Both the position numbers and the translations under genes were made by a program. Source: Craspedostauros australis (Eukaryota > Bacillariophyta > Bacillariophyceae > Mastogloiales > Achnanthaceae). From it: a DNA stretch of 64,000 nucleotides. Where the stretch lies: NCBI GenBank assembly GCA_026770025.1, contig JAMXDE010000013.1, positions 62,001 to 126,000 on the forward strand. The letters are read 5' to 3'. The notes below the pieces were generated by a model. The model was given only the letters and a program-made list of their open reading frames with translations, was not told the DNA's origin and did no database searches. Below, one piece after another: positions 1-64,000 of the stretch. Every line of letters starts with the position of its first letter. The first letter of the stretch is position 1.

Positions 1-167
1 ATTACAACCCGGCAAATGGATCAAGCGAATGGTGCGACAAGTCGAAGGTGCGGGACTTCGTAATGGCAAGCTTTTGACGAGGAAACTGAATCCGCCAAGG
101 CTCCTGGAGTTCCGGGATGATGTATACGTGGCGCTGGAGGCCTTGCAGGCCCAAGGCATAATCGATA

Positions 168-173
168 CAGAGG
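168..173. repeat. Target-site duplication, left (cagagg)
   Basis: Six bases repeated exactly at 816-821, directly after the LTR terminus CAACA. They define the insertion point of the solo LTR in the recombinase-like frame. Confidence 0.8.
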
Positions 174-815
174 TGTCAGGAATCGAGGGTACGACTCTGT
201 CGAAGATACCCATGATTGCTGCAACTCCCAACACTATTCATCACACCCTTGGATATTATTCGTCACACCATTGAATATCATCCATTCCACCCATGACACA
301 AATCACACGTGAATGACCTCAGTCTTACCAAGCAAATCAGCCTGTCCTCCATGAATCAAGAAAAGCCACGACATCGAAATCATGTGAAGGAAGATGATGA
401 CTGACGGATTGGTGATCACCCCATCTGAAGATCAAGGCACGTGTCATCCACGGGCTAGAACAATTCAGAAAGAGCATCAGCCATGACATCAATCATGACA
501 CCAATCGTAAAGTTTGGTGTCAGGAGACCAAGAGAGAAACACATGACTGTGGAATCGTACCACAGGGAATGTAGAATGATGATATGCATGACGAGATGCA
601 TGACAAGGATGCCTGCAGATATGATCTCATGAATGCAAGCGAAGATCCATGATGATGAGATGCATGAATGCAACAGTATAACATGATGCTGCTGCAGAAG
701 ATGCTATATGTGAAATGAAAGGCAAAGGAGCTGAAGAGAATGAGCTCACAGTTCTAAATCAGTACGATCTAACAACCAATTAGTTCCTACTAACATTAAC
801 CCCGGATTTCCAACA
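174..815. mobile_element. Solo LTR (family L, copy 1)
   Basis: The 642-bp segment begins TGTCAGGAATCGAGGG and ends CCGGATTTCCAACA. It is flanked by a perfect 6-bp direct repeat, cagagg (168-173 and 816-821), the signature of integrase-mediated insertion. It resembles 6696-7426 at both termini and in an internal stretch (gacaccaatcgt followed by ggtgtca and gaaacacatgac). No internal gag-pol sequence is present, so LTR-LTR recombination has removed the body of the element. Confidence 0.8.
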
Positions 816-1241
816 CAGAGGTGGATATCCGAGACAAATACGGTCTTGACCGCTCAGCTCGCAGAGGGTCCACTTCTCACACGATCAACATGCGTGTTCC
901 AAGAGATATCATCATGGCAAACAACAGATGGCGAACCGAAGCCAACTCAGTCTCGGGAAACCCAAGACTGGACATGGTGGACACCTACTCAGCACTGGAG
1001 TCACTGCTTCCTGCTGTATTGGAGTACTCGAAGCAGACGTGATACATCTGCTGGGACGACGAGGGGGGAGAGAACGGCTCCATTGTGCCAGCACACACAC
1101 TGCCACACTGGAGCTGATTCAAGCTAGGTGCATTCATCTTCGCTCACCCAATATTGACCAGAAAAGGACAACCATGGGAACTTGACGCTGTCGTTCCAAA
1201 TGGCTAATCCAGGAAAATATATGGGCACGTATCTGGAATCG

Positions 1242-2038
1242 TGTCGAGATGTACATGTGAGTATATGTCAAGATGTACGTGTATATGTGCATCGTTCACC
1301 CGCTATTCTCTCATACGCACTTGGACGGTATAACTATACTCGTGTCGATAGTATACTGTGATTCGTCAGAATTACAGGGGAAATGGAACACACGAAAAGG
1401 GGCAAGATTTCTGGAGGAAATTTGCAAATAACGATTTCTGAGAGAATCAGAAGATCGTCCGTCCATGCACCAATGGTACCAAGAGAATCTCAAGGTACTT
1501 CCCAACTAAACCTCAGATGACGATATCATCTGACAGACTACTGCATCACCAATGGAACGTGACATCTGGAGAACAGAAGGACGCCTACTGACGTCGACAG
1601 GATGTCAACATGTCACCACGTCGACAGCTGTCTCCAAGTCAGAGCAGGAGGCGAAGATACGATGACCCATGAAGATCATGGATACTGAAGGTGAACTTCA
1701 AATGGTAAGTACTCATGGAGTAGAAGCCAGTACTGAATGAACGAAGTGTCGAATGCGGAGCACGCATTGAACACGGAGTATCGTGTAGCACAAGCACACG
1801 ATGTTGAGAGAGAGAGAGAGAGAGAGAATACAGAGAGGAGCGAGAGAGGATCTCGCGTACCGACTCATAGTCGGAGACCGAATCTACGAAACAGATTGAA
1901 GCGCCGAGAGCATCGGGCAAGAGAACGAACGGACACCGAGAGTATCGGAGTGCCAACGTAATGAAATAGCAAATAGACGACTATCAACCAATACCATCTT
2001 CCACGATTGTAGGTTACCGTGAGCGGAACTTGCCAACA
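1242..2038. mobile_element. Solo LTR (family A, copy 1)
   Basis: A 797-bp block starting TGTCGAGATGTACATG and ending TGCCAACA, flanked by a perfect 6-bp duplication gaatcg (1236-1241 and 2039-2044). A close copy lies at 24135-24927 with its own different duplication. It contains a (GA)11 microsatellite at 1806-1827. The TG...CA ends, the duplication and the lack of coding capacity fit a solo LTR. Confidence 0.8.
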
Positions 2039-2261
2039 GAATCGAACTACATGTTCTTCCATACGTTGTGAAGCTCTGCCTGCCACCAATGGCGTGAGGA
2101 CTCGGTCGACTGATTGTCGGTCGGTCCACAACCACCCCCCACATTAGCACTTCAATACAGGAGAGTAGAGTAATAAGTATACTCCTACGTATTGACGTAC
2201 CACCGTGTGACAATGTGAAGGAAGCTGCACAGGTCGCAATGAACATACAGGATGACCGTCG

Positions 2262-2510
2262 AAATGAGCACGTCATTTTGTTCCAAATCGAGCTTCCCAC
2301 CAAGCAAAACACAAAGAAAGCGAAAATCAGATAGAAATGGGTGCCACGTGTAGTGACAGGAGCTCCCGAAAAAGCGAATTCTGGCCGCTTGCATCACGTT
2401 TTGCCTCTAAAACGCTAGGCTGGCGCCATCATAACTTTATAACCAAAGGCTGGACTCACTGTCTAGAAGCTGGTACTTATTACCAATGTGTTAAAGTATG
2501 TATGGTTAAA
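2262..2510. repeat. Dispersed repeat B, copy 1
   Basis: About 250 bp, sharing long matches with 23753-24003. An example is the run beginning cttcccaccaagcaaaacac and the later pieces ttttgcctctaaaac and cataactt-ataac-aaaggc. The copies have clear substitutions and small indels, so the repeat is old. No coding potential is seen. It lies close to a family-A LTR in both places but on opposite sides of it, so it is probably independent of that LTR. Confidence 0.6.
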
Positions 2511-4027
2511 TTTTAGTCTCCATAGGAGCCCATTTTTTCAGAATCCTGCCATGGTCGTACGGTAATTGGCTGACGTAGGTCCTATGGATATTGCATCATG
2601 CGTGGAAGCGATCTGAATCACTTCTGAGTCATACTGCCGACGGAGTTGCGTCTGTCGTCGTTCCCTCTCGGATGTGATGGCTCGTCCACGAAATGTCCGA
2701 TGAGATTGTCCTCTGCTGAACAAAAGGTCGCGCCACACCACATCACCGATGTGCAGTTGATCATTGAAGTCCCCAGACGCGTATCTTTGTGCCATCGATG
2801 GCGTCGTGGTCAAATTGGTTGAGAAGTCGAGGACAGACGATGCCGCCGACTTTCGACACAAACGCGCCCCCACACGATCGTCATCCAAGGCGGAAGCCAG
2901 ACGAGCATGGGAGCCTTCGTTCTATATGAATGATAGTACTATGTATCAGGCCGCCAAATTTTCCAGAGCGCATGGTCAGTAAACACAAAGTTCCTTCGTC
3001 ACACGTGCATCGCTTGGGCTTGCGCAGGCATGGGCCAGATGGCGGGCTTCGTTCGAGCGGAATGGTCGGAGTTGTGGCATCTTGGTGTCCCAAGCGACAC
3101 CTTCATGACTAGACTCCGTGTCTCGTGTTCAGTGTAAACATGTCCGAACGGAGAAGTGATGAAGAAGGTCAAGCCGGAACGGCCAACGATGATCCTCTCT
3201 CGCTTCAGTACGTCCGTTTGAATCCCCGAAATCCTCTCTGCGACATCGGAGGCGCTATTTTGACAGGCCAATCAGCGTTCACGGACCAATTGAACAGAAA
3301 AGAGGCGCGACCAATCTCAGACGCGCTTCCCAAGAGTGGTTTTTTACACGCTACAAACATGAAATGACGAATTTGGCGATCAAACTGACATCTGATTCCG
3401 TTACCTTGTCCGGTGGTCTGCTTAAGCCCTCCATAGTTGTGTCTCATGTGTTCGGATCCACCCGCGGGATTTTGTCAACGCCAGCGTCAATTTGGGTTCG
3501 TGCTCTCGTTTTGTGTTCTGTCTGTGTGCTTGCCGCTGAAATTGTGGCGAGGACCACGTGCGAGACGCAAACCCACGCAATCGTAAACTTGGGGCAATCG
3601 TTTGCCACCGCGAAAGGAATATGGCGATGGTGGTCCCCCACCGCGTCTTTCGCCAACCCACTGGTGGAAGGACCATACCATACCACACCACACTGCACTC
3701 CACAACGCATCGAGCAGTACTCGACTGCACATCTTCCCCACCTTGTTGGTAGCTCTGACTTGACTGCTGCTTCGCACATCGTCGCGACAAAGAGCACAAG
3801 CACAAACAAGCACAAACAAGCACAAACAAGCACAAACAAGCACAAACAAACACAAAGACATCCAAGAGCGGCCTCTTCCTCTCACAAAACTTGATCATCT
3901 CACAATCCAAACCGACAAGCAACCACAACCAGCTGCAGAACAAACAAAAGGTAAGAAGACATGCAGCACTCTCCACCCCCGACAGTGACTACCGTTGCCA
4001 TCGCGGCTGAAGCAAGTTGCCATTCCA
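2511..4027. other. Intergenic; 10-bp minisatellite only
   Basis: Short frames on both strands here do not resemble known proteins and lack a convincing start context. The only clear structure is a 10-bp tandem repeat, cacaaacaag, five units at 3801-3850. It is followed by a leader-like A/C-rich stretch with a possible splice donor (aaaggtaaga at 3947-3956). Confidence 0.5.
3801..3850. repeat. 10-bp minisatellite (cacaaacaag x5)
   Basis: Five near-perfect head-to-tail units. The same A/C-rich composition is seen in the leaders of several genes in this window, so it may lie in a 5' untranslated region. Confidence 0.85.
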
Positions 4028-4213
4028 ATGACAAACACAAACATCATGGCGGTGGCAGCGGCAACGGCAGCAGGGCCATGGCAGATCGACTTCAACATCG
4101 CAGACGTCCACACGGTGGCGCAGACAATCGCGGCGCAGACCATAGTGATGAGGGGCACCAAGGACCAACGTGATGCTTGGTTTGGCGAAGTCATGGAGCA
4201 GCGCCCGTGGTGA
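4028..4213 (+). CDS. Possible small protein, 61 aa, unknown
   Basis: A short frame starting at an ATG in the context ccaATGaca and ending TGG TGA. The predicted peptide begins MTNTNIMAVAAATAAG and ends GEVMEQRPW. Codon choice (many GCG/GCA, GAC, CAG) is like that of the clear genes nearby, and the A/C-rich leader upstream looks transcribed. No domain, signal peptide or relative is recognised. It could equally be an exon of a longer gene or noncoding. Weakly supported. Confidence 0.25.
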   Translation: MTNTNIMAVAAATAAGPWQIDFNIADVHTVAQTIAAQTIVMRGTKDQRDAWFGEVMEQRPW

Positions 4214-4662
4214 TCCTTCCGCCTTTCGTCACCTCACCACCGCAATGCGCACCTCCGTCGGCAAGAAGTCTGCGATGATTTCTCGTGCGATGGTCTTGGA
4301 GCAGCCTTCCTGTGCTTCGCTGCCAGCTCACCATGTGCTGTAGACAGAGTGAAGTCGAAATACTGCCTGTGAAGGGAGCACGATAGCACGCAACGGCGAG
4401 CGCGGCGAGGCGAACCGATCATGTTGTGTGGAAAACAGTCGCACCACAAGATGTCACATTCCCTCTCTGTGTCGGAACTCTCTCATTCCCAATTCTCCAT
4501 TTCTCACACCAACCTTGCCATCTCTGTCTCTCTATCTCCCTATCCATCTCTGCACATTTTTGTGCATGTGGCGACGGTGGCACTGCGACCGTGAACTATT
4601 ATACGAACGAACAGACACCAACGTCCGAACCTTCACAAAACCAACCAAACCAAACCAACACA

Positions 4663-5967
4663 ATGAAGTTCGCAACCAGCTCCCTCATCTTGGCTCACAT
4701 CGCCACCACCGCCACCGCCGATGATGGTGCCGCCAACCTCCGCGTCCCAGCCAACAAGGAAGAAAAGGTCGCCGGAAACAGCAAGCTCTCCTGGACTTAC
4801 TACGGAAACAATGAGAGAAAGATCGAGGAGGTCACCGGCGTCACCAAGAAGCTCCGCCGCCTCAAGGATGACATCAAGCCACCCGTTTCTTCCGACCCCA
4901 AGTCTGACAAGGCCAACGGCATGAAGAACAAGAAGGCCAAGGACAGCGACATGACCCCTGCCGCCTTCCTGGCCGCGCTCGGAACACCAAGCACTGCCGC
5001 CGGAGTTGCTCTCCTCGCTGTCATCAAGAAAGAGGCCGACCTCCTCGAGATCTTCGCCAGCCAAGCCAGCACCGCCGCCGGTGTCGCCCTCTTCAACGAC
5101 ATCAGCGGAAAGACCGGTGTCCTCGAGGCATTCACTGCCGGAGCCGCTGCTGACGGAGACATGTTCACCGGAACCGCCGCCGAAGCCGCTGCCTGGTGCG
5201 GCAAAGCAGGACGCACCTGCTGCACTGGAACTGATGCTTGCTCCTGGATGGGAGTTGCCTCCATCGCATCCAACAGCTGCATCGGAAAGGAGGCTTGCAA
5301 AAGCATCGAGACCCAGTCCATCATCTTCCAGGGATCCTGCGTCAGTGGTGCCGGGGGTGACGATGACAAATCATGTTCATACTTCAACTTCAACTCCGGA
5401 ACCAAAAAGGCCTCCATTGTGGCCCCAGGATCCTGCATGGATGGAGAAAGGGTGTGCTATGCCTTCGCCCAGCAGTCCAACGGTGATGCCATTATCGGAG
5501 CAGGTTCCTGCAAAAAAACCCTAGGCTGCGCCGCCATGGGTGCGGGACCAGCAGCCTACGCCTCCGCCACACCAACCACGGGCAATGGCACCACCGACAA
5601 CAAGCGTGTCTCCGACACCATCGTCGGTGCTGGATCCTGCATCAACAACTTTTCGTGCTCTTACCTCAACGCCCATGTCAGTGACACTTATGTCGACCCG
5701 GCCACCCCATACAACCAGTTCGAGGGATCCACCTTGATTGGCGATGGCACCTGCGTTCCAGCCTACTCTTGCCGATACTTGGGATACCAGTTCTACTGGA
5801 GTGCCGACATCAACCTCTCCGATGGCGTGTGCAACGACACGCCTGTTGCCAAATACTCCGGATGCAGCTACTGCTACTACAATTTTGAGGCCCCCAACGC
5901 CTGCACGCCTCTCACTGCCGTTTTTACCGTCGCGTCCGGCAGCTCCTGCCCAGCCTGCACATCTTAA
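4663..5967 (+). CDS. Secreted Cys-repeat protein with RRL-type propeptide site
   Basis: A 434-residue protein. The ATG at 4663 is chosen over the open upstream frame because it follows a typical A/C-rich leader (ccaaaccaacacaATGaag) and begins a signal peptide (MKFATSSLILAHIATTATA, then DDG). Next comes a Lys-rich, acidic segment with KLRRLKDD at ~63-70; RXL motifs are known processing sites in diatom silaffins and related wall proteins. Residues ~105-160 contain two STAAGVAL repeats. The C-terminal ~260 residues hold about six copies of a unit I-x-x-x-G-S/T-C-x(4-5)-C (GAGSCKKTLGC, GAGSCINNFSC, GDGTCVPAYSC). They may form a disulphide-pinned beta-helix; that is inference. No catalytic motif is seen. 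It is probably extracellular or wall-associated, function unknown. Confidence 0.85.
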   Translation: MKFATSSLILAHIATTATADDGAANLRVPANKEEKVAGNSKLSWTYYGNNERKIEEVTGVTKKLRRLKDDIKPPVSSDPKSDKANGMKNKKAKDSDMTPAAFLAALGTPSTAAGVALLAVIKKEADLLEIFASQASTAAGVALFNDISGKTGVLEAFTAGAAADGDMFTGTAAEAAAWCGKAGRTCCTGTDACSWMGVASIASNSCIGKEACKSIETQSIIFQGSCVSGAGGDDDKSCSYFNFNSGTKKASIVAPGSCMDGERVCYAFAQQSNGDAIIGAGSCKKTLGCAAMGAGPAAYASATPTTGNGTTDNKRVSDTIVGAGSCINNFSCSYLNAHVSDTYVDPATPYNQFEGSTLIGDGTCVPAYSCRYLGYQFYWSADINLSDGVCNDTPVAKYSGCSYCYYNFEAPNACTPLTAVFTVASGSSCPACTS

Positions 5968-6695
5968 GCGGCTTGTCTGCTCAGCGGCAGCGGCACCAAG
6001 GGAACGACCCACTTCTCTGACCGGATCAGCTCCACGCCAAACCCAAGTCTTGAAGGGCTTGAGCCAACGACGGATGATGATCTCATCATCGTCTCCAAAT
6101 GGTGCCTTCCGCCCAACTGAAATCTGCAAAGCACAACTACCTGCAAAGCAGCACCAAAGGCAGATGATGAGAAAGCACAGCAAGCATCTGCAAAAGTAGT
6201 GAACGTGCCAACCCAAAGGACGTCGGCAATCACATTCCCAGGACGAGAAATCGATGCACTCCCACATTTTGACCAACTTCTCACTGCCCCAACAGGCGAC
6301 GTCCACAGTACCAAAACACAATCATACATGTCTGAGTAGGAACATCAAATTACCACACACACGAAAACGCCATTCTGATGTTTGCTTACTTGTGTGCCGT
6401 ATCGGGTCCACCTCCGCCTCTGCGATGAGGTGCGATTTTCGCCGCGAGTACGATCGTTGCACCATACGCATGATGCTGATATGCCAAACAGAGATACATG
6501 TGAAACCGTTGAATTGGCGTTGCGGTGTGAACACAGGTGTCAACCAATCAGGAAGTAGCAGTAGCGTAATGGAGCGTACATGTTGCACTCAGTAAGACTC
6601 ACAATCTGCGTTCTTACACTTTTACAACTCATTTTGGGTTTCATGCATGTAATGACTTGATGCCATGCGCTGGTACGATTGTTGTTGAAAGCCTC
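5968..6695. other. Intergenic, no gene seen
   Basis: This is the 3' flank of the Cys-repeat gene. GC-rich sequence continues to about 6200 and then becomes unstructured. No frame with recognisable protein content is seen. Confidence 0.5.
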
Positions 6696-7426
6696 TGTTG
6701 GGAATCGAGGGTAAGACTTTTTTGGAATACCCATTATTGCCGCACCTCCCAACATTATTCGCCACACCTTTGAATATTATTCGTCACATGTTCGGAGACT
6801 ATTCATCACACCTTTGAATACCATGTCATTATGACTATGATTAAGGACACGGACGTGATTGATACCTGTACTACCGCGAGGAGGGTAGTTTGTCCTCTGG
6901 TAACGTAAAGACGACACCTACAGCGGGTCAGGAGGTCCCAATACCAAACCAACCAAGGCAACCATGCAGACAACGACGTCGATCAGAACAGCAGGTCAAT
7001 ATGCAAGTGACGCACCCCCTTCAGAGGACAGCACGCGCCCCTCCTGCGGACACGAACATCCGAAGGTTTGGAACATCACCAAGGATGACACCAATCGTGA
7101 GACGATGGTGTCATGAGATCAACAACGGAAACATATGACAGGCAAGTACTCAGGACTGCAGATTCCTACCATGCAAACGTAGACAGCTACAAAGATGCAG
7201 AGGCAAACAACAAAGATACCAAGATAAGGATGCAAGAACAGAGCATGATGAATGCAGAGAGAAGCACCTAGGAACACAAGGACACCCCGTGTCGCCACCG
7301 CAGTAGACAACTGCCATGAAATCGAAATCGGAAGAGAAAGTGAGATTGTGCTCACAGGTCTAAAACGGTACAGTTTCTAACAGCAGATTAAATTACAGTA
7401 CTAATTATAACCCCGGATTTCCAACA
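6696..7426. mobile_element. LTR-like sequence (family L, copy 2), no target duplication
   Basis: The segment starts TGTTGGGAATCGAGGGTAAG and ends CCCCGGATTTCCAACA, matching the termini of the solo LTR at 174-815, and is 731 bp long. The flanks gcctc (left) and catga (right) do not match. This copy is therefore old, rearranged, or formed by recombination between two elements. No internal element sequence adjoins it. Confidence 0.65.
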
Positions 7427-7927
7427 CATGAGAACTCTCGATCGACTCTTTGTGAACAGAAGAACACATGTCCGGACAGCCCGCAATCAAGCCTCTGCCT
7501 TCAGCAACAACTACTACCAGGACCACAGCCATCACGTTTGGGTTCGACTACTCACCAACACAGAGATTCTGGGAGCGAACTCCACAGCAGAGAGTACCAT
7601 AGTCAAAGGAAAAGCTCATAGGACACACATGAAACCATGCACGACAATGCACAACAATGCACAGTTGCCAAAGCTAAGAGGAAAGGAACTTGATTGGGAG
7701 CGTGTGTGTTGTTAGCAGTACTATGCTCGTACTACATTACATTGTGTTTTCCTGTTCCTTGTTCATCGTCGTTTCAAAACAACTTGCTTGAATCTGCAAC
7801 AATGAGGAGCTTATCATCGCGCCTGCCGCATTCGATTGCATTTCCAGACGGCCATGTTCAATACACTTGTATGTCCCTGTCCTTTCCCTTGTACTTGCGT
7901 TTACGTTTGCGTTTGCCTGTTGGGTAT
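7427..7927. other. Intergenic, 3' flank of the AAA ATPase gene
   Basis: Short frames only. The stretch probably includes the 3' untranslated region of the minus-strand AAA gene. No other structure is seen. Confidence 0.45.
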
Positions 7928-9856
7928 TTAGGAACGGTCCTTGCTGGCGTCTTCCACCTTGCCCTCCAACCACACCATGAACTCTTCCACCGTGCTGAAA
8001 TCGATGACGTGATGCTCCAATTCGGCTGGTGTCAGTCGGAGGCACTTCTCCGTCGTGATTGTCGTCTTCGCCTTGTTCATACTCTTGGGGTTATCGTCGT
8101 GGCGGCTGCTGTTGCCATCCTCTCCATCCACCTCGTCGGCAGCATCGATGGCATCGACAGCGCGAAATTCAGCATCAAAGCACTGCTCAATGCGAACGCG
8201 TTGCTCGCGTGTCAGCTGGATCTGATTATAGTGTTCGACCATGGCGATCGCATCCGATGCGATCATGTACCCCAGCTCCACCTGTCGATCTATACGTCCA
8301 GGTCGGATCAAGGCCGGATCCAGAACGCACTTGCGGTTGGTCGTCATGATGATGATTCGACCGGGCATGTCGATGATGCCGTCCAGGACGTTCAGCAATC
8401 CCGAAAGGTTCAGGGTATCGCTGCCATCGTTCTCCTCGCCGCTTGTACCTCGACTGTTCATGTTGGTCTGGTGGACAGGACCGGCAGGGCGATGTCCTGG
8501 TTGTTCCCAGGGTCTCACTTGTTCGAAGGATCCGCTGTCGCTGCCGGTGGTCGTGTCTGTGCCCGTGGTTGCGCTTGCCGTGCTCGAAGCCGCGTCTGGT
8601 GGTGTCATCAAATCACGTGCCATCACAACGTCGGACGAAGCATCGATGTCTTCGAACACGTACACGACGTCCTTGTAGCTCAGATTCAGTGCGCGGTCCC
8701 CGTTCGAGCCTCCGTACTTCTTCGTGAGGAAGAGCGTCATCAGCTCTTGGTTAGTCTTGACTCTTGACAGAGGGATTGTGACGATGTGGCGATCGGTGTG
8801 ATGTGCGATGGCCTTGATGAAGCTGGTCTTGCCCGTGCCCGGTGGTCCAGAAAGTAGCAGTCCTAACTTGTACGGGTATCCCGGAATGGCGTACTTGCCG
8901 CTGCGGCTTTGGAATCGGTCGACGAGATTGATGAGAGAGCCGAATTGATGCGAAAAGAGGGAGGTGAAGGTCTTGTCATCGGAGAGCCGGGCCTTCATGA
9001 AGGTGGGGAAACGATGGTGATCCCGTCCATCGAATCCCTTGAGATCGAAGAAGTAACGCCCGCCTTTCTGTGTCTGTTCCACTTGCGCTGTGTACCATTC
9101 GTGCGCCACCTTGAGGAAGGCATCGCAGGATGTTTGTCCTGTTGACATGAGGTTGACCTCGGTCTTCTGCTGAATGCCAGTCCCGACGCCACCTCCAGAT
9201 TTTCCCGAACGTTGGCCAAAGCCAAACCCGCCCGATTTGCCACCCGTGTTCCCGGAGAACATGATGTACACGCGCTCCCCATCGAACACGCCCGCCTCGT
9301 ACCACCGATTGTTCATGAGGCTCTTGATGAGAGACGGTGGTTGGGTATCCTCGGTGCTGAATGGTGACGAACCATGCTTGGTTGCCTTCATCGCGGCTCT
9401 CTTTGCGGCGAGGCTCCCAAAGGTTAGATTGCCAGCTCCGAACTTCGCGCTCGTGGACCCGCCTTCTTCGCTCTTGAATTGCTCTATCAACGTGACGTTG
9501 GCATCGTTGAGTGTGAGATTGCAACGGTTGTGCAGGTAGAGCTTGATTGCCTTGATGAGGAAATTGTTCTGAGAGTCTTCGTCCACGCTGATGAAGTTAC
9601 CTTGCTCCGTTTGGGTGGCATGGTAAGAAACGATGCGCGTGTACATGGTCTTCCCGCACATCATCGCGATGAGACGGTACAAAGTGATTGAGATGGTGCT
9701 CATATGCATCCCGTTGATGATGAGGGGGATAAGACTCGTCGCAACGAGAGGCAGGAGAATGGTGATGATCGCGTCCATGAACTCATTTCCCGTCTTGACC
9801 CGTCGTCCCAATCCCAAGAGAGGCAACATCGCTGGAAGGCCTGCGGCTTGGAACAT
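7928..9856 (-). CDS. BCS1-like AAA ATPase, membrane-anchored
   Basis: A 642-residue single-exon protein. A hydrophobic segment at ~26-49 probably anchors it in a membrane. The N-terminal half resembles the BCS1 N domain (NNRWYEAG..., ~182-189). The AAA core follows: Walker A GPPGTGKTS (337-345), Walker B VVYVFEDID (397-405), sensor 1 IIIMTTN (501-507) and the Arg-finger region ALIRPGRIDRQVELGY (515-530). A Ser/Thr/Gly-rich insert of ~75 residues (411-485) sits between Walker B and sensor 1, and a Gly/Ser/Lys-rich insert at ~203-232. The founding BCS1 inserts the Rieske protein into complex III in mitochondria. Many plant and algal BCS1-type ATPases lie elsewhere, so location is open. The start is the first Met of the frame. 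The kinase gene at 11965 runs divergently, 2.1 kb away. Confidence 0.9.
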   Translation of the reverse strand: MFQAAGLPAMLPLLGLGRRVKTGNEFMDAIITILLPLVATSLIPLIINGMHMSTISITLYRLIAMMCGKTMYTRIVSYHATQTEQGNFISVDEDSQNNFLIKAIKLYLHNRCNLTLNDANVTLIEQFKSEEGGSTSAKFGAGNLTFGSLAAKRAAMKATKHGSSPFSTEDTQPPSLIKSLMNNRWYEAGVFDGERVYIMFSGNTGGKSGGFGFGQRSGKSGGGVGTGIQQKTEVNLMSTGQTSCDAFLKVAHEWYTAQVEQTQKGGRYFFDLKGFDGRDHHRFPTFMKARLSDDKTFTSLFSHQFGSLINLVDRFQSRSGKYAIPGYPYKLGLLLSGPPGTGKTSFIKAIAHHTDRHIVTIPLSRVKTNQELMTLFLTKKYGGSNGDRALNLSYKDVVYVFEDIDASSDVVMARDLMTPPDAASSTASATTGTDTTTGSDSGSFEQVRPWEQPGHRPAGPVHQTNMNSRGTSGEENDGSDTLNLSGLLNVLDGIIDMPGRIIIMTTNRKCVLDPALIRPGRIDRQVELGYMIASDAIAMVEHYNQIQLTREQRVRIEQCFDAEFRAVDAIDAADEVDGEDGNSSRHDDNPKSMNKAKTTITTEKCLRLTPAELEHHVIDFSTVEEFMVWLEGKVEDASKDRS

Positions 9857-11964
9857 CTTGGTGGTCGTTGATAATCAGATCGCGTGGTTCAAGTGCTTGT
9901 TATGATGACTGCTGATGCCGTTGATGGAGTTGATGGTGTGGATGGTTGCAACAACAAATCTCGGCTTTGCTTTCCAGAATTATGAGGCATGAACCCAAGA
10001 TGAAGATTGATGCTTGATTCTCTAGTCGCACACGTTTGACACTATGAGCCAAGTATTGCACGCCACAACAGATGATGATACCACGCCACACGTCAGTTGT
10101 GGATGGCACTGTATGCCCAGCTCGTGTCATCCTGATACCATTGGTCGTGCTCGTGCACGCGCAAGTTCAAGCGCAAGTGCAGATTACTCGAGAGCGGATG
10201 CGGAATGCATGAGTGTGGCGTTTGCTCGCAACGTGTGTCTCGGGCTCTTGACGTCTCGATCTTTCGGCCTCCGCTGTTTGGGGCTCTGCGGTGCTGGAAG
10301 CGCCGTTGGCGTGTGCGCGGGTTTGGGAATTCCTTTCCAGTTCTCGAGTCGTACTTTGCATCTCCAACCGTGTTGCCGACCTCGCATGAAATCGTGCTTC
10401 CGGATGCGAGTCGTGTATCAGCAAAGGCCATGACTCGTTCGATTCGATGTCATGAACGACATCGACGTTGCTTGGATGACACACGTCTTTCGCGCCATCG
10501 AATTCTCAGCCTGGTATCGGCGCTGTCATCAATGTTGGTGGCCGCTGAGTGAGGATCTGCGGCAGCTTCGTTGGCGTCAGCTTCGTTGGGATCGGCTGAA
10601 TTCGCGCCGCACCCGCCGTTGTGGTTGGTCGATGCAGTTGATCCTATGAAGCGCGGCGTCGTGTGCCGCTGCCTTGATTTCGACCTGCAAGATATTGCGA
10701 TCTGCAAAGTCTGTTGCTGCCCTGCATGATGTGGAGTTGGTGACCGCTGCGATACGCTGGCGCGATGTGTTTGCGTGTGTGCCTTTCCTACAGCAGCGCA
10801 CGGGCTGGGTACGGCTAATCCGGCACCGTGTTCTTCCAGCCGCTCTGGTCGTTGCGACCGCACAGAATTCCGATCAGGGTATCAGGGCTGGACGCTGTGC
10901 TGCGGCAACCGCCCTTGGGGAGGTTCCGTGTTCGTGGAGTGGTTGTAGTCACAGACCAACTGGCGCACCTTTCCACAGCTCCTCTTGGGTCTCGTTTCCA
11001 ACCATCGCGGTGGATCGCCTTCGCCATCGTGGGAACAGAGTCGCACTGCAACGTTGGTGGTGGTGTTTGTGTGAGCGTCTGTTGGGCACATCGTGTCTTG
11101 TCGCGCAATCGAAGCAAGTTGAAGTCCATCATCTGGGAACAATCAATCACGGATGACAGGCAGGTGGGTGAACCGCGCCAAGAATGCGTGACACAAAAGC
11201 GCACGATCACAACCCAACGTGTCTCTCCTTCGCGGGAAGACCATCTTGCTTTGTGAAAGAATTCCAGCCAGACGACGCGTGATGGGCTGTTGGCCTTCGG
11301 AGTTGGTGGAGTGCATTCGCGTTTGGTTGAAGCGTCGTCGCAAATCATAAATAAAATGCTCTCATCAACGATCAATCATGTGTTCGGAGAACAATCTTTG
11401 ACACGAGGTTGAGTACCGTTGTCATGATGATGAAATTCCGCTGTGATGTATTTGCATCATCGTGGATTACAAGAATCTCATGAATCTCCAGACACGCTGA
11501 TCAATCCTTCGCGACGCGAGCGTCGTGCGACGCAAACAAGGCATCACGCCCATGGCGAGATGGCGTTCTGCAGTTTCATTTTCATGTCTGACCATGCGCT
11601 GTGACACAATAAGCCTGGTGGACGATTCCGCCACAGTCACATTGCATCGCATTCCATTGGAATACATCGTTTTGCATTGTATCATGACACTGGCACTTAG
11701 TACTTGAAGCCGTACCACACAGGAATCTCCAGGGACGGTTCTGTCACGCTTCACGATTTGCGGCTGCAATCCGCATGGATTCGAGTGGCAGAGTGCTGTG
11801 GAAACAGACGAGCAGCTTGGCCTGCCTTTCTTTGATGTACAAACTTCGATCACAAAACCCCGCTTGGGCTGCAACGACATCCATCCAAACAGAGCATCGA
11901 CGATCACATCCCATCATTGCTCTTGGACAGCACCACAAGACTGCAACACTGTAACACTGCTATC
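9857..11964. other. 2.1-kb divergent intergenic region
   Basis: This lies between the start of the minus-strand AAA ATPase and the plus-strand kinase, so it should hold both promoters. Frames up to ~185 codons occur on both strands (for example minus 10815-11375), but they are Cys/Trp/Arg-rich, resemble nothing known and overlap each other. I do not call a gene. Confidence 0.5.
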
Positions 11965-13873
11965 ATGGTGAACCAACTGCTGTCTCCGCATGAGTTGCAT
12001 CCAGAAACCCTCAAGCCACCGAGTGCGGGAGGCAACCCGACGAGTGGCGACGACGAGCATGGGAACACCCTGTCTCACGACGACATGTCAGACAGCGAGG
12101 AAAGCATTGACACCACCGTTTTGCTGGACTCGGTAGGGGAGCTCGTCGAGCGGCAGGTGATGGAATCCGCATTGCTCAGGGCCAACCTCGACGACTCCCA
12201 ACAAAGCCGGTACAAGCTGTTGCCGCGCTATGATGCAACGCAGGACCTCACCATTGGCAGGGTCTTGGGTCGCGGAGGCTCTTGCATCGTGTATGAGGTG
12301 GACAATCTTGGGGGGGAGACCGTCACGGACGACCTCCCAACCACGGACGGTTCCAAGTTCTCCCTGCTCAGACGTCTGCGCGGCAAGTCCAGATCCAAAT
12401 CAAGGCAGGACAACCGTGACCATGGCAACAAGCAGGCATCGCAGCAGGGCAGCCTGCGTCTGGACAGCGAGTGGGAGGATGTCGATGGGAGCAGTGCCAC
12501 CGACCATGGCGCCATCGATTGCGATGTCCGAATCCACAATGATGGGCGCCATACCATAAAGCATGCCATCGATGTCTCCCTTTCCAAGGGCTTTCTCATC
12601 CAGTCGCAGATCAAAGACTGCCCATCAAGGGGTGTGACTTACAGCGACAGCCGCCATCATCATCAAATGAAAGGCACTGACAACGGCAGAAGCAACAGCC
12701 AAGTGGAATACAACATCAAGAACGCAGATGAGATGATACAACATGATTCGGGGTCCTGGACACAAAGCGAAGTTTCCATTATGCCAAACACTGGTAGCAC
12801 CAGATTTGTCTTCAAGAGGGTCGCTCCGGAATACCTCGAAAAGGACAAGCCCACCTTCTTCAAGGGCACCGTTGATCTCGCCATGGAGGCGCACTACTTG
12901 TCAGCCTTGCACCACCCCAACATTGTCGCCCTCATCGGCATGAGCGCAAGCGAACCTTCCGTCGACCCCAACTACTTCATCCTCATCGAACGGTTGGAGG
13001 AGACACTCACCAAGAGAAGTGAGAAATGGGCCGCCATGAATCGCATCAACAAGGGAATCACTGGCGCCTTCATCAGAAGCAAGAAAAGGGTGCAGAAGCT
13101 GCTCCACCAGCAGATGGAGGCAGCCTACGATATCGCAGCTGGCTGCGAGTACCTGCACGAGCAGAACATCATCTTTCGTAGTCTGGTAAGTGCGGCATAG
13201 TACGACTACTGATGTATGGCAGCGCCAGGCTACCATGCGCTCATCTTCATGTTATTCGGAGACTGTGCGCGTGTGCTCTGCCATTGCTTTGATCGATATT
13301 TGGCACCATGTGCTCACGCTGCCACCTTCAACGTCACTGCCACGTTCACCTCCTATACCTACGCTCACACTACATACGTGCACATGCAAAATCCACATAC
13401 ACATCCACATGCAAATGCAAATGCACGAGCAGAAACCAGACAACATTGGATTCGACTCAACCAACGTGCTGAAGCTCTTCGATTTCGGCCTGTCAAGAGA
13501 GATTCAGGAGGAGGACAAAGTCTCCGACGGATTGTATCGAATGACCGGCATGACAGGTACCTTGCGGTACATGGCGCCGGAGGTCGCCCTCGACCAACCC
13601 TACAATCTCTCGGCAGATGTCTACAGCTGGTCGATGCTCATGTGGTCCATCCTGGCCCTGGAAGCTCCATTTGCCTTCTTCACCCAGGTCATGCTCTACG
13701 ATCGTGTGGTGCACCGCGGTTCGCGCCCCACCATCTTCAAGAGCTGGCCTCAGGCATTGGCCGCCACCATGCGACGTGCCTGGGACGCCGACATCGAGAA
13801 CCGCCCCTCTTTCACCGAGATCAAGCTCGTGATTAAGGAACAGCTCTATTCTATTGAGAGAGATCTAATGTAG
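11965..13873 (+). CDS. Protein kinase-like protein with altered catalytic loop (two exons)
   Basis: Exon 1 is 11965-13185 and exon 2 is 13433-13873. The 247-bp intron has GTAAGT at the donor and CAG at the acceptor, phase 0, giving 553 aa. The Gly-rich loop is GRGGSCIVYEV (~102-112). A ~165-residue hydrophilic insert follows, then the VAIK-equivalent Lys284 (FVFKRV), the helix-C Glu308, DFG at 424-426, and TGTLRYMAPE at 448-457. The splice junction yields IIFRSL/KPDN: the usual HRDLKPEN is FRSLKPDN, so the catalytic Asp is Ser406 (codon agt, 13180-13182). Lys, Glu, Asn411 and DFG are kept, so ATP/metal binding may survive while phosphotransfer is doubtful. It could be a pseudokinase scaffold or an allele-level defect. 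The ATG at 11965 was preferred over one 48 bp upstream because of its context. Confidence 0.88.
13186..13432 (+). other. Intron of the kinase-like gene
   Basis: It starts GTAAGTGCG and ends GCACGAGCAG. In-frame stops make splicing necessary, and joining restores a continuous kinase catalytic-loop and DFG region. CA/TG-rich repeats (catgcaaatgcaaatgcac) lie just upstream of the acceptor. Confidence 0.85.
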
Positions 13874-14819
13874 TAACAGTAGCAGCAGCATCGTCACGCG
13901 CATTGTTGCCACAGGCGGGTCCACAGCCGCAAGTTCGTTGGCATCCGACTGCAACAACCGAGGCATTCACAATCGCATACTTACTTGGATTACACCCGGG
14001 CTACCAAAGATAGTAGAGTGGAATGGAGTAGACAGTGCACTGCTGTGTGCGGTAGATGTACCAAAGGTCGCATAGTATAATATAATATACTACTACATAT
14101 TACAATACACATTGGTACGAAGGTTTGTTCGAATACAGGCTATGGTAGGTATTATGATGGAGCGTCTCACCAAATCGAAAATTGTGTTTTCATAGTCAGT
14201 CCCACCAAACTCATCCTGTGAATGAATCGACTGCAACGAATACGAATACCAAAAGCCACGATTCCGAAAGATGAGGTGACCACGCAAAGGTCGCATGACC
14301 GTGGATGCAAACGATCCGAAATTCCCTTCTTGTTTCCATCCGTCCAAACTTCGCCGCCTGATCGCGCGCCATTTGTGCCATGTTTTCGCTTTCGCATGAG
14401 ACATGCCATTCATGTGCCAACCAGCGAGAGCACACACTCAATCACACACACTCACTCACTCACTTTCGTTGATCTCTTGTGAGTGCCATCGATCACGAGC
14501 GTCACTTCCAACACAAGTAGGTCGTATTGAGCCGTCCAAATATGAGCCACTAGCTGCGAGCCACGAGCACAGCCAGTAGCCCACCGATCCCAAGAGCATC
14601 ATCCATCACAAGGGCATCACCCATCAATTGATCCTTGCGCTGTATGACTACTCATATATAGTAGTATAATATTCTATATAATATTATATAATAGAATAGA
14701 AGAGTATGATACAAGATCACTAACAAAAACGTGTGGTGCAAAAAAGGAAGAGAAAGCAAGAATCGAACCGAAGCAAAATAATATCCATAATGATTTTGGC
14801 CTGGTACTGGCCTACGTGG

Positions 14820-14895
14820 CTTGTCTCCCCAGGCAAATTGGAGGTGCAATTTGTCTCCACAGGCAAATTGGGGTCCATTTGTCTCCACAGACAAA
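14820..14895. repeat. Imperfect-palindrome cluster, copies 1-3
   Basis: Three units of tttgtctccacaggcaaa, about 27-30 bp apart (14820-14840, 14848-14869, 14878-14895). Each unit reads TTTGTCT-CCAC-AGRCAAA and can fold back on itself. Confidence 0.75.
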
Positions 14896-15407
14896 CTGCG
14901 ACTCAACGGACTAGCCCAAATACGCTTTACGAGAAGCCGTTTTTTTTTCAAACCCTTTTTCGCTGGCCATCTCGACTCACGACATGACTCATGTCTTAGT
15001 TCTATAATAATCGCTGCAGTTGTGGTAATTGAACAAACAATAATCATGATTCGTGCTCCACCCTCCTTGTTGTGTTACACCGTTGCCAGGATTTTGGTGT
15101 TGTTGCCAGGAGCGGTGGATGACATCGAAATCAAAAAGTAAAATCTCATTACCTTAGATCCCATGACGTCAGAAAAGCAAGACAGGCGCACGGAAAGGAA
15201 CCCCTGAGACATGACCAATGACGCCGTGCTGCATCGTGAGGTTTTTTTTTTGAAATCGCCAAATAAATGAGTTACTCGAAGGAGTCAGAAAAAAAAACAA
15301 CCCACTTTCGGGTTTCGGACCGAAATCGGGTTTTTTTTTTGCAACACGGGACATCGTGGAGGAATGTGGGACTTAAGTAGTACGTTGCCATTTTCGGCGA
15401 CCTTCCG

Positions 15408-15511
15408 TTTGTCTCCACAGGCAAATGGGGGTCGATTTGTCTGTGGAGGCAAATTGAGACTTCAATTTGCCTGTGGAGACAAGCTACGTAGAGTTTGTCT
15501 CCACAGACATG
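15408..15511. repeat. Imperfect-palindrome cluster, copies 4-7
   Basis: Four more units at 15408-15425, 15436-15453, 15466-15483 and 15494-15511. The middle two carry the reverse-complement centre (gtgg instead of ccac), so both orientations are present. Confidence 0.75.
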
Positions 15512-15846
15512 AAAACCCTCATTATGGATATTGCCATAGTTGAGATTCAACAAGGGACAGACCAATACCGGACACGGTATCCACCTCCAACAGGAGAAAT
15601 TATTGTTTTGGCGCGAAATCTTCCGACTTGATTGACCACCAAATCTTTTCCCCCTTCTTTCTCTTCTCCATTCATGAATCCATCATGACTCAAACATGAC
15701 CGACCTGACTCACATCTCACCTTGGGAACTATATGCTCCTCAGATCCTTCTACTACAACACACCTCAATTCCCTCCATGCTGATGACTACTGCACTATCG
15801 CCGTAGTCTTGATGCGTGTATCCAACCTGCTTCAACTCAAGCAATG

Positions 15847-15851
15847 GAATC
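15847..15851. repeat. Target-site duplication, left (gaatc)
   Basis: The five bases gaatc just outside the left LTR are repeated at 23042-23046 just outside the right LTR. Confidence 0.9.
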
Positions 15852-16481
15852 TGTTAGAACGTAATCGTAGATGGGTTTGAAGATACCGCACCGAGAACGT
15901 AGAGTGATCAAGTCGTTGTTGTTGGTGAGGAGAGTGTTTGTTTACTGTGTTATTCGTATGGTAGTAGGAATGCTGTCGAGCTCACAAGATTGTCTTCTTG
16001 GAACTGTGAGCATGATAGAGGCATGACATGATCTCATGCAATTGCAGATGAAATTAACACGGAGACAACACGACAAATGTGCGTGTTACTGCGTGAAGAT
16101 GAGTTGCAAAAGTCAATGAACAAAACACCGCGATAGCCCGTGTTGTGAATTACGTCTTCTCACGATGTTGCTAGTAGTACGATCACACGATTGATCGTAT
16201 TCACTTGAGAAGGTCAGGACAAGATTCGCACGTGTCACACCCAAGATCCAAGTCTGTCCTGATTGGGCAGATTGGTTCATCTTGGCAAGAAATCAATTTC
16301 CGCGACATTTTTGGATCTGTGATTGAGGGAAAACGATTCTTGCGACGCGAAATGCGACACAAATCTGACACAACGGATTTTCGACCAAAATTTCCATTCG
16401 GAACGGAAAAGGTAAGAAAAGTGGAGATTTCTGATTGGTCGACGGGTGTCGCTATTGTTAGAGATTTAGCGTGCGCTAATA
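15852..16481 (-). repeat. 3' LTR of the copia element
   Basis: 630 bp, apparently base-for-base identical to 22412-23041. On the coding strand it is the downstream LTR, directly after the GGGGAG purine tract. Confidence 0.95.
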
Positions 16482-16487
16482 CTCCCC
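16482..16487 (-). other. Polypurine tract of the copia element
   Basis: Plus-strand ctcccc abuts the LTR; on the coding strand this is GGGGAG immediately upstream of the 3' LTR, where plus-strand DNA priming occurs in LTR retroelements. Confidence 0.7.
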
Positions 16488-16505
16488 AAAGCGTGTCCCG
16501 GACAT

Positions 16506-19500
16506 TCAGGTCTTGTAGGTCGGGGAAGAGGACTCGGTGTGTCCTTTCCAGAAGAGGATGGGCTTCACGAGGGGCCAGAAGACAGCCCATGGAAGGAACT
16601 TCGTCATCACGTCGGCGACGTTCTGCGTGCCGGGGATCTTGATGAAGTAGAGGATGCCAGCGGCGACAGCGGACCGGACGCGATGGTAGGCCAGTGCGTT
16701 GTGGCGCTTGGAGAGCATGCTCTTGGGGACCGTGGAGGAGGTGATGACGGACTGGTTGTCACCCAGCATCCAGCTGGGGCCGTCGATCGGAATGCCCATT
16801 TCACGAAGGGCAAGACGGAGGGAGATGATCTGCTCCGTAGCTTGACGGGCAGCGACGAACTCGGACCCGTAGGTGGCGGTCTCAACCGTGCCTTGACGCT
16901 TGGAGAACCATTCGATGGGGGTCTGGTTGACCAGATGGAGAGCACCGGTAGCAGATCTGCCAGTGACTTGGCAGTGGAGAAGGTTGGCGTCGACGAACGT
17001 GGTGGTTCGGACAGGTTTACCTTTCGGCTTGGGGATGTCGTCCGGAATCTCCTCAGAGGTCTTCCCGTAGACGGAGTAGATCCAGTCATGGTTGGGAACC
17101 TTGTAGTGAAGATCGAAGCGTGGGACGCAGGTGCGGAAGCGGATGGCAGCATCAGGATGCTTGCGAAGATATCCGTAGATGCGCTTTGCGCGATCCAGAT
17201 GACCTTGGCGAGGAGCTGAGCGGAAGCGTGCCAGCGTCATGACGGCGACAGAGATGTCAAACCGTCCGAGGGAGATACACCACTGGAGTGCACCGATGAG
17301 CGACATGAACTTGCGTTTGTCGGTTTCGCTGAGTTCGGAAGAGGTGTCGAGCTCCGGACTGTCGGCCTTGTCGAGAGGGCAGCTGATCTTGCGGGGAAGC
17401 TCGCCGAACATGCGTTCGTAGTTCTCCATCATCCGCTTGATGTAGGATTGCGGGGAGAGCTTGAGAGTGCCGTCGGGATCACGGCCGAAGTCAGCACCGA
17501 GATGGTACTTGATAGGACCAACTCCCTTGAGCTGGTACCCGTACTTCGAAGAGAGGATGTCGAAGAAAGCCTTGGGATCGGCCATCGTCGCGGTGAGGTC
17601 GTCGACGTAGACGCAGACGTACTCCCAATGGGAGTTGGCGTCACGCATCCAGACGTCGGGATCGGAGCGGCATTGGAGGAAACCCATGTCGCGAAGGGTG
17701 TCGGCGAGAGCCTCATGGAATCGGGCGCCCGATGTGCGCAGGCCGTAGAGTGCCTTGACTATCTGCATGGTATGACCAGCGAAGTCACCGAATTCGTCAC
17801 CAGCGATGAAGCAGATGCGTTCTTGGGTGAAGGCCTCAAGATACGCATTGCCGATGTCTCCAACCCATGTTGGAATGCCGTTGAGTTCACCGGCGAGGAG
17901 GGAGAGGCGAAGAGAGCGAAGACTGACCACACCTGCGTAGGATGCATCCTTGCAGGGGTCGGTGAGGTGACCACCAGCGACGCAGCGCGCCTTGTGGCGG
18001 AGGTCATGCTTCACAGCATAGACCCATTGGAGACGGATCTTCTGGAAACCGGAAGGGACAGGGGCGCCTTTGCCGAGAGACTTGAAGGTGTGGTACCCGA
18101 AGAGTTGGTCCATCTCCTTCTTCTCGGCATCGGCCCAGAGAGTGTTGCCGTTCTTATCGTCGAGTCGCAGCGCTTCTTTGTGGTTGCGGGGGACTTGGAC
18201 GCCGAACTGGAAGGTGGGAGCGTGGTTGAAGGTCTTGGATTTGTGGACCTGGCGCTCAAGACGATGGGTGCGGATGGCGAGGCGCTTGAGGCGCTTCCAG
18301 CCAGGCTCGTCGAGCAGCTCGTGGCGGCGGCCGTAGGCAGCGCAAGAGACGGGATCATCCTGAATCATGATGGAGAGTGGTTCGGTGGAGGTGGAGCCGT
18401 CTCCCCATTTCACGATGACGTTGAAGCTGGATCCCTTGTAGGAGGGAGAGGAAGATGAGAGGGGACCCTCGTGTCCGATGATGGAGTCGAACTCCCACTT
18501 GGCGTCGGGGTCGTCGTTGTGCTCCTGTTGCCGTTCGATGATGTCGGCGAGCTCAACGTAGGAAATGAGGTCATGCGTCTCCCCATCAGCCAGTGCGAGT
18601 AGCATCTTGATGCGTTGGTGGTTGGCTGCGTCAAGGTCATTGACCTTTTGCACCACCTCCGCTTTGACTTGCTGGCCATCCTTCTCGTGGATGAAGGTCA
18701 TCCCAACGAGATCCTCGGGAGAGAACTTCGGGATGTGGACCTTGGCATTCCCCACTGTTTCAGGGTCTGTGCCGCGGCGGTCAGCCAGGATGGAATCGGC
18801 GAGGGAGTGTACGATGGGGTCGGAGTCAGGAGGGACGGAGATGTCGTCGTCTGGCTCCCCATTCGCCACATTCATGGCATCAGAGCCATCGTCCTCCCCA
18901 ACAATGGGGAAGGGGAAGTCCGCACGAAGATTGCGGGTGGCAGAGTCGTCGGCAGGTCGGATGGCAGACCGAGGAAGAAGTCGTTGGGTCTCGTCGTCGA
19001 GGACCCAGAAGGTAAGATCATCACCTTTGTGAAGGCAGGGACCGGCCCAGCGTCCACTGCGCTCCTTGGACTGGCTGGGGAAGGTGGGGTTGTCAACCCG
19101 GTAGTAGACAGGCTGCCACCATCGGTAGGACAGGAACTTGGAGATGTCCGGTCGCTGCCCGAAGGCGGCTTGAAGGGGGGTGATGGAGCCGGCGGTGACC
19201 TGCGCGATGTGATTGAAGAGATCAACCACATAGAGCGTGCAGATCAGCCAGAAGCGGTCGGGAGTACCCGTGCGATCCATCACACCGTTGGTTGTGCGTT
19301 TGATATCCTGGATCCGGCGTTCCGCGCCGTTCTGGTGTTGATGTTCCGGCTCACTCTGGTGATCACGAATGTGATACTGCCGGAGGATCTCCATAACCTT
19401 GTTACCGATCTGCGCCTTGGCGTTGTCGGACATCAGTAGGTCGGGAGCCCCGTGGCGTCGGATGAAGTCACGGAGAGTGTCGGAGATGCGGCTCTCGGAT

Positions 19501-22091
19501 GGCATGGGAAAACCGGCCGTGAACCGAGAGTCGAGGGCGACATACACCTGAAGCATGGTGCAGCCGCCATGGCCGGGAACCCCGTCGTCGTGGGCAGGGG
19601 TATCGGAGAAGAGCGTATCCATCGCAACCGTCTCATGGAGACGGTCGACGTTGGCCGCTGGGAACCGAGACTTGAAATGCTTGCGCATGGAGAAGCGCTC
19701 GGCGGTACGGTACCATTGAGAGGTACACCGAAGAGTGTCGCGAACGCGACGAGCTGGAATCCAGCCGAAGTGGGGTCGGAGAGCCTCGTAGTCGGCAGGC
19801 TTGCGAGTGGCAATGATGCTGCCCGGGTTGTCAGCGATGTCGGCTTGGCGAGCACCAGTGTAGGCCGTGAGAACGGTAGAGTTGTTCTCGCGGCGCTGGA
19901 GTGCTGCGGCGTCATCATCGTCGACGTCGTCGAGGTTCATCTCCTGGTCGAGGGAAGAAGGGTCCCATTCGTCGTCCGCGGTGAAGTCGACATGTGGATA
20001 CTTGTCGAGTTCGGAGCGGGTAGGCTTGGCCATGTCCATGTAGGACAGGCCCTGCCGGACAGCCAGTGGGATGATGTGGCCTCCTGGTGTGATGATGGTC
20101 TGGCGACCTCCAGGGAGATTCCGTGGGCGTTCGTTGACATCCATTCCGAAGGCACCAAGCTGGTTGGATGAATGGATGGTCTTGCCCTTTCCGTAGAGCG
20201 CATATTGGTGGAATTTACCAATGATGGGCCCTTCGGTGGTCTGGATGAGACCAGCAACCGTACCGATGTCGAGGTTGGCGATGGCAGAGTCACCTATGCC
20301 ACTGACGTCGGCGGTGTGTCCTGTCTTGCAGAGAACGAGGACGTCATCGCCAGCCAGGCCACCATTGGCACCGCTGTCGACGAGAGAGCCAGAGTGGTCC
20401 TTGACAAGCTTGTTGAAGCTGTACCGAACCACCGTGGAGTTGGCAAGGCGCCAGGTCTGGCCCTTGTAGACCAGTTGAGGAGTATCGTCAGACGAAGAGG
20501 TGGACTTGGTCTGTGCAAGAAGGCGATCGATGGCAGTGGACTGGTCACCAGCCTTGGAAGAGTCCGTGTTACCAGCGGATGGAGTTGCGGAAGGAGTGTC
20601 GGTGGTGCCCGAAGATGTGGCAGCGTTGTTGGCAGCTCGGTGGGAGTCAGCCTTGCCCTTTCCCTTGTTCTTGCGCCACTTTCCCTTTGCTTCGAGGAAT
20701 GCCTTGCGTTGGTCCTTGGACATCTCACGCCATTCATCATTGGGAATGGAACGACGGTCGTCCTTGGCGTAGTCCTTGCCATTGCCTTTGCCAGCAGAGC
20801 CACCGGTCTTGGCATTGTTGACCTTGCGCCGAGATGTGGTGCGAGGCTGGTTGGCGTCGAGGGATTGTGCCTCATCTCGAACGAACTCGAGGAGGTCTTC
20901 GAAGGAGACACCAACCTTGATGAAGCCGCGAGATTGCTTGTGACGTTGGCGGGAGTTGGACTTCACGTTGGTGTAGGCCCGAGTCAAGTCGACATCGGGA
21001 CCGATGGCGGTGCGCAACCATTGTTGCTTGACCGCCTCATCGACACATGCATCATCGAGCTCTTCGATGTCATCGAGCTTGGTTTCCCAGGCATCGAGGA
21101 ATTGCTCGCGGGTCTTGGTCCAAGTCTGGTCCAGACGGAAGGCGACGATGGTGTCTCTGTATTTGATGGACAGAGTCTCGCCGACAACGCCACTGGTGTA
21201 GCTGTCAACGAGGTCGGCATAGGCCGCACGGCCATCGCAGGACTTCTTGTAGGCACGGATGATGCGCCGACTCTTGGAAGTCTTGACATGCTCAGTGAGC
21301 ACGGCGAAGAGGTAGCGATTCTGGCTCGCGAAGAAGGCCTCGTCCTTGGGTGCTGGCATGAAGTCCATGTCGAGATGGTGGTTGAGTCCATGGGAGAAGG
21401 AAAGAGTCTCGAAGGTCCGCATGAAGGTGAGGAAGTGCTTGTCGTCCTTCAGTGTCGGGAGCGACAGGCTCTCTCGCTTGGTTGCCTTGCTGAACTCCTT
21501 GACGTAGTCAGCCGGTAGCTCCATGGCATGGATACCTTGGAAGTTGGAAGAGGGTGCCATGGATGGAGTCACAGGTGGTTGTGGGAAGGCAGGATCAGGC
21601 ACTGAAGCCGAAGGATCGAATGCGAAGTTCACATGCGGAGGTTCTTCAGGCACCGGACGGAATGCGGATGCTGGAGTGGTGGTGTGGTGGCCCATGCCCA
21701 TCGGAGACGGAATGGGAGAGCTTGCAGTCGAATGCGAGTGCGAAGACGGAAGGGAAGGGTTGTTCTGCTCAGCTGTGAACGCCATGAATGAGGTACGATC
21801 GAGGTCGTTCCAGGTGTTGTCGTCGAGGATGGCTTGGGTGAGATACCACTTGCCAAGGTTGAGGATCTTGCGAATGTGGTTGACGCCGAGCACGGCGACA
21901 ATGGTTTCGCCATCTTCGGTATCATCGCGAAGTTGGAAGCTGCAAAGATCATCTTCGGTGAGCGAGACAAGGTCAAGAGGGCTGACAATGTCCGCATGGG
22001 CGATGATATCGCGAGGAGTGGAGTCCAAAGGAATGCCAATGACACCGAGGATGTGATCCAGGGTGGCGAGGTCCATCTCAGGAGTCGACAT
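16506..22091 (-). CDS. Gag-Pol polyprotein of the copia element
   Basis: One uninterrupted frame of 1861 residues. Gag is ~1-540, with no CCHC zinc knuckle; its C-terminal part is Lys/Gly-rich (~430-482). The protease has LVDSGANGG (~570-578). Integrase has the DDE triad as D825 (VAMDTLF), D889 (LMSDNAK) and E924 (NGAERR). A chromo-like stretch lies at ~1199-1261 (FNVIVKWGDGSTSTEPLS, then DDPVSCAAYGRRHELLD). Reverse transcriptase runs ~1340-1560 with YVDD at 1495-1498. RNase H has D1701 (FVDAN), E1744 (YGSEF), D1778 (LGDNQS) and D1827 (NVADV). It ends with the copia-type FLPWAVFWPLVKPIL motif. It makes the particle and enzymes that copy the element's RNA into DNA and insert it. No frameshift separates gag and pol, so the Gag:Pol ratio must be set by other means such as splicing or processing. 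Confidence 0.95.
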   Translation of the reverse strand: MSTPEMDLATLDHILGVIGIPLDSTPRDIIAHADIVSPLDLVSLTEDDLCSFQLRDDTEDGETIVAVLGVNHIRKILNLGKWYLTQAILDDNTWNDLDRTSFMAFTAEQNNPSLPSSHSHSTASSPIPSPMGMGHHTTTPASAFRPVPEEPPHVNFAFDPSASVPDPAFPQPPVTPSMAPSSNFQGIHAMELPADYVKEFSKATKRESLSLPTLKDDKHFLTFMRTFETLSFSHGLNHHLDMDFMPAPKDEAFFASQNRYLFAVLTEHVKTSKSRRIIRAYKKSCDGRAAYADLVDSYTSGVVGETLSIKYRDTIVAFRLDQTWTKTREQFLDAWETKLDDIEELDDACVDEAVKQQWLRTAIGPDVDLTRAYTNVKSNSRQRHKQSRGFIKVGVSFEDLLEFVRDEAQSLDANQPRTTSRRKVNNAKTGGSAGKGNGKDYAKDDRRSIPNDEWREMSKDQRKAFLEAKGKWRKNKGKGKADSHRAANNAATSSGTTDTPSATPSAGNTDSSKAGDQSTAIDRLLAQTKSTSSSDDTPQLVYKGQTWRLANSTVVRYSFNKLVKDHSGSLVDSGANGGLAGDDVLVLCKTGHTADVSGIGDSAIANLDIGTVAGLIQTTEGPIIGKFHQYALYGKGKTIHSSNQLGAFGMDVNERPRNLPGGRQTIITPGGHIIPLAVRQGLSYMDMAKPTRSELDKYPHVDFTADDEWDPSSLDQEMNLDDVDDDDAAALQRRENNSTVLTAYTGARQADIADNPGSIIATRKPADYEALRPHFGWIPARRVRDTLRCTSQWYRTAERFSMRKHFKSRFPAANVDRLHETVAMDTLFSDTPAHDDGVPGHGGCTMLQVYVALDSRFTAGFPMPSESRISDTLRDFIRRHGAPDLLMSDNAKAQIGNKVMEILRQYHIRDHQSEPEHQHQNGAERRIQDIKRTTNGVMDRTGTPDRFWLICTLYVVDLFNHIAQVTAGSITPLQAAFGQRPDISKFLSYRWWQPVYYRVDNPTFPSQSKERSGRWAGPCLHKGDDLTFWVLDDETQRLLPRSAIRPADDSATRNLRADFPFPIVGEDDGSDAMNVANGEPDDDISVPPDSDPIVHSLADSILADRRGTDPETVGNAKVHIPKFSPEDLVGMTFIHEKDGQQVKAEVVQKVNDLDAANHQRIKMLLALADGETHDLISYVELADIIERQQEHNDDPDAKWEFDSIIGHEGPLSSSSPSYKGSSFNVIVKWGDGSTSTEPLSIMIQDDPVSCAAYGRRHELLDEPGWKRLKRLAIRTHRLERQVHKSKTFNHAPTFQFGVQVPRNHKEALRLDDKNGNTLWADAEKKEMDQLFGYHTFKSLGKGAPVPSGFQKIRLQWVYAVKHDLRHKARCVAGGHLTDPCKDASYAGVVSLRSLRLSLLAGELNGIPTWVGDIGNAYLEAFTQERICFIAGDEFGDFAGHTMQIVKALYGLRTSGARFHEALADTLRDMGFLQCRSDPDVWMRDANSHWEYVCVYVDDLTATMADPKAFFDILSSKYGYQLKGVGPIKYHLGADFGRDPDGTLKLSPQSYIKRMMENYERMFGELPRKISCPLDKADSPELDTSSELSETDKRKFMSLIGALQWCISLGRFDISVAVMTLARFRSAPRQGHLDRAKRIYGYLRKHPDAAIRFRTCVPRFDLHYKVPNHDWIYSVYGKTSEEIPDDIPKPKGKPVRTTTFVDANLLHCQVTGRSATGALHLVNQTPIEWFSKRQGTVETATYGSEFVAARQATEQIISLRLALREMGIPIDGPSWMLGDNQSVITSSTVPKSMLSKRHNALAYHRVRSAVAAGILYFIKIPGTQNVADVMTKFLPWAVFWPLVKPILFWKGHTESSSPTYKT

Positions 22092-22394
22092 GATTGGCGA
22101 TGGATGGATGGAGAGAGTGGATGCGGATGCTTGAGGCTGAAGGTTAGCTGAGGCTGGAGTGCACTGACTGAATCGTCTTCTGGTGCGGGAGGGTGCTGCA
22201 GGAAGTCTTGGATGGCTGAGTGGGAAGGCCCGAACTCAGCAGGGGAACCGAAAGGAGGGCGTTCTGCGGATGCGAGAAAGCCGAAGGAAAGCCGAAATCA
22301 CGTCGTCACGTGATGGAAGGTGAAGGGATCGCTCGTGGGTGAACGAGGGATGAAGGATGGATGGATTGTCACGCAATCAATTCAGTAGGTGAAA
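22092..22394 (-). other. Leader of the copia element
   Basis: About 300 bp between the primer site and the gag-pol ATG; no long frame. It is the likely packaging and translation leader. Confidence 0.6.
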
Positions 22395-22411
22395 GCTTGC
22401 GACTGTTAATC
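22395..22411 (-). promoter_or_regulatory. Primer-binding site matching an internal part of tRNA-Asn
   Basis: The plus strand reads gcttgcgactgttaatc directly against the 5' LTR. From memory, the anticodon arm of eukaryotic tRNA-Asn(GUU), as in yeast, reads gcgtgcgactgttaatc, giving 16 of 17 matches. The RNA of the element (minus strand) would therefore pair with a tRNA half ending near position 40, as Drosophila copia does with a half of initiator tRNA-Met. The position adjoining the LTR is exactly where a primer site is expected. Confidence 0.7.
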
Positions 22412-23041
22412 TGTTAGAACGTAATCGTAGATGGGTTTGAAGATACCGCACCGAGAACGTAGAGTGATCAAGTCGTTGTTGTTGGTGAGGAGAGTGTTTG
22501 TTTACTGTGTTATTCGTATGGTAGTAGGAATGCTGTCGAGCTCACAAGATTGTCTTCTTGGAACTGTGAGCATGATAGAGGCATGACATGATCTCATGCA
22601 ATTGCAGATGAAATTAACACGGAGACAACACGACAAATGTGCGTGTTACTGCGTGAAGATGAGTTGCAAAAGTCAATGAACAAAACACCGCGATAGCCCG
22701 TGTTGTGAATTACGTCTTCTCACGATGTTGCTAGTAGTACGATCACACGATTGATCGTATTCACTTGAGAAGGTCAGGACAAGATTCGCACGTGTCACAC
22801 CCAAGATCCAAGTCTGTCCTGATTGGGCAGATTGGTTCATCTTGGCAAGAAATCAATTTCCGCGACATTTTTGGATCTGTGATTGAGGGAAAACGATTCT
22901 TGCGACGCGAAATGCGACACAAATCTGACACAACGGATTTTCGACCAAAATTTCCATTCGGAACGGAAAAGGTAAGAAAAGTGGAGATTTCTGATTGGTC
23001 GACGGGTGTCGCTATTGTTAGAGATTTAGCGTGCGCTAATA
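22412..23041 (-). repeat. 5' LTR of the copia element
   Basis: 630 bp, apparently identical to 15852-16481. On the coding strand it lies upstream of gag-pol and should carry the promoter. Confidence 0.95.
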
Positions 23042-23046
23042 GAATC
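23042..23046. repeat. Target-site duplication, right (gaatc)
   Basis: Exact copy of 15847-15851. Confidence 0.9.
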
Positions 23047-23752
23047 CAAGAGTGAACTCCAGCCACAGCCATTGCTTCATGACTGCCATCATTGAGTGTC
23101 ATGACCTACACTGCAGTGTGTTTACATGTGAGGAGAGCAAGGAACCGCAATAATTGCCTACCCTCAAGCACTGAACCAAGTACATCAGTGCAGGGCCCTA
23201 TCAAGCTGTGTGACATTGTTTCTTCATCCCACCAACACTACAAGCTAACTCATAATAAACAGACAAAGATTAGCTTCAAAGCACTCATCTACCCATTGTT
23301 ACAGTAACACATCTTCAATCCAGTACACCTCTCTTGAACTGCATCACATGGCTATGTCGAAACTGGCAGATTCACAAGGCATCCTCCACCGATTCGCGTT
23401 GACTAAGCCCGAATCCTAACTGCAATTGTGTTTTCAGAGTGCCCACAATGCATTGCCGCAACACAGCATACAAACTTCAAATACTGTCGATTGCATTCGC
23501 ACTCCCACGACCAGTGTCGCAAACACACACTTCGAAATGGATTGGCAAACGCACGCTTCTGCAACCAAAACACATGCGAAAATCAGCTCTGATCTGAACC
23601 AGGTGGAATGAAGACGTCAATCCGAACGCCTGTCCAACCACACGCGACTTTGGCGATTCTACACACCACGGAACATGTGACATCGCTCTGTACTTAACGA
23701 AACAAGCATGACGTCATCGCGGTCTCGACTCCCATTAACGTCCGTAACGTTG
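23047..23752. other. Intergenic, no gene seen
   Basis: Short frames only. Together with the sequence left of 15847 this was one continuous intergenic region before the copia insertion. Confidence 0.45.
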
Positions 23753-24003
23753 AAATGAGCACGAATGATTGTTCTCTACCAAGCTTCCCACCAAGCAAAA
23801 CACAAAGAAAGCGAAAATCAGATAGAAATGGGTTCCACGTGTCGTGACATGAGCCCCCCACAAATCAAAGTCTGTCCGCATGCACCGTATTTTGCCTCTA
23901 AAACAGTAAATTGCCACCCTCATAACTTATAACAAAGGCCGGGACTCACCATCCAACACCTGCATCATGTTGCCAGCATGATAAAGTATATAAATGTAGG
24001 TTG
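23753..24003. repeat. Dispersed repeat B, copy 2
   Basis: Diverged copy of 2262-2510 in the same orientation; shares aaatgagcacg, the run starting cttcccaccaagcaaaacac, and ttttgcctctaaaac. Confidence 0.6.
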
Positions 24004-24134
24004 TGTTTTCTATGAGTGGCCGTACGAGCTTGGGCCAAAATGCATTCTGGATGGACCGCACCGCTTTTCGCTCACGGGTCATAATCCTTGTGATACAACA
24101 ACAACAACAACAACAGAACCCGAACACCATTCGC

Positions 24135-24927
24135 TGTCGAGATGTACATGTGAGTATATGTCGAGATGTACGTATATATGTGCATCGTTCACCTGCTATT
24201 CTCTCATACGCACTTGGACGGTATAACTACATTCGTGTCGATAGTATACTGTGATTCGTCAGAATTACAGGGGAAATGGGACACACGAAAAGGGGCAAGA
24301 TTTCTGGAGGAAATTTGCAAATAACGATTTCTGAGAGAATCAGAAGATCGTCCGTCCATCCATCAATGGTACCAAGAGAATCTCGAGGTACTTCCCAACT
24401 AAACCTCAGATGACGATATCATCTGACAGGCTGCTGCATCACCAATGGAACGTGACATCTGGAGAGCAGAAGGACGCCTACTGACGTCAACAGGATGTCA
24501 ACATGTCACCACGTCGACATCTGTCTCCAAGTCACAGCAGGAGGCGAAGATCCGATGACCCATGAAGATGATGGATACTGAAGGTGAACTTCAAATGGTA
24601 AGTACTCATGGAGTAGGAACCAGTACTGAATGAACGGAGTGTCGAATGCGGAGTACGCATCGAACACGGAGTATCGTGTAGCACGAGCACACGATGTTGA
24701 GAGAGAGAAAGAGAGAATACAGAGAGGAGCGAGAGAGCATCTCGCGTACTGACTCATAGTCGGAGACCGAATCTACGAAACAGATTGAAGCGCCGAGAGC
24801 ATCGGACAAGAGAACGGGCGCACACCGAGAGGATCGGAGTAGCCAAGTAATGAAATAGCAAACAGACGACTATCAACCAACACCATCTTCCACGATCGTA
24901 GGTTACCGTGAGCGGAACTTGCCAACA
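24135..24927. mobile_element. Solo LTR (family A, copy 2)
   Basis: The 793-bp block starts TGTCGAGATGTACATG and ends TTGCCAACA. It is flanked by a perfect 6-bp duplication attcgc (24129-24134 and 24928-24933). It matches 1242-2038 closely throughout, with scattered substitutions. The independent duplications prove two separate insertions rather than a segmental duplication. Confidence 0.82.
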
Positions 24928-24933
24928 ATTCGC

Positions 24934-26433
24934 ATCATCAAGACTCATCCGACTATTCTCTCAAATCAAGTCGAATCACGTTTCAGTCATGGTAGATGCT
25001 ACCTATTTTCGATCTAGATGTTGATATCAACGAATCAGTTGTATGCGTGTACTCTTGTGCATGTTGTGGTCGGTCCGGATCTTGTGTGATACAACCTTTG
25101 TTCTCGTGACTGCACGAACATCAACACACACGCGCGCACACACAAAGTTGGGTTTGTCAGGCTTTGTGTTTTGTGGTGCCAGCAGAGTGTCCTTTTTCTT
25201 GTGCATGGATTCAATGTCATCATTCCGGACCGACTAGTGAAAGCCGTTCTGTGTCGAAATCTGTCAAGTGTGAAATTGAAAGTAGTAGTTGTTTCTGTGT
25301 ATGTGCCTGTGTATGTGATTTGTTGGTAGTGATTAAGCTGTCATATTCATGGTTGCAAGCATTTTCCAAAGTCAAGAGGACACAGAAATATGCATAAAGT
25401 GGTGTGTTCATGCTGAATGCCAAAGTGTTCGGAAGGACGATGTTGGTCTTGCAAAAGCTGGTCTTCGAGGTCAACAACATTGGTGTGGCCTCTTATGCAT
25501 CATGTATATCTTGGTTTCTTTTCTGTTTGGTGGTTTCACATGTTGGTAAAATGGGAAGAAGATGCAAAATGTATCATTTGCCTGCCAGTCATAGAACACA
25601 ATCAAGATTGGAGTCTTTCCAGGAAACTTGGCCAGGGAACTGGATCATACGCATAAAAGTGAGATGGAGATGGCCTCCACGCAAGCTTGGAGGGTTCCAA
25701 GGTCCTGGAGCTCTTTCAAGCGCACTTGCAGAGTGCCAGCAGTCACACTTGGTTGCTGGTGAACGCTAACGAAACTGCAGTCTTGTGCGACTCGTCAATG
25801 AGACGAAGGATGGACGGAAGGACATCATTCATGACTAATCCGATTAACCGTGTTCGAGGAAGAGTGTCCTGGTTCCATGACCAATGTTCCTCACGGCCTC
25901 GCTCGCAGCCTTCAAAGCCACACGACCATTCGTCAAAATCAGGACGCCCAAATGTGTCTCGTGAAACTGTGGTCGAACAGATGGAGATGCGCAGCCAAAA
26001 GAACTGTCTTGTTCGTGTCGGAGGAAGGTGGACATCAGCAGACGCCAAAAACATCAACGAATTGGTATCTTTGGCTTCGCAACACGAACTGGAGAAGAGA
26101 CAAGAACAGAGGATCGAAGAGCAACACAACAAGGGAAAGGAGGACGAGGCACCAGGAGACGAGGCGAGGTGAGGCAGAGAGAACAGAACAGAACGCAACA
26201 AGAACACACGAGAGAGGAAGGATCTCAAGTTCAGACACACAATCACAAGTCCTCTATCGGAATACGAGTGCTCGTTCACCACACTCCCGCCACAACTCTC
26301 TGGCGCCATCTATCCATTCTGCGACTCGCACCACGCACCACAACACAAGGCCCACAACACAAGGCCTGCCGCCAGAAACGCTCCGTCACCACACGAACCT
26401 GCTCCAATACGCTGATATTCCCAAGAGTGCACC
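24934..26433. other. Intergenic, upstream of the plastid-targeted gene
   Basis: Overlapping frames up to ~250 codons (for example 25850-26596) are Arg/Thr/His-rich, lack recognisable domains and run into the next gene in another frame. I see no supported gene. The last ~200 bp are A/C-rich and probably form the leader of the gene at 26434. Confidence 0.5.
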
Positions 26434-27923
26434 ATGCGCCTCACGTCAACCCAAGTCTCCGCTCTGTTCGCAGCCTCCACCCTCACAGGGGTGTCTGCCT
26501 TCAGCGCGCCCTCCATTCTGCCCAAGCCAATGCGGCCCACACACAGCGCAGGTGCCGCAATCCCAACCTCAACAACTTCGCTCCATGTGGGAATGACGCT
26601 GAACATGCCTCCAAGCCGAGAAGATGGCGAATTTGATGGCAGCGATCCCTTCATGGTGACTCAGATGGCACAGGACTGCGCAGGTTCGGACACCTGCTCG
26701 GTGGAAGATGCGGAGAAGTACCTTCGAGGCTTGCTGATGATCCAGAGCGACTGCGCTGCCAATATCCTGGACGAAGAAAACGCGATCTGCAGAGATGTTG
26801 GCACCGCTGCCGCCCTCGTCGCCGCCCTTCGAGACAAGATCAAATTCGGCCAAGCAGAGCTCGCTCGGTAAGCGTGAAAAACAGCGGTTGCAATGGCATG
26901 CTTCGTCTCGCAGTCACCATCCTCGCACTCTCGTGTTAAAAACTCAGTTCAGAATCCAAGTGGGCAAAGCAACAAACGACTTCGTGTGCGAGCATTCGAC
27001 ATCCAATTGAATACTCTCCTGTCGTCGAATCCTGCGGCGTCTCTTGTGGCAGTATTACAACTGTTCAAACTCATGACATCATCTCCGGTGTGTGCAATCT
27101 GCTCCATTCCAACACACCTGTTCAAAATACTCAAATGTCCTCACAATTGCGAATCTCTTGCGCCGCACTCCGCCAATCCATCAATTCAATCTGTGGGCAT
27201 CCATTCTGTTTTCTCACTTGTCTTCTCCTCGTACATATAATACTCGCACCATACTCGTGTATCACCAGACGAGCCAATGTCAACACGGTCGCATCATTCG
27301 GACTTGGAGCTGCGGCGCTGTTGTTCGCGTCCGCCCTCGCTGTTTCCGTCCTGTCAGCGCAGCCTGATGCAGCACCATTCACGATGCAAGAATGGTGGTG
27401 GGCCGCACGTGATGGTTACTTGGGCACCATGATGGCGCATTTCGTGCGTCATGGGGGACTTGTTGCAGCAGAAGCGGTGGATGGAACACAGAGCAACAGC
27501 AACAACCCATTTCTCATGACGTTGACATTGCGAGAGTGGGTGTGGGCCATCCAGGGTGGATACTTCGATAACATGGTGGTGCAGCTGTTCCGAGAAGGTG
27601 GCATGGAATTGGCGTCGGTTGCTTCGTCTGCACCAGCATCAGCAATGTCGTCATCGTCATCGTTGTTGCAGGAGAGTGCAAGCGCTGCATCCTCGCTCGA
27701 TGGAGTCCTCGTAGCGAATCTGACACCGCAGGAGGTTTGGTGGGCCATCCGAGGATCGTATTTGGATACCCTGTTGTCCCATGTCTATCACAATGGCGGA
27801 TTGGCCGTCACTGACTACGATTCGGACGCAGTGTCCTTTTCGATCGAAGAATGGAAGCACGCCATGCGAGATGGATACATGGGTGACATGGTGGCGAGCT
27901 TTTACACGAAGGGCGGGTTGTAA
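26434..27923 (+). CDS. Plastid-targeted membrane protein with four W/G-rich repeats (two exons)
   Basis: Exon 1 is 26434-26867 and exon 2 is 27269-27923; the 401-bp intron is GTAAGC...CCAG, phase 2, giving 362 aa. The N terminus is a signal peptide ending GVSA/FSAP, the ASAFAP-type motif of diatom plastid presequences, followed by a Ser/Thr/Pro-rich transit stretch. A mature domain of ~90 residues has four Cys (DCAGSDTC, SDCA, AICRD). Exon 2 adds a hydrophobic helix (GLGAAALLFASALAVSVL) and four repeats: EWWWAARDGYLGTMM...GGL, EWVWAIQGGYFDNMV...GGM, EVWWAIRGSYLDTLL...GGL, EWKHAMRDGYMGDMV...GGL. Without splicing exon 1 would end after 145 aa at a TAA inside the donor. It is probably inserted in a plastid membrane; function unknown. 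Confidence 0.75.
26868..27268 (+). other. Predicted intron of the plastid-targeted gene
   Basis: It starts GTAAGCGTG and ends TATCACCAG, with a pyrimidine-rich tract (ttctcacttgtcttctcctc, 27210-27229) before the acceptor. The splice keeps frame (CG/A = Arg) and joins a presequence-bearing exon to a transmembrane and repeat exon. Confidence 0.65.
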
Positions 27924-29990
27924 TGTCCTTAATCAATGCCAACTCATTCTCTTCCCCCCCCAGTATTATATTTGGGCGCGCTACCGAACAAATACCCATA
28001 CTCAACCACATACGACCAAGTGCATGCCACGAAGTCCAGCAGATAGTGTGGATGGAATGAAAGCGGACGAGGACGGTCGGAAGCTGAGGAGAGTTCTCCG
28101 ACTCGCACCTCATGTGTATTTGTGGGCGGCATGCTCATCCTCCAGCAGTTGCGTACGAATGCAGCACGAGGTACTCTACTCTCCATGGCGAAGTGGAATA
28201 CATGATATTAGTATGCACAGCGCAGAGTGCAACAAGTAATGGCTCGTACGAGTCTGCCATTCTGTTCGTTTGATTCATTCCATCCCGGCTCTCTACTTTG
28301 TACTATCCGCACAGAATGTGAAATGGTGTTGCGATAACGCGAGTTGTGAAGTTTTGTGGGTGATGGGTGATGGGTGATGGGTCGGGTTAAGATAGACTAA
28401 TCTGGAGCACGCTCGAAACTAACCAAATCATTTCGTATGATGCTATATCTCAACAACACATCGTTTCCAACTAAGATCAAATAGTGCATTCGAACCCCTG
28501 ACTATCATTGATTCTGGATATTGAAGGTAAATGTATATGCATGTTGTCCTTCACATTGTGTTGGCTTGCTTTCTGTCGTGTCTTTGATTCAACAAAATTC
28601 TGGGTGGCGCCATGCTTTGCCCTCCCTCCAGTAGCCATGAAGCTTCTTCACGGATATCTGCACCACACATCCCAAAGCCTCCCTGCACTGAAACTGAGCG
28701 ATTTCGAAACACCGTTTTCGATCCGGACGCGGTTCATATTTGGATTTGTAACTCCTCCGTGCAACCTTCTCAGCCCCTCCACATGCCCCTTGTGCGTTCC
28801 CACATTTCCTGGTGACACACTCATGCATCCAGAATGGGTCGGGCGCTCATGCCTCCGAAGGCACACCTCTGCATGATGAAGCCATTGTGCTTGTTTTGTG
28901 CCCACCGAGGACGACCCTTTTGTATGCATTCTCGGCTGCGGCCTCTTCCATACAATATCCGTGGAGAAGGCTTCGATCTGCTCCACCCTGAGTTGATGCT
29001 GAACACGTCTTGGTTGGGTGGCTTGACGATTTGGGTGACTTGTGCATGCCCCCCATCACCGCCGAAGCCATGTGGCATGTTCGCTGCCACCCACCCAAAA
29101 ACTCTTGCCCTCTGCTTTTTCCTTTCCTTCAACACATTCCAGGCCACCCCCAAGCCTCAAACTTCGTGGTCACCTCCACCATACCCTCTTGGATGCGTTT
29201 TGCCCATCCATAATCATTGGAATGGCCTGCGTATTCCATACAGAGACCATATCCAACGAGCGAATTTTCCTCCAATTCGTGTCCTTCGCTCTTTGGCCTG
29301 TCACGGTCCCAAATCAACCGCTCCAGCAGACCCCTCTCGCATATCCACCAAGCTTTACATGGCCGTTCCACCTATGCGCTTGGATATTGTATTGGACAGC
29401 TGGTTGTTGTAGCGCCATTGATGCTGTTCGACAGCTCTTGACGAGTTTTGTTGTGTTTCTCATTGTCGACTTGTTGTTGCGTGGAATTTGGCACTCTCGA
29501 CAGGTTGCTGAGTTTGGACATTCGATCGAAACCCACCAAATGCACGAAAGAGGCATGAAACAAAACACTCCACAAGTACCAATACCGCGCCGCAAATCTG
29601 TACGTGTGAATTGTTTGTGTCTTTCGGATCCGGTTTACGACTCACTCGACCTACTCTGTATTCGCGTTGCCAGCGAGACTCGGAAGTTGCCACCACAACC
29701 ATCACCAACTTTTCCACGGTTCCCGCAAAATCCACCAATCTCCCAACACGGAATTCGGAGGCACTCGTCGCAGATCCGCAACCCTTTTGGGGTTTTCCTT
29801 CGACCGCGCCGTGTGCGATCATGGCCACACGGAAAGCACAGCTGGGTGGCTTGAACAGGAGCACAAGGTGTCACAAAACGGCGGCCTCTGCACTTATTCA
29901 ACAGCTTTCCACAGTATAGCACATAGAACACACATACAGCACATACAGCACACAGCACACACAGCACACAGCAAATCCAACATCAGCAAG
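27924..29990. other. Intergenic, 2.1 kb
   Basis: Short frames on both strands, none recognisable. A small (gatgggt)n run lies at 28361-28384. Minus-strand frames across 28589-29371 switch frame repeatedly and could be a decayed element, but I cannot name one. Confidence 0.45.
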
Positions 29991-30018
29991 GACGACGACG
30001 ACGACGACGACGACGACG
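29991..30018. repeat. (GAC)9 microsatellite in the ankyrin gene leader
   Basis: Nine GAC units end 7 bp before the start codon of the ankyrin gene, so they lie in its 5' untranslated region. Confidence 0.9.
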
Positions 30019-30024
30019 AAAGGC

Positions 30025-31731
30025 ATGTCTTCAGCCACCCCCTCCTTGCACGACGCCTGCAGAGCGGGCAAACTGGATCAGGTACGCTCCATCATCGCAA
30101 GATCGACTGGTGCGGTCGATGCCAAGGCAACGGATGGCTCTGGCGACACGCCAATGCATCTCGCCTGTCGTGGTGGACATGATGACGTTGTGAGATACCT
30201 GATGACAGAAGCTGGAGACCAAGTCAGCACGGATGTGACGATCCAAAACAAGGCTGGACGAACGATTCTGCACGAGGCGTGCGAATCCAAGAACGTGGTG
30301 ATGGTGGCATTCTTGATGGAGCTGGATCAGATCAACGCCAACGCCGTTATCAACGTCGGCAATCAATACGGCAACACACCGCTCCACGATGCCTGCCGAC
30401 GTGGGCACAAGGACATCGTTGAGTGCCTCATCGATGCCAATTCCTCCGCTGTTGATGTGGACAGCCAGAACGAGCACGGCATGACGCCTTTCCACTTCGC
30501 GTGCGGAAATCACCGTATGGAGGTGGTGAAGTATCTGGTGGAATCGGATCACATCACGATCAATCCCAACACGCGCAACCTCAACGGGAAGACTCCGTTC
30601 CATGATGCGTGCGAACGCGGTCACATGGAGGTGATTGAGTACTTGACTCAGGCCGAGCAGATCAATATCGAGGTCAACGAGAGAGACAACAGCGGGAACA
30701 CAGCATTCCATCTCGCCTGTCGTCCTCAAAATCAAAATGTGATTGCCTATCTCATAGGATTGGACCAGGCTCCCGTCGACGTCAACATCGCGGACAAAGA
30801 CGAAAAGACGCCATTCCATACTCTTTGCAGATATGCAGGGGTTGATTTCGTCAAGTCCTTCGTCGAATCGACCAGCAACGTCCTTGACGCCAATGCTCAA
30901 GACCGTAAAGGCAACACCCCGCTCCACACGGCGTGCATACATAAGCGGACGGACATGGTCAAGTTCGTCTTGGATTCCGGACGAGCTGACGCCAGCATGA
31001 AGGCGAAGAACAAGGAGGGCAAGACACCCATGCACATCGTGTGCGAATCAGGCCAGATGGATCTGGTCAAGCACTTCATCCAACCCGATCGTGCCCACGT
31101 CAATGTCAACGTGCAGGACGAGGATGGCAACACTCCGCTCCACCTTGCTTGTATGGCTCGCCAAAAGGAAGTAGTCACGTATCTGATGGAAACCGCAAAA
31201 GAAAATGTGAATACGAGCCTCCGCAACAAGGAGGGCAACACGCTCCTCCATATGACGTGCAAGAATGGATACATGCTGGAGGTCCATGGTCTCGCCAAGC
31301 TCAGTCAGCTCTACGATTACATCCAGAAGAAGGTCGTCCCGACCACAAACTTGCATGAGCCCATGCTCATGCGTGATGGAAACGCCGGAACTGGTTTGGT
31401 GAATATGGCAGTGTCTGTCATGCACGTCCCAAACAACGATGGCGACACTCCGATCCACTACGCATGTTGTTTTTGCAACATCAAGGCCTTGCGCGATCTC
31501 CTTGCGTGGGAGGCGCTTGATGCGACCTTGCAAAACAACGATGGTGACACCGTCTTGCACAAGGTTTGCGAAAGAGGAAACTTGGAGATGCTCAAGTTGC
31601 TGATCGACTCCCCAAATGTCGAGGCGGATACCCGCGTTTCTAACAACAGCGGCATGACGCCTCGCCACTGCGCGCAACAGAAAGGACATAAGAACATCGT
31701 TCGGTACTTGAAAAGCCTTCCAAAGGCTTGA
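30025..31731 (+). CDS. Ankyrin-repeat protein, 15 repeats
   Basis: A single-exon, 568-residue protein built almost wholly of ~36-residue ankyrin repeats with the usual G-T/N-TPLHxAC signature (GNTPLHDACRRGHKDIV, GKTPFHDACERGHMEVI, GDTPIHYACC, GDTVLHKVCERGNLEML). I count 15, slightly longer than the 33-residue standard because the loop between repeats carries extra residues. A ~45-residue break after repeat 12 (~430-470) interrupts the stack. No signal peptide, membrane helix or extra domain is seen, so it is probably a soluble intracellular binding scaffold. The start is the first ATG after the GAC run. Partner unknown. Confidence 0.92.
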   Translation: MSSATPSLHDACRAGKLDQVRSIIARSTGAVDAKATDGSGDTPMHLACRGGHDDVVRYLMTEAGDQVSTDVTIQNKAGRTILHEACESKNVVMVAFLMELDQINANAVINVGNQYGNTPLHDACRRGHKDIVECLIDANSSAVDVDSQNEHGMTPFHFACGNHRMEVVKYLVESDHITINPNTRNLNGKTPFHDACERGHMEVIEYLTQAEQINIEVNERDNSGNTAFHLACRPQNQNVIAYLIGLDQAPVDVNIADKDEKTPFHTLCRYAGVDFVKSFVESTSNVLDANAQDRKGNTPLHTACIHKRTDMVKFVLDSGRADASMKAKNKEGKTPMHIVCESGQMDLVKHFIQPDRAHVNVNVQDEDGNTPLHLACMARQKEVVTYLMETAKENVNTSLRNKEGNTLLHMTCKNGYMLEVHGLAKLSQLYDYIQKKVVPTTNLHEPMLMRDGNAGTGLVNMAVSVMHVPNNDGDTPIHYACCFCNIKALRDLLAWEALDATLQNNDGDTVLHKVCERGNLEMLKLLIDSPNVEADTRVSNNSGMTPRHCAQQKGHKNIVRYLKSLPKA

Positions 31732-33710
31732 GCTCATTCCAGCACTCGTATCAATATGGAGAAGTGACTCACCTCGATCAAGTTGTCCCATCATTGCCCT
31801 TTGCGGTAGATCTCTTTCCCCTTGTTCGCCGCCTCTCACACGTCAACTCGGTTCATCATCAGTCAAATTGCATACCGTGCGACAGTGCTCGTTGTCCAAG
31901 AACAAGTTTCCTTGCACACGCATAGTACTTGTACGAGCTACTCTAGCAGCAGCATGCTTCTTGATTGATACTCGATCCAATCACACGCTTCCTTCCCATT
32001 AAGTTTGCATATCAACAGACTAATATCACGAATTTTCCAACAACTCTGCTCAGCTCTACTTTACTTATACTTGACCATGTGCGTTTACCAAGCACGATTG
32101 CCGCGTCGACCTTCGTACCAGTTCCGATGCTCACGCTGACCTCAGATGATCCATTTCTCCACTGTGGGCGAGTAGTATTGCAATAGGTATGTACCACAGC
32201 ACCCCACTCTCTCTCTCTCTCTCTCCACTCGTACAGGCGACTCTGCCCAACTTGCATTTTGCGACAAGGTCAAAGATCTCGCAATGTGCATAGGTATCAT
32301 ACCCCAGAACACGAGGTATGTTGCATGAACCAAAAGCGAGGATGACATCGTCGCCATTGACTGCTACATTCGAGCATGTACCATATGCTACGATCGAACA
32401 CCATTGAATAGGTTGAGTCCCGCAATCGCCCGATTCCCGGGAGGCTTCCGTATCCCAACAACAAGACAAAGCGCCACACCAAAAGTCTTTCAGAATCGTG
32501 ACTAGATAGGTCGATGGACAGACGGTGCCGCATATGCAACGCGTCAGATCCACGCTGGGCACCTGATCGCTCCGCGCGGCCGTAATTCAGAACAGACAGG
32601 GTTTCACCCCCCATCTCCGGTGACTATACACGAAAAACCTGCGCACGTGGGTGAAGATCCAGCGGAAATTTGGCGCCAAGACGTGGCCACAACCAAGAGG
32701 GAGAGACGAACATCGGCTCCGGGCTCCAATACTTGTCGGTACCGTCAGCATCGTCGTCGAAGGAAAGTATGCACAACCCGGAGTATGATAGGGTACCATC
32801 AAGCGAAGCAGAGCATCGTCATGGGGGAATCTTCATTCTTCGGGGCGTGTTGAGGAGATTCATGTTTCGCATTGCATTTAGGCAATCTGGCAATGAATCT
32901 TCCGATGAAGGCAAGCACGCTTCCACCAAAGGAGAGACACAACGGAAAATGGTGATGGCAGATGCGTTCCATCGTGCTCCATTCTGCCCAAAGGAGACTC
33001 CAGAACATTCGTCGTCGTACAGTGGAGTAGTAGTCGTATGGTATCATCTCTCCAGCAGAGGTTTTCCTGTTGGCGGGCTCTTGATGTGCGCGGAGAAACG
33101 CGAATGTTCTAGATTCATGAATCTGCATAGATTCACAACAATTGCCTTCTGTGGATTCATTTCTTCCCCCCTCGGACAGGAAACAAAGATACGCTCGGCG
33201 AGGTCGGGATCGGCATCAGCCCAAACAACGGAAACAACCACGCGTGGCAACTGTTCTCTCGGTTGGTCTCATCGATGTGAGGCAACGAAAACACGGAGAT
33301 TGCCATCGTTGGCGTGGCACGCATCACCAGCCTCGGCACTCTTCCTTCGAATCCTTTGGCTGGGGCGCGACCTGTGGGTATGGTACGAGCTCCTTGACGA
33401 GTATTGAGTACCAGCTCCATGCGTGTGGTAGCGTATGGTAGGATATCGCAGGATACTTGGCTCGCATTGCAGGAGTATCCGTACATCTTCATTCCAATAC
33501 AATGCAACTCCTCAACGTACTCTGATGCCGCACACCAGGAGCATGATCACGCAGCATGCAACAAGCCTGAACACTGGTATCTATTGGGACGTGTAGAGTG
33601 CCGTCGAGCACCGCTGTTGTTCAGCAGAACTCACAAAACACTGGTGATCACGCAACATCACGCGCCAACAACTCCAGAAAGGCAAGCAAAAGAGCAGAAG
33701 GAAGCCAATC
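31732..33710. other. Intergenic, 2.0 kb
   Basis: A (CT)n microsatellite lies at 32208-32225. A 245-codon frame at 32670-33407 (+) has no recognisable content and unusual composition, so it is not called. The last ~60 bp before 33711 are A/C/G-rich leader. Confidence 0.45.
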
Positions 33711-36419
33711 ATGTTCCAATCTCTCCTCGTGCGGGGCTTGGTCGCCCTCATGGTCGTCCCAGCAACCATGGGACAAGGGTCTTCCGTCAGTTTCATCCAC
33801 ATGAACGACCATCACTCGCATGTGGATGAGCAGACATTCGATTTGCGAGGTGATAATGTGCCTCTCGGTCTCTCTGTCAACGTGACGAGGCTGCGTGCGC
33901 GGTATGGTGAGTTCGGCAATGGAGTGCGATCCGATCATCGTCGTGATTGTGGACTGATACGGGATCTGCATTGGTGGTCGCCCGTGTATCCCATTATAGT
34001 ATGAAACATAGTAAATAGTTCATTCGTACAAGCCAAGCATCCCAGCCATGCGTACGAATACACGAATTCCATCGCAATATGTAATCGTATCCATGCCACG
34101 AGCCGTGCTTATCCAAGCCCCTTCGTCTGTCCCATTGCTTCATTTTTCCTCACCCCTTGTCACTTCTTTGACCGTCGCTTGTACAATATCATGTACGAGT
34201 TATACATCCCAATTCTCGTACTTCATGCGCATCGGCTATCTGGCATGGCAATCGTCGTTGTCTGCTTCATCCAACCAATATCCAGGCGGGGCACCCCGAT
34301 CTGTTGCATTGATGAAGCAACTCAAGGCCAACGCAACCGATGAGGGGCGGGACGCATTCTGCTTGCACGCTGGCGACGCCCTGACTGGCACCCTTTACTA
34401 CACCTTCTTTGGTGTCCTGCCAGACGCTGCCGTGATGAACGCCGCCGGCCTTGACGTGTTCGCTGTGGGCAATCACGAATTTGACGGGGGAGACAGCGTG
34501 TTGGCCAATCTGATCCAGAATTTGACGATGCCAACCATCTCCAGCAACAGTAAGTAGCCTTGCATTTGCGCAAGTATCTGTCCAATGCTACTACATGATG
34601 AGGACAAACGCGTCCACTCCACGACGCACAGTCAATTGCCCGTCGGTGTTGCTGCTGCCGCTGCTATCGTTGTCACCATCGTCCGGCGAAATACTTCACT
34701 CGCCACTTCATTCTCCGTCCCAATCACACAATCCACCAACCCCCCTCATGCCCCTGTTTATCCCTCTCATCGTTGTCGTACTTCGCTGCACATCACTTGA
34801 CTTCACTTTCTCTGTTGAATCCACATCCAGTCCGTCCCGGACCCAACTCTTCGCTCAACGACTTGGGGGACAAATCCATTGCGAGCCACATCATCAAGGA
34901 CCTCCCCAATGGAAAGAAGCTTGGTATTTGCGGTGTCACCACGAAGCTCTCCACCGAACGTTCCTCCTTCCCTGACGAGGGGACGACGCTCGACGATGAA
35001 GTGGCGTCGGCCACGGCCTGCGTCAATGAACTGAAGACAAAGAACATTACCATGATCGCCCTGCTCTCTCATGTTGGTTACGGCGTCGACGCCTCCATGT
35101 TGTCCATGATCGACGGAGTGGATGTCATCATTGGTGGCCATTCTCACACGTTGATGGGAGGGAATGCGCTCACATCGCTCGGATTCACTCCGCGCTCTGC
35201 GTACGCAGAGCTAGTCAACGGTGTTTGCATCGTGCACAGCTGGGAGTACTTCAAGGTCATCAGCCGGGTCGACGTGGACTTCGACGAGGACGGCAACGTG
35301 GTGCAATGCAACGGGCAAACGTACGTGTCCATCAACCCAGATACGTACCAGATTCGCGATGAGAATTCTCCGTTCGATCGCAAGAACCTGAATGCGTCTG
35401 ATGCTGCCATCGTCACGAGCGTCCTGCTCCAAAACATCGCCGTTGTGAACACAGGAGAAGACCAGGATACGGTGGATGCCATCCGTCCATTCCGTGATCA
35501 GGTTGGCGATCGTGAGGCTGAGACGATCGCCACGGCTGAGACGACCCTTTGCCACACGCGCGGTGGATTTTATGATGCCGCATGCTCCGATAAACCAGAG
35601 CGGACCTTCGTCGGCGGAGGGGTTTGCCTCCTGGTCGCGCAGGGCTTCCTGTACAACGTCCCAACGGCCGACGTCGCGATCCAGAACTCCGGAGGCTGCC
35701 GCACGTCCATTGAGGAGGGAGAGTTCACATTCGGTGATGCCTTCACCGTCCTGCCCTTCACCAACACCCTCGTGATTCTCAAAATGACGGGCGCGCAGAT
35801 CAAGCAAGTGCTCGAGGACGCCCTGAGTTTCACGTTGGATGCTGGCGGTAGCACTGGCGCGTTCCCCGTGAGCGCCGGATTGCGATGGAAGAATAACTCC
35901 ACCATGCCGACCAACGAACGCATCAGCGAGCTTGAGGTGAACATCCGTCTGGAAGAGGATTCGTGGAGCCCCATTGACATGATGAAAAATTACACCGTCG
36001 TCACCAACGATTTTATTGCCGCTCCCCGTGACGGATACTTGACATTCGGAGAGATCGACAAGTCCGATCCATCCGCGTACACCAACACCTTCATTGAGTA
36101 CGGCCAGTCTCTTGTCAACTTCGCCAAGGAGGTACAGATCCTACGCGACCCCCCGCTCGACGTGTACTCCACGCAGCTCCTGGTCACTGCGACAGGCGAG
36201 ACCGTGGACCTTTCCAGCATCGGTGGCAGCGACACAGCTGTCAGCATGGCTCCATCCAACGCCCCTTCCAGCTCTCCCTCCAACGTTCCAACCAAATCCG
36301 CGACCGGCACACCAACCAGTGTTCCGACCGCCGCACCAACATCCGGAGGCGTCGTGGCTCGCAACGCAATCTCATTGGTCGCCGCCACTGCTCTCTTCGC
36401 GACGCTTCTTCTCGATTAG
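33711..36419 (+). CDS. Secreted 5'-nucleotidase / metallophosphoesterase, probable GPI anchor (three exons)
   Basis: Exons are 33711-33906, 34286-34549 and 34831-36419, with introns of 379 and 281 bp (GTGAGT...CAG and GTAAGT...CAG, both phase 1), giving 682 aa. A signal peptide (MFQSLLVRGLVALMVVPATMG) is followed by the metallophosphatase motifs: NDHHSHV (32-38; Asp33/His35), AGDALTG with Asp96, GNHEFDGG (127-134) and GGHSHT (~255-260). The 5'-nucleotidase C domain has IQNSGGCR and FGDAFTVLPFTNTLV. The C terminus is a Pro/Ser/Thr linker (SNAPSSSPSNVPTK) and a hydrophobic tail ending TALFATLLLD, as in GPI signals. The enzyme should release phosphate and nucleoside from extracellular nucleotides, so it is a candidate for phosphorus scavenging. 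The metal-binding residues I looked for are present. Confidence 0.92.
33907..34285 (+). other. Intron 1 of the 5'-nucleotidase gene
   Basis: GTGAGTTCGG at the donor and ATATCCAG at the acceptor; it joins ...RLRARY-G with GAPRSVALMK, as expected for the family between the first two metal motifs. Confidence 0.85.
34550..34830 (+). other. Intron 2 of the 5'-nucleotidase gene
   Basis: GTAAGTAGCC at the donor and CACATCCAG at the acceptor; it joins ...PTISSN-I to RPGPNSSLND in frame. Confidence 0.85.
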
Positions 36420-37419
36420 CAGATGGAGCGTCAGTTCATGGTATTGCATGAGAGTGCACGGCATGGTTCGACAAGTTAACATCGTTAGTGCCCAAGTCTG
36501 CGAGTACTCTCTGGAGAATGCTTGAATCATTTCGTGCTCCCTTGCATCACCCTCCTTTGTGGCACAAGTCTTGCGCCAATGCCATGCATACATGCGCGTA
36601 CACGAAGCTCGTAGTCGTACCATGCCATCCTATGCAAAGGCTTGTCGCGACGTACCTGCGATCGGGTTGCTCCCCAACAATGGATCGTACGCCAACAATC
36701 AACACATCACATCAACAAAAGATGCCGAGACGAAGATCTCATGTGTTCGCGAGTATCCAGTTCCACGTTTCCGCCAACAAGCGAAAAGAAAGGAATTGGT
36801 CGGACTGGTCGATTGCTCCGCAGTTTGACGGATGGCGGACGAACCAACACTGAATCTTTTCCCAACGTGCCACCCGGCCCAAAAGATCCCCAAACACCAA
36901 AAAGTGCACAACATGAACGAAAAGGGAAGCCTGTCAGCAGCGTTGATGGATGATGATGGATGATGATGGATGATGATGGATGATGATGGATCTCCACAAA
37001 ACCACATCATCTCACCAAAGGTGCGCTACACCGCGGATACCAATACTTCCATCATATTCTATGAGAATATATTCTATTATATTCTATTCTATTTGTGCAA
37101 CATCAGCGGTACAAGCTGCAGAGTAGAGCAAAGTTGAGTGTTGCGCCAGCTCGTAGTACCACACAACCCAGAGAGAGAGTCGTACCGAGCAGCACAATCA
37201 CTCTGCAGAGAGTACCCCACCAGCATCTCATCTTCGTGCGTGAAGCAAGGAACAATTGAAGCCAAGCGGGCATTGCATTGGTGCAATTTTGTGCAATACG
37301 ACCTATTATATAATAATACTCTGTAGAGAGAGAGAGCATCACAAGACAACTGCGAGCAAACACAAGGAGGATACACGACGAGTCCCTTTTCCCTTCCCCT
37401 TCCTCCTACTGCGCTAACC
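36420..37419. other. Intergenic, 1.0 kb
   Basis: It has a 10-bp tandem repeat (tgatgatgga) at 36945-36990 and a TA-rich stretch at 37045-37092. The last ~80 bp are the pyrimidine-rich leader of the next gene. No other gene is seen. Confidence 0.5.
36945..36990. repeat. 10-bp minisatellite (tgatgatgga)
   Basis: About 4.5 head-to-tail units. Confidence 0.9.
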
Positions 37420-37995
37420 ATGCCATCCAAAAGCAACAGCCAAGGCGGCAGCAGCAGCAGCACAGAGCCGACGTTGCTGTCGAAATTCCTGTCCATCAAC
37501 TCGAAACCCACGGCGGAGACGTTCCCAGAGCTTCCCGACATGATCATCTGGTTCCGTTGCTTCCTGGCCATCTTCTACGGCGCGTACTTGGGCTTGATGC
37601 GCACCAGCACCAGCCACGCGTCCGGCATAATCTTTGGCCTCAACGTCATCACCTTCGTGCCGTACGTCTACTGCCAGACCTTCTTGGGCGTCGCAGATGA
37701 ATCCTACGGCAACAAGATTCTCTTCGGGGGCGTCTTCAACGCCTTGGCGCTGATGCTTCTCGTGTGGACCTACTTCTACACGACGGAGCATGCGACGGAG
37801 GAGGCGGCGTTCGCCCAGGCGCTCCTGGCGGCGAAGGCGATTGTAGATGGCGAGGGACAACAGCAGCAGGCAGAAGTCGGAGGTGCCATGAATGATGCGT
37901 CGCCGTTGGAAGCTGCGATTGATGCCATGGGGGGAGCGGATTCGGCGGCGGCAGAGGCAGCTGCGGCGGCCATTACCGAAGAAGCAGAGTTCTGA
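37420..37995 (+). CDS. Rab5ip/EMC6-superfamily ER membrane protein (RAB5IF-like)
   Basis: A 191-residue single-exon protein. A polar N terminus of ~40 residues precedes PDMIIWFRCFLAIFYG (~40-55). Two further hydrophobic segments follow (~68-90 and ~99-120), then a DESYGNKILFGG loop and an Ala/Glu-rich tail. The IIWFR start of helix 1, the D-E-YG loop and the ALALMLLVWTYFYT helix look like RAB5IF (OPTI, partner in the ER insertase GEL complex) more than EMC6 itself; both share the Rab5ip fold. Its likely role is as a partner in inserting membrane proteins in the ER. The assignment to RAB5IF rather than EMC6 is inference from remembered sequence. The ~70-residue acidic/Ala tail is longer than in animal homologues. 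Confidence 0.75.
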   Translation: MPSKSNSQGGSSSSTEPTLLSKFLSINSKPTAETFPELPDMIIWFRCFLAIFYGAYLGLMRTSTSHASGIIFGLNVITFVPYVYCQTFLGVADESYGNKILFGGVFNALALMLLVWTYFYTTEHATEEAAFAQALLAAKAIVDGEGQQQQAEVGGAMNDASPLEAAIDAMGGADSAAAEAAAAAITEEAEF

Positions 37996-38681
37996 CCTGA
38001 TCAACGTGCAACTGTTACAGCGTGTGTGCAGACACCAATGCTCTCGTGCACCCTCTCTCGCTCTCTCCAGAGAGAGAAAGTCGGGTAGAGTACGAGCATT
38101 GATATCATCCTGCATTCTGCGCGCGTCCTACTCCAGTCGGAGCATGCCACACTCGGCGAGCATTCCAACGCATGCAAGGAAGTGGGGTGAAATAACATGT
38201 TCGAGCACCCTACGGAATAGTAACATAGTATGCATACTCCACTCGTGCGCGCGCTCGTCGACAGCATCCTCGCAGGAGACCAGCATCATACTCGAGCGTT
38301 GCCAACTGAGCTCATACTCGCATGTACCAATGTGGAGAATGGCTCAGTTGTACACGCGCTTGCAACGTTCACCTTCTACTTACCGATTAATGGCATGCAA
38401 CACCAACATGCTACCGAACACTGATAGCGACAGTACCGGAAACCAGTTCGAATGGTGTTAAATATATTTTTAAGCGTGCGTATTCGTTGCTCTGGGTTCA
38501 TGTTTGAGCGGGTTATTGTGGATACGTGGAGTGCGATTGATTTGCTTGCGTGTGAAGCAAAGATCTGTGCAACAGCTGCATCCGTGGATGTGTGTGCTGG
38601 GGTCCGGCTGCGATGTGGGCAAGGCAAGCGGGATGGAGGAGAGTGTCACAACTCGCGAGATGGGATGGGTCGATGCGACGC
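37996..38681. other. Convergent intergenic region
   Basis: It lies between the stop codons of the RAB5IF-like gene (+) and the silicon transporter (-), so it holds both 3' ends. No other gene is seen. Confidence 0.5.
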
Positions 38682-40355
38682 CTAGGCCTCGATCTCGGCT
38701 TGCTCCTCCTGGAGCGCAAGGTCCTCCTCGTAGCGCTGGGTGTCGGTGGCATTGGCCTGCTCCGAGTCCAGCTTCTTCAAGGCAGCCATCTCCATCTCGA
38801 GGGCTTGCTCGTAGATGTCTGCCTCGGTCTTGGTCTTGGCACCATCGATCTCCTCACGAAGTCCCTGGATGTTGGCTTCCATTCGTCGGCGTCGCTCGGT
38901 GAAGGTCTCCTTGGGTGTGGCAAGCATTCTCTGCAGGTGAAGGTACTCCTGTGGGACCTTTCCGGCACCAGCCTCATTGACAAGGACGTTGGTTCCAAGG
39001 TGCAGGTTGCGGTTGCTCTTGTGGTCTGGCTTCATGCCGGCGGCGCGCTCCTCTGGGGTGCCAATGTACACCTCATCGAGCTGGAAGCCAGAGACGGCCT
39101 TGTGGATGGAAGCGAGAACCCAGGCTCCGGAGCAGATACCGGTGGCTTCCAACAACAGACAGAACTGGAGGAAGATGTAGACGATTGGGTTGGAAAGGAA
39201 GGCGATTGGGAAGACGGATGCGACCAGCTGCCATGTGATGGAGGCGATGATGGTGGTGATGAGAGCTCCGAGAAGTCCGGTGTTGAAGAATTCCTGGGTG
39301 CTGTCGGAGACTCCGAAGATGTTCTCGCCTTCGCCCACCTCGACATCAAGAGTGGTGACACGGGCGATGATGAAGAAGCACATGGTCACGCAGATCTGAC
39401 GTCCAATCATGAATCCTGGAAGGTTGCGTCCGTCACCGCGGAAGAGGAGCTCGCAGGTCTTGCGGGCCATTGGGTGGTCTCCACGGTCCTCCTTTGGGAG
39501 CTTGGCGACTGCGAAGAAGGCGATCTGCATACCCTCGAGCATACCGACGATGGACATGAAGAGGAAGAAGAGGATGACGGCGACTCCGTTTGGCACTCCG
39601 GCCCACATGGTGGTCTTTCCATCGAACAGGGCGACGAGGGTGACGGCCATGGCGTAGCACAGGATGGCGAGGGAGATGAGGATGCGGCCCCAGTAGAAGA
39701 GGTTCTGGGCACCGTCACGTGGTGGTTCCTTGGACTCGATTTCCTTGCCGGAGGCCCAGACGAAGAACATCTGGACGAGGTAGCACGAATGCAGAAGTCC
39801 GGAGAACTCGATGGCGAGGGCGACGTAGAGGGTGAAGACGGCGAAGAAGTTGTTGATGTAGTCAAGCATGCAGAGGGAGGCGTTGACTTGGGAGTTGAGC
39901 TGTCCGGCTTGAGCGGTCATGAGGATCATGGCGGCTCCGGATCCGAGGAAGATCTGGATGATGATATCTGGGAGTCCGAAGACTTCGGCATCGGCAAGCG
40001 GGGCGCCGCACTGGTTGATGGTGAAGACCATGAGGAGGACCATGAACTGACGTCCCATGAGGTAGCGATCGAGGTTGTCACCCTTGTGGGCGAGGGAGGT
40101 GCACTTGTGGCTGGTTGGGTGGGATTCGACGTAGAGGTCGCGGTCGACTGGTGGGAGACCGACGAGGGAACCTTGTCCTCCCTCCACCATGTTGAGCCAG
40201 ACGAGGGCGGTGATCATGACGACCAAGGCGACCACTGGGTGGACCTCGGACGACACCTTGGTCTGCTCATTGAAGATGAGTCCGCAGACGATGGTGATCG
40301 AGAAGATGAGGAGTCCGGTGGAGTACACCGACTTGACGAGCTGAACGGGATCCAT
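38682..40355 (-). CDS. SIT: Silicic acid transporter (SIT)
   Basis: A 557-residue protein with about ten hydrophobic segments and a long C-terminal Glu/Lys/Ala-rich coiled coil (~480-557). The diagnostic SIT signatures are all present: EGGQ (58-61) with GRQ (101-103), and the second pair EGMQ (274-277) with GRQ (318-320), in the duplicated halves of the transporter, plus CMLD (162-165). CMLD has been linked to raphid pennate diatoms. SITs take up silicic acid with sodium at the plasma membrane (and perhaps internal membranes) for frustule building. The start is the first Met of the frame, after a low-complexity leader. It is single-exon. It faces the GK1 gene head to head with a 1289-bp gap, so the two could share control sequences. 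Confidence 0.95.
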   Translation of the reverse strand: MDPVQLVKSVYSTGLLIFSITIVCGLIFNEQTKVSSEVHPVVALVVMITALVWLNMVEGGQGSLVGLPPVDRDLYVESHPTSHKCTSLAHKGDNLDRYLMGRQFMVLLMVFTINQCGAPLADAEVFGLPDIIIQIFLGSGAAMILMTAQAGQLNSQVNASLCMLDYINNFFAVFTLYVALAIEFSGLLHSCYLVQMFFVWASGKEIESKEPPRDGAQNLFYWGRILISLAILCYAMAVTLVALFDGKTTMWAGVPNGVAVILFFLFMSIVGMLEGMQIAFFAVAKLPKEDRGDHPMARKTCELLFRGDGRNLPGFMIGRQICVTMCFFIIARVTTLDVEVGEGENIFGVSDSTQEFFNTGLLGALITTIIASITWQLVASVFPIAFLSNPIVYIFLQFCLLLEATGICSGAWVLASIHKAVSGFQLDEVYIGTPEERAAGMKPDHKSNRNLHLGTNVLVNEAGAGKVPQEYLHLQRMLATPKETFTERRRRMEANIQGLREEIDGAKTKTEADIYEQALEMEMAALKKLDSEQANATDTQRYEEDLALQEEQAEIEA

Positions 40356-41644
40356 CTTGGGTTATTTTTCTTGCTTTGCTTCTTACTTGATGCGCTGTTT
40401 GCTTGGATTGAGCGTTGTGTCTTTCCAAACTTTGGGATTGTGAGTGAAGCAGAGTCCTTTGTCAAACAGTGTGGCTGTGTTGCAGTTTCTTGTGCTTGAT
40501 CCATGTTTTTCTCAATGGTTTCTCGCAGTGTCTCGCGATGGCATGCTTCGCTGTGGCTTGTTGTCCACATCTGGGTGCTTGACAACTTGGTGGCTTGATG
40601 GCTTTGCGACTTGGCGAAAGAAATTTATTCTTGTACGACGACGGAACACCCAATGCGCTCACCCGGCGTCACGACTGCGCACTTTGAATGGCCTGACATT
40701 GGCATTGAGCATTGCAATTTATTCAGACTTGTTTAAAATTATTCCCAAGACACAATCTCAAATGACCGTTGTCAATTTTGCTTCCCTGAGAAAGAACTCG
40801 AAGGAAAACAAACGGTCACATTCGGAGAATCTTCGACTCGGGCGATCCGAACGCGGATAACAGAGGGGAGAACACGTCCTTCATGTGGAAGACAGCCCGC
40901 CCGATGAGAGTCGTTGGCTTGTCACACTCCAACGATGTCCAAACACATGGTAAGGAGTGTTGATTTCGGTATGCCACTTAGGTCAACGAATTGGCGTGGC
41001 GGTTATAACATGTCTTGATAAACGTCCAATGTAGTTATTCTTATCGCATGTGGCTTCACTTGCATGTCGTTTCGCCAGTCGATCCCGATTTACTGGCAAA
41101 CGTCTGAGACTTCAGGTTCAGCGGTCACATTTTCAAGGACAACAGTATCCGGCAGGGCAAAGTGAGGAAAGAAGCAACAAGCACAGATGGCCGATCGCGA
41201 GGATGGCAAGGCATCTTGCTTGCGACGCACCGCAGTGATCATGGAGCGCCAAGTATCAAGCATCCTCGGACCTTCATCGTCCTGTCAATCGACCTCCCGA
41301 CGACTGCAAGTAGATCCGACGATCACAGAACGAACCAGGCCCTGCGTTGCCGCTTGTCAAACCAAGTTGTTCAAACATTGAAGACATCGATGGACATCGG
41401 CAAACCCAAACACATCAACCACACACAACAGCATTTCATTCGAAGGCCTCCCATTTGCGCACCTGCATGTTGGATACTGCTTCGAGCAATCACAAAAGTT
41501 CAAATCAATTCAATTAAACACACAAAGCACACACACACACACACACAAATCACTCACGTTCAAAGCAAGCAAGCCGAGAAACGGAGTAGACAAGTGACGT
41601 CAACATCGACAAGCCAACCACAAGCAACCGAGACAACCCTCATC
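40356..41644. promoter_or_regulatory. Divergent intergenic region between SIT and GK1
   Basis: 1289 bp between two divergent start codons; both promoters must lie here. It holds a (CA)n microsatellite at 41530-41546 and, from ~41400, an A/C-rich leader that is duplicated upstream of GK2 (from ~45247). No defined element could be identified by eye. Confidence 0.5.
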
Positions 41645-43384
41645 ATGAAGACATCCATCACCAACACTATATGCCTCGTCGCACTCTTGCTGGCGACGCT
41701 CACATGGCACAACGCAGATGCTCGCGTCTTCAGTGCGGAGCATCACAGCCGTGACTCCCGCCGACGCGGAGTCCGCGGACAGCAAGACATCATCCGAGGT
41801 TCGCGCCGCGCCCAAGAATCGAGCAGCGGCAAGGGCGACAGTGGAAAGGGAGATGATGGAAAAGGAGACGAAGGCAAGGGAGGGAAGGGCTACGACTGCT
41901 CCGGCAAGGGTGGAAAGGGAGGAAAGGGAGGCAAAGGCGGAAAGGGAGATGATGGAAAAGGAGAAGACGGGAAGGGCGATGAAGGCAAGGGTGGAAAGGG
42001 TGGAAAGGGAGATGAAGACGAGGACGAGGACGAGGACTTTGAGTGCATCTGTGACGAAGGCAAGGGCGGCAAGGGCGGCAAAGGTGACGACGGCAAAGGC
42101 GGTAAGGGAGATGACGGCAAGGGCGGTAAGGGAGATGACGGAGATGACAGCATCGATGGTAAGGGCGGCAAAGGTGATGACGGCAAGGGTGGCAAGGGTG
42201 ATGAGGGCAAGGGTGGCAGATCGTGCTGTTGCTCTGAGCAACCCAGCAGCAGCCCAAGCAGCCCTCCGAGTCTCCAACCCAGCGAAATGCCATCCGTCGA
42301 CCCAAACCGAATCCAAAAAGATCAACCAATCAGTTTTGACTCCGCATCCGCAGAACCAACGGGAAATCCGACAGTGATTCCGACATCTGTTCCAACCTCC
42401 GTTCCCACCTTCCAGCCAACTCTGAAGCCCACATCTGGACCGACATCTGGACCGACATCTGCACCCACATCTGGACCCACATCTGGACCCACATCTGGAC
42501 CGACATCCGCACCAACATCCGCACCAACATCTGCACCCACGCCATCACCAACAACGCAACCGACATCGACGCCAACAGCCAGTCCAACTATTCGTGACAG
42601 CTTCGGACCAACGATGGAACCAACCGCCAATCCAACAGCGCAACCAACTTCTCAACCAACTTCGGGACCAACTTCGCAGCCAACCGCAAGCCCAACGTCT
42701 GGACCAACCTCAAGACCAACCTCCCAGCCGACATCACAACCAACATCAAGCCCAACTTCCGAGCCAACATCACAACCGACGTCAAGACCAACGTCAAAAC
42801 CAACGTCAAAACCAACGTCAAAACCAACGTCAAGACCGACGTCAAAACCAACGTCAAGACCAACGTCAAGACCAACGTCAAACCCAACCTCCCAGCCAAC
42901 ATCAGCACCAACATCGGCACCAACATTGGCGCCAACCGCGAACCCAACCTCGCAACCGACATCGGCACCAACATCAAACCCAACGTCAAACCCAACTGCA
43001 AGACCGACATCGGCACCGACCTCCGATCCAACCTCTAACCCAACATCAAACCCGACATCACAACCAACATCCAGTCCTACCTCCAACCCAACAGGTTCAC
43101 CAACGGAGCCTCCCACCGTCGAGGTACAGCAAGATACTCTCGATCCGACGCTGCCACTCCCCACCCTCATGCCTCCTCTGTACGGCCACGACGACACGAG
43201 TCCTCTGCAGTGCGCTGGCGGATCCGGATGGCAACTAATCGCACCCGAGTACGAAGCGTGTTTCCAGGCGTCGGATTGCGCAGGAGTCAACGATCCATTC
43301 AGCGGGAAGGTGGCATGCTGTCTCAAATCCTTCTGCTATTGTGCAGAGTTCGACGCCGTCAATGAATGCGTCCCGGCTGCATAG
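41645..43384 (+). CDS. GK1: secreted GKGGK/PTS-repeat protein with 8-Cys domain
   Basis: A 579-residue protein. The ATG at 41645 follows a leader shared with GK2 and opens a signal peptide (MKTSITNTICLVALLLATL...NADA). A basic, propeptide-like stretch follows (RVFSAEHH, RRRGVRGQ, RGSRRAQ). Residues ~61-191 are Gly/Lys/Asp repeats (GKGGKGDDGKGGKG) broken by an acidic DEDEDEDEDFEC segment. A CCC motif (~193) and SEMPSVDPNR come next, then ~250 residues of PTSxPTS repeats (likely O-glycosylated). The C-terminal domain (~521-579) has eight cysteines, including KVACCLKSFCYC and NECVPAA. No enzyme motif is seen. The composition suits a cell-wall, matrix or silica-binding protein; that is inference. 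It is near-identical to GK2 in the first ~190 residues. Confidence 0.85.
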   Translation: MKTSITNTICLVALLLATLTWHNADARVFSAEHHSRDSRRRGVRGQQDIIRGSRRAQESSSGKGDSGKGDDGKGDEGKGGKGYDCSGKGGKGGKGGKGGKGDDGKGEDGKGDEGKGGKGGKGDEDEDEDEDFECICDEGKGGKGGKGDDGKGGKGDDGKGGKGDDGDDSIDGKGGKGDDGKGGKGDEGKGGRSCCCSEQPSSSPSSPPSLQPSEMPSVDPNRIQKDQPISFDSASAEPTGNPTVIPTSVPTSVPTFQPTLKPTSGPTSGPTSAPTSGPTSGPTSGPTSAPTSAPTSAPTPSPTTQPTSTPTASPTIRDSFGPTMEPTANPTAQPTSQPTSGPTSQPTASPTSGPTSRPTSQPTSQPTSSPTSEPTSQPTSRPTSKPTSKPTSKPTSRPTSKPTSRPTSRPTSNPTSQPTSAPTSAPTLAPTANPTSQPTSAPTSNPTSNPTARPTSAPTSDPTSNPTSNPTSQPTSSPTSNPTGSPTEPPTVEVQQDTLDPTLPLPTLMPPLYGHDDTSPLQCAGGSGWQLIAPEYEACFQASDCAGVNDPFSGKVACCLKSFCYCAEFDAVNECVPAA

Positions 43385-45527
43385 AAGTTTCACGTGATCG
43401 GCAATATCGTGTTGCCGATGGTCGTTGAATGGCGTCGAACGCATCTCAACAGCATAGCAACAAGGCATCAGATGGCATTTGTGCAATACTACTCGTACAC
43501 ACCATGCGGGACAGTAGTTATCCATGGCGCGACTCGCTTGCAGCCAGGACACACTGTCACTTCCTTCCTTGCTTCCCCTACTGCTCGAATCCAATCCGAA
43601 CCGATCTCACGTCGGATAGCAACACCACGGATGACGAGAGCGGAGCGTACAAGCACGATACTGAGGTGACGCAGAGCTTCGCAAGTCTCACGACTGTAGC
43701 GCAATCGAAGTTGCTCCTCACGAGGAAACCAAGAACTCTGTATCGGCCAGTGCGTGTATACACATACATAATCTCATATAGTACTCATACGAGCTACAAT
43801 ATTTCCTATCCTCCGCCCTTCTCGTTCGTTCTCTTCTCTGCCGTACTATATCTGCTCAGCTTGACCTGCGCGCTGTGCTTTGTTCGGTTCGATCTGTTTG
43901 GATCCTGTATCATTCTCCTTGATTGAGCCGCAATGATTATGTGCCGACGCCGGGATGAATCAACGTATTATTGCAATGTGATGCCACAAGCCAAAGCCAA
44001 AGCCAAAGCCAACGCAGAAGTAGAAGTCGACGCGATAGTCAAGATGAACACTGTGGGCCAGCCGTGTCGAACTCGCAGGGAGGTATTGTTGCCATGAGGT
44101 CCCTGGTGTCTCTTCTCCCTCCTGTCGTCAAGACATGCGGGATGTCATGAATGACTGATAAACCAAGAATTGATGAATGGGCGAACGATTTCGGACAACA
44201 ATCTCGCAAGGCCATGCTTTTGCTGCTCTTCATCACGCAACGACGTTGTGGCGATGGCATGCTCCAACACGTATATCTTACCAGCCTGGTACCATACCTG
44301 CGCGCACAAAGACGAGTGCCAATGCGCAGGATCAATACGAGTGCATACAGTGCGACACCACACAACATACGAGTCCGCTCGAACCCATTCACTTCGGTAG
44401 ATGTCGGCCGGTGGTTTGATCGAGGTTCCCCCAGGCAAACACGTTGAAACCCCGTTTGACAAGGTTGATGGCAACAACGGACCATGCGTCTATCTCACCA
44501 ATGACAACACATCGCGAGCATTATGGCGAACTTGGGAATACGATTACAGCGAAGCGCGACGCAAGGTGGGGTAGATTGTGTTGACATGCACCTCCCCTCC
44601 TTCACGAAACGAACAACGGTTGTCGAAGTCGTTTGTAGCATCCCCACCGCTTCTCCAAATGCGGCAGCAAAGATCGTGGAACGGGTCTTGTTCCATGTCC
44701 CAACCATCCGCCATCTTGGTGATCGTTGCAATTTTGTGTGGTGTAACATCGGTGCCTTGGTGCGGACTATCTGCTCATGTTTTGTTTAGAGAAACGCGAG
44801 TGCCAAGCGTTACTTTCGAATGAAAAAATAACGTTCGTAATAAGTAGTTCTCTTGCAGGCGACAATACTGTTGTCTCTTTTGTGGCGCCACTCCGAAATA
44901 CCGTTGGAGTTCAAAATGCGAACAATGCTCCCACATTTTCCTTCTCGAGAAACTCCCCAAAAACGACAACAACAGCAACAACAAACGCAAACGCACTCGT
45001 GCGTGCAGGTCGCTGGTGAAGACAGCACCGTACTCGCGGAGACAAGCATCGCAAGTCAACAAGCGGGGCGCTATCACCGAGTGCCCTCCTCGAACTCCTC
45101 CTCCCCATCGCATCATTCCCCGTCGAACATCGAGCATGCCCAGGCCACCTTTGTCTGGTCAACCGACCTCCTGGAAGAAAACAACCAAACTCCAACCAGA
45201 GTCCGCATGCCAACCTGTTGCAAAAACAAGACACAGCGCAGAACAGCATCAAACCCAAACACATCAACCACACACATCAACATTTCACTCGAAGGCCTCT
45301 TTGTTGGATACGGTCTCGGGGCACTCATAAAACTGAAATTCAATGCAGTGAAACACACAAAGCACACACGCGAACAGCAGGCAAACAAAGCAAGCACACC
45401 AAGCAAACCAATCAACGAGCTCGGAGCACCCAGAGCACTGGCCGTGACCTTGATACAAGCATATACAATCACATTTGAGAGCCCAACATCGACAAGCCAA
45501 CTACAAGCAACCGAGACAACCCTGATC
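43385..45527. other. Intergenic between GK1 and GK2
   Basis: No gene is seen. An open frame runs into GK2 from 44853, but its upstream part has leader composition. From about 45247 the sequence is homologous to the leader of GK1 (aacccaaacacatcaaccac shared). Confidence 0.5.
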
Positions 45528-47600
45528 ATGAAGACATCCATCACCAACACTATATGCCTCGTCGCACTCTTGCTGGCGACGCTCACATGGCACAACGCAG
45601 ATGCTCGCGTCTTCAGTGCGGAGCATCACAGCCGTGACTCCCGCCGACGCGGAGTCCGCGGACAGCAAGACATCATCCGAGGTTCGCGCCGCGCCCAAGA
45701 ATCGAGCAGCGGCAAGGGCGACAGTGGAAAGGGAGATGATGGAAAAGGAGACGAAGGCAAGGGAGGGAAGGGCTACGACTGCTCCGGCAAGGGTGGAAAG
45801 GGTGGAAAGGGAGATGATGGAAAAGGCGGAAAGGGAGATGATGGAAAAGGAGAAGACGGGAAGGGCGATGAAGGCAAGGGTGGAAAGGGTGGAAAGGGAG
45901 ATGAAGATGAAGACGAGGACGAGGACTTTGAGTGCATCTGTGACGAAGGCAAGGGCGGCAAGGGCGGCAAAGGAGGAAAAGGCGACGACGGCAAAGGCGG
46001 TAAGGGAGATGACGGCAAGGGCGGTAAGGGAGATGACGGAGATGACAGCATCGATGGTAAGGGCGGCAAAGGTGATGAGGGCAAGGGTGGCAAGGGTGAT
46101 GAGGGCAAGGGTGGCAGATCGTGCTGTTGCTCTGAGCAACCCAGCAGCAGCCCAAGCAGCCCTCCGAGTCTCCAACCTAGCGAAATGCCATCTGTCGATC
46201 CAAACCGTGATGATAGGGATCAACCAATCAGTTTTGGGTTTGCATCCGCAGAACCAACGGGAAATCCGACAGTGATTCCGACATCTGTTCCAACCTCCGT
46301 TCCCACCTTCCAGCCAACTCTGAAGCCCACATCTGGACCGACATCTGGACCCACATCTGGACCCACATCTGCACCCACATCTGGACCCACATCGCAACCG
46401 ACATCTCAACCGACATCGACGCCAACAGCCAGTCCAACTATTCGTGACAGCTTCGGACCAACGATGGAACCAACCACCGATCCAACCGCGCAACCAACTT
46501 CCCAACCAACTTCGGGACCAACTTCGCAGCCAACTTCGCAGCCAACCGAAAGACCGACATCACAACCGACGTCAAACCCAACCTCGCAGCCAACAGCCAG
46601 TCCAACTATCCGCGATAGCTTCGGTCCCACCATGGAACCGACCTCTAATCCAACCACAAATCCGACATCGCAACCGACGTCAAACCCAACCTCCCAACCA
46701 ACATCGGCGCCAACATCGGCGCCAACAGCTAGCCCGACCATCCGCGAGAGCGTCGGACCCACAATGGATCCAACCGCAAATCCAACCGCGAACCCGACCT
46801 CGCAACCGACATCGGCACCAACAGGTAGTCCGACCATCCGCGAGAGCGTCGGACCCACAATGGATCCAACCGCAAATCCAACCGCGAACCCGACCTCGCA
46901 ACCGACATCGGCACCAACAGCTAGCCCGACCATCCGCGAGAGCGTCAGACCGACGGCTGGGCCAACTGTTCAGCCAACCACTGCCCCAAGCTCCCAACCA
47001 ACAACGGCACCGACAGCCAGCCCAACTGTCCGCGACAGTTTCGAGCCCACGATGGACCCGACTGCTCAACCAACCGCAAACCCAACCGCGCAGCCAACCG
47101 CGCAGCCAACCACGCGGCCCTCCGGTCGTCCGAGCCTTCGACCAAGCTCGAATCCAACCTCGAATCCAACTTTGCAGCCAACCACAAGCCCCTCGTCCAA
47201 CCCAACTTCAGGCCCAACATCGGATCCATCCTCTCAACCATCATCGGAGCCGAGCGTTGATCCGGACAGGAACCAGCCGGGCGGGCCACCAATTACATTC
47301 GGATCGGGCGATCCACCGACGAGCGCTCCCACCGAGACAGTCACGCGCGAAACTCTCGATCCGACGCAGCCACTCCCAACGCGCATGCCTCCTTTGGTAG
47401 GCCACGATGACAGCAGCCCATTGCAGTGCGCTGGGGGATCCGGATGGCAGGACCAGTTCCCGGAGTACAAGCCATGCTATCAGGCCGATGACTGCACTGG
47501 AACCGACGATCCATTCAGCGGCAAGGTCGCGTGCTGTCTGAAGTCCTTCTGCTACTGCGCAGACTTCACGGACGTCTCCGAGTGCGTTCCGTACCCATAA
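45528..47600 (+). CDS. GK2: secreted GKGGK/PTS-repeat protein with 8-Cys domain
   Basis: A 690-residue tandem paralogue of GK1 whose start lies 3883 bp downstream. Signal peptide, RVFSAEHH/RGVRGQ stretch and most of the GK domain are the same as GK1, apart from small in-frame gains and losses of GKGGKGDD units. The PTS region is longer (~242-574) and contains six copies of a variant block related to SPTIRDSFGPTMEPT (RDSF x2, RESV x3, VRDSFEPTMDPT), against one in GK1. The C-terminal 8-Cys domain (~632-690; KVACCLKSFCYC, SECVPYP) is clearly more diverged than the N terminus. This uneven divergence suggests gene conversion or recent unequal exchange in the 5' half. The upstream in-frame extension (44853-45527) is not taken as coding because GK1 homology and the signal peptide begin at this ATG. 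Confidence 0.85.
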   Translation: MKTSITNTICLVALLLATLTWHNADARVFSAEHHSRDSRRRGVRGQQDIIRGSRRAQESSSGKGDSGKGDDGKGDEGKGGKGYDCSGKGGKGGKGDDGKGGKGDDGKGEDGKGDEGKGGKGGKGDEDEDEDEDFECICDEGKGGKGGKGGKGDDGKGGKGDDGKGGKGDDGDDSIDGKGGKGDEGKGGKGDEGKGGRSCCCSEQPSSSPSSPPSLQPSEMPSVDPNRDDRDQPISFGFASAEPTGNPTVIPTSVPTSVPTFQPTLKPTSGPTSGPTSGPTSAPTSGPTSQPTSQPTSTPTASPTIRDSFGPTMEPTTDPTAQPTSQPTSGPTSQPTSQPTERPTSQPTSNPTSQPTASPTIRDSFGPTMEPTSNPTTNPTSQPTSNPTSQPTSAPTSAPTASPTIRESVGPTMDPTANPTANPTSQPTSAPTGSPTIRESVGPTMDPTANPTANPTSQPTSAPTASPTIRESVRPTAGPTVQPTTAPSSQPTTAPTASPTVRDSFEPTMDPTAQPTANPTAQPTAQPTTRPSGRPSLRPSSNPTSNPTLQPTTSPSSNPTSGPTSDPSSQPSSEPSVDPDRNQPGGPPITFGSGDPPTSAPTETVTRETLDPTQPLPTRMPPLVGHDDSSPLQCAGGSGWQDQFPEYKPCYQADDCTGTDDPFSGKVACCLKSFCYCADFTDVSECVPYP

Positions 47601-49515
47601 GCCGCAGGCAATGTCGGCGCACCGATGCCGCCGTCCACGAACTCACTATCATGCCCAATCACTCTGGCTGCCATGCGAAGGTCATCTGTGGCGCGATTAT
47701 TCACGCAGCCTGGATACCATCCCATGCACAGTCATCAATCTCGCTGAATGTAAAGTGATTCTCATTTGTGAGCATCTAGCACGTCGATGGCGCGGACCAG
47801 CATACTTCTTCGCTCGACTCTGCCCTCCCAGGCTCGTTCTATCCGAAGGCAGGAATGCCAGAGTTCAAACTATTCTGCATGATCGTGGATAAGAACGATG
47901 GAGGAGCAGCGGGGGCGCGAAGGAACAACAATTGAAGAAATGATTGAACACATGAACACCCACTCAATGGATCAATGAATCAATGGATCAATGAATCAAT
48001 GGATCAACCTTCGTCTCATCCCATAGCAGACATGCCGCCCTCTTCCGGTGCGCTCCATCCCGCAATCCGCCTTCCAATCTGTACCAGTACATGCGCTACG
48101 TGCACAGCCTGTGTAACATAAAATACCATTACATATTATTATATAATACGTGACATCTACATGCTCCGCTCATCAGTTATCCTGGCTGGCAAAGCATGTT
48201 GCTGTTATTGTTCTCGTTGTTGCAGATGTAGTCGAAGTCGCCTGTACTCCTGCACTCGTTGGTATAGATAATAGTGTGTCCATTGTGGGAACAGTGTCAG
48301 ACAACAAAACGGCATTCAGATTCACCATCAACATTCTGTTTTGCATTTATTGATCTGTATATGTATTTTGACATGACTTCCAACAATGGCGGGAAGACTT
48401 CGTGTTTCTTGTCGTGCACACGTCCCGCTTCTCCTTGCTTTCAATGTGCTTAGCGTTTCAATTTCCGATTCCCGCGTTGCAACAGACAGCTTTGGAAGAG
48501 TGAAATGGACAGCAAGGATGTTTCGCGTTTGTTTTTTTTGGCTTCTCCGTCCGTTACAGCATCACTGAAGCAATCCCGAGTTGTGCAGCACGACCCACTA
48601 CCGTTATGCCAACGGTGTCACAATTATCTGGTCCTATCACAAAATTGGTTGGAACGGATGAATGCGCACCTCCGTGACGAACAACATGCAAAAATGGGGA
48701 GGTGGACACTGGTTCGCGAGTTTTGTTTATAGTCAACCGTGTCGCATGTGACATATTTGTGTATTTGAGTCGTCTGTAGGACACTAAATAAACAAACAAC
48801 GACCATACTCACAAGTCTGTTCTTATCCCTTCGGCCGAAAATCGCAGGGCGATTTTTGAAATGTCGGCGACGGGAATGGACTGGATAGCCCTACTTCGTT
48901 CCGATTGGGCAGGAGGAGCACGAACCCCCCAACGCTGCGAGCGTTTTAGCTCACATGTTGGTGTTGTCGTTGTCGTTGTTTGATTGTTTGTCGGGGGGTT
49001 AGTTTTGTCTGTTGGCCGAGGTGATGCCGATGGATGTGGAAGCTGTTCACCTGTTGTTTCTCGCTTTGGTCTTGTGAGCGCCCAGCTAAGTGATGGACTA
49101 TGCTTTCCCACGTTGATGTTCTGTCCCCGCATCGCATGTGTGGGACCAGAGACATTGCGCCGCGCGACGATCGTTCTTGCGCATGGCAAGAGAGAAACCG
49201 GAGAAGTATTCGTCGACCGTACCGAAATGGGAAGCGTGTGTATTCGCATGGGACGTGGCATGGTGCCTGTGTGTATTGGCGGCACGCGAGATCACGCAAC
49301 AACGCAGCACCACTCGTATTCCCCTTCAACTCTTTCGCTCGTTTCGCAATCATTTTCAGACACAATCCTCATAACTCGAGCATCATTGCAATCGCTGCAC
49401 CACCGTGGTCATACGCACACTCCATCACTTCATCACTTCATCACTCCAAGTGTATCAGCACTCATACACTCACCAATACACTCATTCACCAATACACACA
49501 AGTATAGCAGCAAAG
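47601..49515. other. Intergenic between GK2 and GK3
   Basis: A 9-bp-type repeat (atcaatgga/atcaatgaa) occurs at 47964-48006 and TA-rich sequence at 48118-48150. No gene is seen. The last ~80 bp carry repeated cactcatt/catcactc motifs, probably leader. Confidence 0.5.
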
Positions 49516-50571
49516 ATGAGAGTATCAACAAACAGCATGATCTGCCTGATGGCACTGGTGGCTGCCACTGTCTCTCTGCAATCCGTGGAAGCTCGCGTGT
49601 TCAGCTCTGATTACCATGACCGCCGTTCGCGCAGCCGCGGAGTTCGAGGACAGGACCAAGAGGAAGACACAACGACGCGCCGCCTGAAGTCCGACGATGA
49701 AGGCAAAGGCAAAGGAGGCAAGGGCTACGACGGCAACTCCACCTACGACTGCGATGACTTCGGCTTCGGCAAGGGCTACGGCAAGGGCAAGGGCAAGGGC
49801 AAGGGAGGCAAAGGCAAGGGAGGAAAGGGCGACGACGAGTCCGGCAAAGGAAAGGGCAAGGGTAAAGGCGAAGGAAAAGGCTACAACAGCACCATGGACG
49901 ACGAGATGGCCTGTCTGTGCGTCGGTGAAGGCTACGGCAAAGGAGGCAAGGGCGGCAAAGGCAAGGGCGGAAAGGGCAAGGGTGGCAAGGGCGACAACAG
50001 CACCTACGCTGGAAAGGGCCACTACGGCAAGGGCTACGGCAACGAGACCTACGACGGCACCGGCCACTACGGAAAGGGCTACGGCAAGGGCAAAGGCAAG
50101 GGCGGCAAGGGAGACGACGAGTACTACCATCCATGCTGCTGCGTCTCCGAAATGCCGACCGTCGATCCAGACCGCGATGAAGACGGCGGTCCGATCGATC
50201 CAAACACCGACACCCAGACACCAACCACCATGCCAACCTCCGAACCCACTTCCGCACCCACTTCCGAACCAACCTCCGAACCAACGGAAACAACGTCCCC
50301 ACCATCGGAGGAGAACGTGGACACCCTCGATCCAACTCTGCCTCTTCCGACGCTCATGCCGCCGCTCTACGGACACGACGACTCGAGTCCTCTGCAGTGC
50401 GCGGCAGGATCCATGTGGCAGGCGATATCTCCAGAGTACAAGCCGTGCTTCGAGGCAGGCGACTGCGCGGGAGTGGATGATCCGGACACAGGCGCGATCT
50501 CGTGCTGCCTCAAGTCCTTCTGCTTCTGCGGTGGCTACGACATCCTCACCGAGTGTGTCCCAGCGGCCTAA
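49516..50571 (+). CDS. GK3: shorter GK-rich secreted protein with 8-Cys domain
   Basis: A 351-residue third family member. A signal peptide (MRVSTNSMICLMALVAATVSL) is followed by the shared ARVFSSDYH...RGVRGQ stretch and a TTRRLKSDDE site (RRL 55-57), like the KLRRLKDD of the secreted Cys-repeat protein at 4663. The GK domain (~62-205) is richer in GKGYGKGKGKGGKG, with Tyr and N-glycosylation sites (NSTY, NSTM, NETY) absent from GK1/GK2. CCC, SEMPTVDPDR, a short PTS linker (~235-260) and the 8-Cys domain (~294-351; AISCCLKSFCFC, TECVPAA) follow. RXL sites are used to mature silaffins, so this may be a processed wall protein; function is unproven. It is clearly older than the GK1/GK2 pair. Confidence 0.85.
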   Translation: MRVSTNSMICLMALVAATVSLQSVEARVFSSDYHDRRSRSRGVRGQDQEEDTTTRRLKSDDEGKGKGGKGYDGNSTYDCDDFGFGKGYGKGKGKGKGGKGKGGKGDDESGKGKGKGKGEGKGYNSTMDDEMACLCVGEGYGKGGKGGKGKGGKGKGGKGDNSTYAGKGHYGKGYGNETYDGTGHYGKGYGKGKGKGGKGDDEYYHPCCCVSEMPTVDPDRDEDGGPIDPNTDTQTPTTMPTSEPTSAPTSEPTSEPTETTSPPSEENVDTLDPTLPLPTLMPPLYGHDDSSPLQCAAGSMWQAISPEYKPCFEAGDCAGVDDPDTGAISCCLKSFCFCGGYDILTECVPAA

Positions 50572-51469
50572 CTTCGCACACCCCAAGTTCGCACGACCGG
50601 CGTTCACGTGGCGTCCTTCATCGCAGTCGCGACTCAGGGAGGCCCAAGCAGTCTCGCCCTCGCGCGCAACAACACAAACAAGCACACAAACAAACAAACA
50701 CGTACTCTGCGCGGCTCATCATGACACAATGGCTCCATTCCGGAGTCCGGCATTCGTCAGCGCAGAGACTATCCACAGCTAAGATGCGCTTCCCCTCTTC
50801 CTCTTTCTCGCCATTCTTACATCGTCATCGCTATTGTCGTCACCATCGTCATCGCTACAGGGGCATGCGCCAATGTCCCGCAGCCTAACCAACAACCACC
50901 TTCACGCCAATGACACCCACGTACTATTACATGCACTTTTGCTAATTTCTTCTTGCGGAACGCACGCGTCCGCTTTGGAGAGAGTGTTGCCATGGTGTCA
51001 TGGTGTTGTCGAGTGAAATGGGGTGGTCAAACGGCGACGCAGCAGCATTGCCACTGACACTGGCAACAACACATGAGGCGATGAATGAAGGCGACGAGAG
51101 AGGCAGAAAGGGAATGCACAAGACGGCAAACCTGAATGTACCGCGTCAGTGCGGTTGTATGGGGGAACACAATAGACCATCGCACCCTCGCCCTATATCA
51201 TGTACCATAAATCTAGTCCAATACATCATCTCCAATCACTCTGCCAATGTGTGGTGACTCCTTTGCGCTTATCACGTTAGCATCCTGCCGCCTATGAGCT
51301 GCCGTGCTGTACGAGTGCGTACGGTGCGACGTTGTATGGGAATGGCAACAGCATCTCTTGTGGTGCATTGGACGAATGATGGGAACAAGGAGAAGAGGGG
51401 GAGAATTGGATGGCCATCAGCGTACAACATGCTATTGGCGCGACAAAAAAGGGGACATGTTACATTGCA

Positions 51470-51504
<35 letters not shown>

Positions 51505-53236
51505 TTCACATCTATTTCCACTTGCACTTGTACTTTCATTTCCACTTCCATTCCCAATCTCCATCGCACGACCACCACATTCGCAACCTTCCGCAACACA
51601 TGAATGCACTCCAAAGCAGAGCTCTCTCCAAGTATTCCATTGTTGGTTTCTGCTTGGGAACGGTCAATCATGCCAAATACGGAAAGCTCCCTCCAGGATT
51701 CAACGAACGCAAACAGAAAGACAGACGTAACCTCGGAGACCCATCTGCCCAAGGGGGACAACAGGCACCTGCTTTCTGCTCATCCTCGTGTTGCGCCATG
51801 CTTGGTGGGAGAACTGTTCTATCAGCATGCCGAGCGAGGAGCTCGTTGGTATAGTATTGGTGTGCACATGCATGCTGTCGGCACTTCATTCACATCGTGC
51901 TCACTCTGATCGGAGAAGGAACTTCACCTCGCTTTTCCGACAGCCATCCGATCCAAGTCCGATTGTGATATTGCGTTGCATGTGGGTTCAAAAGAGACAA
52001 TCGCGGGAAAATGTGTGTCACGAAATAGGACATGTGTTCGGCCTGCGTAACACATGGAATTTCGATATATTTCGTTGCATGTGATGTTGTCACACGTAGC
52101 CAAAGCGCGAACGCGAAGCGAGGCGGGAAGACGTTGAACGAATGCGAACGGAAACAGACTCATTCAAAACCACAATGCGTGTGTTGACCGTGAATCTTTC
52201 TCTTCTTTTTCCCATGTTGTTGTTGCCACTTCCTGCCTCTCGAAGACTGATGGCAGAGGGCAAAAGCAGCGGCACAGGAGAGGATGGGTCGGCTGCATGT
52301 TTTCGAAATCGAATGGGTGAAGGTAGATGGAACATCAACACAAAGAGGCAGCGAGAGATGGTGAAAGATTCTGGCGCGGAGTGGTGTCATGCACACGCGG
52401 ACTTCGGCAGGAAGTATTCGTATTCAAACCAAGGGAAGGGGGGAGAGAGATGGGGGTGACTATGGACATCTGATGCTGCACATCGGACTCCACATAATCC
52501 ACCAACAAATCACGAACCAGCAACTGATGAGGGGCGACCTTTTGAATGGCAACTAACAGTTGAATCTTGCTCCCACCATCCAAAACTGAAGACTCTTCTT
52601 TCGCTGCTTCCGGATGTGCAAAAGTGGTCCTCTGCTTGATGGCATTATACCATACCATATCAGTGCCATAGATCGTACATCACGATTGATCTGCATCGCT
52701 GTCGCCTCGCTCCTGTTGCTCTCACTATTGGTATTCACTTCAGAGATCCCGCCGATCTGGTCCACATTCATCACAAGTTCCGTCACGCTAATCCCGATCG
52801 ACGCATTGGCTTCGACATCGTGCCGACCACACCACAACACAACACTCCACTCCACGGTCCAAGATATCCTCCACGGCGCTCTCCACGATACCAATACTCT
52901 ATCTGCTTGAACATCACGTTGGGATCGTGATCTCACTTTCGAAGCACCGTGGCGCGCCACAAACATTAGCACAGGACTCGCAAGGGATACTGGCGGAGAT
53001 ATTGGTGGAGATAGTCTTGGAGATACCAATCCACAACAAACAACCCTACCATACTCGTACCACACCTACGAGCAAGCACTTTCGAAGCGCGCCAAGATCA
53101 GAGCAGTTGGAACTGGACAGAGCAGTCGTACTGGCATTTGGTAGTATTATAGTACATACCGTACGCCACCGACGAGGAGAGAGTGCAGAGTCCTCTGCTC
53201 TGTGAGTATCATACTCGTACGCACACGCTGTGAATC
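50572..53236. other. Intergenic, 2.7 kb
   Basis: A (CT)n microsatellite lies at 51474-51500. Frames up to ~186 codons are not recognisable and include the microsatellite. No gene is called. Confidence 0.45.
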
Positions 53237-56200
53237 ATGGACTTCCTCTTTGGCAGGACAGCATCGCCAGCCCCAGCATCCACAACGACTCCCACAACGA
53301 CCTCAGCCTTGGGTTACGATCGGACCAGAACCAGTTCCACTTCAGCCATAAACTCAGATGGCAAGACAACAGCAAGAGCATCAACTTCAGCAACAGCATC
53401 ATCACATTCGCAATCGAGAATAACACCAACAACAACAACAACAAGAGGAAGAGGAAGAGAAAGGGAGTGGCGAACGCCCTCACACAGTACAGGCGCCACC
53501 TACCAATCGAGGTTTGACAGGGGCGAATCAAGGGCAAGCACAAGCACAAGCACCGGGAACGGTACTACCACGGGCATCGGACAAAGCATCGCCACAGGCC
53601 TTGCTCGATTCCAACAAGCAACCAGGCCGCTTCATCACCAACAGCAGCAGCACCAGCAGAACGAGTACGACGCAACGTTGCCATCTGCATCTCAGCCCGC
53701 TCTCGCATCCATATCTTCTGCACGAGCTTCATCTTTCTCATACAACCCATCCAACCCATCCAACCCATACTCAGCGAGGGCATATTCGCACACGCAGAGC
53801 GCAGAACGCAGCACCACCTTGAGACCCTGGTCATCATCTATGAGTACGCGCAAACCGTCCGCATCTGACACTTCGCATACAACCATGGTGTCTTCTCTAC
53901 CCACGCCTGCAACTGCATCAGCATCTGCATCTGCATCCACCCCGGCGGCTACGAGTACATCAGCAGCCATGGCCACGAGCACGACCGCAACCACGACCAC
54001 GGCTGTCTCTGTGTCCCAGAAGGACGACCTATGCAGATCCGACACCGCCAGCAACAGCACGAGCGCCTCCCGGGGCCACCAATCCTTGCGTCTGCCTGCG
54101 CAAGAAATCAAGCTGCTGCGCTCCATCCTCATGGATGAAAGCTACCTTTCCACCACCATGGACGATGACACCGTCGCGAACGCTTCCCACATCAGCATGG
54201 ACAGCCTCCTCCCATCCAACATCAAGCCAGCAAGGGCCGAGCGCAAGTACGAGTACTTCCAGGACCTCCACAGTGAAGAGAAGAAGGAGACGGACCTCCC
54301 CGTGCCATCCATTCACGCCGGCAACAACACGTCCATTCTCGCCATCAAGACCGACACTCCAACTGAGGAGTCCGGACACACTGCGTCGCCCACTCAATCG
54401 GAGTCTTCCGACAGTACCAGTACGAATGGGAAGTCCCATCGGGGTGCTTTTCCTGACAGCGCCACCTGCTCCACGGAGCACTTGCCACCAAGCCCACCCG
54501 ACGAGCGCGAAGCAACCGACGTCCCGCCGTCCACGGCGTCCCTACCAGCACTAGCATCAGCACCAGCATCAAGCTTAGCCGCTGTTCCGCCTAGAGCCAC
54601 CGACGGCGATGCTGACGGCAACAAGCCTGGCGCGGAACCGCCCGCTCCCGTCTCGTCCATTGGCGCATCGGCGAGATCCAAAATGAGACAGCTCGAGCAG
54701 ACCTTTCTCGCCTTGCAGACACATGGAGCAACGCTCATCTCGGCACCCTCTGCCTCCACCACCACTGCGAAGGCTCCATCTGCCGCAACACTCGAGCGTG
54801 TTCAGAGCGACGCGAGCGACAAGGCAGATGGCTTGACATGGCGCTTGGATAGCACCAGCATCTTTCGTGGTCTCAAGTCTCCTCCTGCGGTGGGTTCAAC
54901 GACGATGGAATCATCGCTCATGGCACAGATGCAGCGCACATCCTCCTCGATGTCATCGTCGAGGATCTTCGAGGATTCCACCACGTCCACCGAAGTCGAC
55001 GCGGTGTCCATCAACGGACACGACAACGCGCACGGTGACGGCGCAAGCGTCAATGCGGCAGATTCCTCGTCTCAATCCGCCCCATCGCTGCTGACGCCCG
55101 CTTCCGTCGACTCCGCAACCGCTGACCTTCGTCGCGTTGCCGCGCTGGAACTGCTGGCCAAGGAAACCAGCCGAGGTTGGAACATCAACGGCCAGATGGC
55201 GCAGGTCGCCGATCAGAGGGTCCTGTCGCTGGCGGACGACGAAAGTGAAGGCGACTTCGATTTGCTTCTTGATCTCAGCCCTGGAAAGCACACCAGCGGT
55301 TTCGAGCCTGGCGATGCGGGCAACTCAAAAAGTGGCGCAGGCGGGAAAGCCCACAGGGGAAAAAAGACGCACGCGGATTCTTCGATTGGCATCACGCGGC
55401 TGATGGGGGCATCAGGACAGAAACCTGGAAACGGCTCACAAACCACAAGCGCCACGGGCCATCCGAAGCGCCAAGACGCCACCATGGCCAACCGAAAGGC
55501 CCACAACAGCAGCGACCCTGGGACGCAGCCAGCGAAGCGCACGAGCACATTCGGCGACAACAACAACAAGAGCAGCCATAGCAATAACGGCAACAGCAGC
55601 AGCAGCCCTGCGACCTCACCGAAGAACAACCTTCTGGTCGCACCGCTCGCACCTGGTGAATCCAGCGGCGATGATGACAACCACAGCAACATGAATGGCA
55701 ACAACATGGACACCAGCAATGCGATCAACACTGACGATGACATCGAAGCCAACCGCAACGGCAGCAACAATGGCAACAACGGCAACAACAGTCGCAGAAA
55801 GAACGGCAGCAACAATGGCAACAACGGCCCGATGAAAAAGGCCTTCAACAAGGGCTCGACAAGCCATCACTTCGAGATCACGAGCGAATCCAGCAGCGAC
55901 AACGCCTCCTCATTTGTCTACAGAACCCCGTCCAACGACATGGGCAGCCTGGACGATCGCAGCGGCAGCGGCTCCGCGCGAAGACAGACCCTGCTGCCAC
56001 GTTCCCAACATCGATCCGATGCCCTGGCACCGCTGACAGACGATCCGCTGATCCTCCGCATGCCAAACACCGCGTTTGGAATCAGCATGGGGTTGGCTGG
56101 CAACGCCCTCCTCTGGAAGACGGTCGTGCAGGCTGACTTCCTCGTGGGGGGTGAGAGCGACAACGGAGAGCTCGCCGTGTTCCGCAAGGACAACATCGAG

Positions 56201-57559
56201 TTGGCCAACACCATCATGTGGTTTGCTGCCTTTGTGTCGGGCGTCATGATCACTCTGGCCTATCTCTACAAGTGCCTCTTCCATCCCGACTTCTTCTGGC
56301 TGGAATGGCGATCGTCGACGCGCATCCACTTTTGCAACGGCCCCAACCTGGCCATGCTCATGCTCACGCTCTCCATCCCCGACGCCGTGCAATCCAGCAA
56401 CCAAGCCTACGTCACCGTGTTCTCGATCGGCCTGGTGTACCAGGTGATCATGACCCAGGTCGTGTATTCCCAATGGATGTTTGGCGCGGATCGATCTGGC
56501 GATGCTTCTTCGAACATGATGGACGACAGCATGGGGCACGACAATCGCACCGAACTGCCGCTCACATCTGCAGCTGGCGCCTCCAAGAGCCCAAGCGGTG
56601 GCGACGCAGAAGGATCGCAGCTGACTTGCGCGCAGCCTCAGTTCTTTCTCTCCATCGTGGGTTGGTTCCTTCTGTCCGTCTTGGCGGTGCAGGCGGACAT
56701 TGAGGGACAGTGGGGCATACCGATGGCGAGCTTCTGTCTTGGGATTGGAACGATCTTTGCCCTCATGCTTCTCATCTCCGTCTTCCAGGGCCTCTACCAG
56801 CACGCGGGCCTTCGAGGTAGCCCAGCTCTGACGCTCATGATTGCGATTCCAAGCCTTGCTGTCGTTGCGCTGCATGGCATCGAAAACGGCACGCTGAGCC
56901 TGGACGTGATCGACGCGCCCGAAACTTCGTCGTCGAATGGCGATGTGAACATGGCATCGACGAGCGCGTCGTTCGACTTTGGCGAAGACGACAATGAAGC
57001 CGCCAAACAAGGCGTCGTGAGGGGTGAGTTTCCGCTGGCGGGCGAGCTTCTCCTGGGCTGGTGCTGCTTCATGGTGCTGCTGCTGTTGAAGCTGGGGCCG
57101 AAGATTTGCCAAAACCCATCGACCTTTGGTGCGTACTGGGCGTACGTGTTCCCTCTGAGCTCGCTGGCTTCGGCGCTGACCCGTTACGCCGTCGTGATGG
57201 ACACGAGAGCAACACACGTGATGGCTGGTGCTTCCATCGGCATCGCCACGATGGCAGTGATGATTGTGTTCTTGAGGATGTTCTGGCACCTGCTGTTGAC
57301 TTCGTTCACAGAACGCTACACCTGGGCAGATCCACTCTTGAATCTGCCTTCCGACCTTGCGACGAGCACAGGATCCGACTGGACGCTCGCGGAAGAGGAG
57401 GTGGCAGCGAGAACGGAACGAATGCACATGCAGAGTCGCTCGGCAGGACTTGACATCCACCCCACCTCGACAACCAGCGGGACCATGACGAGAGCATCAC
57501 CATCGCCTTCGTCGGCAGCGTCGTCTCCCAACCGAACGGCCTCTCGCACGGGTGCGTAA
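53237..57559 (+). CDS. SLAC1/TehA-type anion channel with long disordered N terminus
   Basis: A 1440-residue single-exon protein. Residues 1 to ~930 are low complexity: Ser/Thr/Ala-rich, with Asn/Gly runs at ~770-870 (NNGNNGNN type) and Gln/His runs near 135. From ~940 the protein becomes a membrane domain of about ten helices, opening with PNTAFGISMGLAGNALLW, as SLAC1/TehA proteins do, then AFVSGVMITLAYLYKCLF and WAYVFPLSSLASALTRYA. In plant SLAC1 the equivalent helix-9 region carries the pore Phe (YTFP); here the Phe of YVFP may match. A ~50-residue hydrophilic loop (~1085-1130) and another at ~1225-1260 interrupt the helices. It probably conducts anions (chloride, nitrate or malate) across a membrane. 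Plant SLAC1 is gated by phosphorylation of its N terminus, so the Ser/Thr-rich N terminus could be regulatory. It is far longer than the usual ~350-560 residues. Confidence 0.85.
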   Translation: MDFLFGRTASPAPASTTTPTTTSALGYDRTRTSSTSAINSDGKTTARASTSATASSHSQSRITPTTTTTRGRGREREWRTPSHSTGATYQSRFDRGESRASTSTSTGNGTTTGIGQSIATGLARFQQATRPLHHQQQQHQQNEYDATLPSASQPALASISSARASSFSYNPSNPSNPYSARAYSHTQSAERSTTLRPWSSSMSTRKPSASDTSHTTMVSSLPTPATASASASASTPAATSTSAAMATSTTATTTTAVSVSQKDDLCRSDTASNSTSASRGHQSLRLPAQEIKLLRSILMDESYLSTTMDDDTVANASHISMDSLLPSNIKPARAERKYEYFQDLHSEEKKETDLPVPSIHAGNNTSILAIKTDTPTEESGHTASPTQSESSDSTSTNGKSHRGAFPDSATCSTEHLPPSPPDEREATDVPPSTASLPALASAPASSLAAVPPRATDGDADGNKPGAEPPAPVSSIGASARSKMRQLEQTFLALQTHGATLISAPSASTTTAKAPSAATLERVQSDASDKADGLTWRLDSTSIFRGLKSPPAVGSTTMESSLMAQMQRTSSSMSSSRIFEDSTTSTEVDAVSINGHDNAHGDGASVNAADSSSQSAPSLLTPASVDSATADLRRVAALELLAKETSRGWNINGQMAQVADQRVLSLADDESEGDFDLLLDLSPGKHTSGFEPGDAGNSKSGAGGKAHRGKKTHADSSIGITRLMGASGQKPGNGSQTTSATGHPKRQDATMANRKAHNSSDPGTQPAKRTSTFGDNNNKSSHSNNGNSSSSPATSPKNNLLVAPLAPGESSGDDDNHSNMNGNNMDTSNAINTDDDIEANRNGSNNGNNGNNSRRKNGSNNGNNGPMKKAFNKGSTSHHFEITSESSSDNASSFVYRTPSNDMGSLDDRSGSGSARRQTLLPRSQHRSDALAPLTDDPLILRMPNTAFGISMGLAGNALLWKTVVQADFLVGGESDNGELAVFRKDNIELANTIMWFAAFVSGVMITLAYLYKCLFHPDFFWLEWRSSTRIHFCNGPNLAMLMLTLSIPDAVQSSNQAYVTVFSIGLVYQVIMTQVVYSQWMFGADRSGDASSNMMDDSMGHDNRTELPLTSAAGASKSPSGGDAEGSQLTCAQPQFFLSIVGWFLLSVLAVQADIEGQWGIPMASFCLGIGTIFALMLLISVFQGLYQHAGLRGSPALTLMIAIPSLAVVALHGIENGTLSLDVIDAPETSSSNGDVNMASTSASFDFGEDDNEAAKQGVVRGEFPLAGELLLGWCCFMVLLLLKLGPKICQNPSTFGAYWAYVFPLSSLASALTRYAVVMDTRATHVMAGASIGIATMAVMIVFLRMFWHLLLTSFTERYTWADPLLNLPSDLATSTGSDWTLAEEEVAARTERMHMQSRSAGLDIHPTSTTSGTMTRASPSPSSAASSPNRTASRTGA

Positions 57560-60147
57560 AATGCACGCAGCCATGCCGAATTTGCAAACCATAAGAAGAC
57601 GGATACGGAGGCACTGAGCAGTAACCAGGGGAATGGTGATGCAACATGTCCATCTGTAGTAGAACGAGTGCATGGGGACGGTGGCAGATTCGGCGGCGAC
57701 GTCGTCACGAGAAATACTGGATCATCGTCCAGAGGAGCACGGCAACAAGTACGGGTACGTTCGAGTATTGTAATAGTGGCCATGAACTAAACACAAAACA
57801 GCAAGCTATTATGCGTTTATAGTAGAATATCACACTCGCGAATGTATTGGCAAGACGAGCGCGATGTTGCCGCTGCGCATGTGATTGTTGACGCGTCGCA
57901 AAGCTGTGTTCATGATGTCCTCATCCATGTCCCATTGAGGTGGTGGTGGCGTCACACGGAGTCGCGAATGTCACCTCCAACAGGAACCGGAGGTGGTGAA
58001 GACTGTCAGTATCGTGAGGGTGATAGTGTGATGCTATGATGTTATACTGTGTGTAGGATGAGGATCGGAGAGGATTATGAGGACAGGAGACGGATGGCTC
58101 TGTGTCTCCTCCTGTGTGAGGGCCTTGCGGACCGTCTGTCCTTCGTCAGGCCCATGGGTATGCCAACAAAGACAAGAAGAGGACGAAAGGGAGATGACAT
58201 GCACGATGCGAACTCTTTTCTTGGAGACACAGCATCCGTGACGGACAGGGCAGGATGCGTCCTGGTTTGGTCTTGCATCTGCTACTCCGTTGGGTGTAGG
58301 GGTAGAGAGAGAGGAAGGATGCGCGCACCAGTACCCGCGCTCGCGCCAGAGTCTGAGAATCGTGATGTGGGCGATCCCGTTTCGGATCTTGGGATCATGA
58401 TATCACGAAGGACAAGCTGCGTTGATGTGTGTCTCGCCTCTTCTCATTGTCTTTCTCTTTGCCGAAGTGAGCCAATGTGAAGAACGATGATGTTGGTGTG
58501 TCACACATCCTGGCTCTGTGACATTGCTTTGCGAAGCGTTCACCTGAGACACTTTTCGAGTGTCCATGTTCAGGTGACGTCCAGGCCGCGTCATGGTTAC
58601 TATGTGGTGGCTATGCTGTGGCTGTGTGGTGGCCACCAATACTATTACTATTCTCGGTATGCACTTGTGGCTCGTAGAGTACGTTGCTATCGTGCAACGG
58701 TGATCTCACCGCCGGCAAAGCCACGCATGGGAAGCAGAGAGCACGAGAGGCAGACGCTTTGAAGTACTACGACTATGCGATAGATAGTGCTCTGCGCCGC
58801 ATACCATCCAACAGTAGCGGCAACACACTGCCACAAGGGTCTTCTCCGCTTCCAACCGCTCCAAGGCCACCCCGGTTCTGCGGAACAGAACGCATCAGTC
58901 AAGTGGAACACAAGCCATCCATCGATTCACAGCGGCCAACAATCCTGTACCCGGGTCGTATCTGGTGGTGCCGTAGCATCTGTGGTCGTGACTTGCACGA
59001 GCCACCAATACACGAACCTGCGATGCGGCCTCTCGCCATACGCGTACAAGCATGGTACAGCGGATGGCTTCGTTTCGATGAGAGTGGCAAGACATCACGA
59101 ACCCACCAGACAACACCATGGGCACCACAAGATTGCGCCGCAAGGGAAGAAGCCTGTGCACAGAGAAGAAGGAGGAGCAGAATGCACCATCGCTTGTGCT
59201 TGGCTGATGCCTGGCGCAACCAGAAGAGGGACAGATTGAACACTTTTTGGCGTTCTCGGACACCGTTGAGCGTGTGGAAAAAATCATATTCAAGTCACGG
59301 ATGCTCGAGAACAGAGTTTGAAAAATTAGACGTCATTATTGGGGATCGCTTGACGTCATCTGTCATACGAAAAGGTGGAGTATGCTGTTGTGTGGCATGT
59401 CCCACAGCGAGACAGACTCATTTGTGACACAGAAGCGACTTGATACTTACATACCGCAAGAGTCATTGACGCCGTTCAGTTTGGCGAAAAACCGATTCTC
59501 GCCAAAGTTGCGTGCGAACAGATGCCAAGTGGCGCTTCGAAGTGTTATTTGGACACGTTTCCCACGTCCCGATCCCCGCTGAAAACGAACAAATGGGCAG
59601 TCACGAGCGTGTGTGCTTGGATATTTAGCGGATTCGTGTGTGAGGCAGTTACGGAGTGGGGAGATGAAAATTCTTGTTTGTGTGTTTGGTTCTTGTGGGC
59701 ATCGGCATGTGGGCGGAGGTGCCATTGGAAAATGACATGACACTTGGTCGTGGACGGAGTTGGCTGGTTATTGCAACGTGAGCGAGTCGGTTGAAGGGCA
59801 GGATGTCAGCAGAGGTGCAACTTGCGCGCTCAGTGCAGGTGGCGGCGACCAAGCAAGATGAGTCTGTGCTCAAGAGGGGATTCTGGCAGTCGTGTGGGGC
59901 GCAGCGCCTTGTTGCTGTGCAGCCATGTGGTTGTGTGGGTCGCTGTTTGGTGATGATGAATGTCTGCAGTTCACCACCCTTTTGCGTTCCCTCTCTGTTC
60001 TGTGGCGCTTGGTTTTCTCAACATCGTCGGCACTCACGCCACTCACACCGTCGTCATACATCGCGCACCATCCACATCGTTCACACAGATCAAAACACAC
60101 AATAGAGCGCTTGGCATCAACCGAATTGTCCACACAAACCAGTCTGC
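57560..60147. other. Intergenic, 2.6 kb
   Basis: Frames such as 58684-59427 (+, 247 codons) have no recognisable domain and overlap others of similar length. I see no supported gene. Confidence 0.45.
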
Positions 60148-60847
60148 CACCACCACTCCCTCCAGCATCTGCCACCGATCGCTCAAAGCACAACAGCTCG
60201 CATCACATCAAAGAACATCAAAGCACGCCACAGCGAAGTGGAAATAGAACCAAGACACTTTCCAGTCCATCACTGCACAGAGCACTCACAAGTCGTACGA
60301 ACACTTCTGCCATCGATAGCGAGAGAGAGAGAGAGAGTGTGTGTGTATCAGCATCATACGGTCTACTCGTGCCAAAGCATTATTCATCCCCAAACACAGT
60401 CCAAACACAACCCAACTCATTCCCAGTCTCCATTCTCATAAAAATAAAACCCAGCACAATCCAATCGAAGACATCAGCACATCAACAGCACAGGTGAGGA
60501 CACAATGAACATGGTAAACCATGCAAGGACATGACTGTGCGCAAGGTCACCTGTTTGTTGCTTCCGACCTTTACGGCCTTGCCCGCTCTTCCGAGTCCGC
60601 CATGATGAGCTGCCACCACTATCGCCGCTATCATCACTGCACCAATTGCCTGCTGCCACTATTGTCGCCACTATTGCCGCCACTTCGTTGTTGATGGTAA
60701 ATGCGGGATTTGAACCTCTCCCTTGAACGGAGCGCGGTAAATCGGGTCTCTGTCTTTCACTTCCGTTTGCACACCAACTTGAAGGAACAGATCATGCAGG
60801 AATAGACGATGCAGGAACAACAACGACAACAATCGTCCACTCATCAC
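60148..60847. repeat. Duplicated leader block, copy 1
   Basis: About 700 bp repeated at 63343-64000 (window end). Shared pieces include gtcgtacgaacact, ccatcgatagcgagagag, ctcataaaaataaa, the possible splice donor cagGTGAGGaca (60494) and gggatttgaacctctcc. Copy 1 has ~24 bp more near 60655-60680. It lies 311 bp upstream of the gene at 61158 and may be its untranslated leader and first intron. Confidence 0.75.
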
Positions 60848-61088
60848 TTCTTCCGGAACGTCCCTCGTTTCTGCCGCTTCTGCTCTTTCCGCTTCTCCTT
60901 CATCTGTCCACTTCACTCCCATCGTCTGCGATGCGCTGCCACGTGCACTTTCTTCAACTCTCTATTGGAACTCTTCACATTGGTGCCGCACCAATACCAT
61001 GCGCAATTGTACACGCTGCTATTATTCCTATGCTTCCATTTGCCGTGTCCAATTGCCACTTTACAATTGCCACATCTCATAATATCAG
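60494..61088 (+). other. Possible intron in the leader of the gene at 61158
   Basis: A good donor, cag/GTGAGG, is conserved in both copies of the leader block, and an acceptor, ataatatcag/ctc, ends at 61088 after AT-rich sequence. Downstream A/C-rich leader runs to the ATG. This is inference only; transcript data would decide. Confidence 0.3.
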
Positions 61089-61114
61089 CTCTCACAATAA
61101 GCAAAGGCAACAAC

Positions 61115-61146
<32 letters not shown>

Positions 61147-61157
61147 CAACAACAGCC

Positions 61158-61979
61158 ATGGCATTCACCATCAGCTCTTCGGCATTCAAGCTGGCTCTCA
61201 TCGTCGCCACTCTGTCAGCCTCCGGATGGGCTCCATTCGCGCCACAGCGAGTACTGGCACAGCCCCAGATCCGCAAGCGCATCGGACGCTTCGGAGACTT
61301 GGAACCTGCCGCGAATTCCAAAGATGGATCTGCCAACAACGTTGACACAAACAACGAAGACAATGCTGCCGCTAATACTGCTGCTGATGATGAAGATCAA
61401 AATGATGACGAAGACGATGAAGACATGTTCGTGATGCCAAGGAGGCGCTACATCAAGGGCGACAAGGGCGGCTCCTCCAACATCAACCAACTGCTCCACG
61501 TGCCATGCGTGGACTTCGACCATCCAGAGGTGCAGGCTGCCAAGAACATGACCGCCACCGATGCTCTCTGCCTCACTAACTCCTGCGACGAAGGCTGCTG
61601 CCGTTACCACTCCTCCGGCCTCTACTGCGACACCTCCTTCACGTTCCCTTACACGGCTTGCGTCTGCAACGCCAACACTGACCGTGAAGCCAACGTCACG
61701 GTCCCCATTGATATTGGGCCCATCGCTCCAACTCCCGTCCCCTCCGCGATGCCAAGCGCAGCGCCCGTCACTCCGGCTCCCATCCTGGGCTCAAACACGC
61801 CCGACGCCGATGTCTGCCTTGAAGGATCCTTCTTCCAGGACGATACCACGCACAACTGCGATCAGGCATCGGCCTGCAACGGGGTCACCATTGGCGGCAA
61901 GGTCACTTGCTGCTTGAGGGTCTTCTGCTTCTGTGAGACCTTCGACGACTTCGACAACGAGTGCGTCCCATTCCCATAA
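61158..61979 (+). CDS. Secreted protein with two Cys-rich domains, relative of the GK C-terminal domain
   Basis: A 273-residue protein. A signal peptide (MAFTISSSAFKLALIVATLS...VLA) precedes a basic QIRKRIGRFG stretch. An acidic Asn/Asp/Glu run follows (~55-92), then MPRRRYIKGDKGG. Cys domain 1 (~117-180) holds CVDFDHPEVQ, LCLTNSCDEGCC and CVCNANT. A Pro-rich linker (PTPVPSAMPSAAP) leads to the C-terminal domain (~217-273): eight cysteines in the same order as GK1-GK3, with NCDQASAC, KVTCCLRVFCFC and NECVPFP. There is no GK repeat domain. The ATG follows a CAA/CCA-rich leader typical of genes here. It is probably secreted to the wall or outside; function unknown. A second copy of its leader block at 63343 suggests a tandem paralogue beyond the window. 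Confidence 0.85.
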   Translation: MAFTISSSAFKLALIVATLSASGWAPFAPQRVLAQPQIRKRIGRFGDLEPAANSKDGSANNVDTNNEDNAAANTAADDEDQNDDEDDEDMFVMPRRRYIKGDKGGSSNINQLLHVPCVDFDHPEVQAAKNMTATDALCLTNSCDEGCCRYHSSGLYCDTSFTFPYTACVCNANTDREANVTVPIDIGPIAPTPVPSAMPSAAPVTPAPILGSNTPDADVCLEGSFFQDDTTHNCDQASACNGVTIGGKVTCCLRVFCFCETFDDFDNECVPFP

Positions 61980-62496
61980 GCGCCCGGATCAAAGCACCGG
62001 CCAGAGCTTTTGCCGTTAAAGTACAACCAGGTACATCCAAGTACATTCAAAAGCAAGCACACAAAGGGGAAGAGGGGTGGACCACCAGCGTTAACGCGAT
62101 TTGTCATTCGCACACTGTACCAACATGCATATCCAAAGATCCAATGGAACCACCTTCAGGAGGCAGCGACAGCGTCAGCGCATGTATCGCAACCGGCGCT
62201 CACATGCTGTGCTCAACGGGCCGATCGAACCATGTACCGTATTCTAATACATTGCAATACGTCGGAGCAATACGCTCTGCAGCACTAGAGAGAGAGAGAG
62301 TAACCGTACGTTGTACGCTATTAATACAAACTACAATTACATCTACATTTGAACAGAGTAGACGAGAGCAAAGTAGAGCACAGCATGGCATAGCAGAGTA
62401 TCAATTGAAGCCTCATCCGCGAAGCGATGCCCTCAGCATTCGCGACCTCTCTTTCGCAGCACATCCCAGAGCATGACCGAAGTATTTCGTATAATA

Positions 62497-62526
62497 TAAT
62501 ATCATATCATATCATATCATATCATA
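62497..62526. repeat. 5-bp microsatellite (atatc)
   Basis: About five head-to-tail units. Confidence 0.85.
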
Positions 62527-63265
62527 GAATGCTTTGGCTACACCTAACAGTACACGTCATACGATTCAATTGTTCGTCTTTGATAACAATGTCGAAAGGA
62601 AAGCATGCGAAAGGATCGTGCAAGATCCAGAGTGCAACAGCGCACGAACTGCATTCAAACCGACCACTATCAACCAAGAGTAGTTGGGCAGTGCAGCACA
62701 CCCACGACACGAATGCAATCGTTTGTGCGTGACACACGAAGGTTGGATTCTTCGCCTTCGGCAGAATCTCGCACATGTTGTTGCGATCTCCGCTGTTCGC
62801 TGTTCCCACCGCTGATGTCACTGCTGATGCCATTGTCGCATTCTCATCCTTTCTTGCGTCTGCGAGGGCATTCCCACGACATTCTCCTTCATCGTATTGC
62901 TTGAAGTGGATGCTGATGCAGGTGTTTGCGGTGCCAGAGAGAGAGAGAGAGAAAGAGAGAGAGAGCGTGGCTGATTCGCATCCGATGCCGCCTCCCTCTC
63001 TGGTTTGGACACTTTGTTGTAAGACGGTTGCATTGCTCATGATTCAACACGCGCCGTAATTGGACACAGAAGACGCGCCAGAACACGCAACCACCCGAAC
63101 TGTGCCTATCACACGAAACTGAACATTGGCATGTCATGTCAAACATGCACAAGTAACCCCAGCTGCTTCCTTCATCCTCGTCCTCGTATTGGTAACTTGT
63201 GTTGACAATCGCACTACATTCTCCGTACTATATCGAGCACAGCGCCACTATATTCCATTGTCACG

Positions 63266-63267
<2 letters not shown>

Positions 63268-63300
<33 letters not shown>
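63268..63300. repeat. (CT)16 microsatellite
   Basis: An uninterrupted CT run of 33 bp. Similar CT/GA runs occur upstream of several genes here (51474-51500, 32208-32225). Confidence 0.9.
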
Positions 63301-63303
<3 letters not shown>

Positions 63304-63342
63304 GAGAGAATATTCAAAACTCCAATGAACCAACCAAGGACA

Positions 63343-64000
63343 GCAGCACCACCAGCATCTGCCACCGACCGCACCAAAGCACAACACCTCACACCAAACA
63401 ACATCAAAGCACGACACGGTGAAGTGGAGATAAAGCTAAGACATTTTCCAGTCCATCACTGCACAGAATACTCGCAAGTCGTACGAACACTTGTGCCATC
63501 GATAGCGAGAGAGAGTGTGTGTGTATCAGCATCATGCGATCGACTCGTGCCATAGCATCATACATCCCCAAACACAGCCCAACTCATTCCCACTCTCCAT
63601 TCTCATAAAAATAAACCCAGCGCAATCCAATCGAAGACAACACACAGCAGCACATCAACAGCACAGGTGAGGACACAATGAACATGGCAAACCATGCAAG
63701 GACATGACTGTGCGCAAGGCCACCTGTTTGTTGCTTCCGACCTTTACGGCCTTGCCCGTTCTTCCGAGTCCACCATGATGAGCTGCCACCACTATCGCCG
63801 CTATCATCACTGCACCAATTGCCTGCTGCCACTTCATTGTTGATGGTAAATACGGGATTTGAACCTCTCCTTGAACGGAGCGCGGTAAATCGGGTCTCTG
63901 TCTTTCACTTCCGTTTCCACATCAACAACTTGAAGGAACAGATGATGATGCAGGAACAGATGATGGCAGGAATAACATCAGCAATCGTCCACTCGTCACT
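63343..64000. repeat. Duplicated leader block, copy 2 (runs to window end)
   Basis: Diverged copy of 60148-60847 in the same orientation, including the cagGTGAGGaca donor-like site (63667). By analogy with copy 1, a coding start would be expected roughly 300 bp past the window. Confidence 0.75.

Follow-up and report, generated by a model that had tools for sequence, protein, structure and literature searches.

A silicon transporter gene beside a tandem family of candidate silaffin-like secreted proteins in the diatom Craspedostauros australis, with possible marks of partial gene conversion in both

Among the proteins of the diatom cell wall, pleuralins are secreted, proline-rich and cysteine-rich proteins built on PSCD domains. 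Silaffins in the strict sense are bound to silica and bear polyamine-modified Lys and phosphorylated Ser. They are also said to be recognizable by their composition, the thresholds of Scheffel et al. from 2011 reportedly being at least 18% Ser and at least 10% Lys in windows of 100-200 aa. For T. pseudonana, the accessible part of one study reports 55 regulated SFLPs and 10 KXXK proteins, the published KXXK screen requiring a signal peptide and repeated K[SG][SG]K motifs 1-6 residues apart (PMC5501833). The same text finds RXL in all 10 new KXXK proteins, pentalysine clusters in 8/10 and PT repeats in 14 SFLP/KXXK proteins (PMC5501833). Cingulins CinW2 and CinY2, in the accessible portion of their description, have lysine-enriched regions in which K(X)2K motifs are clustered and the spacers are Gly/Ser (PMC9650480).

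Silicon transporters (SITs) are proteins of ten transmembrane segments that transport silicic acid. Their GXQ and CMLD motifs have been defined (PMC10700740). SIT genes have expanded, partly in tandem, in Nitzschia putrida (PMC9054022), and a 2026 paper, in the part available, gives "more than 30" copies for some genomes, with Bacillus genes also counted as SITs. In Synedra, the near-identical multi-SIT genes SuSIT1 and SuSIT2 lie within one genome, and gene conversion has been suggested for them; the same 2018 paper states, in its accessible text, that to its authors' knowledge conversion between dispersed genes had not been found in a diatom (PMC6114903).

The window analysed here, a stretch of 64,000 nucleotides of the C. 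australis contig JAMXDE010000013.1, carries a SIT gene head-to-head with the first of three genes, GK1, GK2 and GK3, each one open frame, and near its far end a relative, CD1 (Table 1). An earlier note on this DNA had placed SIT and GK1 head-to-head at 1.3 kb, with GK2 and GK3 following on the same strand, and the measured order agrees, with 1,289 bp separating the two start codons. The SIT signature motifs that it mentioned are likewise present: the translation contains EGGQ, GRQ, EGMQ, GRQ and CMLD and matches PF03842 over nearly the whole length (815 bits, E 2.1e-245, profile positions 3-509/513; Pfam search), and the gene is an intact predicted silicon transporter. The genome resembles N. 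putrida in its SIT expansion and differs from it, as far as the accessible text of that study goes, in having SIT matches at 56 places on 22 contigs, 28 of them near full length and without stops (PMC9054022). Given the copy counts of the 2026 paper, we do not claim such numbers as unreported.

Table 1. Features of the locus, in positions of the window
Feature	Position	Strand	Length	Remarks
SIT gene (predicted)	38682-40355	minus	557 aa	PF03842, 815 bits; paralogue comparison
Intergenic region, SIT start codon to GK1 start codon	40356-41644		1,289 bp	
GK1	41645-43384	plus	579 aa	one open frame
Identical run in GK1 and GK2	41642-41919 (GK1); 45525-45802 (GK2)	plus	278 bp	within homogenised tract of ~1 kb
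8-Cys C-terminal domain	43133-43384 (GK1); homologues 47349-47600 (GK2), 50320-50571 (GK3)	plus		
GK2	45528-47600	plus	690 aa	one open frame; tandem paralogue of GK1
GK3	49516-50571	plus	351 aa	one open frame
CD1	61158-61979	plus	273 aa	paralogue carrying GK-type C-terminal Cys domain

The three GK genes have one layout, namely a signal-peptide-like start, an Arg-rich propeptide ending at RR, KGGK repeats, PT repeats and a C-terminal domain with eight cysteines, and by sequence they are one gene family. This agrees with the basic propeptide-like stretches of the earlier note and is in keeping with its signal peptides. The signal-peptide-like starts of GK1, GK3 and GK4, a larger paralogue on contig C5, were recognized from hydropathy together with an [AV]-x-A site, and GK2 has the same start as GK1, the first 85 codons of the two being the same. 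The propeptide of GK1 ends in SRRAQ, and RR precedes the Lys-Gly stretch in 6/6 paralogues. The RRL site claimed for GK3 lies at residues 55-57 and, among GK1-3, in GK3 only; GK4 has RSL, and RXL is absent from the GK1 and GK2 sequences. The description of the proteins as Lys-rich has to be amended: the GKGK-rich domain of GK3 has a net charge of +15, but in GK1 and GK2 acidic residues outnumber lysines (27 K vs 37 D+E in the GKGGK domain of GK1, residues 62-190, net -10; 28 K vs 39 D+E in that of GK2). The long PT-repeat regions of GK1 and GK2, which the earlier note leaves unmentioned, are assigned to Pfam PF04886; the PT stretch of GK3 is short and scores 11.5 bits, below the cut-off. The Cys domain, likewise absent from the note, is constrained (dN/dS 0.06-0.19 between GK1, GK2 and GK3) and recurs in CD1, which carries RRR and then a KGDKGG remnant and is followed, beyond the window end, by its close twin CD2. 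With an E-value limit of 0.01, Pfam assigned no family to CD1 or to the frame of GK4, and PDB sequence and profile searches gave no solved structure matching the Cys domain beyond chance; its AlphaFold2 model, from an input of four window sequences, has a pLDDT of 54.6.

K[SG][SG]K motifs number 13 in GK1, 13 in GK2, 8 in GK3 and 36 in GK4, with 4, 5, 3 and 11 pairs, respectively, at a distance of 1-6 residues, and pentalysine clusters (5 Lys in 12-14 residues) start at 1, 0, 7 and 48 positions. Spacing and pentalysine cluster occur together in 3/494 open frames (at least 150 aa, from the window and the loci L001-L008 and L030-L048, overlaps kept), which are GK4, GK3 and GK1; GK2 fails on the pentalysine cluster. 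At lengths of 100, 150 and 200 aa, composition windows with at least 18% Ser and at least 10% Lys number 0 in GK1-3 and 1,329 in GK4, which is, on its predicted protein, more silaffin-like than GK1-3. The proposal that the GK proteins are silaffin-like wall proteins is therefore upheld for the motif part of the KXXK screen, which makes a wall role for GK1-3 reasonable, and not for Ser/Lys composition. With pleuralins the GK proteins would share secretion and richness in Pro and Cys, but the Lys-Gly repeats are additional; profiles of the Cys domain, searched against the PDB with E values as high as 10, did not match a PSCD/pleuralin chain, if the PDB includes one. The T. pseudonana SFLP/KXXK proteins, as the accessible text describes them, are alike in the signal peptide (signal-peptide-like in GK), KXXK with X = S/G, PT repeats and, GK2 excepted, pentalysine clusters, whereas GK1 and GK2 are without RXL and the GK proteins have almost always G as X, are Asp-rich and possess the extra 8-Cys domain (PMC5501833). 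The likeness to CinW2 and CinY2 lies in the clustered K(X)2K motifs; compared on the lysine-enriched regions given in the accessible text, GK differs in its Gly/Asp spacers, PT repeats and Cys domain (PMC9650480). A search of the diatom literature found no text naming GKGK together with lysine.

We consider it the best explanation, with a probability of about 0.58, that GK1-3 are tandem members of a small family whose products are secreted to the extracellular space or the frustule and are silaffin-like in combining KXXK motifs with PT repeats, that the SIT neighbour is most likely incidental and that both families bear the mark of partial conversion. The secretion, maturation and silica contact that we infer would begin with entry into the ER via the signal peptide, after which the Arg-rich propeptide may be cut off at the conserved RR site (RRL in GK3, RSL in GK4). 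The Gly-Lys/Asp region would then bind silica or wall polymers, with the PT region as a disordered, probably O-glycosylated spacer and the 8-Cys domain as a putative disulfide-bonded anchor. The neighbouring SIT belongs to a very large family, in which its tail is unusual.

Secreted matrix proteins commonly contain PT repeats and Cys domains, and the GK products might instead be adhesive, mucilage or general extracellular-matrix proteins without silica contact, to which the net acidic domains of GK1 and GK2 would be suited, as would CD1 and CD2, which carry the GK Cys domain but almost no Lys-Gly repeat. This is somewhat unlikely in view of the KXXK spacing in GK1-4, the pentalysine clusters in 3/4 of them and the Ser- and Lys-rich, silaffin-like GK4. 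Repetitiveness and rapid evolution make candidate silica-matrix proteins difficult to detect, and the conserved Cys domain would be a handle by which homologues of the GK family become searchable.

Across the genome (74.8 Mb), DNA of the GKGGKGGKG type is rare, with 15 matches against 0 for the reversed control pattern. Ten matches fall in GK1-3, 2 in GK4, 1 in a gene (C4) with PT repeats in which no GK Cys domain was seen, and 2 in one histone H2A tail, the gene matching Pfam Histone and Histone_H2A_C. A pattern unique to GK1-3 was accordingly rejected, and the histone tail shows that KGGK repeats also occur outside silica proteins. On the debit side of the silaffin-like reading we entered this tail, the empty composition windows of GK1-3, the lack of RXL and the net acidic Lys domain in GK1 and GK2, and the lack of a pentalysine cluster in GK2; on that of the best explanation as a whole, the distance of GK4 from SIT genes, the pLDDT of the Cys domain and the want of a non-chance PDB match.

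The earlier note had gone further and suggested a possible co-regulated set of SIT and GK genes, which the evidence does not support. A true biosilica locus, with SIT and GK1-3 co-regulated, a bidirectional promoter between SIT and GK1, and uptake and wall building in one cell-cycle phase, would explain the head-to-head arrangement, and the chance that a randomly placed point falls no further than 1.3 kb to either side of any of 54 SIT loci is 0.19%; this figure was, however, obtained after the fact, and a diatom can have tens of silaffin-like genes. No other tail examined is of the same type as that of the window SIT, so that a special role could exist for this gene. Nevertheless, when the GK DNA pattern and the Cys domain were searched genome-wide, a GK gene adjoined 1/56 SIT places, that of the window, and between GK4 and the SIT match closest to it lie 1.27 Mb. 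The sequence CTCACAATC begins 89 bp above the window SIT start and is found above 7/8 other intact SITs examined; within 1 kb above GK1, GK2, GK3 and GK4 there is none. In a crude test, the 400-bp upstreams of SIT, GK1 and GK3 have 0 8-mers in common (the null, with a mean of 4.5 shared and thus above the observed value, is inflated by simple repeats, and only the observed zero is used). Upstream of the GK1 start, similarity to GK2 ends after ~245 bp, so that the SIT-proximal half is not included. During silicon shift-down in T. pseudonana, moreover, SIT1 goes up while silaffin and cingulin clusters go down, according to a partly accessible account. We therefore regard a co-regulated locus as very unlikely, and the closeness of SIT to the GK genes as probably accidental.

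In its codons 1-450, the transport core, the window SIT is of the family type, and its charged C-terminal tail is of another type, from which 21 other SIT tails examined differ. Against eight paralogues, differences at 4-fold sites amount to 7-11% in the core and 39-67% in the tail (Fisher p 6e-4 to 2e-8 in 8/8 comparisons). Selection on the core together with a fast tail, with no gene conversion, would suit the core's strongly constrained protein sequence (dN/dS 0.04-0.11 vs the 8 paralogues), and some of the contrast may be nothing unusual, as tails are faster among the eight other intact SITs (L001-L008) too (4-fold differences 18.9% in the tail, 8.5% in the core). That account is nonetheless quite unlikely, given that GC3 is alike in the two parts (0.80 in the core and 0.75 in the tail of the window SIT; 0.79-0.83 and 0.76-0.83 in the other eight) and that a like mosaic occurs in GK1 and GK2. 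These two differ by a dS of 0 in codons 1-85 and of 1.03 in the Cys domain, the homogenised tract of ~1 kb ending near 42660, and form an apparent patchwork resembling the SIT core and tail.

Partial gene conversion fits best for SIT codons 1-450 and for the first ~1 kb of GK1/GK2. We lean, at slightly better than even odds, towards a dispersed family of ~28 SIT genes in which ectopic conversion homogenises the core and the C-terminal tails escape, the window SIT being the sole examined member to join an old distinct tail to the common core; the same short-tract conversion would maintain identity between GK1 and GK2 in the half that is processed and leave the Cys domains of the two to diverge. 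The SITs would then possibly represent one transport engine with interchangeable, perhaps regulatory tails. The likeness to SuSIT1 and SuSIT2 is in near-identical SIT genes within one genome, whereas here, set against the accessible description, the genes are dispersed single-SIT genes and the window SIT keeps a divergent tail and flanks (PMC6114903). If true, dispersed genes of a diatom would here have undergone gene conversion with one another, and a large SIT family with uniform cores and variable tails would allow a test of diversification in regulation or targeting and not in transport. Overall identity among the 27 other uninterrupted SITs is 88-90% in 21/27 and 75-87% in 6/27, and this measure alone suggests a common tail in 19 further members.

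The silicon transporter gene (SIT) and the three tandem genes beside it (GK1-3), which an earlier note had reported from this stretch, are all real and lie where that note had placed them. SIT carries the GXQ and CMLD motifs, as defined in PMC10700740, and stands head-to-head with GK1, with 1,289 bp between the start codons.

Features of the window and related loci elsewhere in the genome
Feature	Position	Strand	Remarks
SIT	38682-40355	minus	557 aa; PF03842 end to end, 815 bits (Pfam)
GK1	41645-43384	plus	uninterrupted frame
GK2	45528-47600	plus	uninterrupted frame
GK3	49516-50571	plus	uninterrupted frame
GK1/GK2 tract, putatively homogenised	41642-42660 and 45525-46515		older flanks either side
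SLAC1-type anion channel (Pfam)	53234-57559		between GK3 and CD1; very long Ser/Asn-rich N-terminus
Retroelement frame with RVT_2	16506-22235	minus	presumably copia type
5'-nucleotidase C-terminal domain protein	34602-36419		ends in short PT stretch and hydrophobic tail
CD1	61158-61979		tandem twin CD2 follows
CD2	L015, contig C11, 126.4-127.2 kb		just outside the window; twin of CD1
GK4	L044:2750-9082, contig C5		one open frame, 2,071 aa; GK1-3 layout
GKGGKGD repeats beside long PT repeats	L045, about 4900-5010, contig C4	minus	no GK Cys domain seen
Histone H2A-type gene	L046, about 5000, contig C27	minus	N-terminal tail reads GKGGKGGKGGKGGK

On sequence grounds, GK1-3 are probably extracellular or wall proteins of a silaffin-like kind that carry an additional Cys anchor domain, a reading to which we give a probability of about 0.58; they would be secreted, processed and brought into contact with silica. 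Their common order is a hydrophobic N-terminal stretch up to an [AV]-x-A site (judged by hydropathy only), an Arg-rich propeptide-like stretch, RR, Gly-Lys repeats, PT repeats (Pfam PF04886 in GK1 and GK2, with the GK3 score below the cut-off) and a C-terminal domain of eight cysteines. This domain appears constrained, since dN/dS among the three copies is 0.06-0.19 (dS of the GK3 pairs being saturated, at 1.6 and 3.2). Searches of the 74.8-Mb genome, with GK3 as query and with a Cys-domain composite of 83 residues, returned six places in all, namely GK1-3 and the further paralogues GK4, CD1 and CD2. GK4, rich in Ser, Lys and Gly and with GK and PT-like blocks interleaved, is the most silaffin-like member of the family. 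By eye, CD1 and CD2 have a further Cys-rich region, nearer the N-terminus, with a similar C...CC...CxC pattern. The RRL site noted earlier is present in GK3, and GK4 has RSL, but a scan of GK1 and GK2 for RXL found none, while RR directly precedes the Lys-Gly stretch in all six paralogues; the conserved feature is therefore RR, of which RRL is one form.

A published screen of T. pseudonana looked for a signal peptide together with K[SG][SG]K motifs separated by 1-6 residues, and PT repeats or pentalysine clusters are common among the proteins recovered (PMC5501833). Motif pairs of this kind number 4 in GK1, 5 in GK2, 3 in GK3 and 11 in GK4, and pentalysine clusters occur in GK1, GK3 and GK4 but not in GK2. 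GK1 and GK2 differ in their lack of RXL from the 10 new T. pseudonana proteins, all of which have it (PMC5501833). In a rough control, only three of 494 ORFs, all of them GK genes, passed both the KXXK-spacing and the pentalysine tests; the ORFs (at least 150 aa) were taken from the window and from loci L001-L008 and L030-L048, with overlaps left unmerged and without L009-L029, which repeat GK and nearby places. Two results speak against a silica role of GK1-3. The older Ser/Lys composition screen gave no passing windows in these three, as against 1,329 in GK4, and the net charge of the GK domain before modification is -10 in GK1, -11 in GK2 and +15 in GK3, and that of GK4 is +62 over a longer region. 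A GKGGKGGKG DNA pattern had 15 matches genome-wide and its reversed control none; two of the 15 belong to one Pfam-confirmed histone H2A tail and one to a PT-rich gene in which no GK Cys domain was seen, so the repeat alone is no proof.

The earlier note had also proposed that SIT and GK1-3 form a co-regulated set, which now seems improbable. The probability that a random point lies no more than 1.3 kb from any of 54 SIT loci is 0.19%, a small value, though computed after the fact; against this, neither the GK pattern nor the GK Cys domain has a match near any other SIT match in the genome, the nearest to GK4 being 1.27 Mb away and contigs C4 and C27 having none. Similarity between GK1 and GK2 starts at 41401, about 245 bp upstream of GK1, so GK2 shows no copy of the intergenic half nearest SIT. 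The element CTCACAATC lies upstream of the window SIT and of seven of the eight other intact SITs read (L001-L008), but the first kilobase above each of GK1-4 lacks it; nor do SIT, GK1 and GK3 share any 8-mer in their 400-bp upstream regions. Silicon shift-down in T. pseudonana places SIT1 among the most raised genes and suppresses the TPSIL2, CinY1 and SiMat7-like clusters (PMC5501833).

The SIT family of this genome is very large. At least 56 places on 22 contigs have a SIT match (88 matches joined; 54 places without two short C5 fragments), of which 28 are near full length without stops; four long copies have one or two in-frame stops, and more are partial or split, some of the split ones possibly being genes with introns. 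Some copies are in tandem (C2 at 977-1029 kb, C10 and C3). Published counts give a typical number of 3-5, with 1-6 in 37 Thalassiosirales (PMC10700740), 3-8 in diatoms compared with Parmales (PMC10328945) and, under a loose definition, more than 30 in a 2026 paper (PMC13403384). Our count may be raised by haplotype copies or assembly errors; simple haplotigs are argued against by a core dS (codons 1-450) of 0.07-0.14 among the 15 SIT pairs listed and by close pairs on one contig (L001/L004 on C11, L002/L007 on C9).

Nine of the 28 uninterrupted SITs were read, the window SIT included, and the latter is a patchwork. Its 4-fold sites differ from those of L001-L008 by 7-11% in the core and by 39-67% beyond codon 455, in all eight comparisons (Fisher p 6e-4 to 2e-8), and dS by windows, in five of the eight pairs, amounts to 0-0.20 for the core against 0.70-1.17 for the C-terminal tail. 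Codon preference does not explain the contrast, because core and tail have similar GC3. Among L001-L008, too, tails diverge faster (18.9% against 8.5% in the core at 4-fold sites), a weaker contrast of the same kind. The 21 other tails read, eight of them in intact genes and 13 in copies that are partial or split, share 72-100% identity with the L001 tail (L031 has only a 19-residue tail piece of its own, its match being the L030 tail), whereas the window SIT tail shares 32-53% with 19 of them and has no match for L041 and L042. Of the 27 other uninterrupted SITs, eight of which were read, 21 have an overall identity to the window SIT of 88-90% and six of 75-87%, figures that fit a common core with a different tail. 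In its flanks, similarity to the paralogues extends only about 100 bp upstream of the start codon and, at the other end, does not run past the stop codon; L001/L004, L002/L007 and L003/L005 have long shared flanks and look like segmental duplicates.

GK1 and GK2 are likewise mosaic, with 278 identical bp from 41642, 85-100% identity per 60-bp block to about 42660 and 68-80% thereafter, and with a dS that is 0 for codons 1-85 but 1.03 for the Cys domain. Partial, ectopic gene conversion would be the simplest reading of both patchworks. On conversion in diatom silicon transporters, a literature search with most subscription journals outside its reach returned PMC6114903 alone; there, gene conversion, to those authors' knowledge not found before in diatom genomes, is proposed for two identical Synedra SITs.
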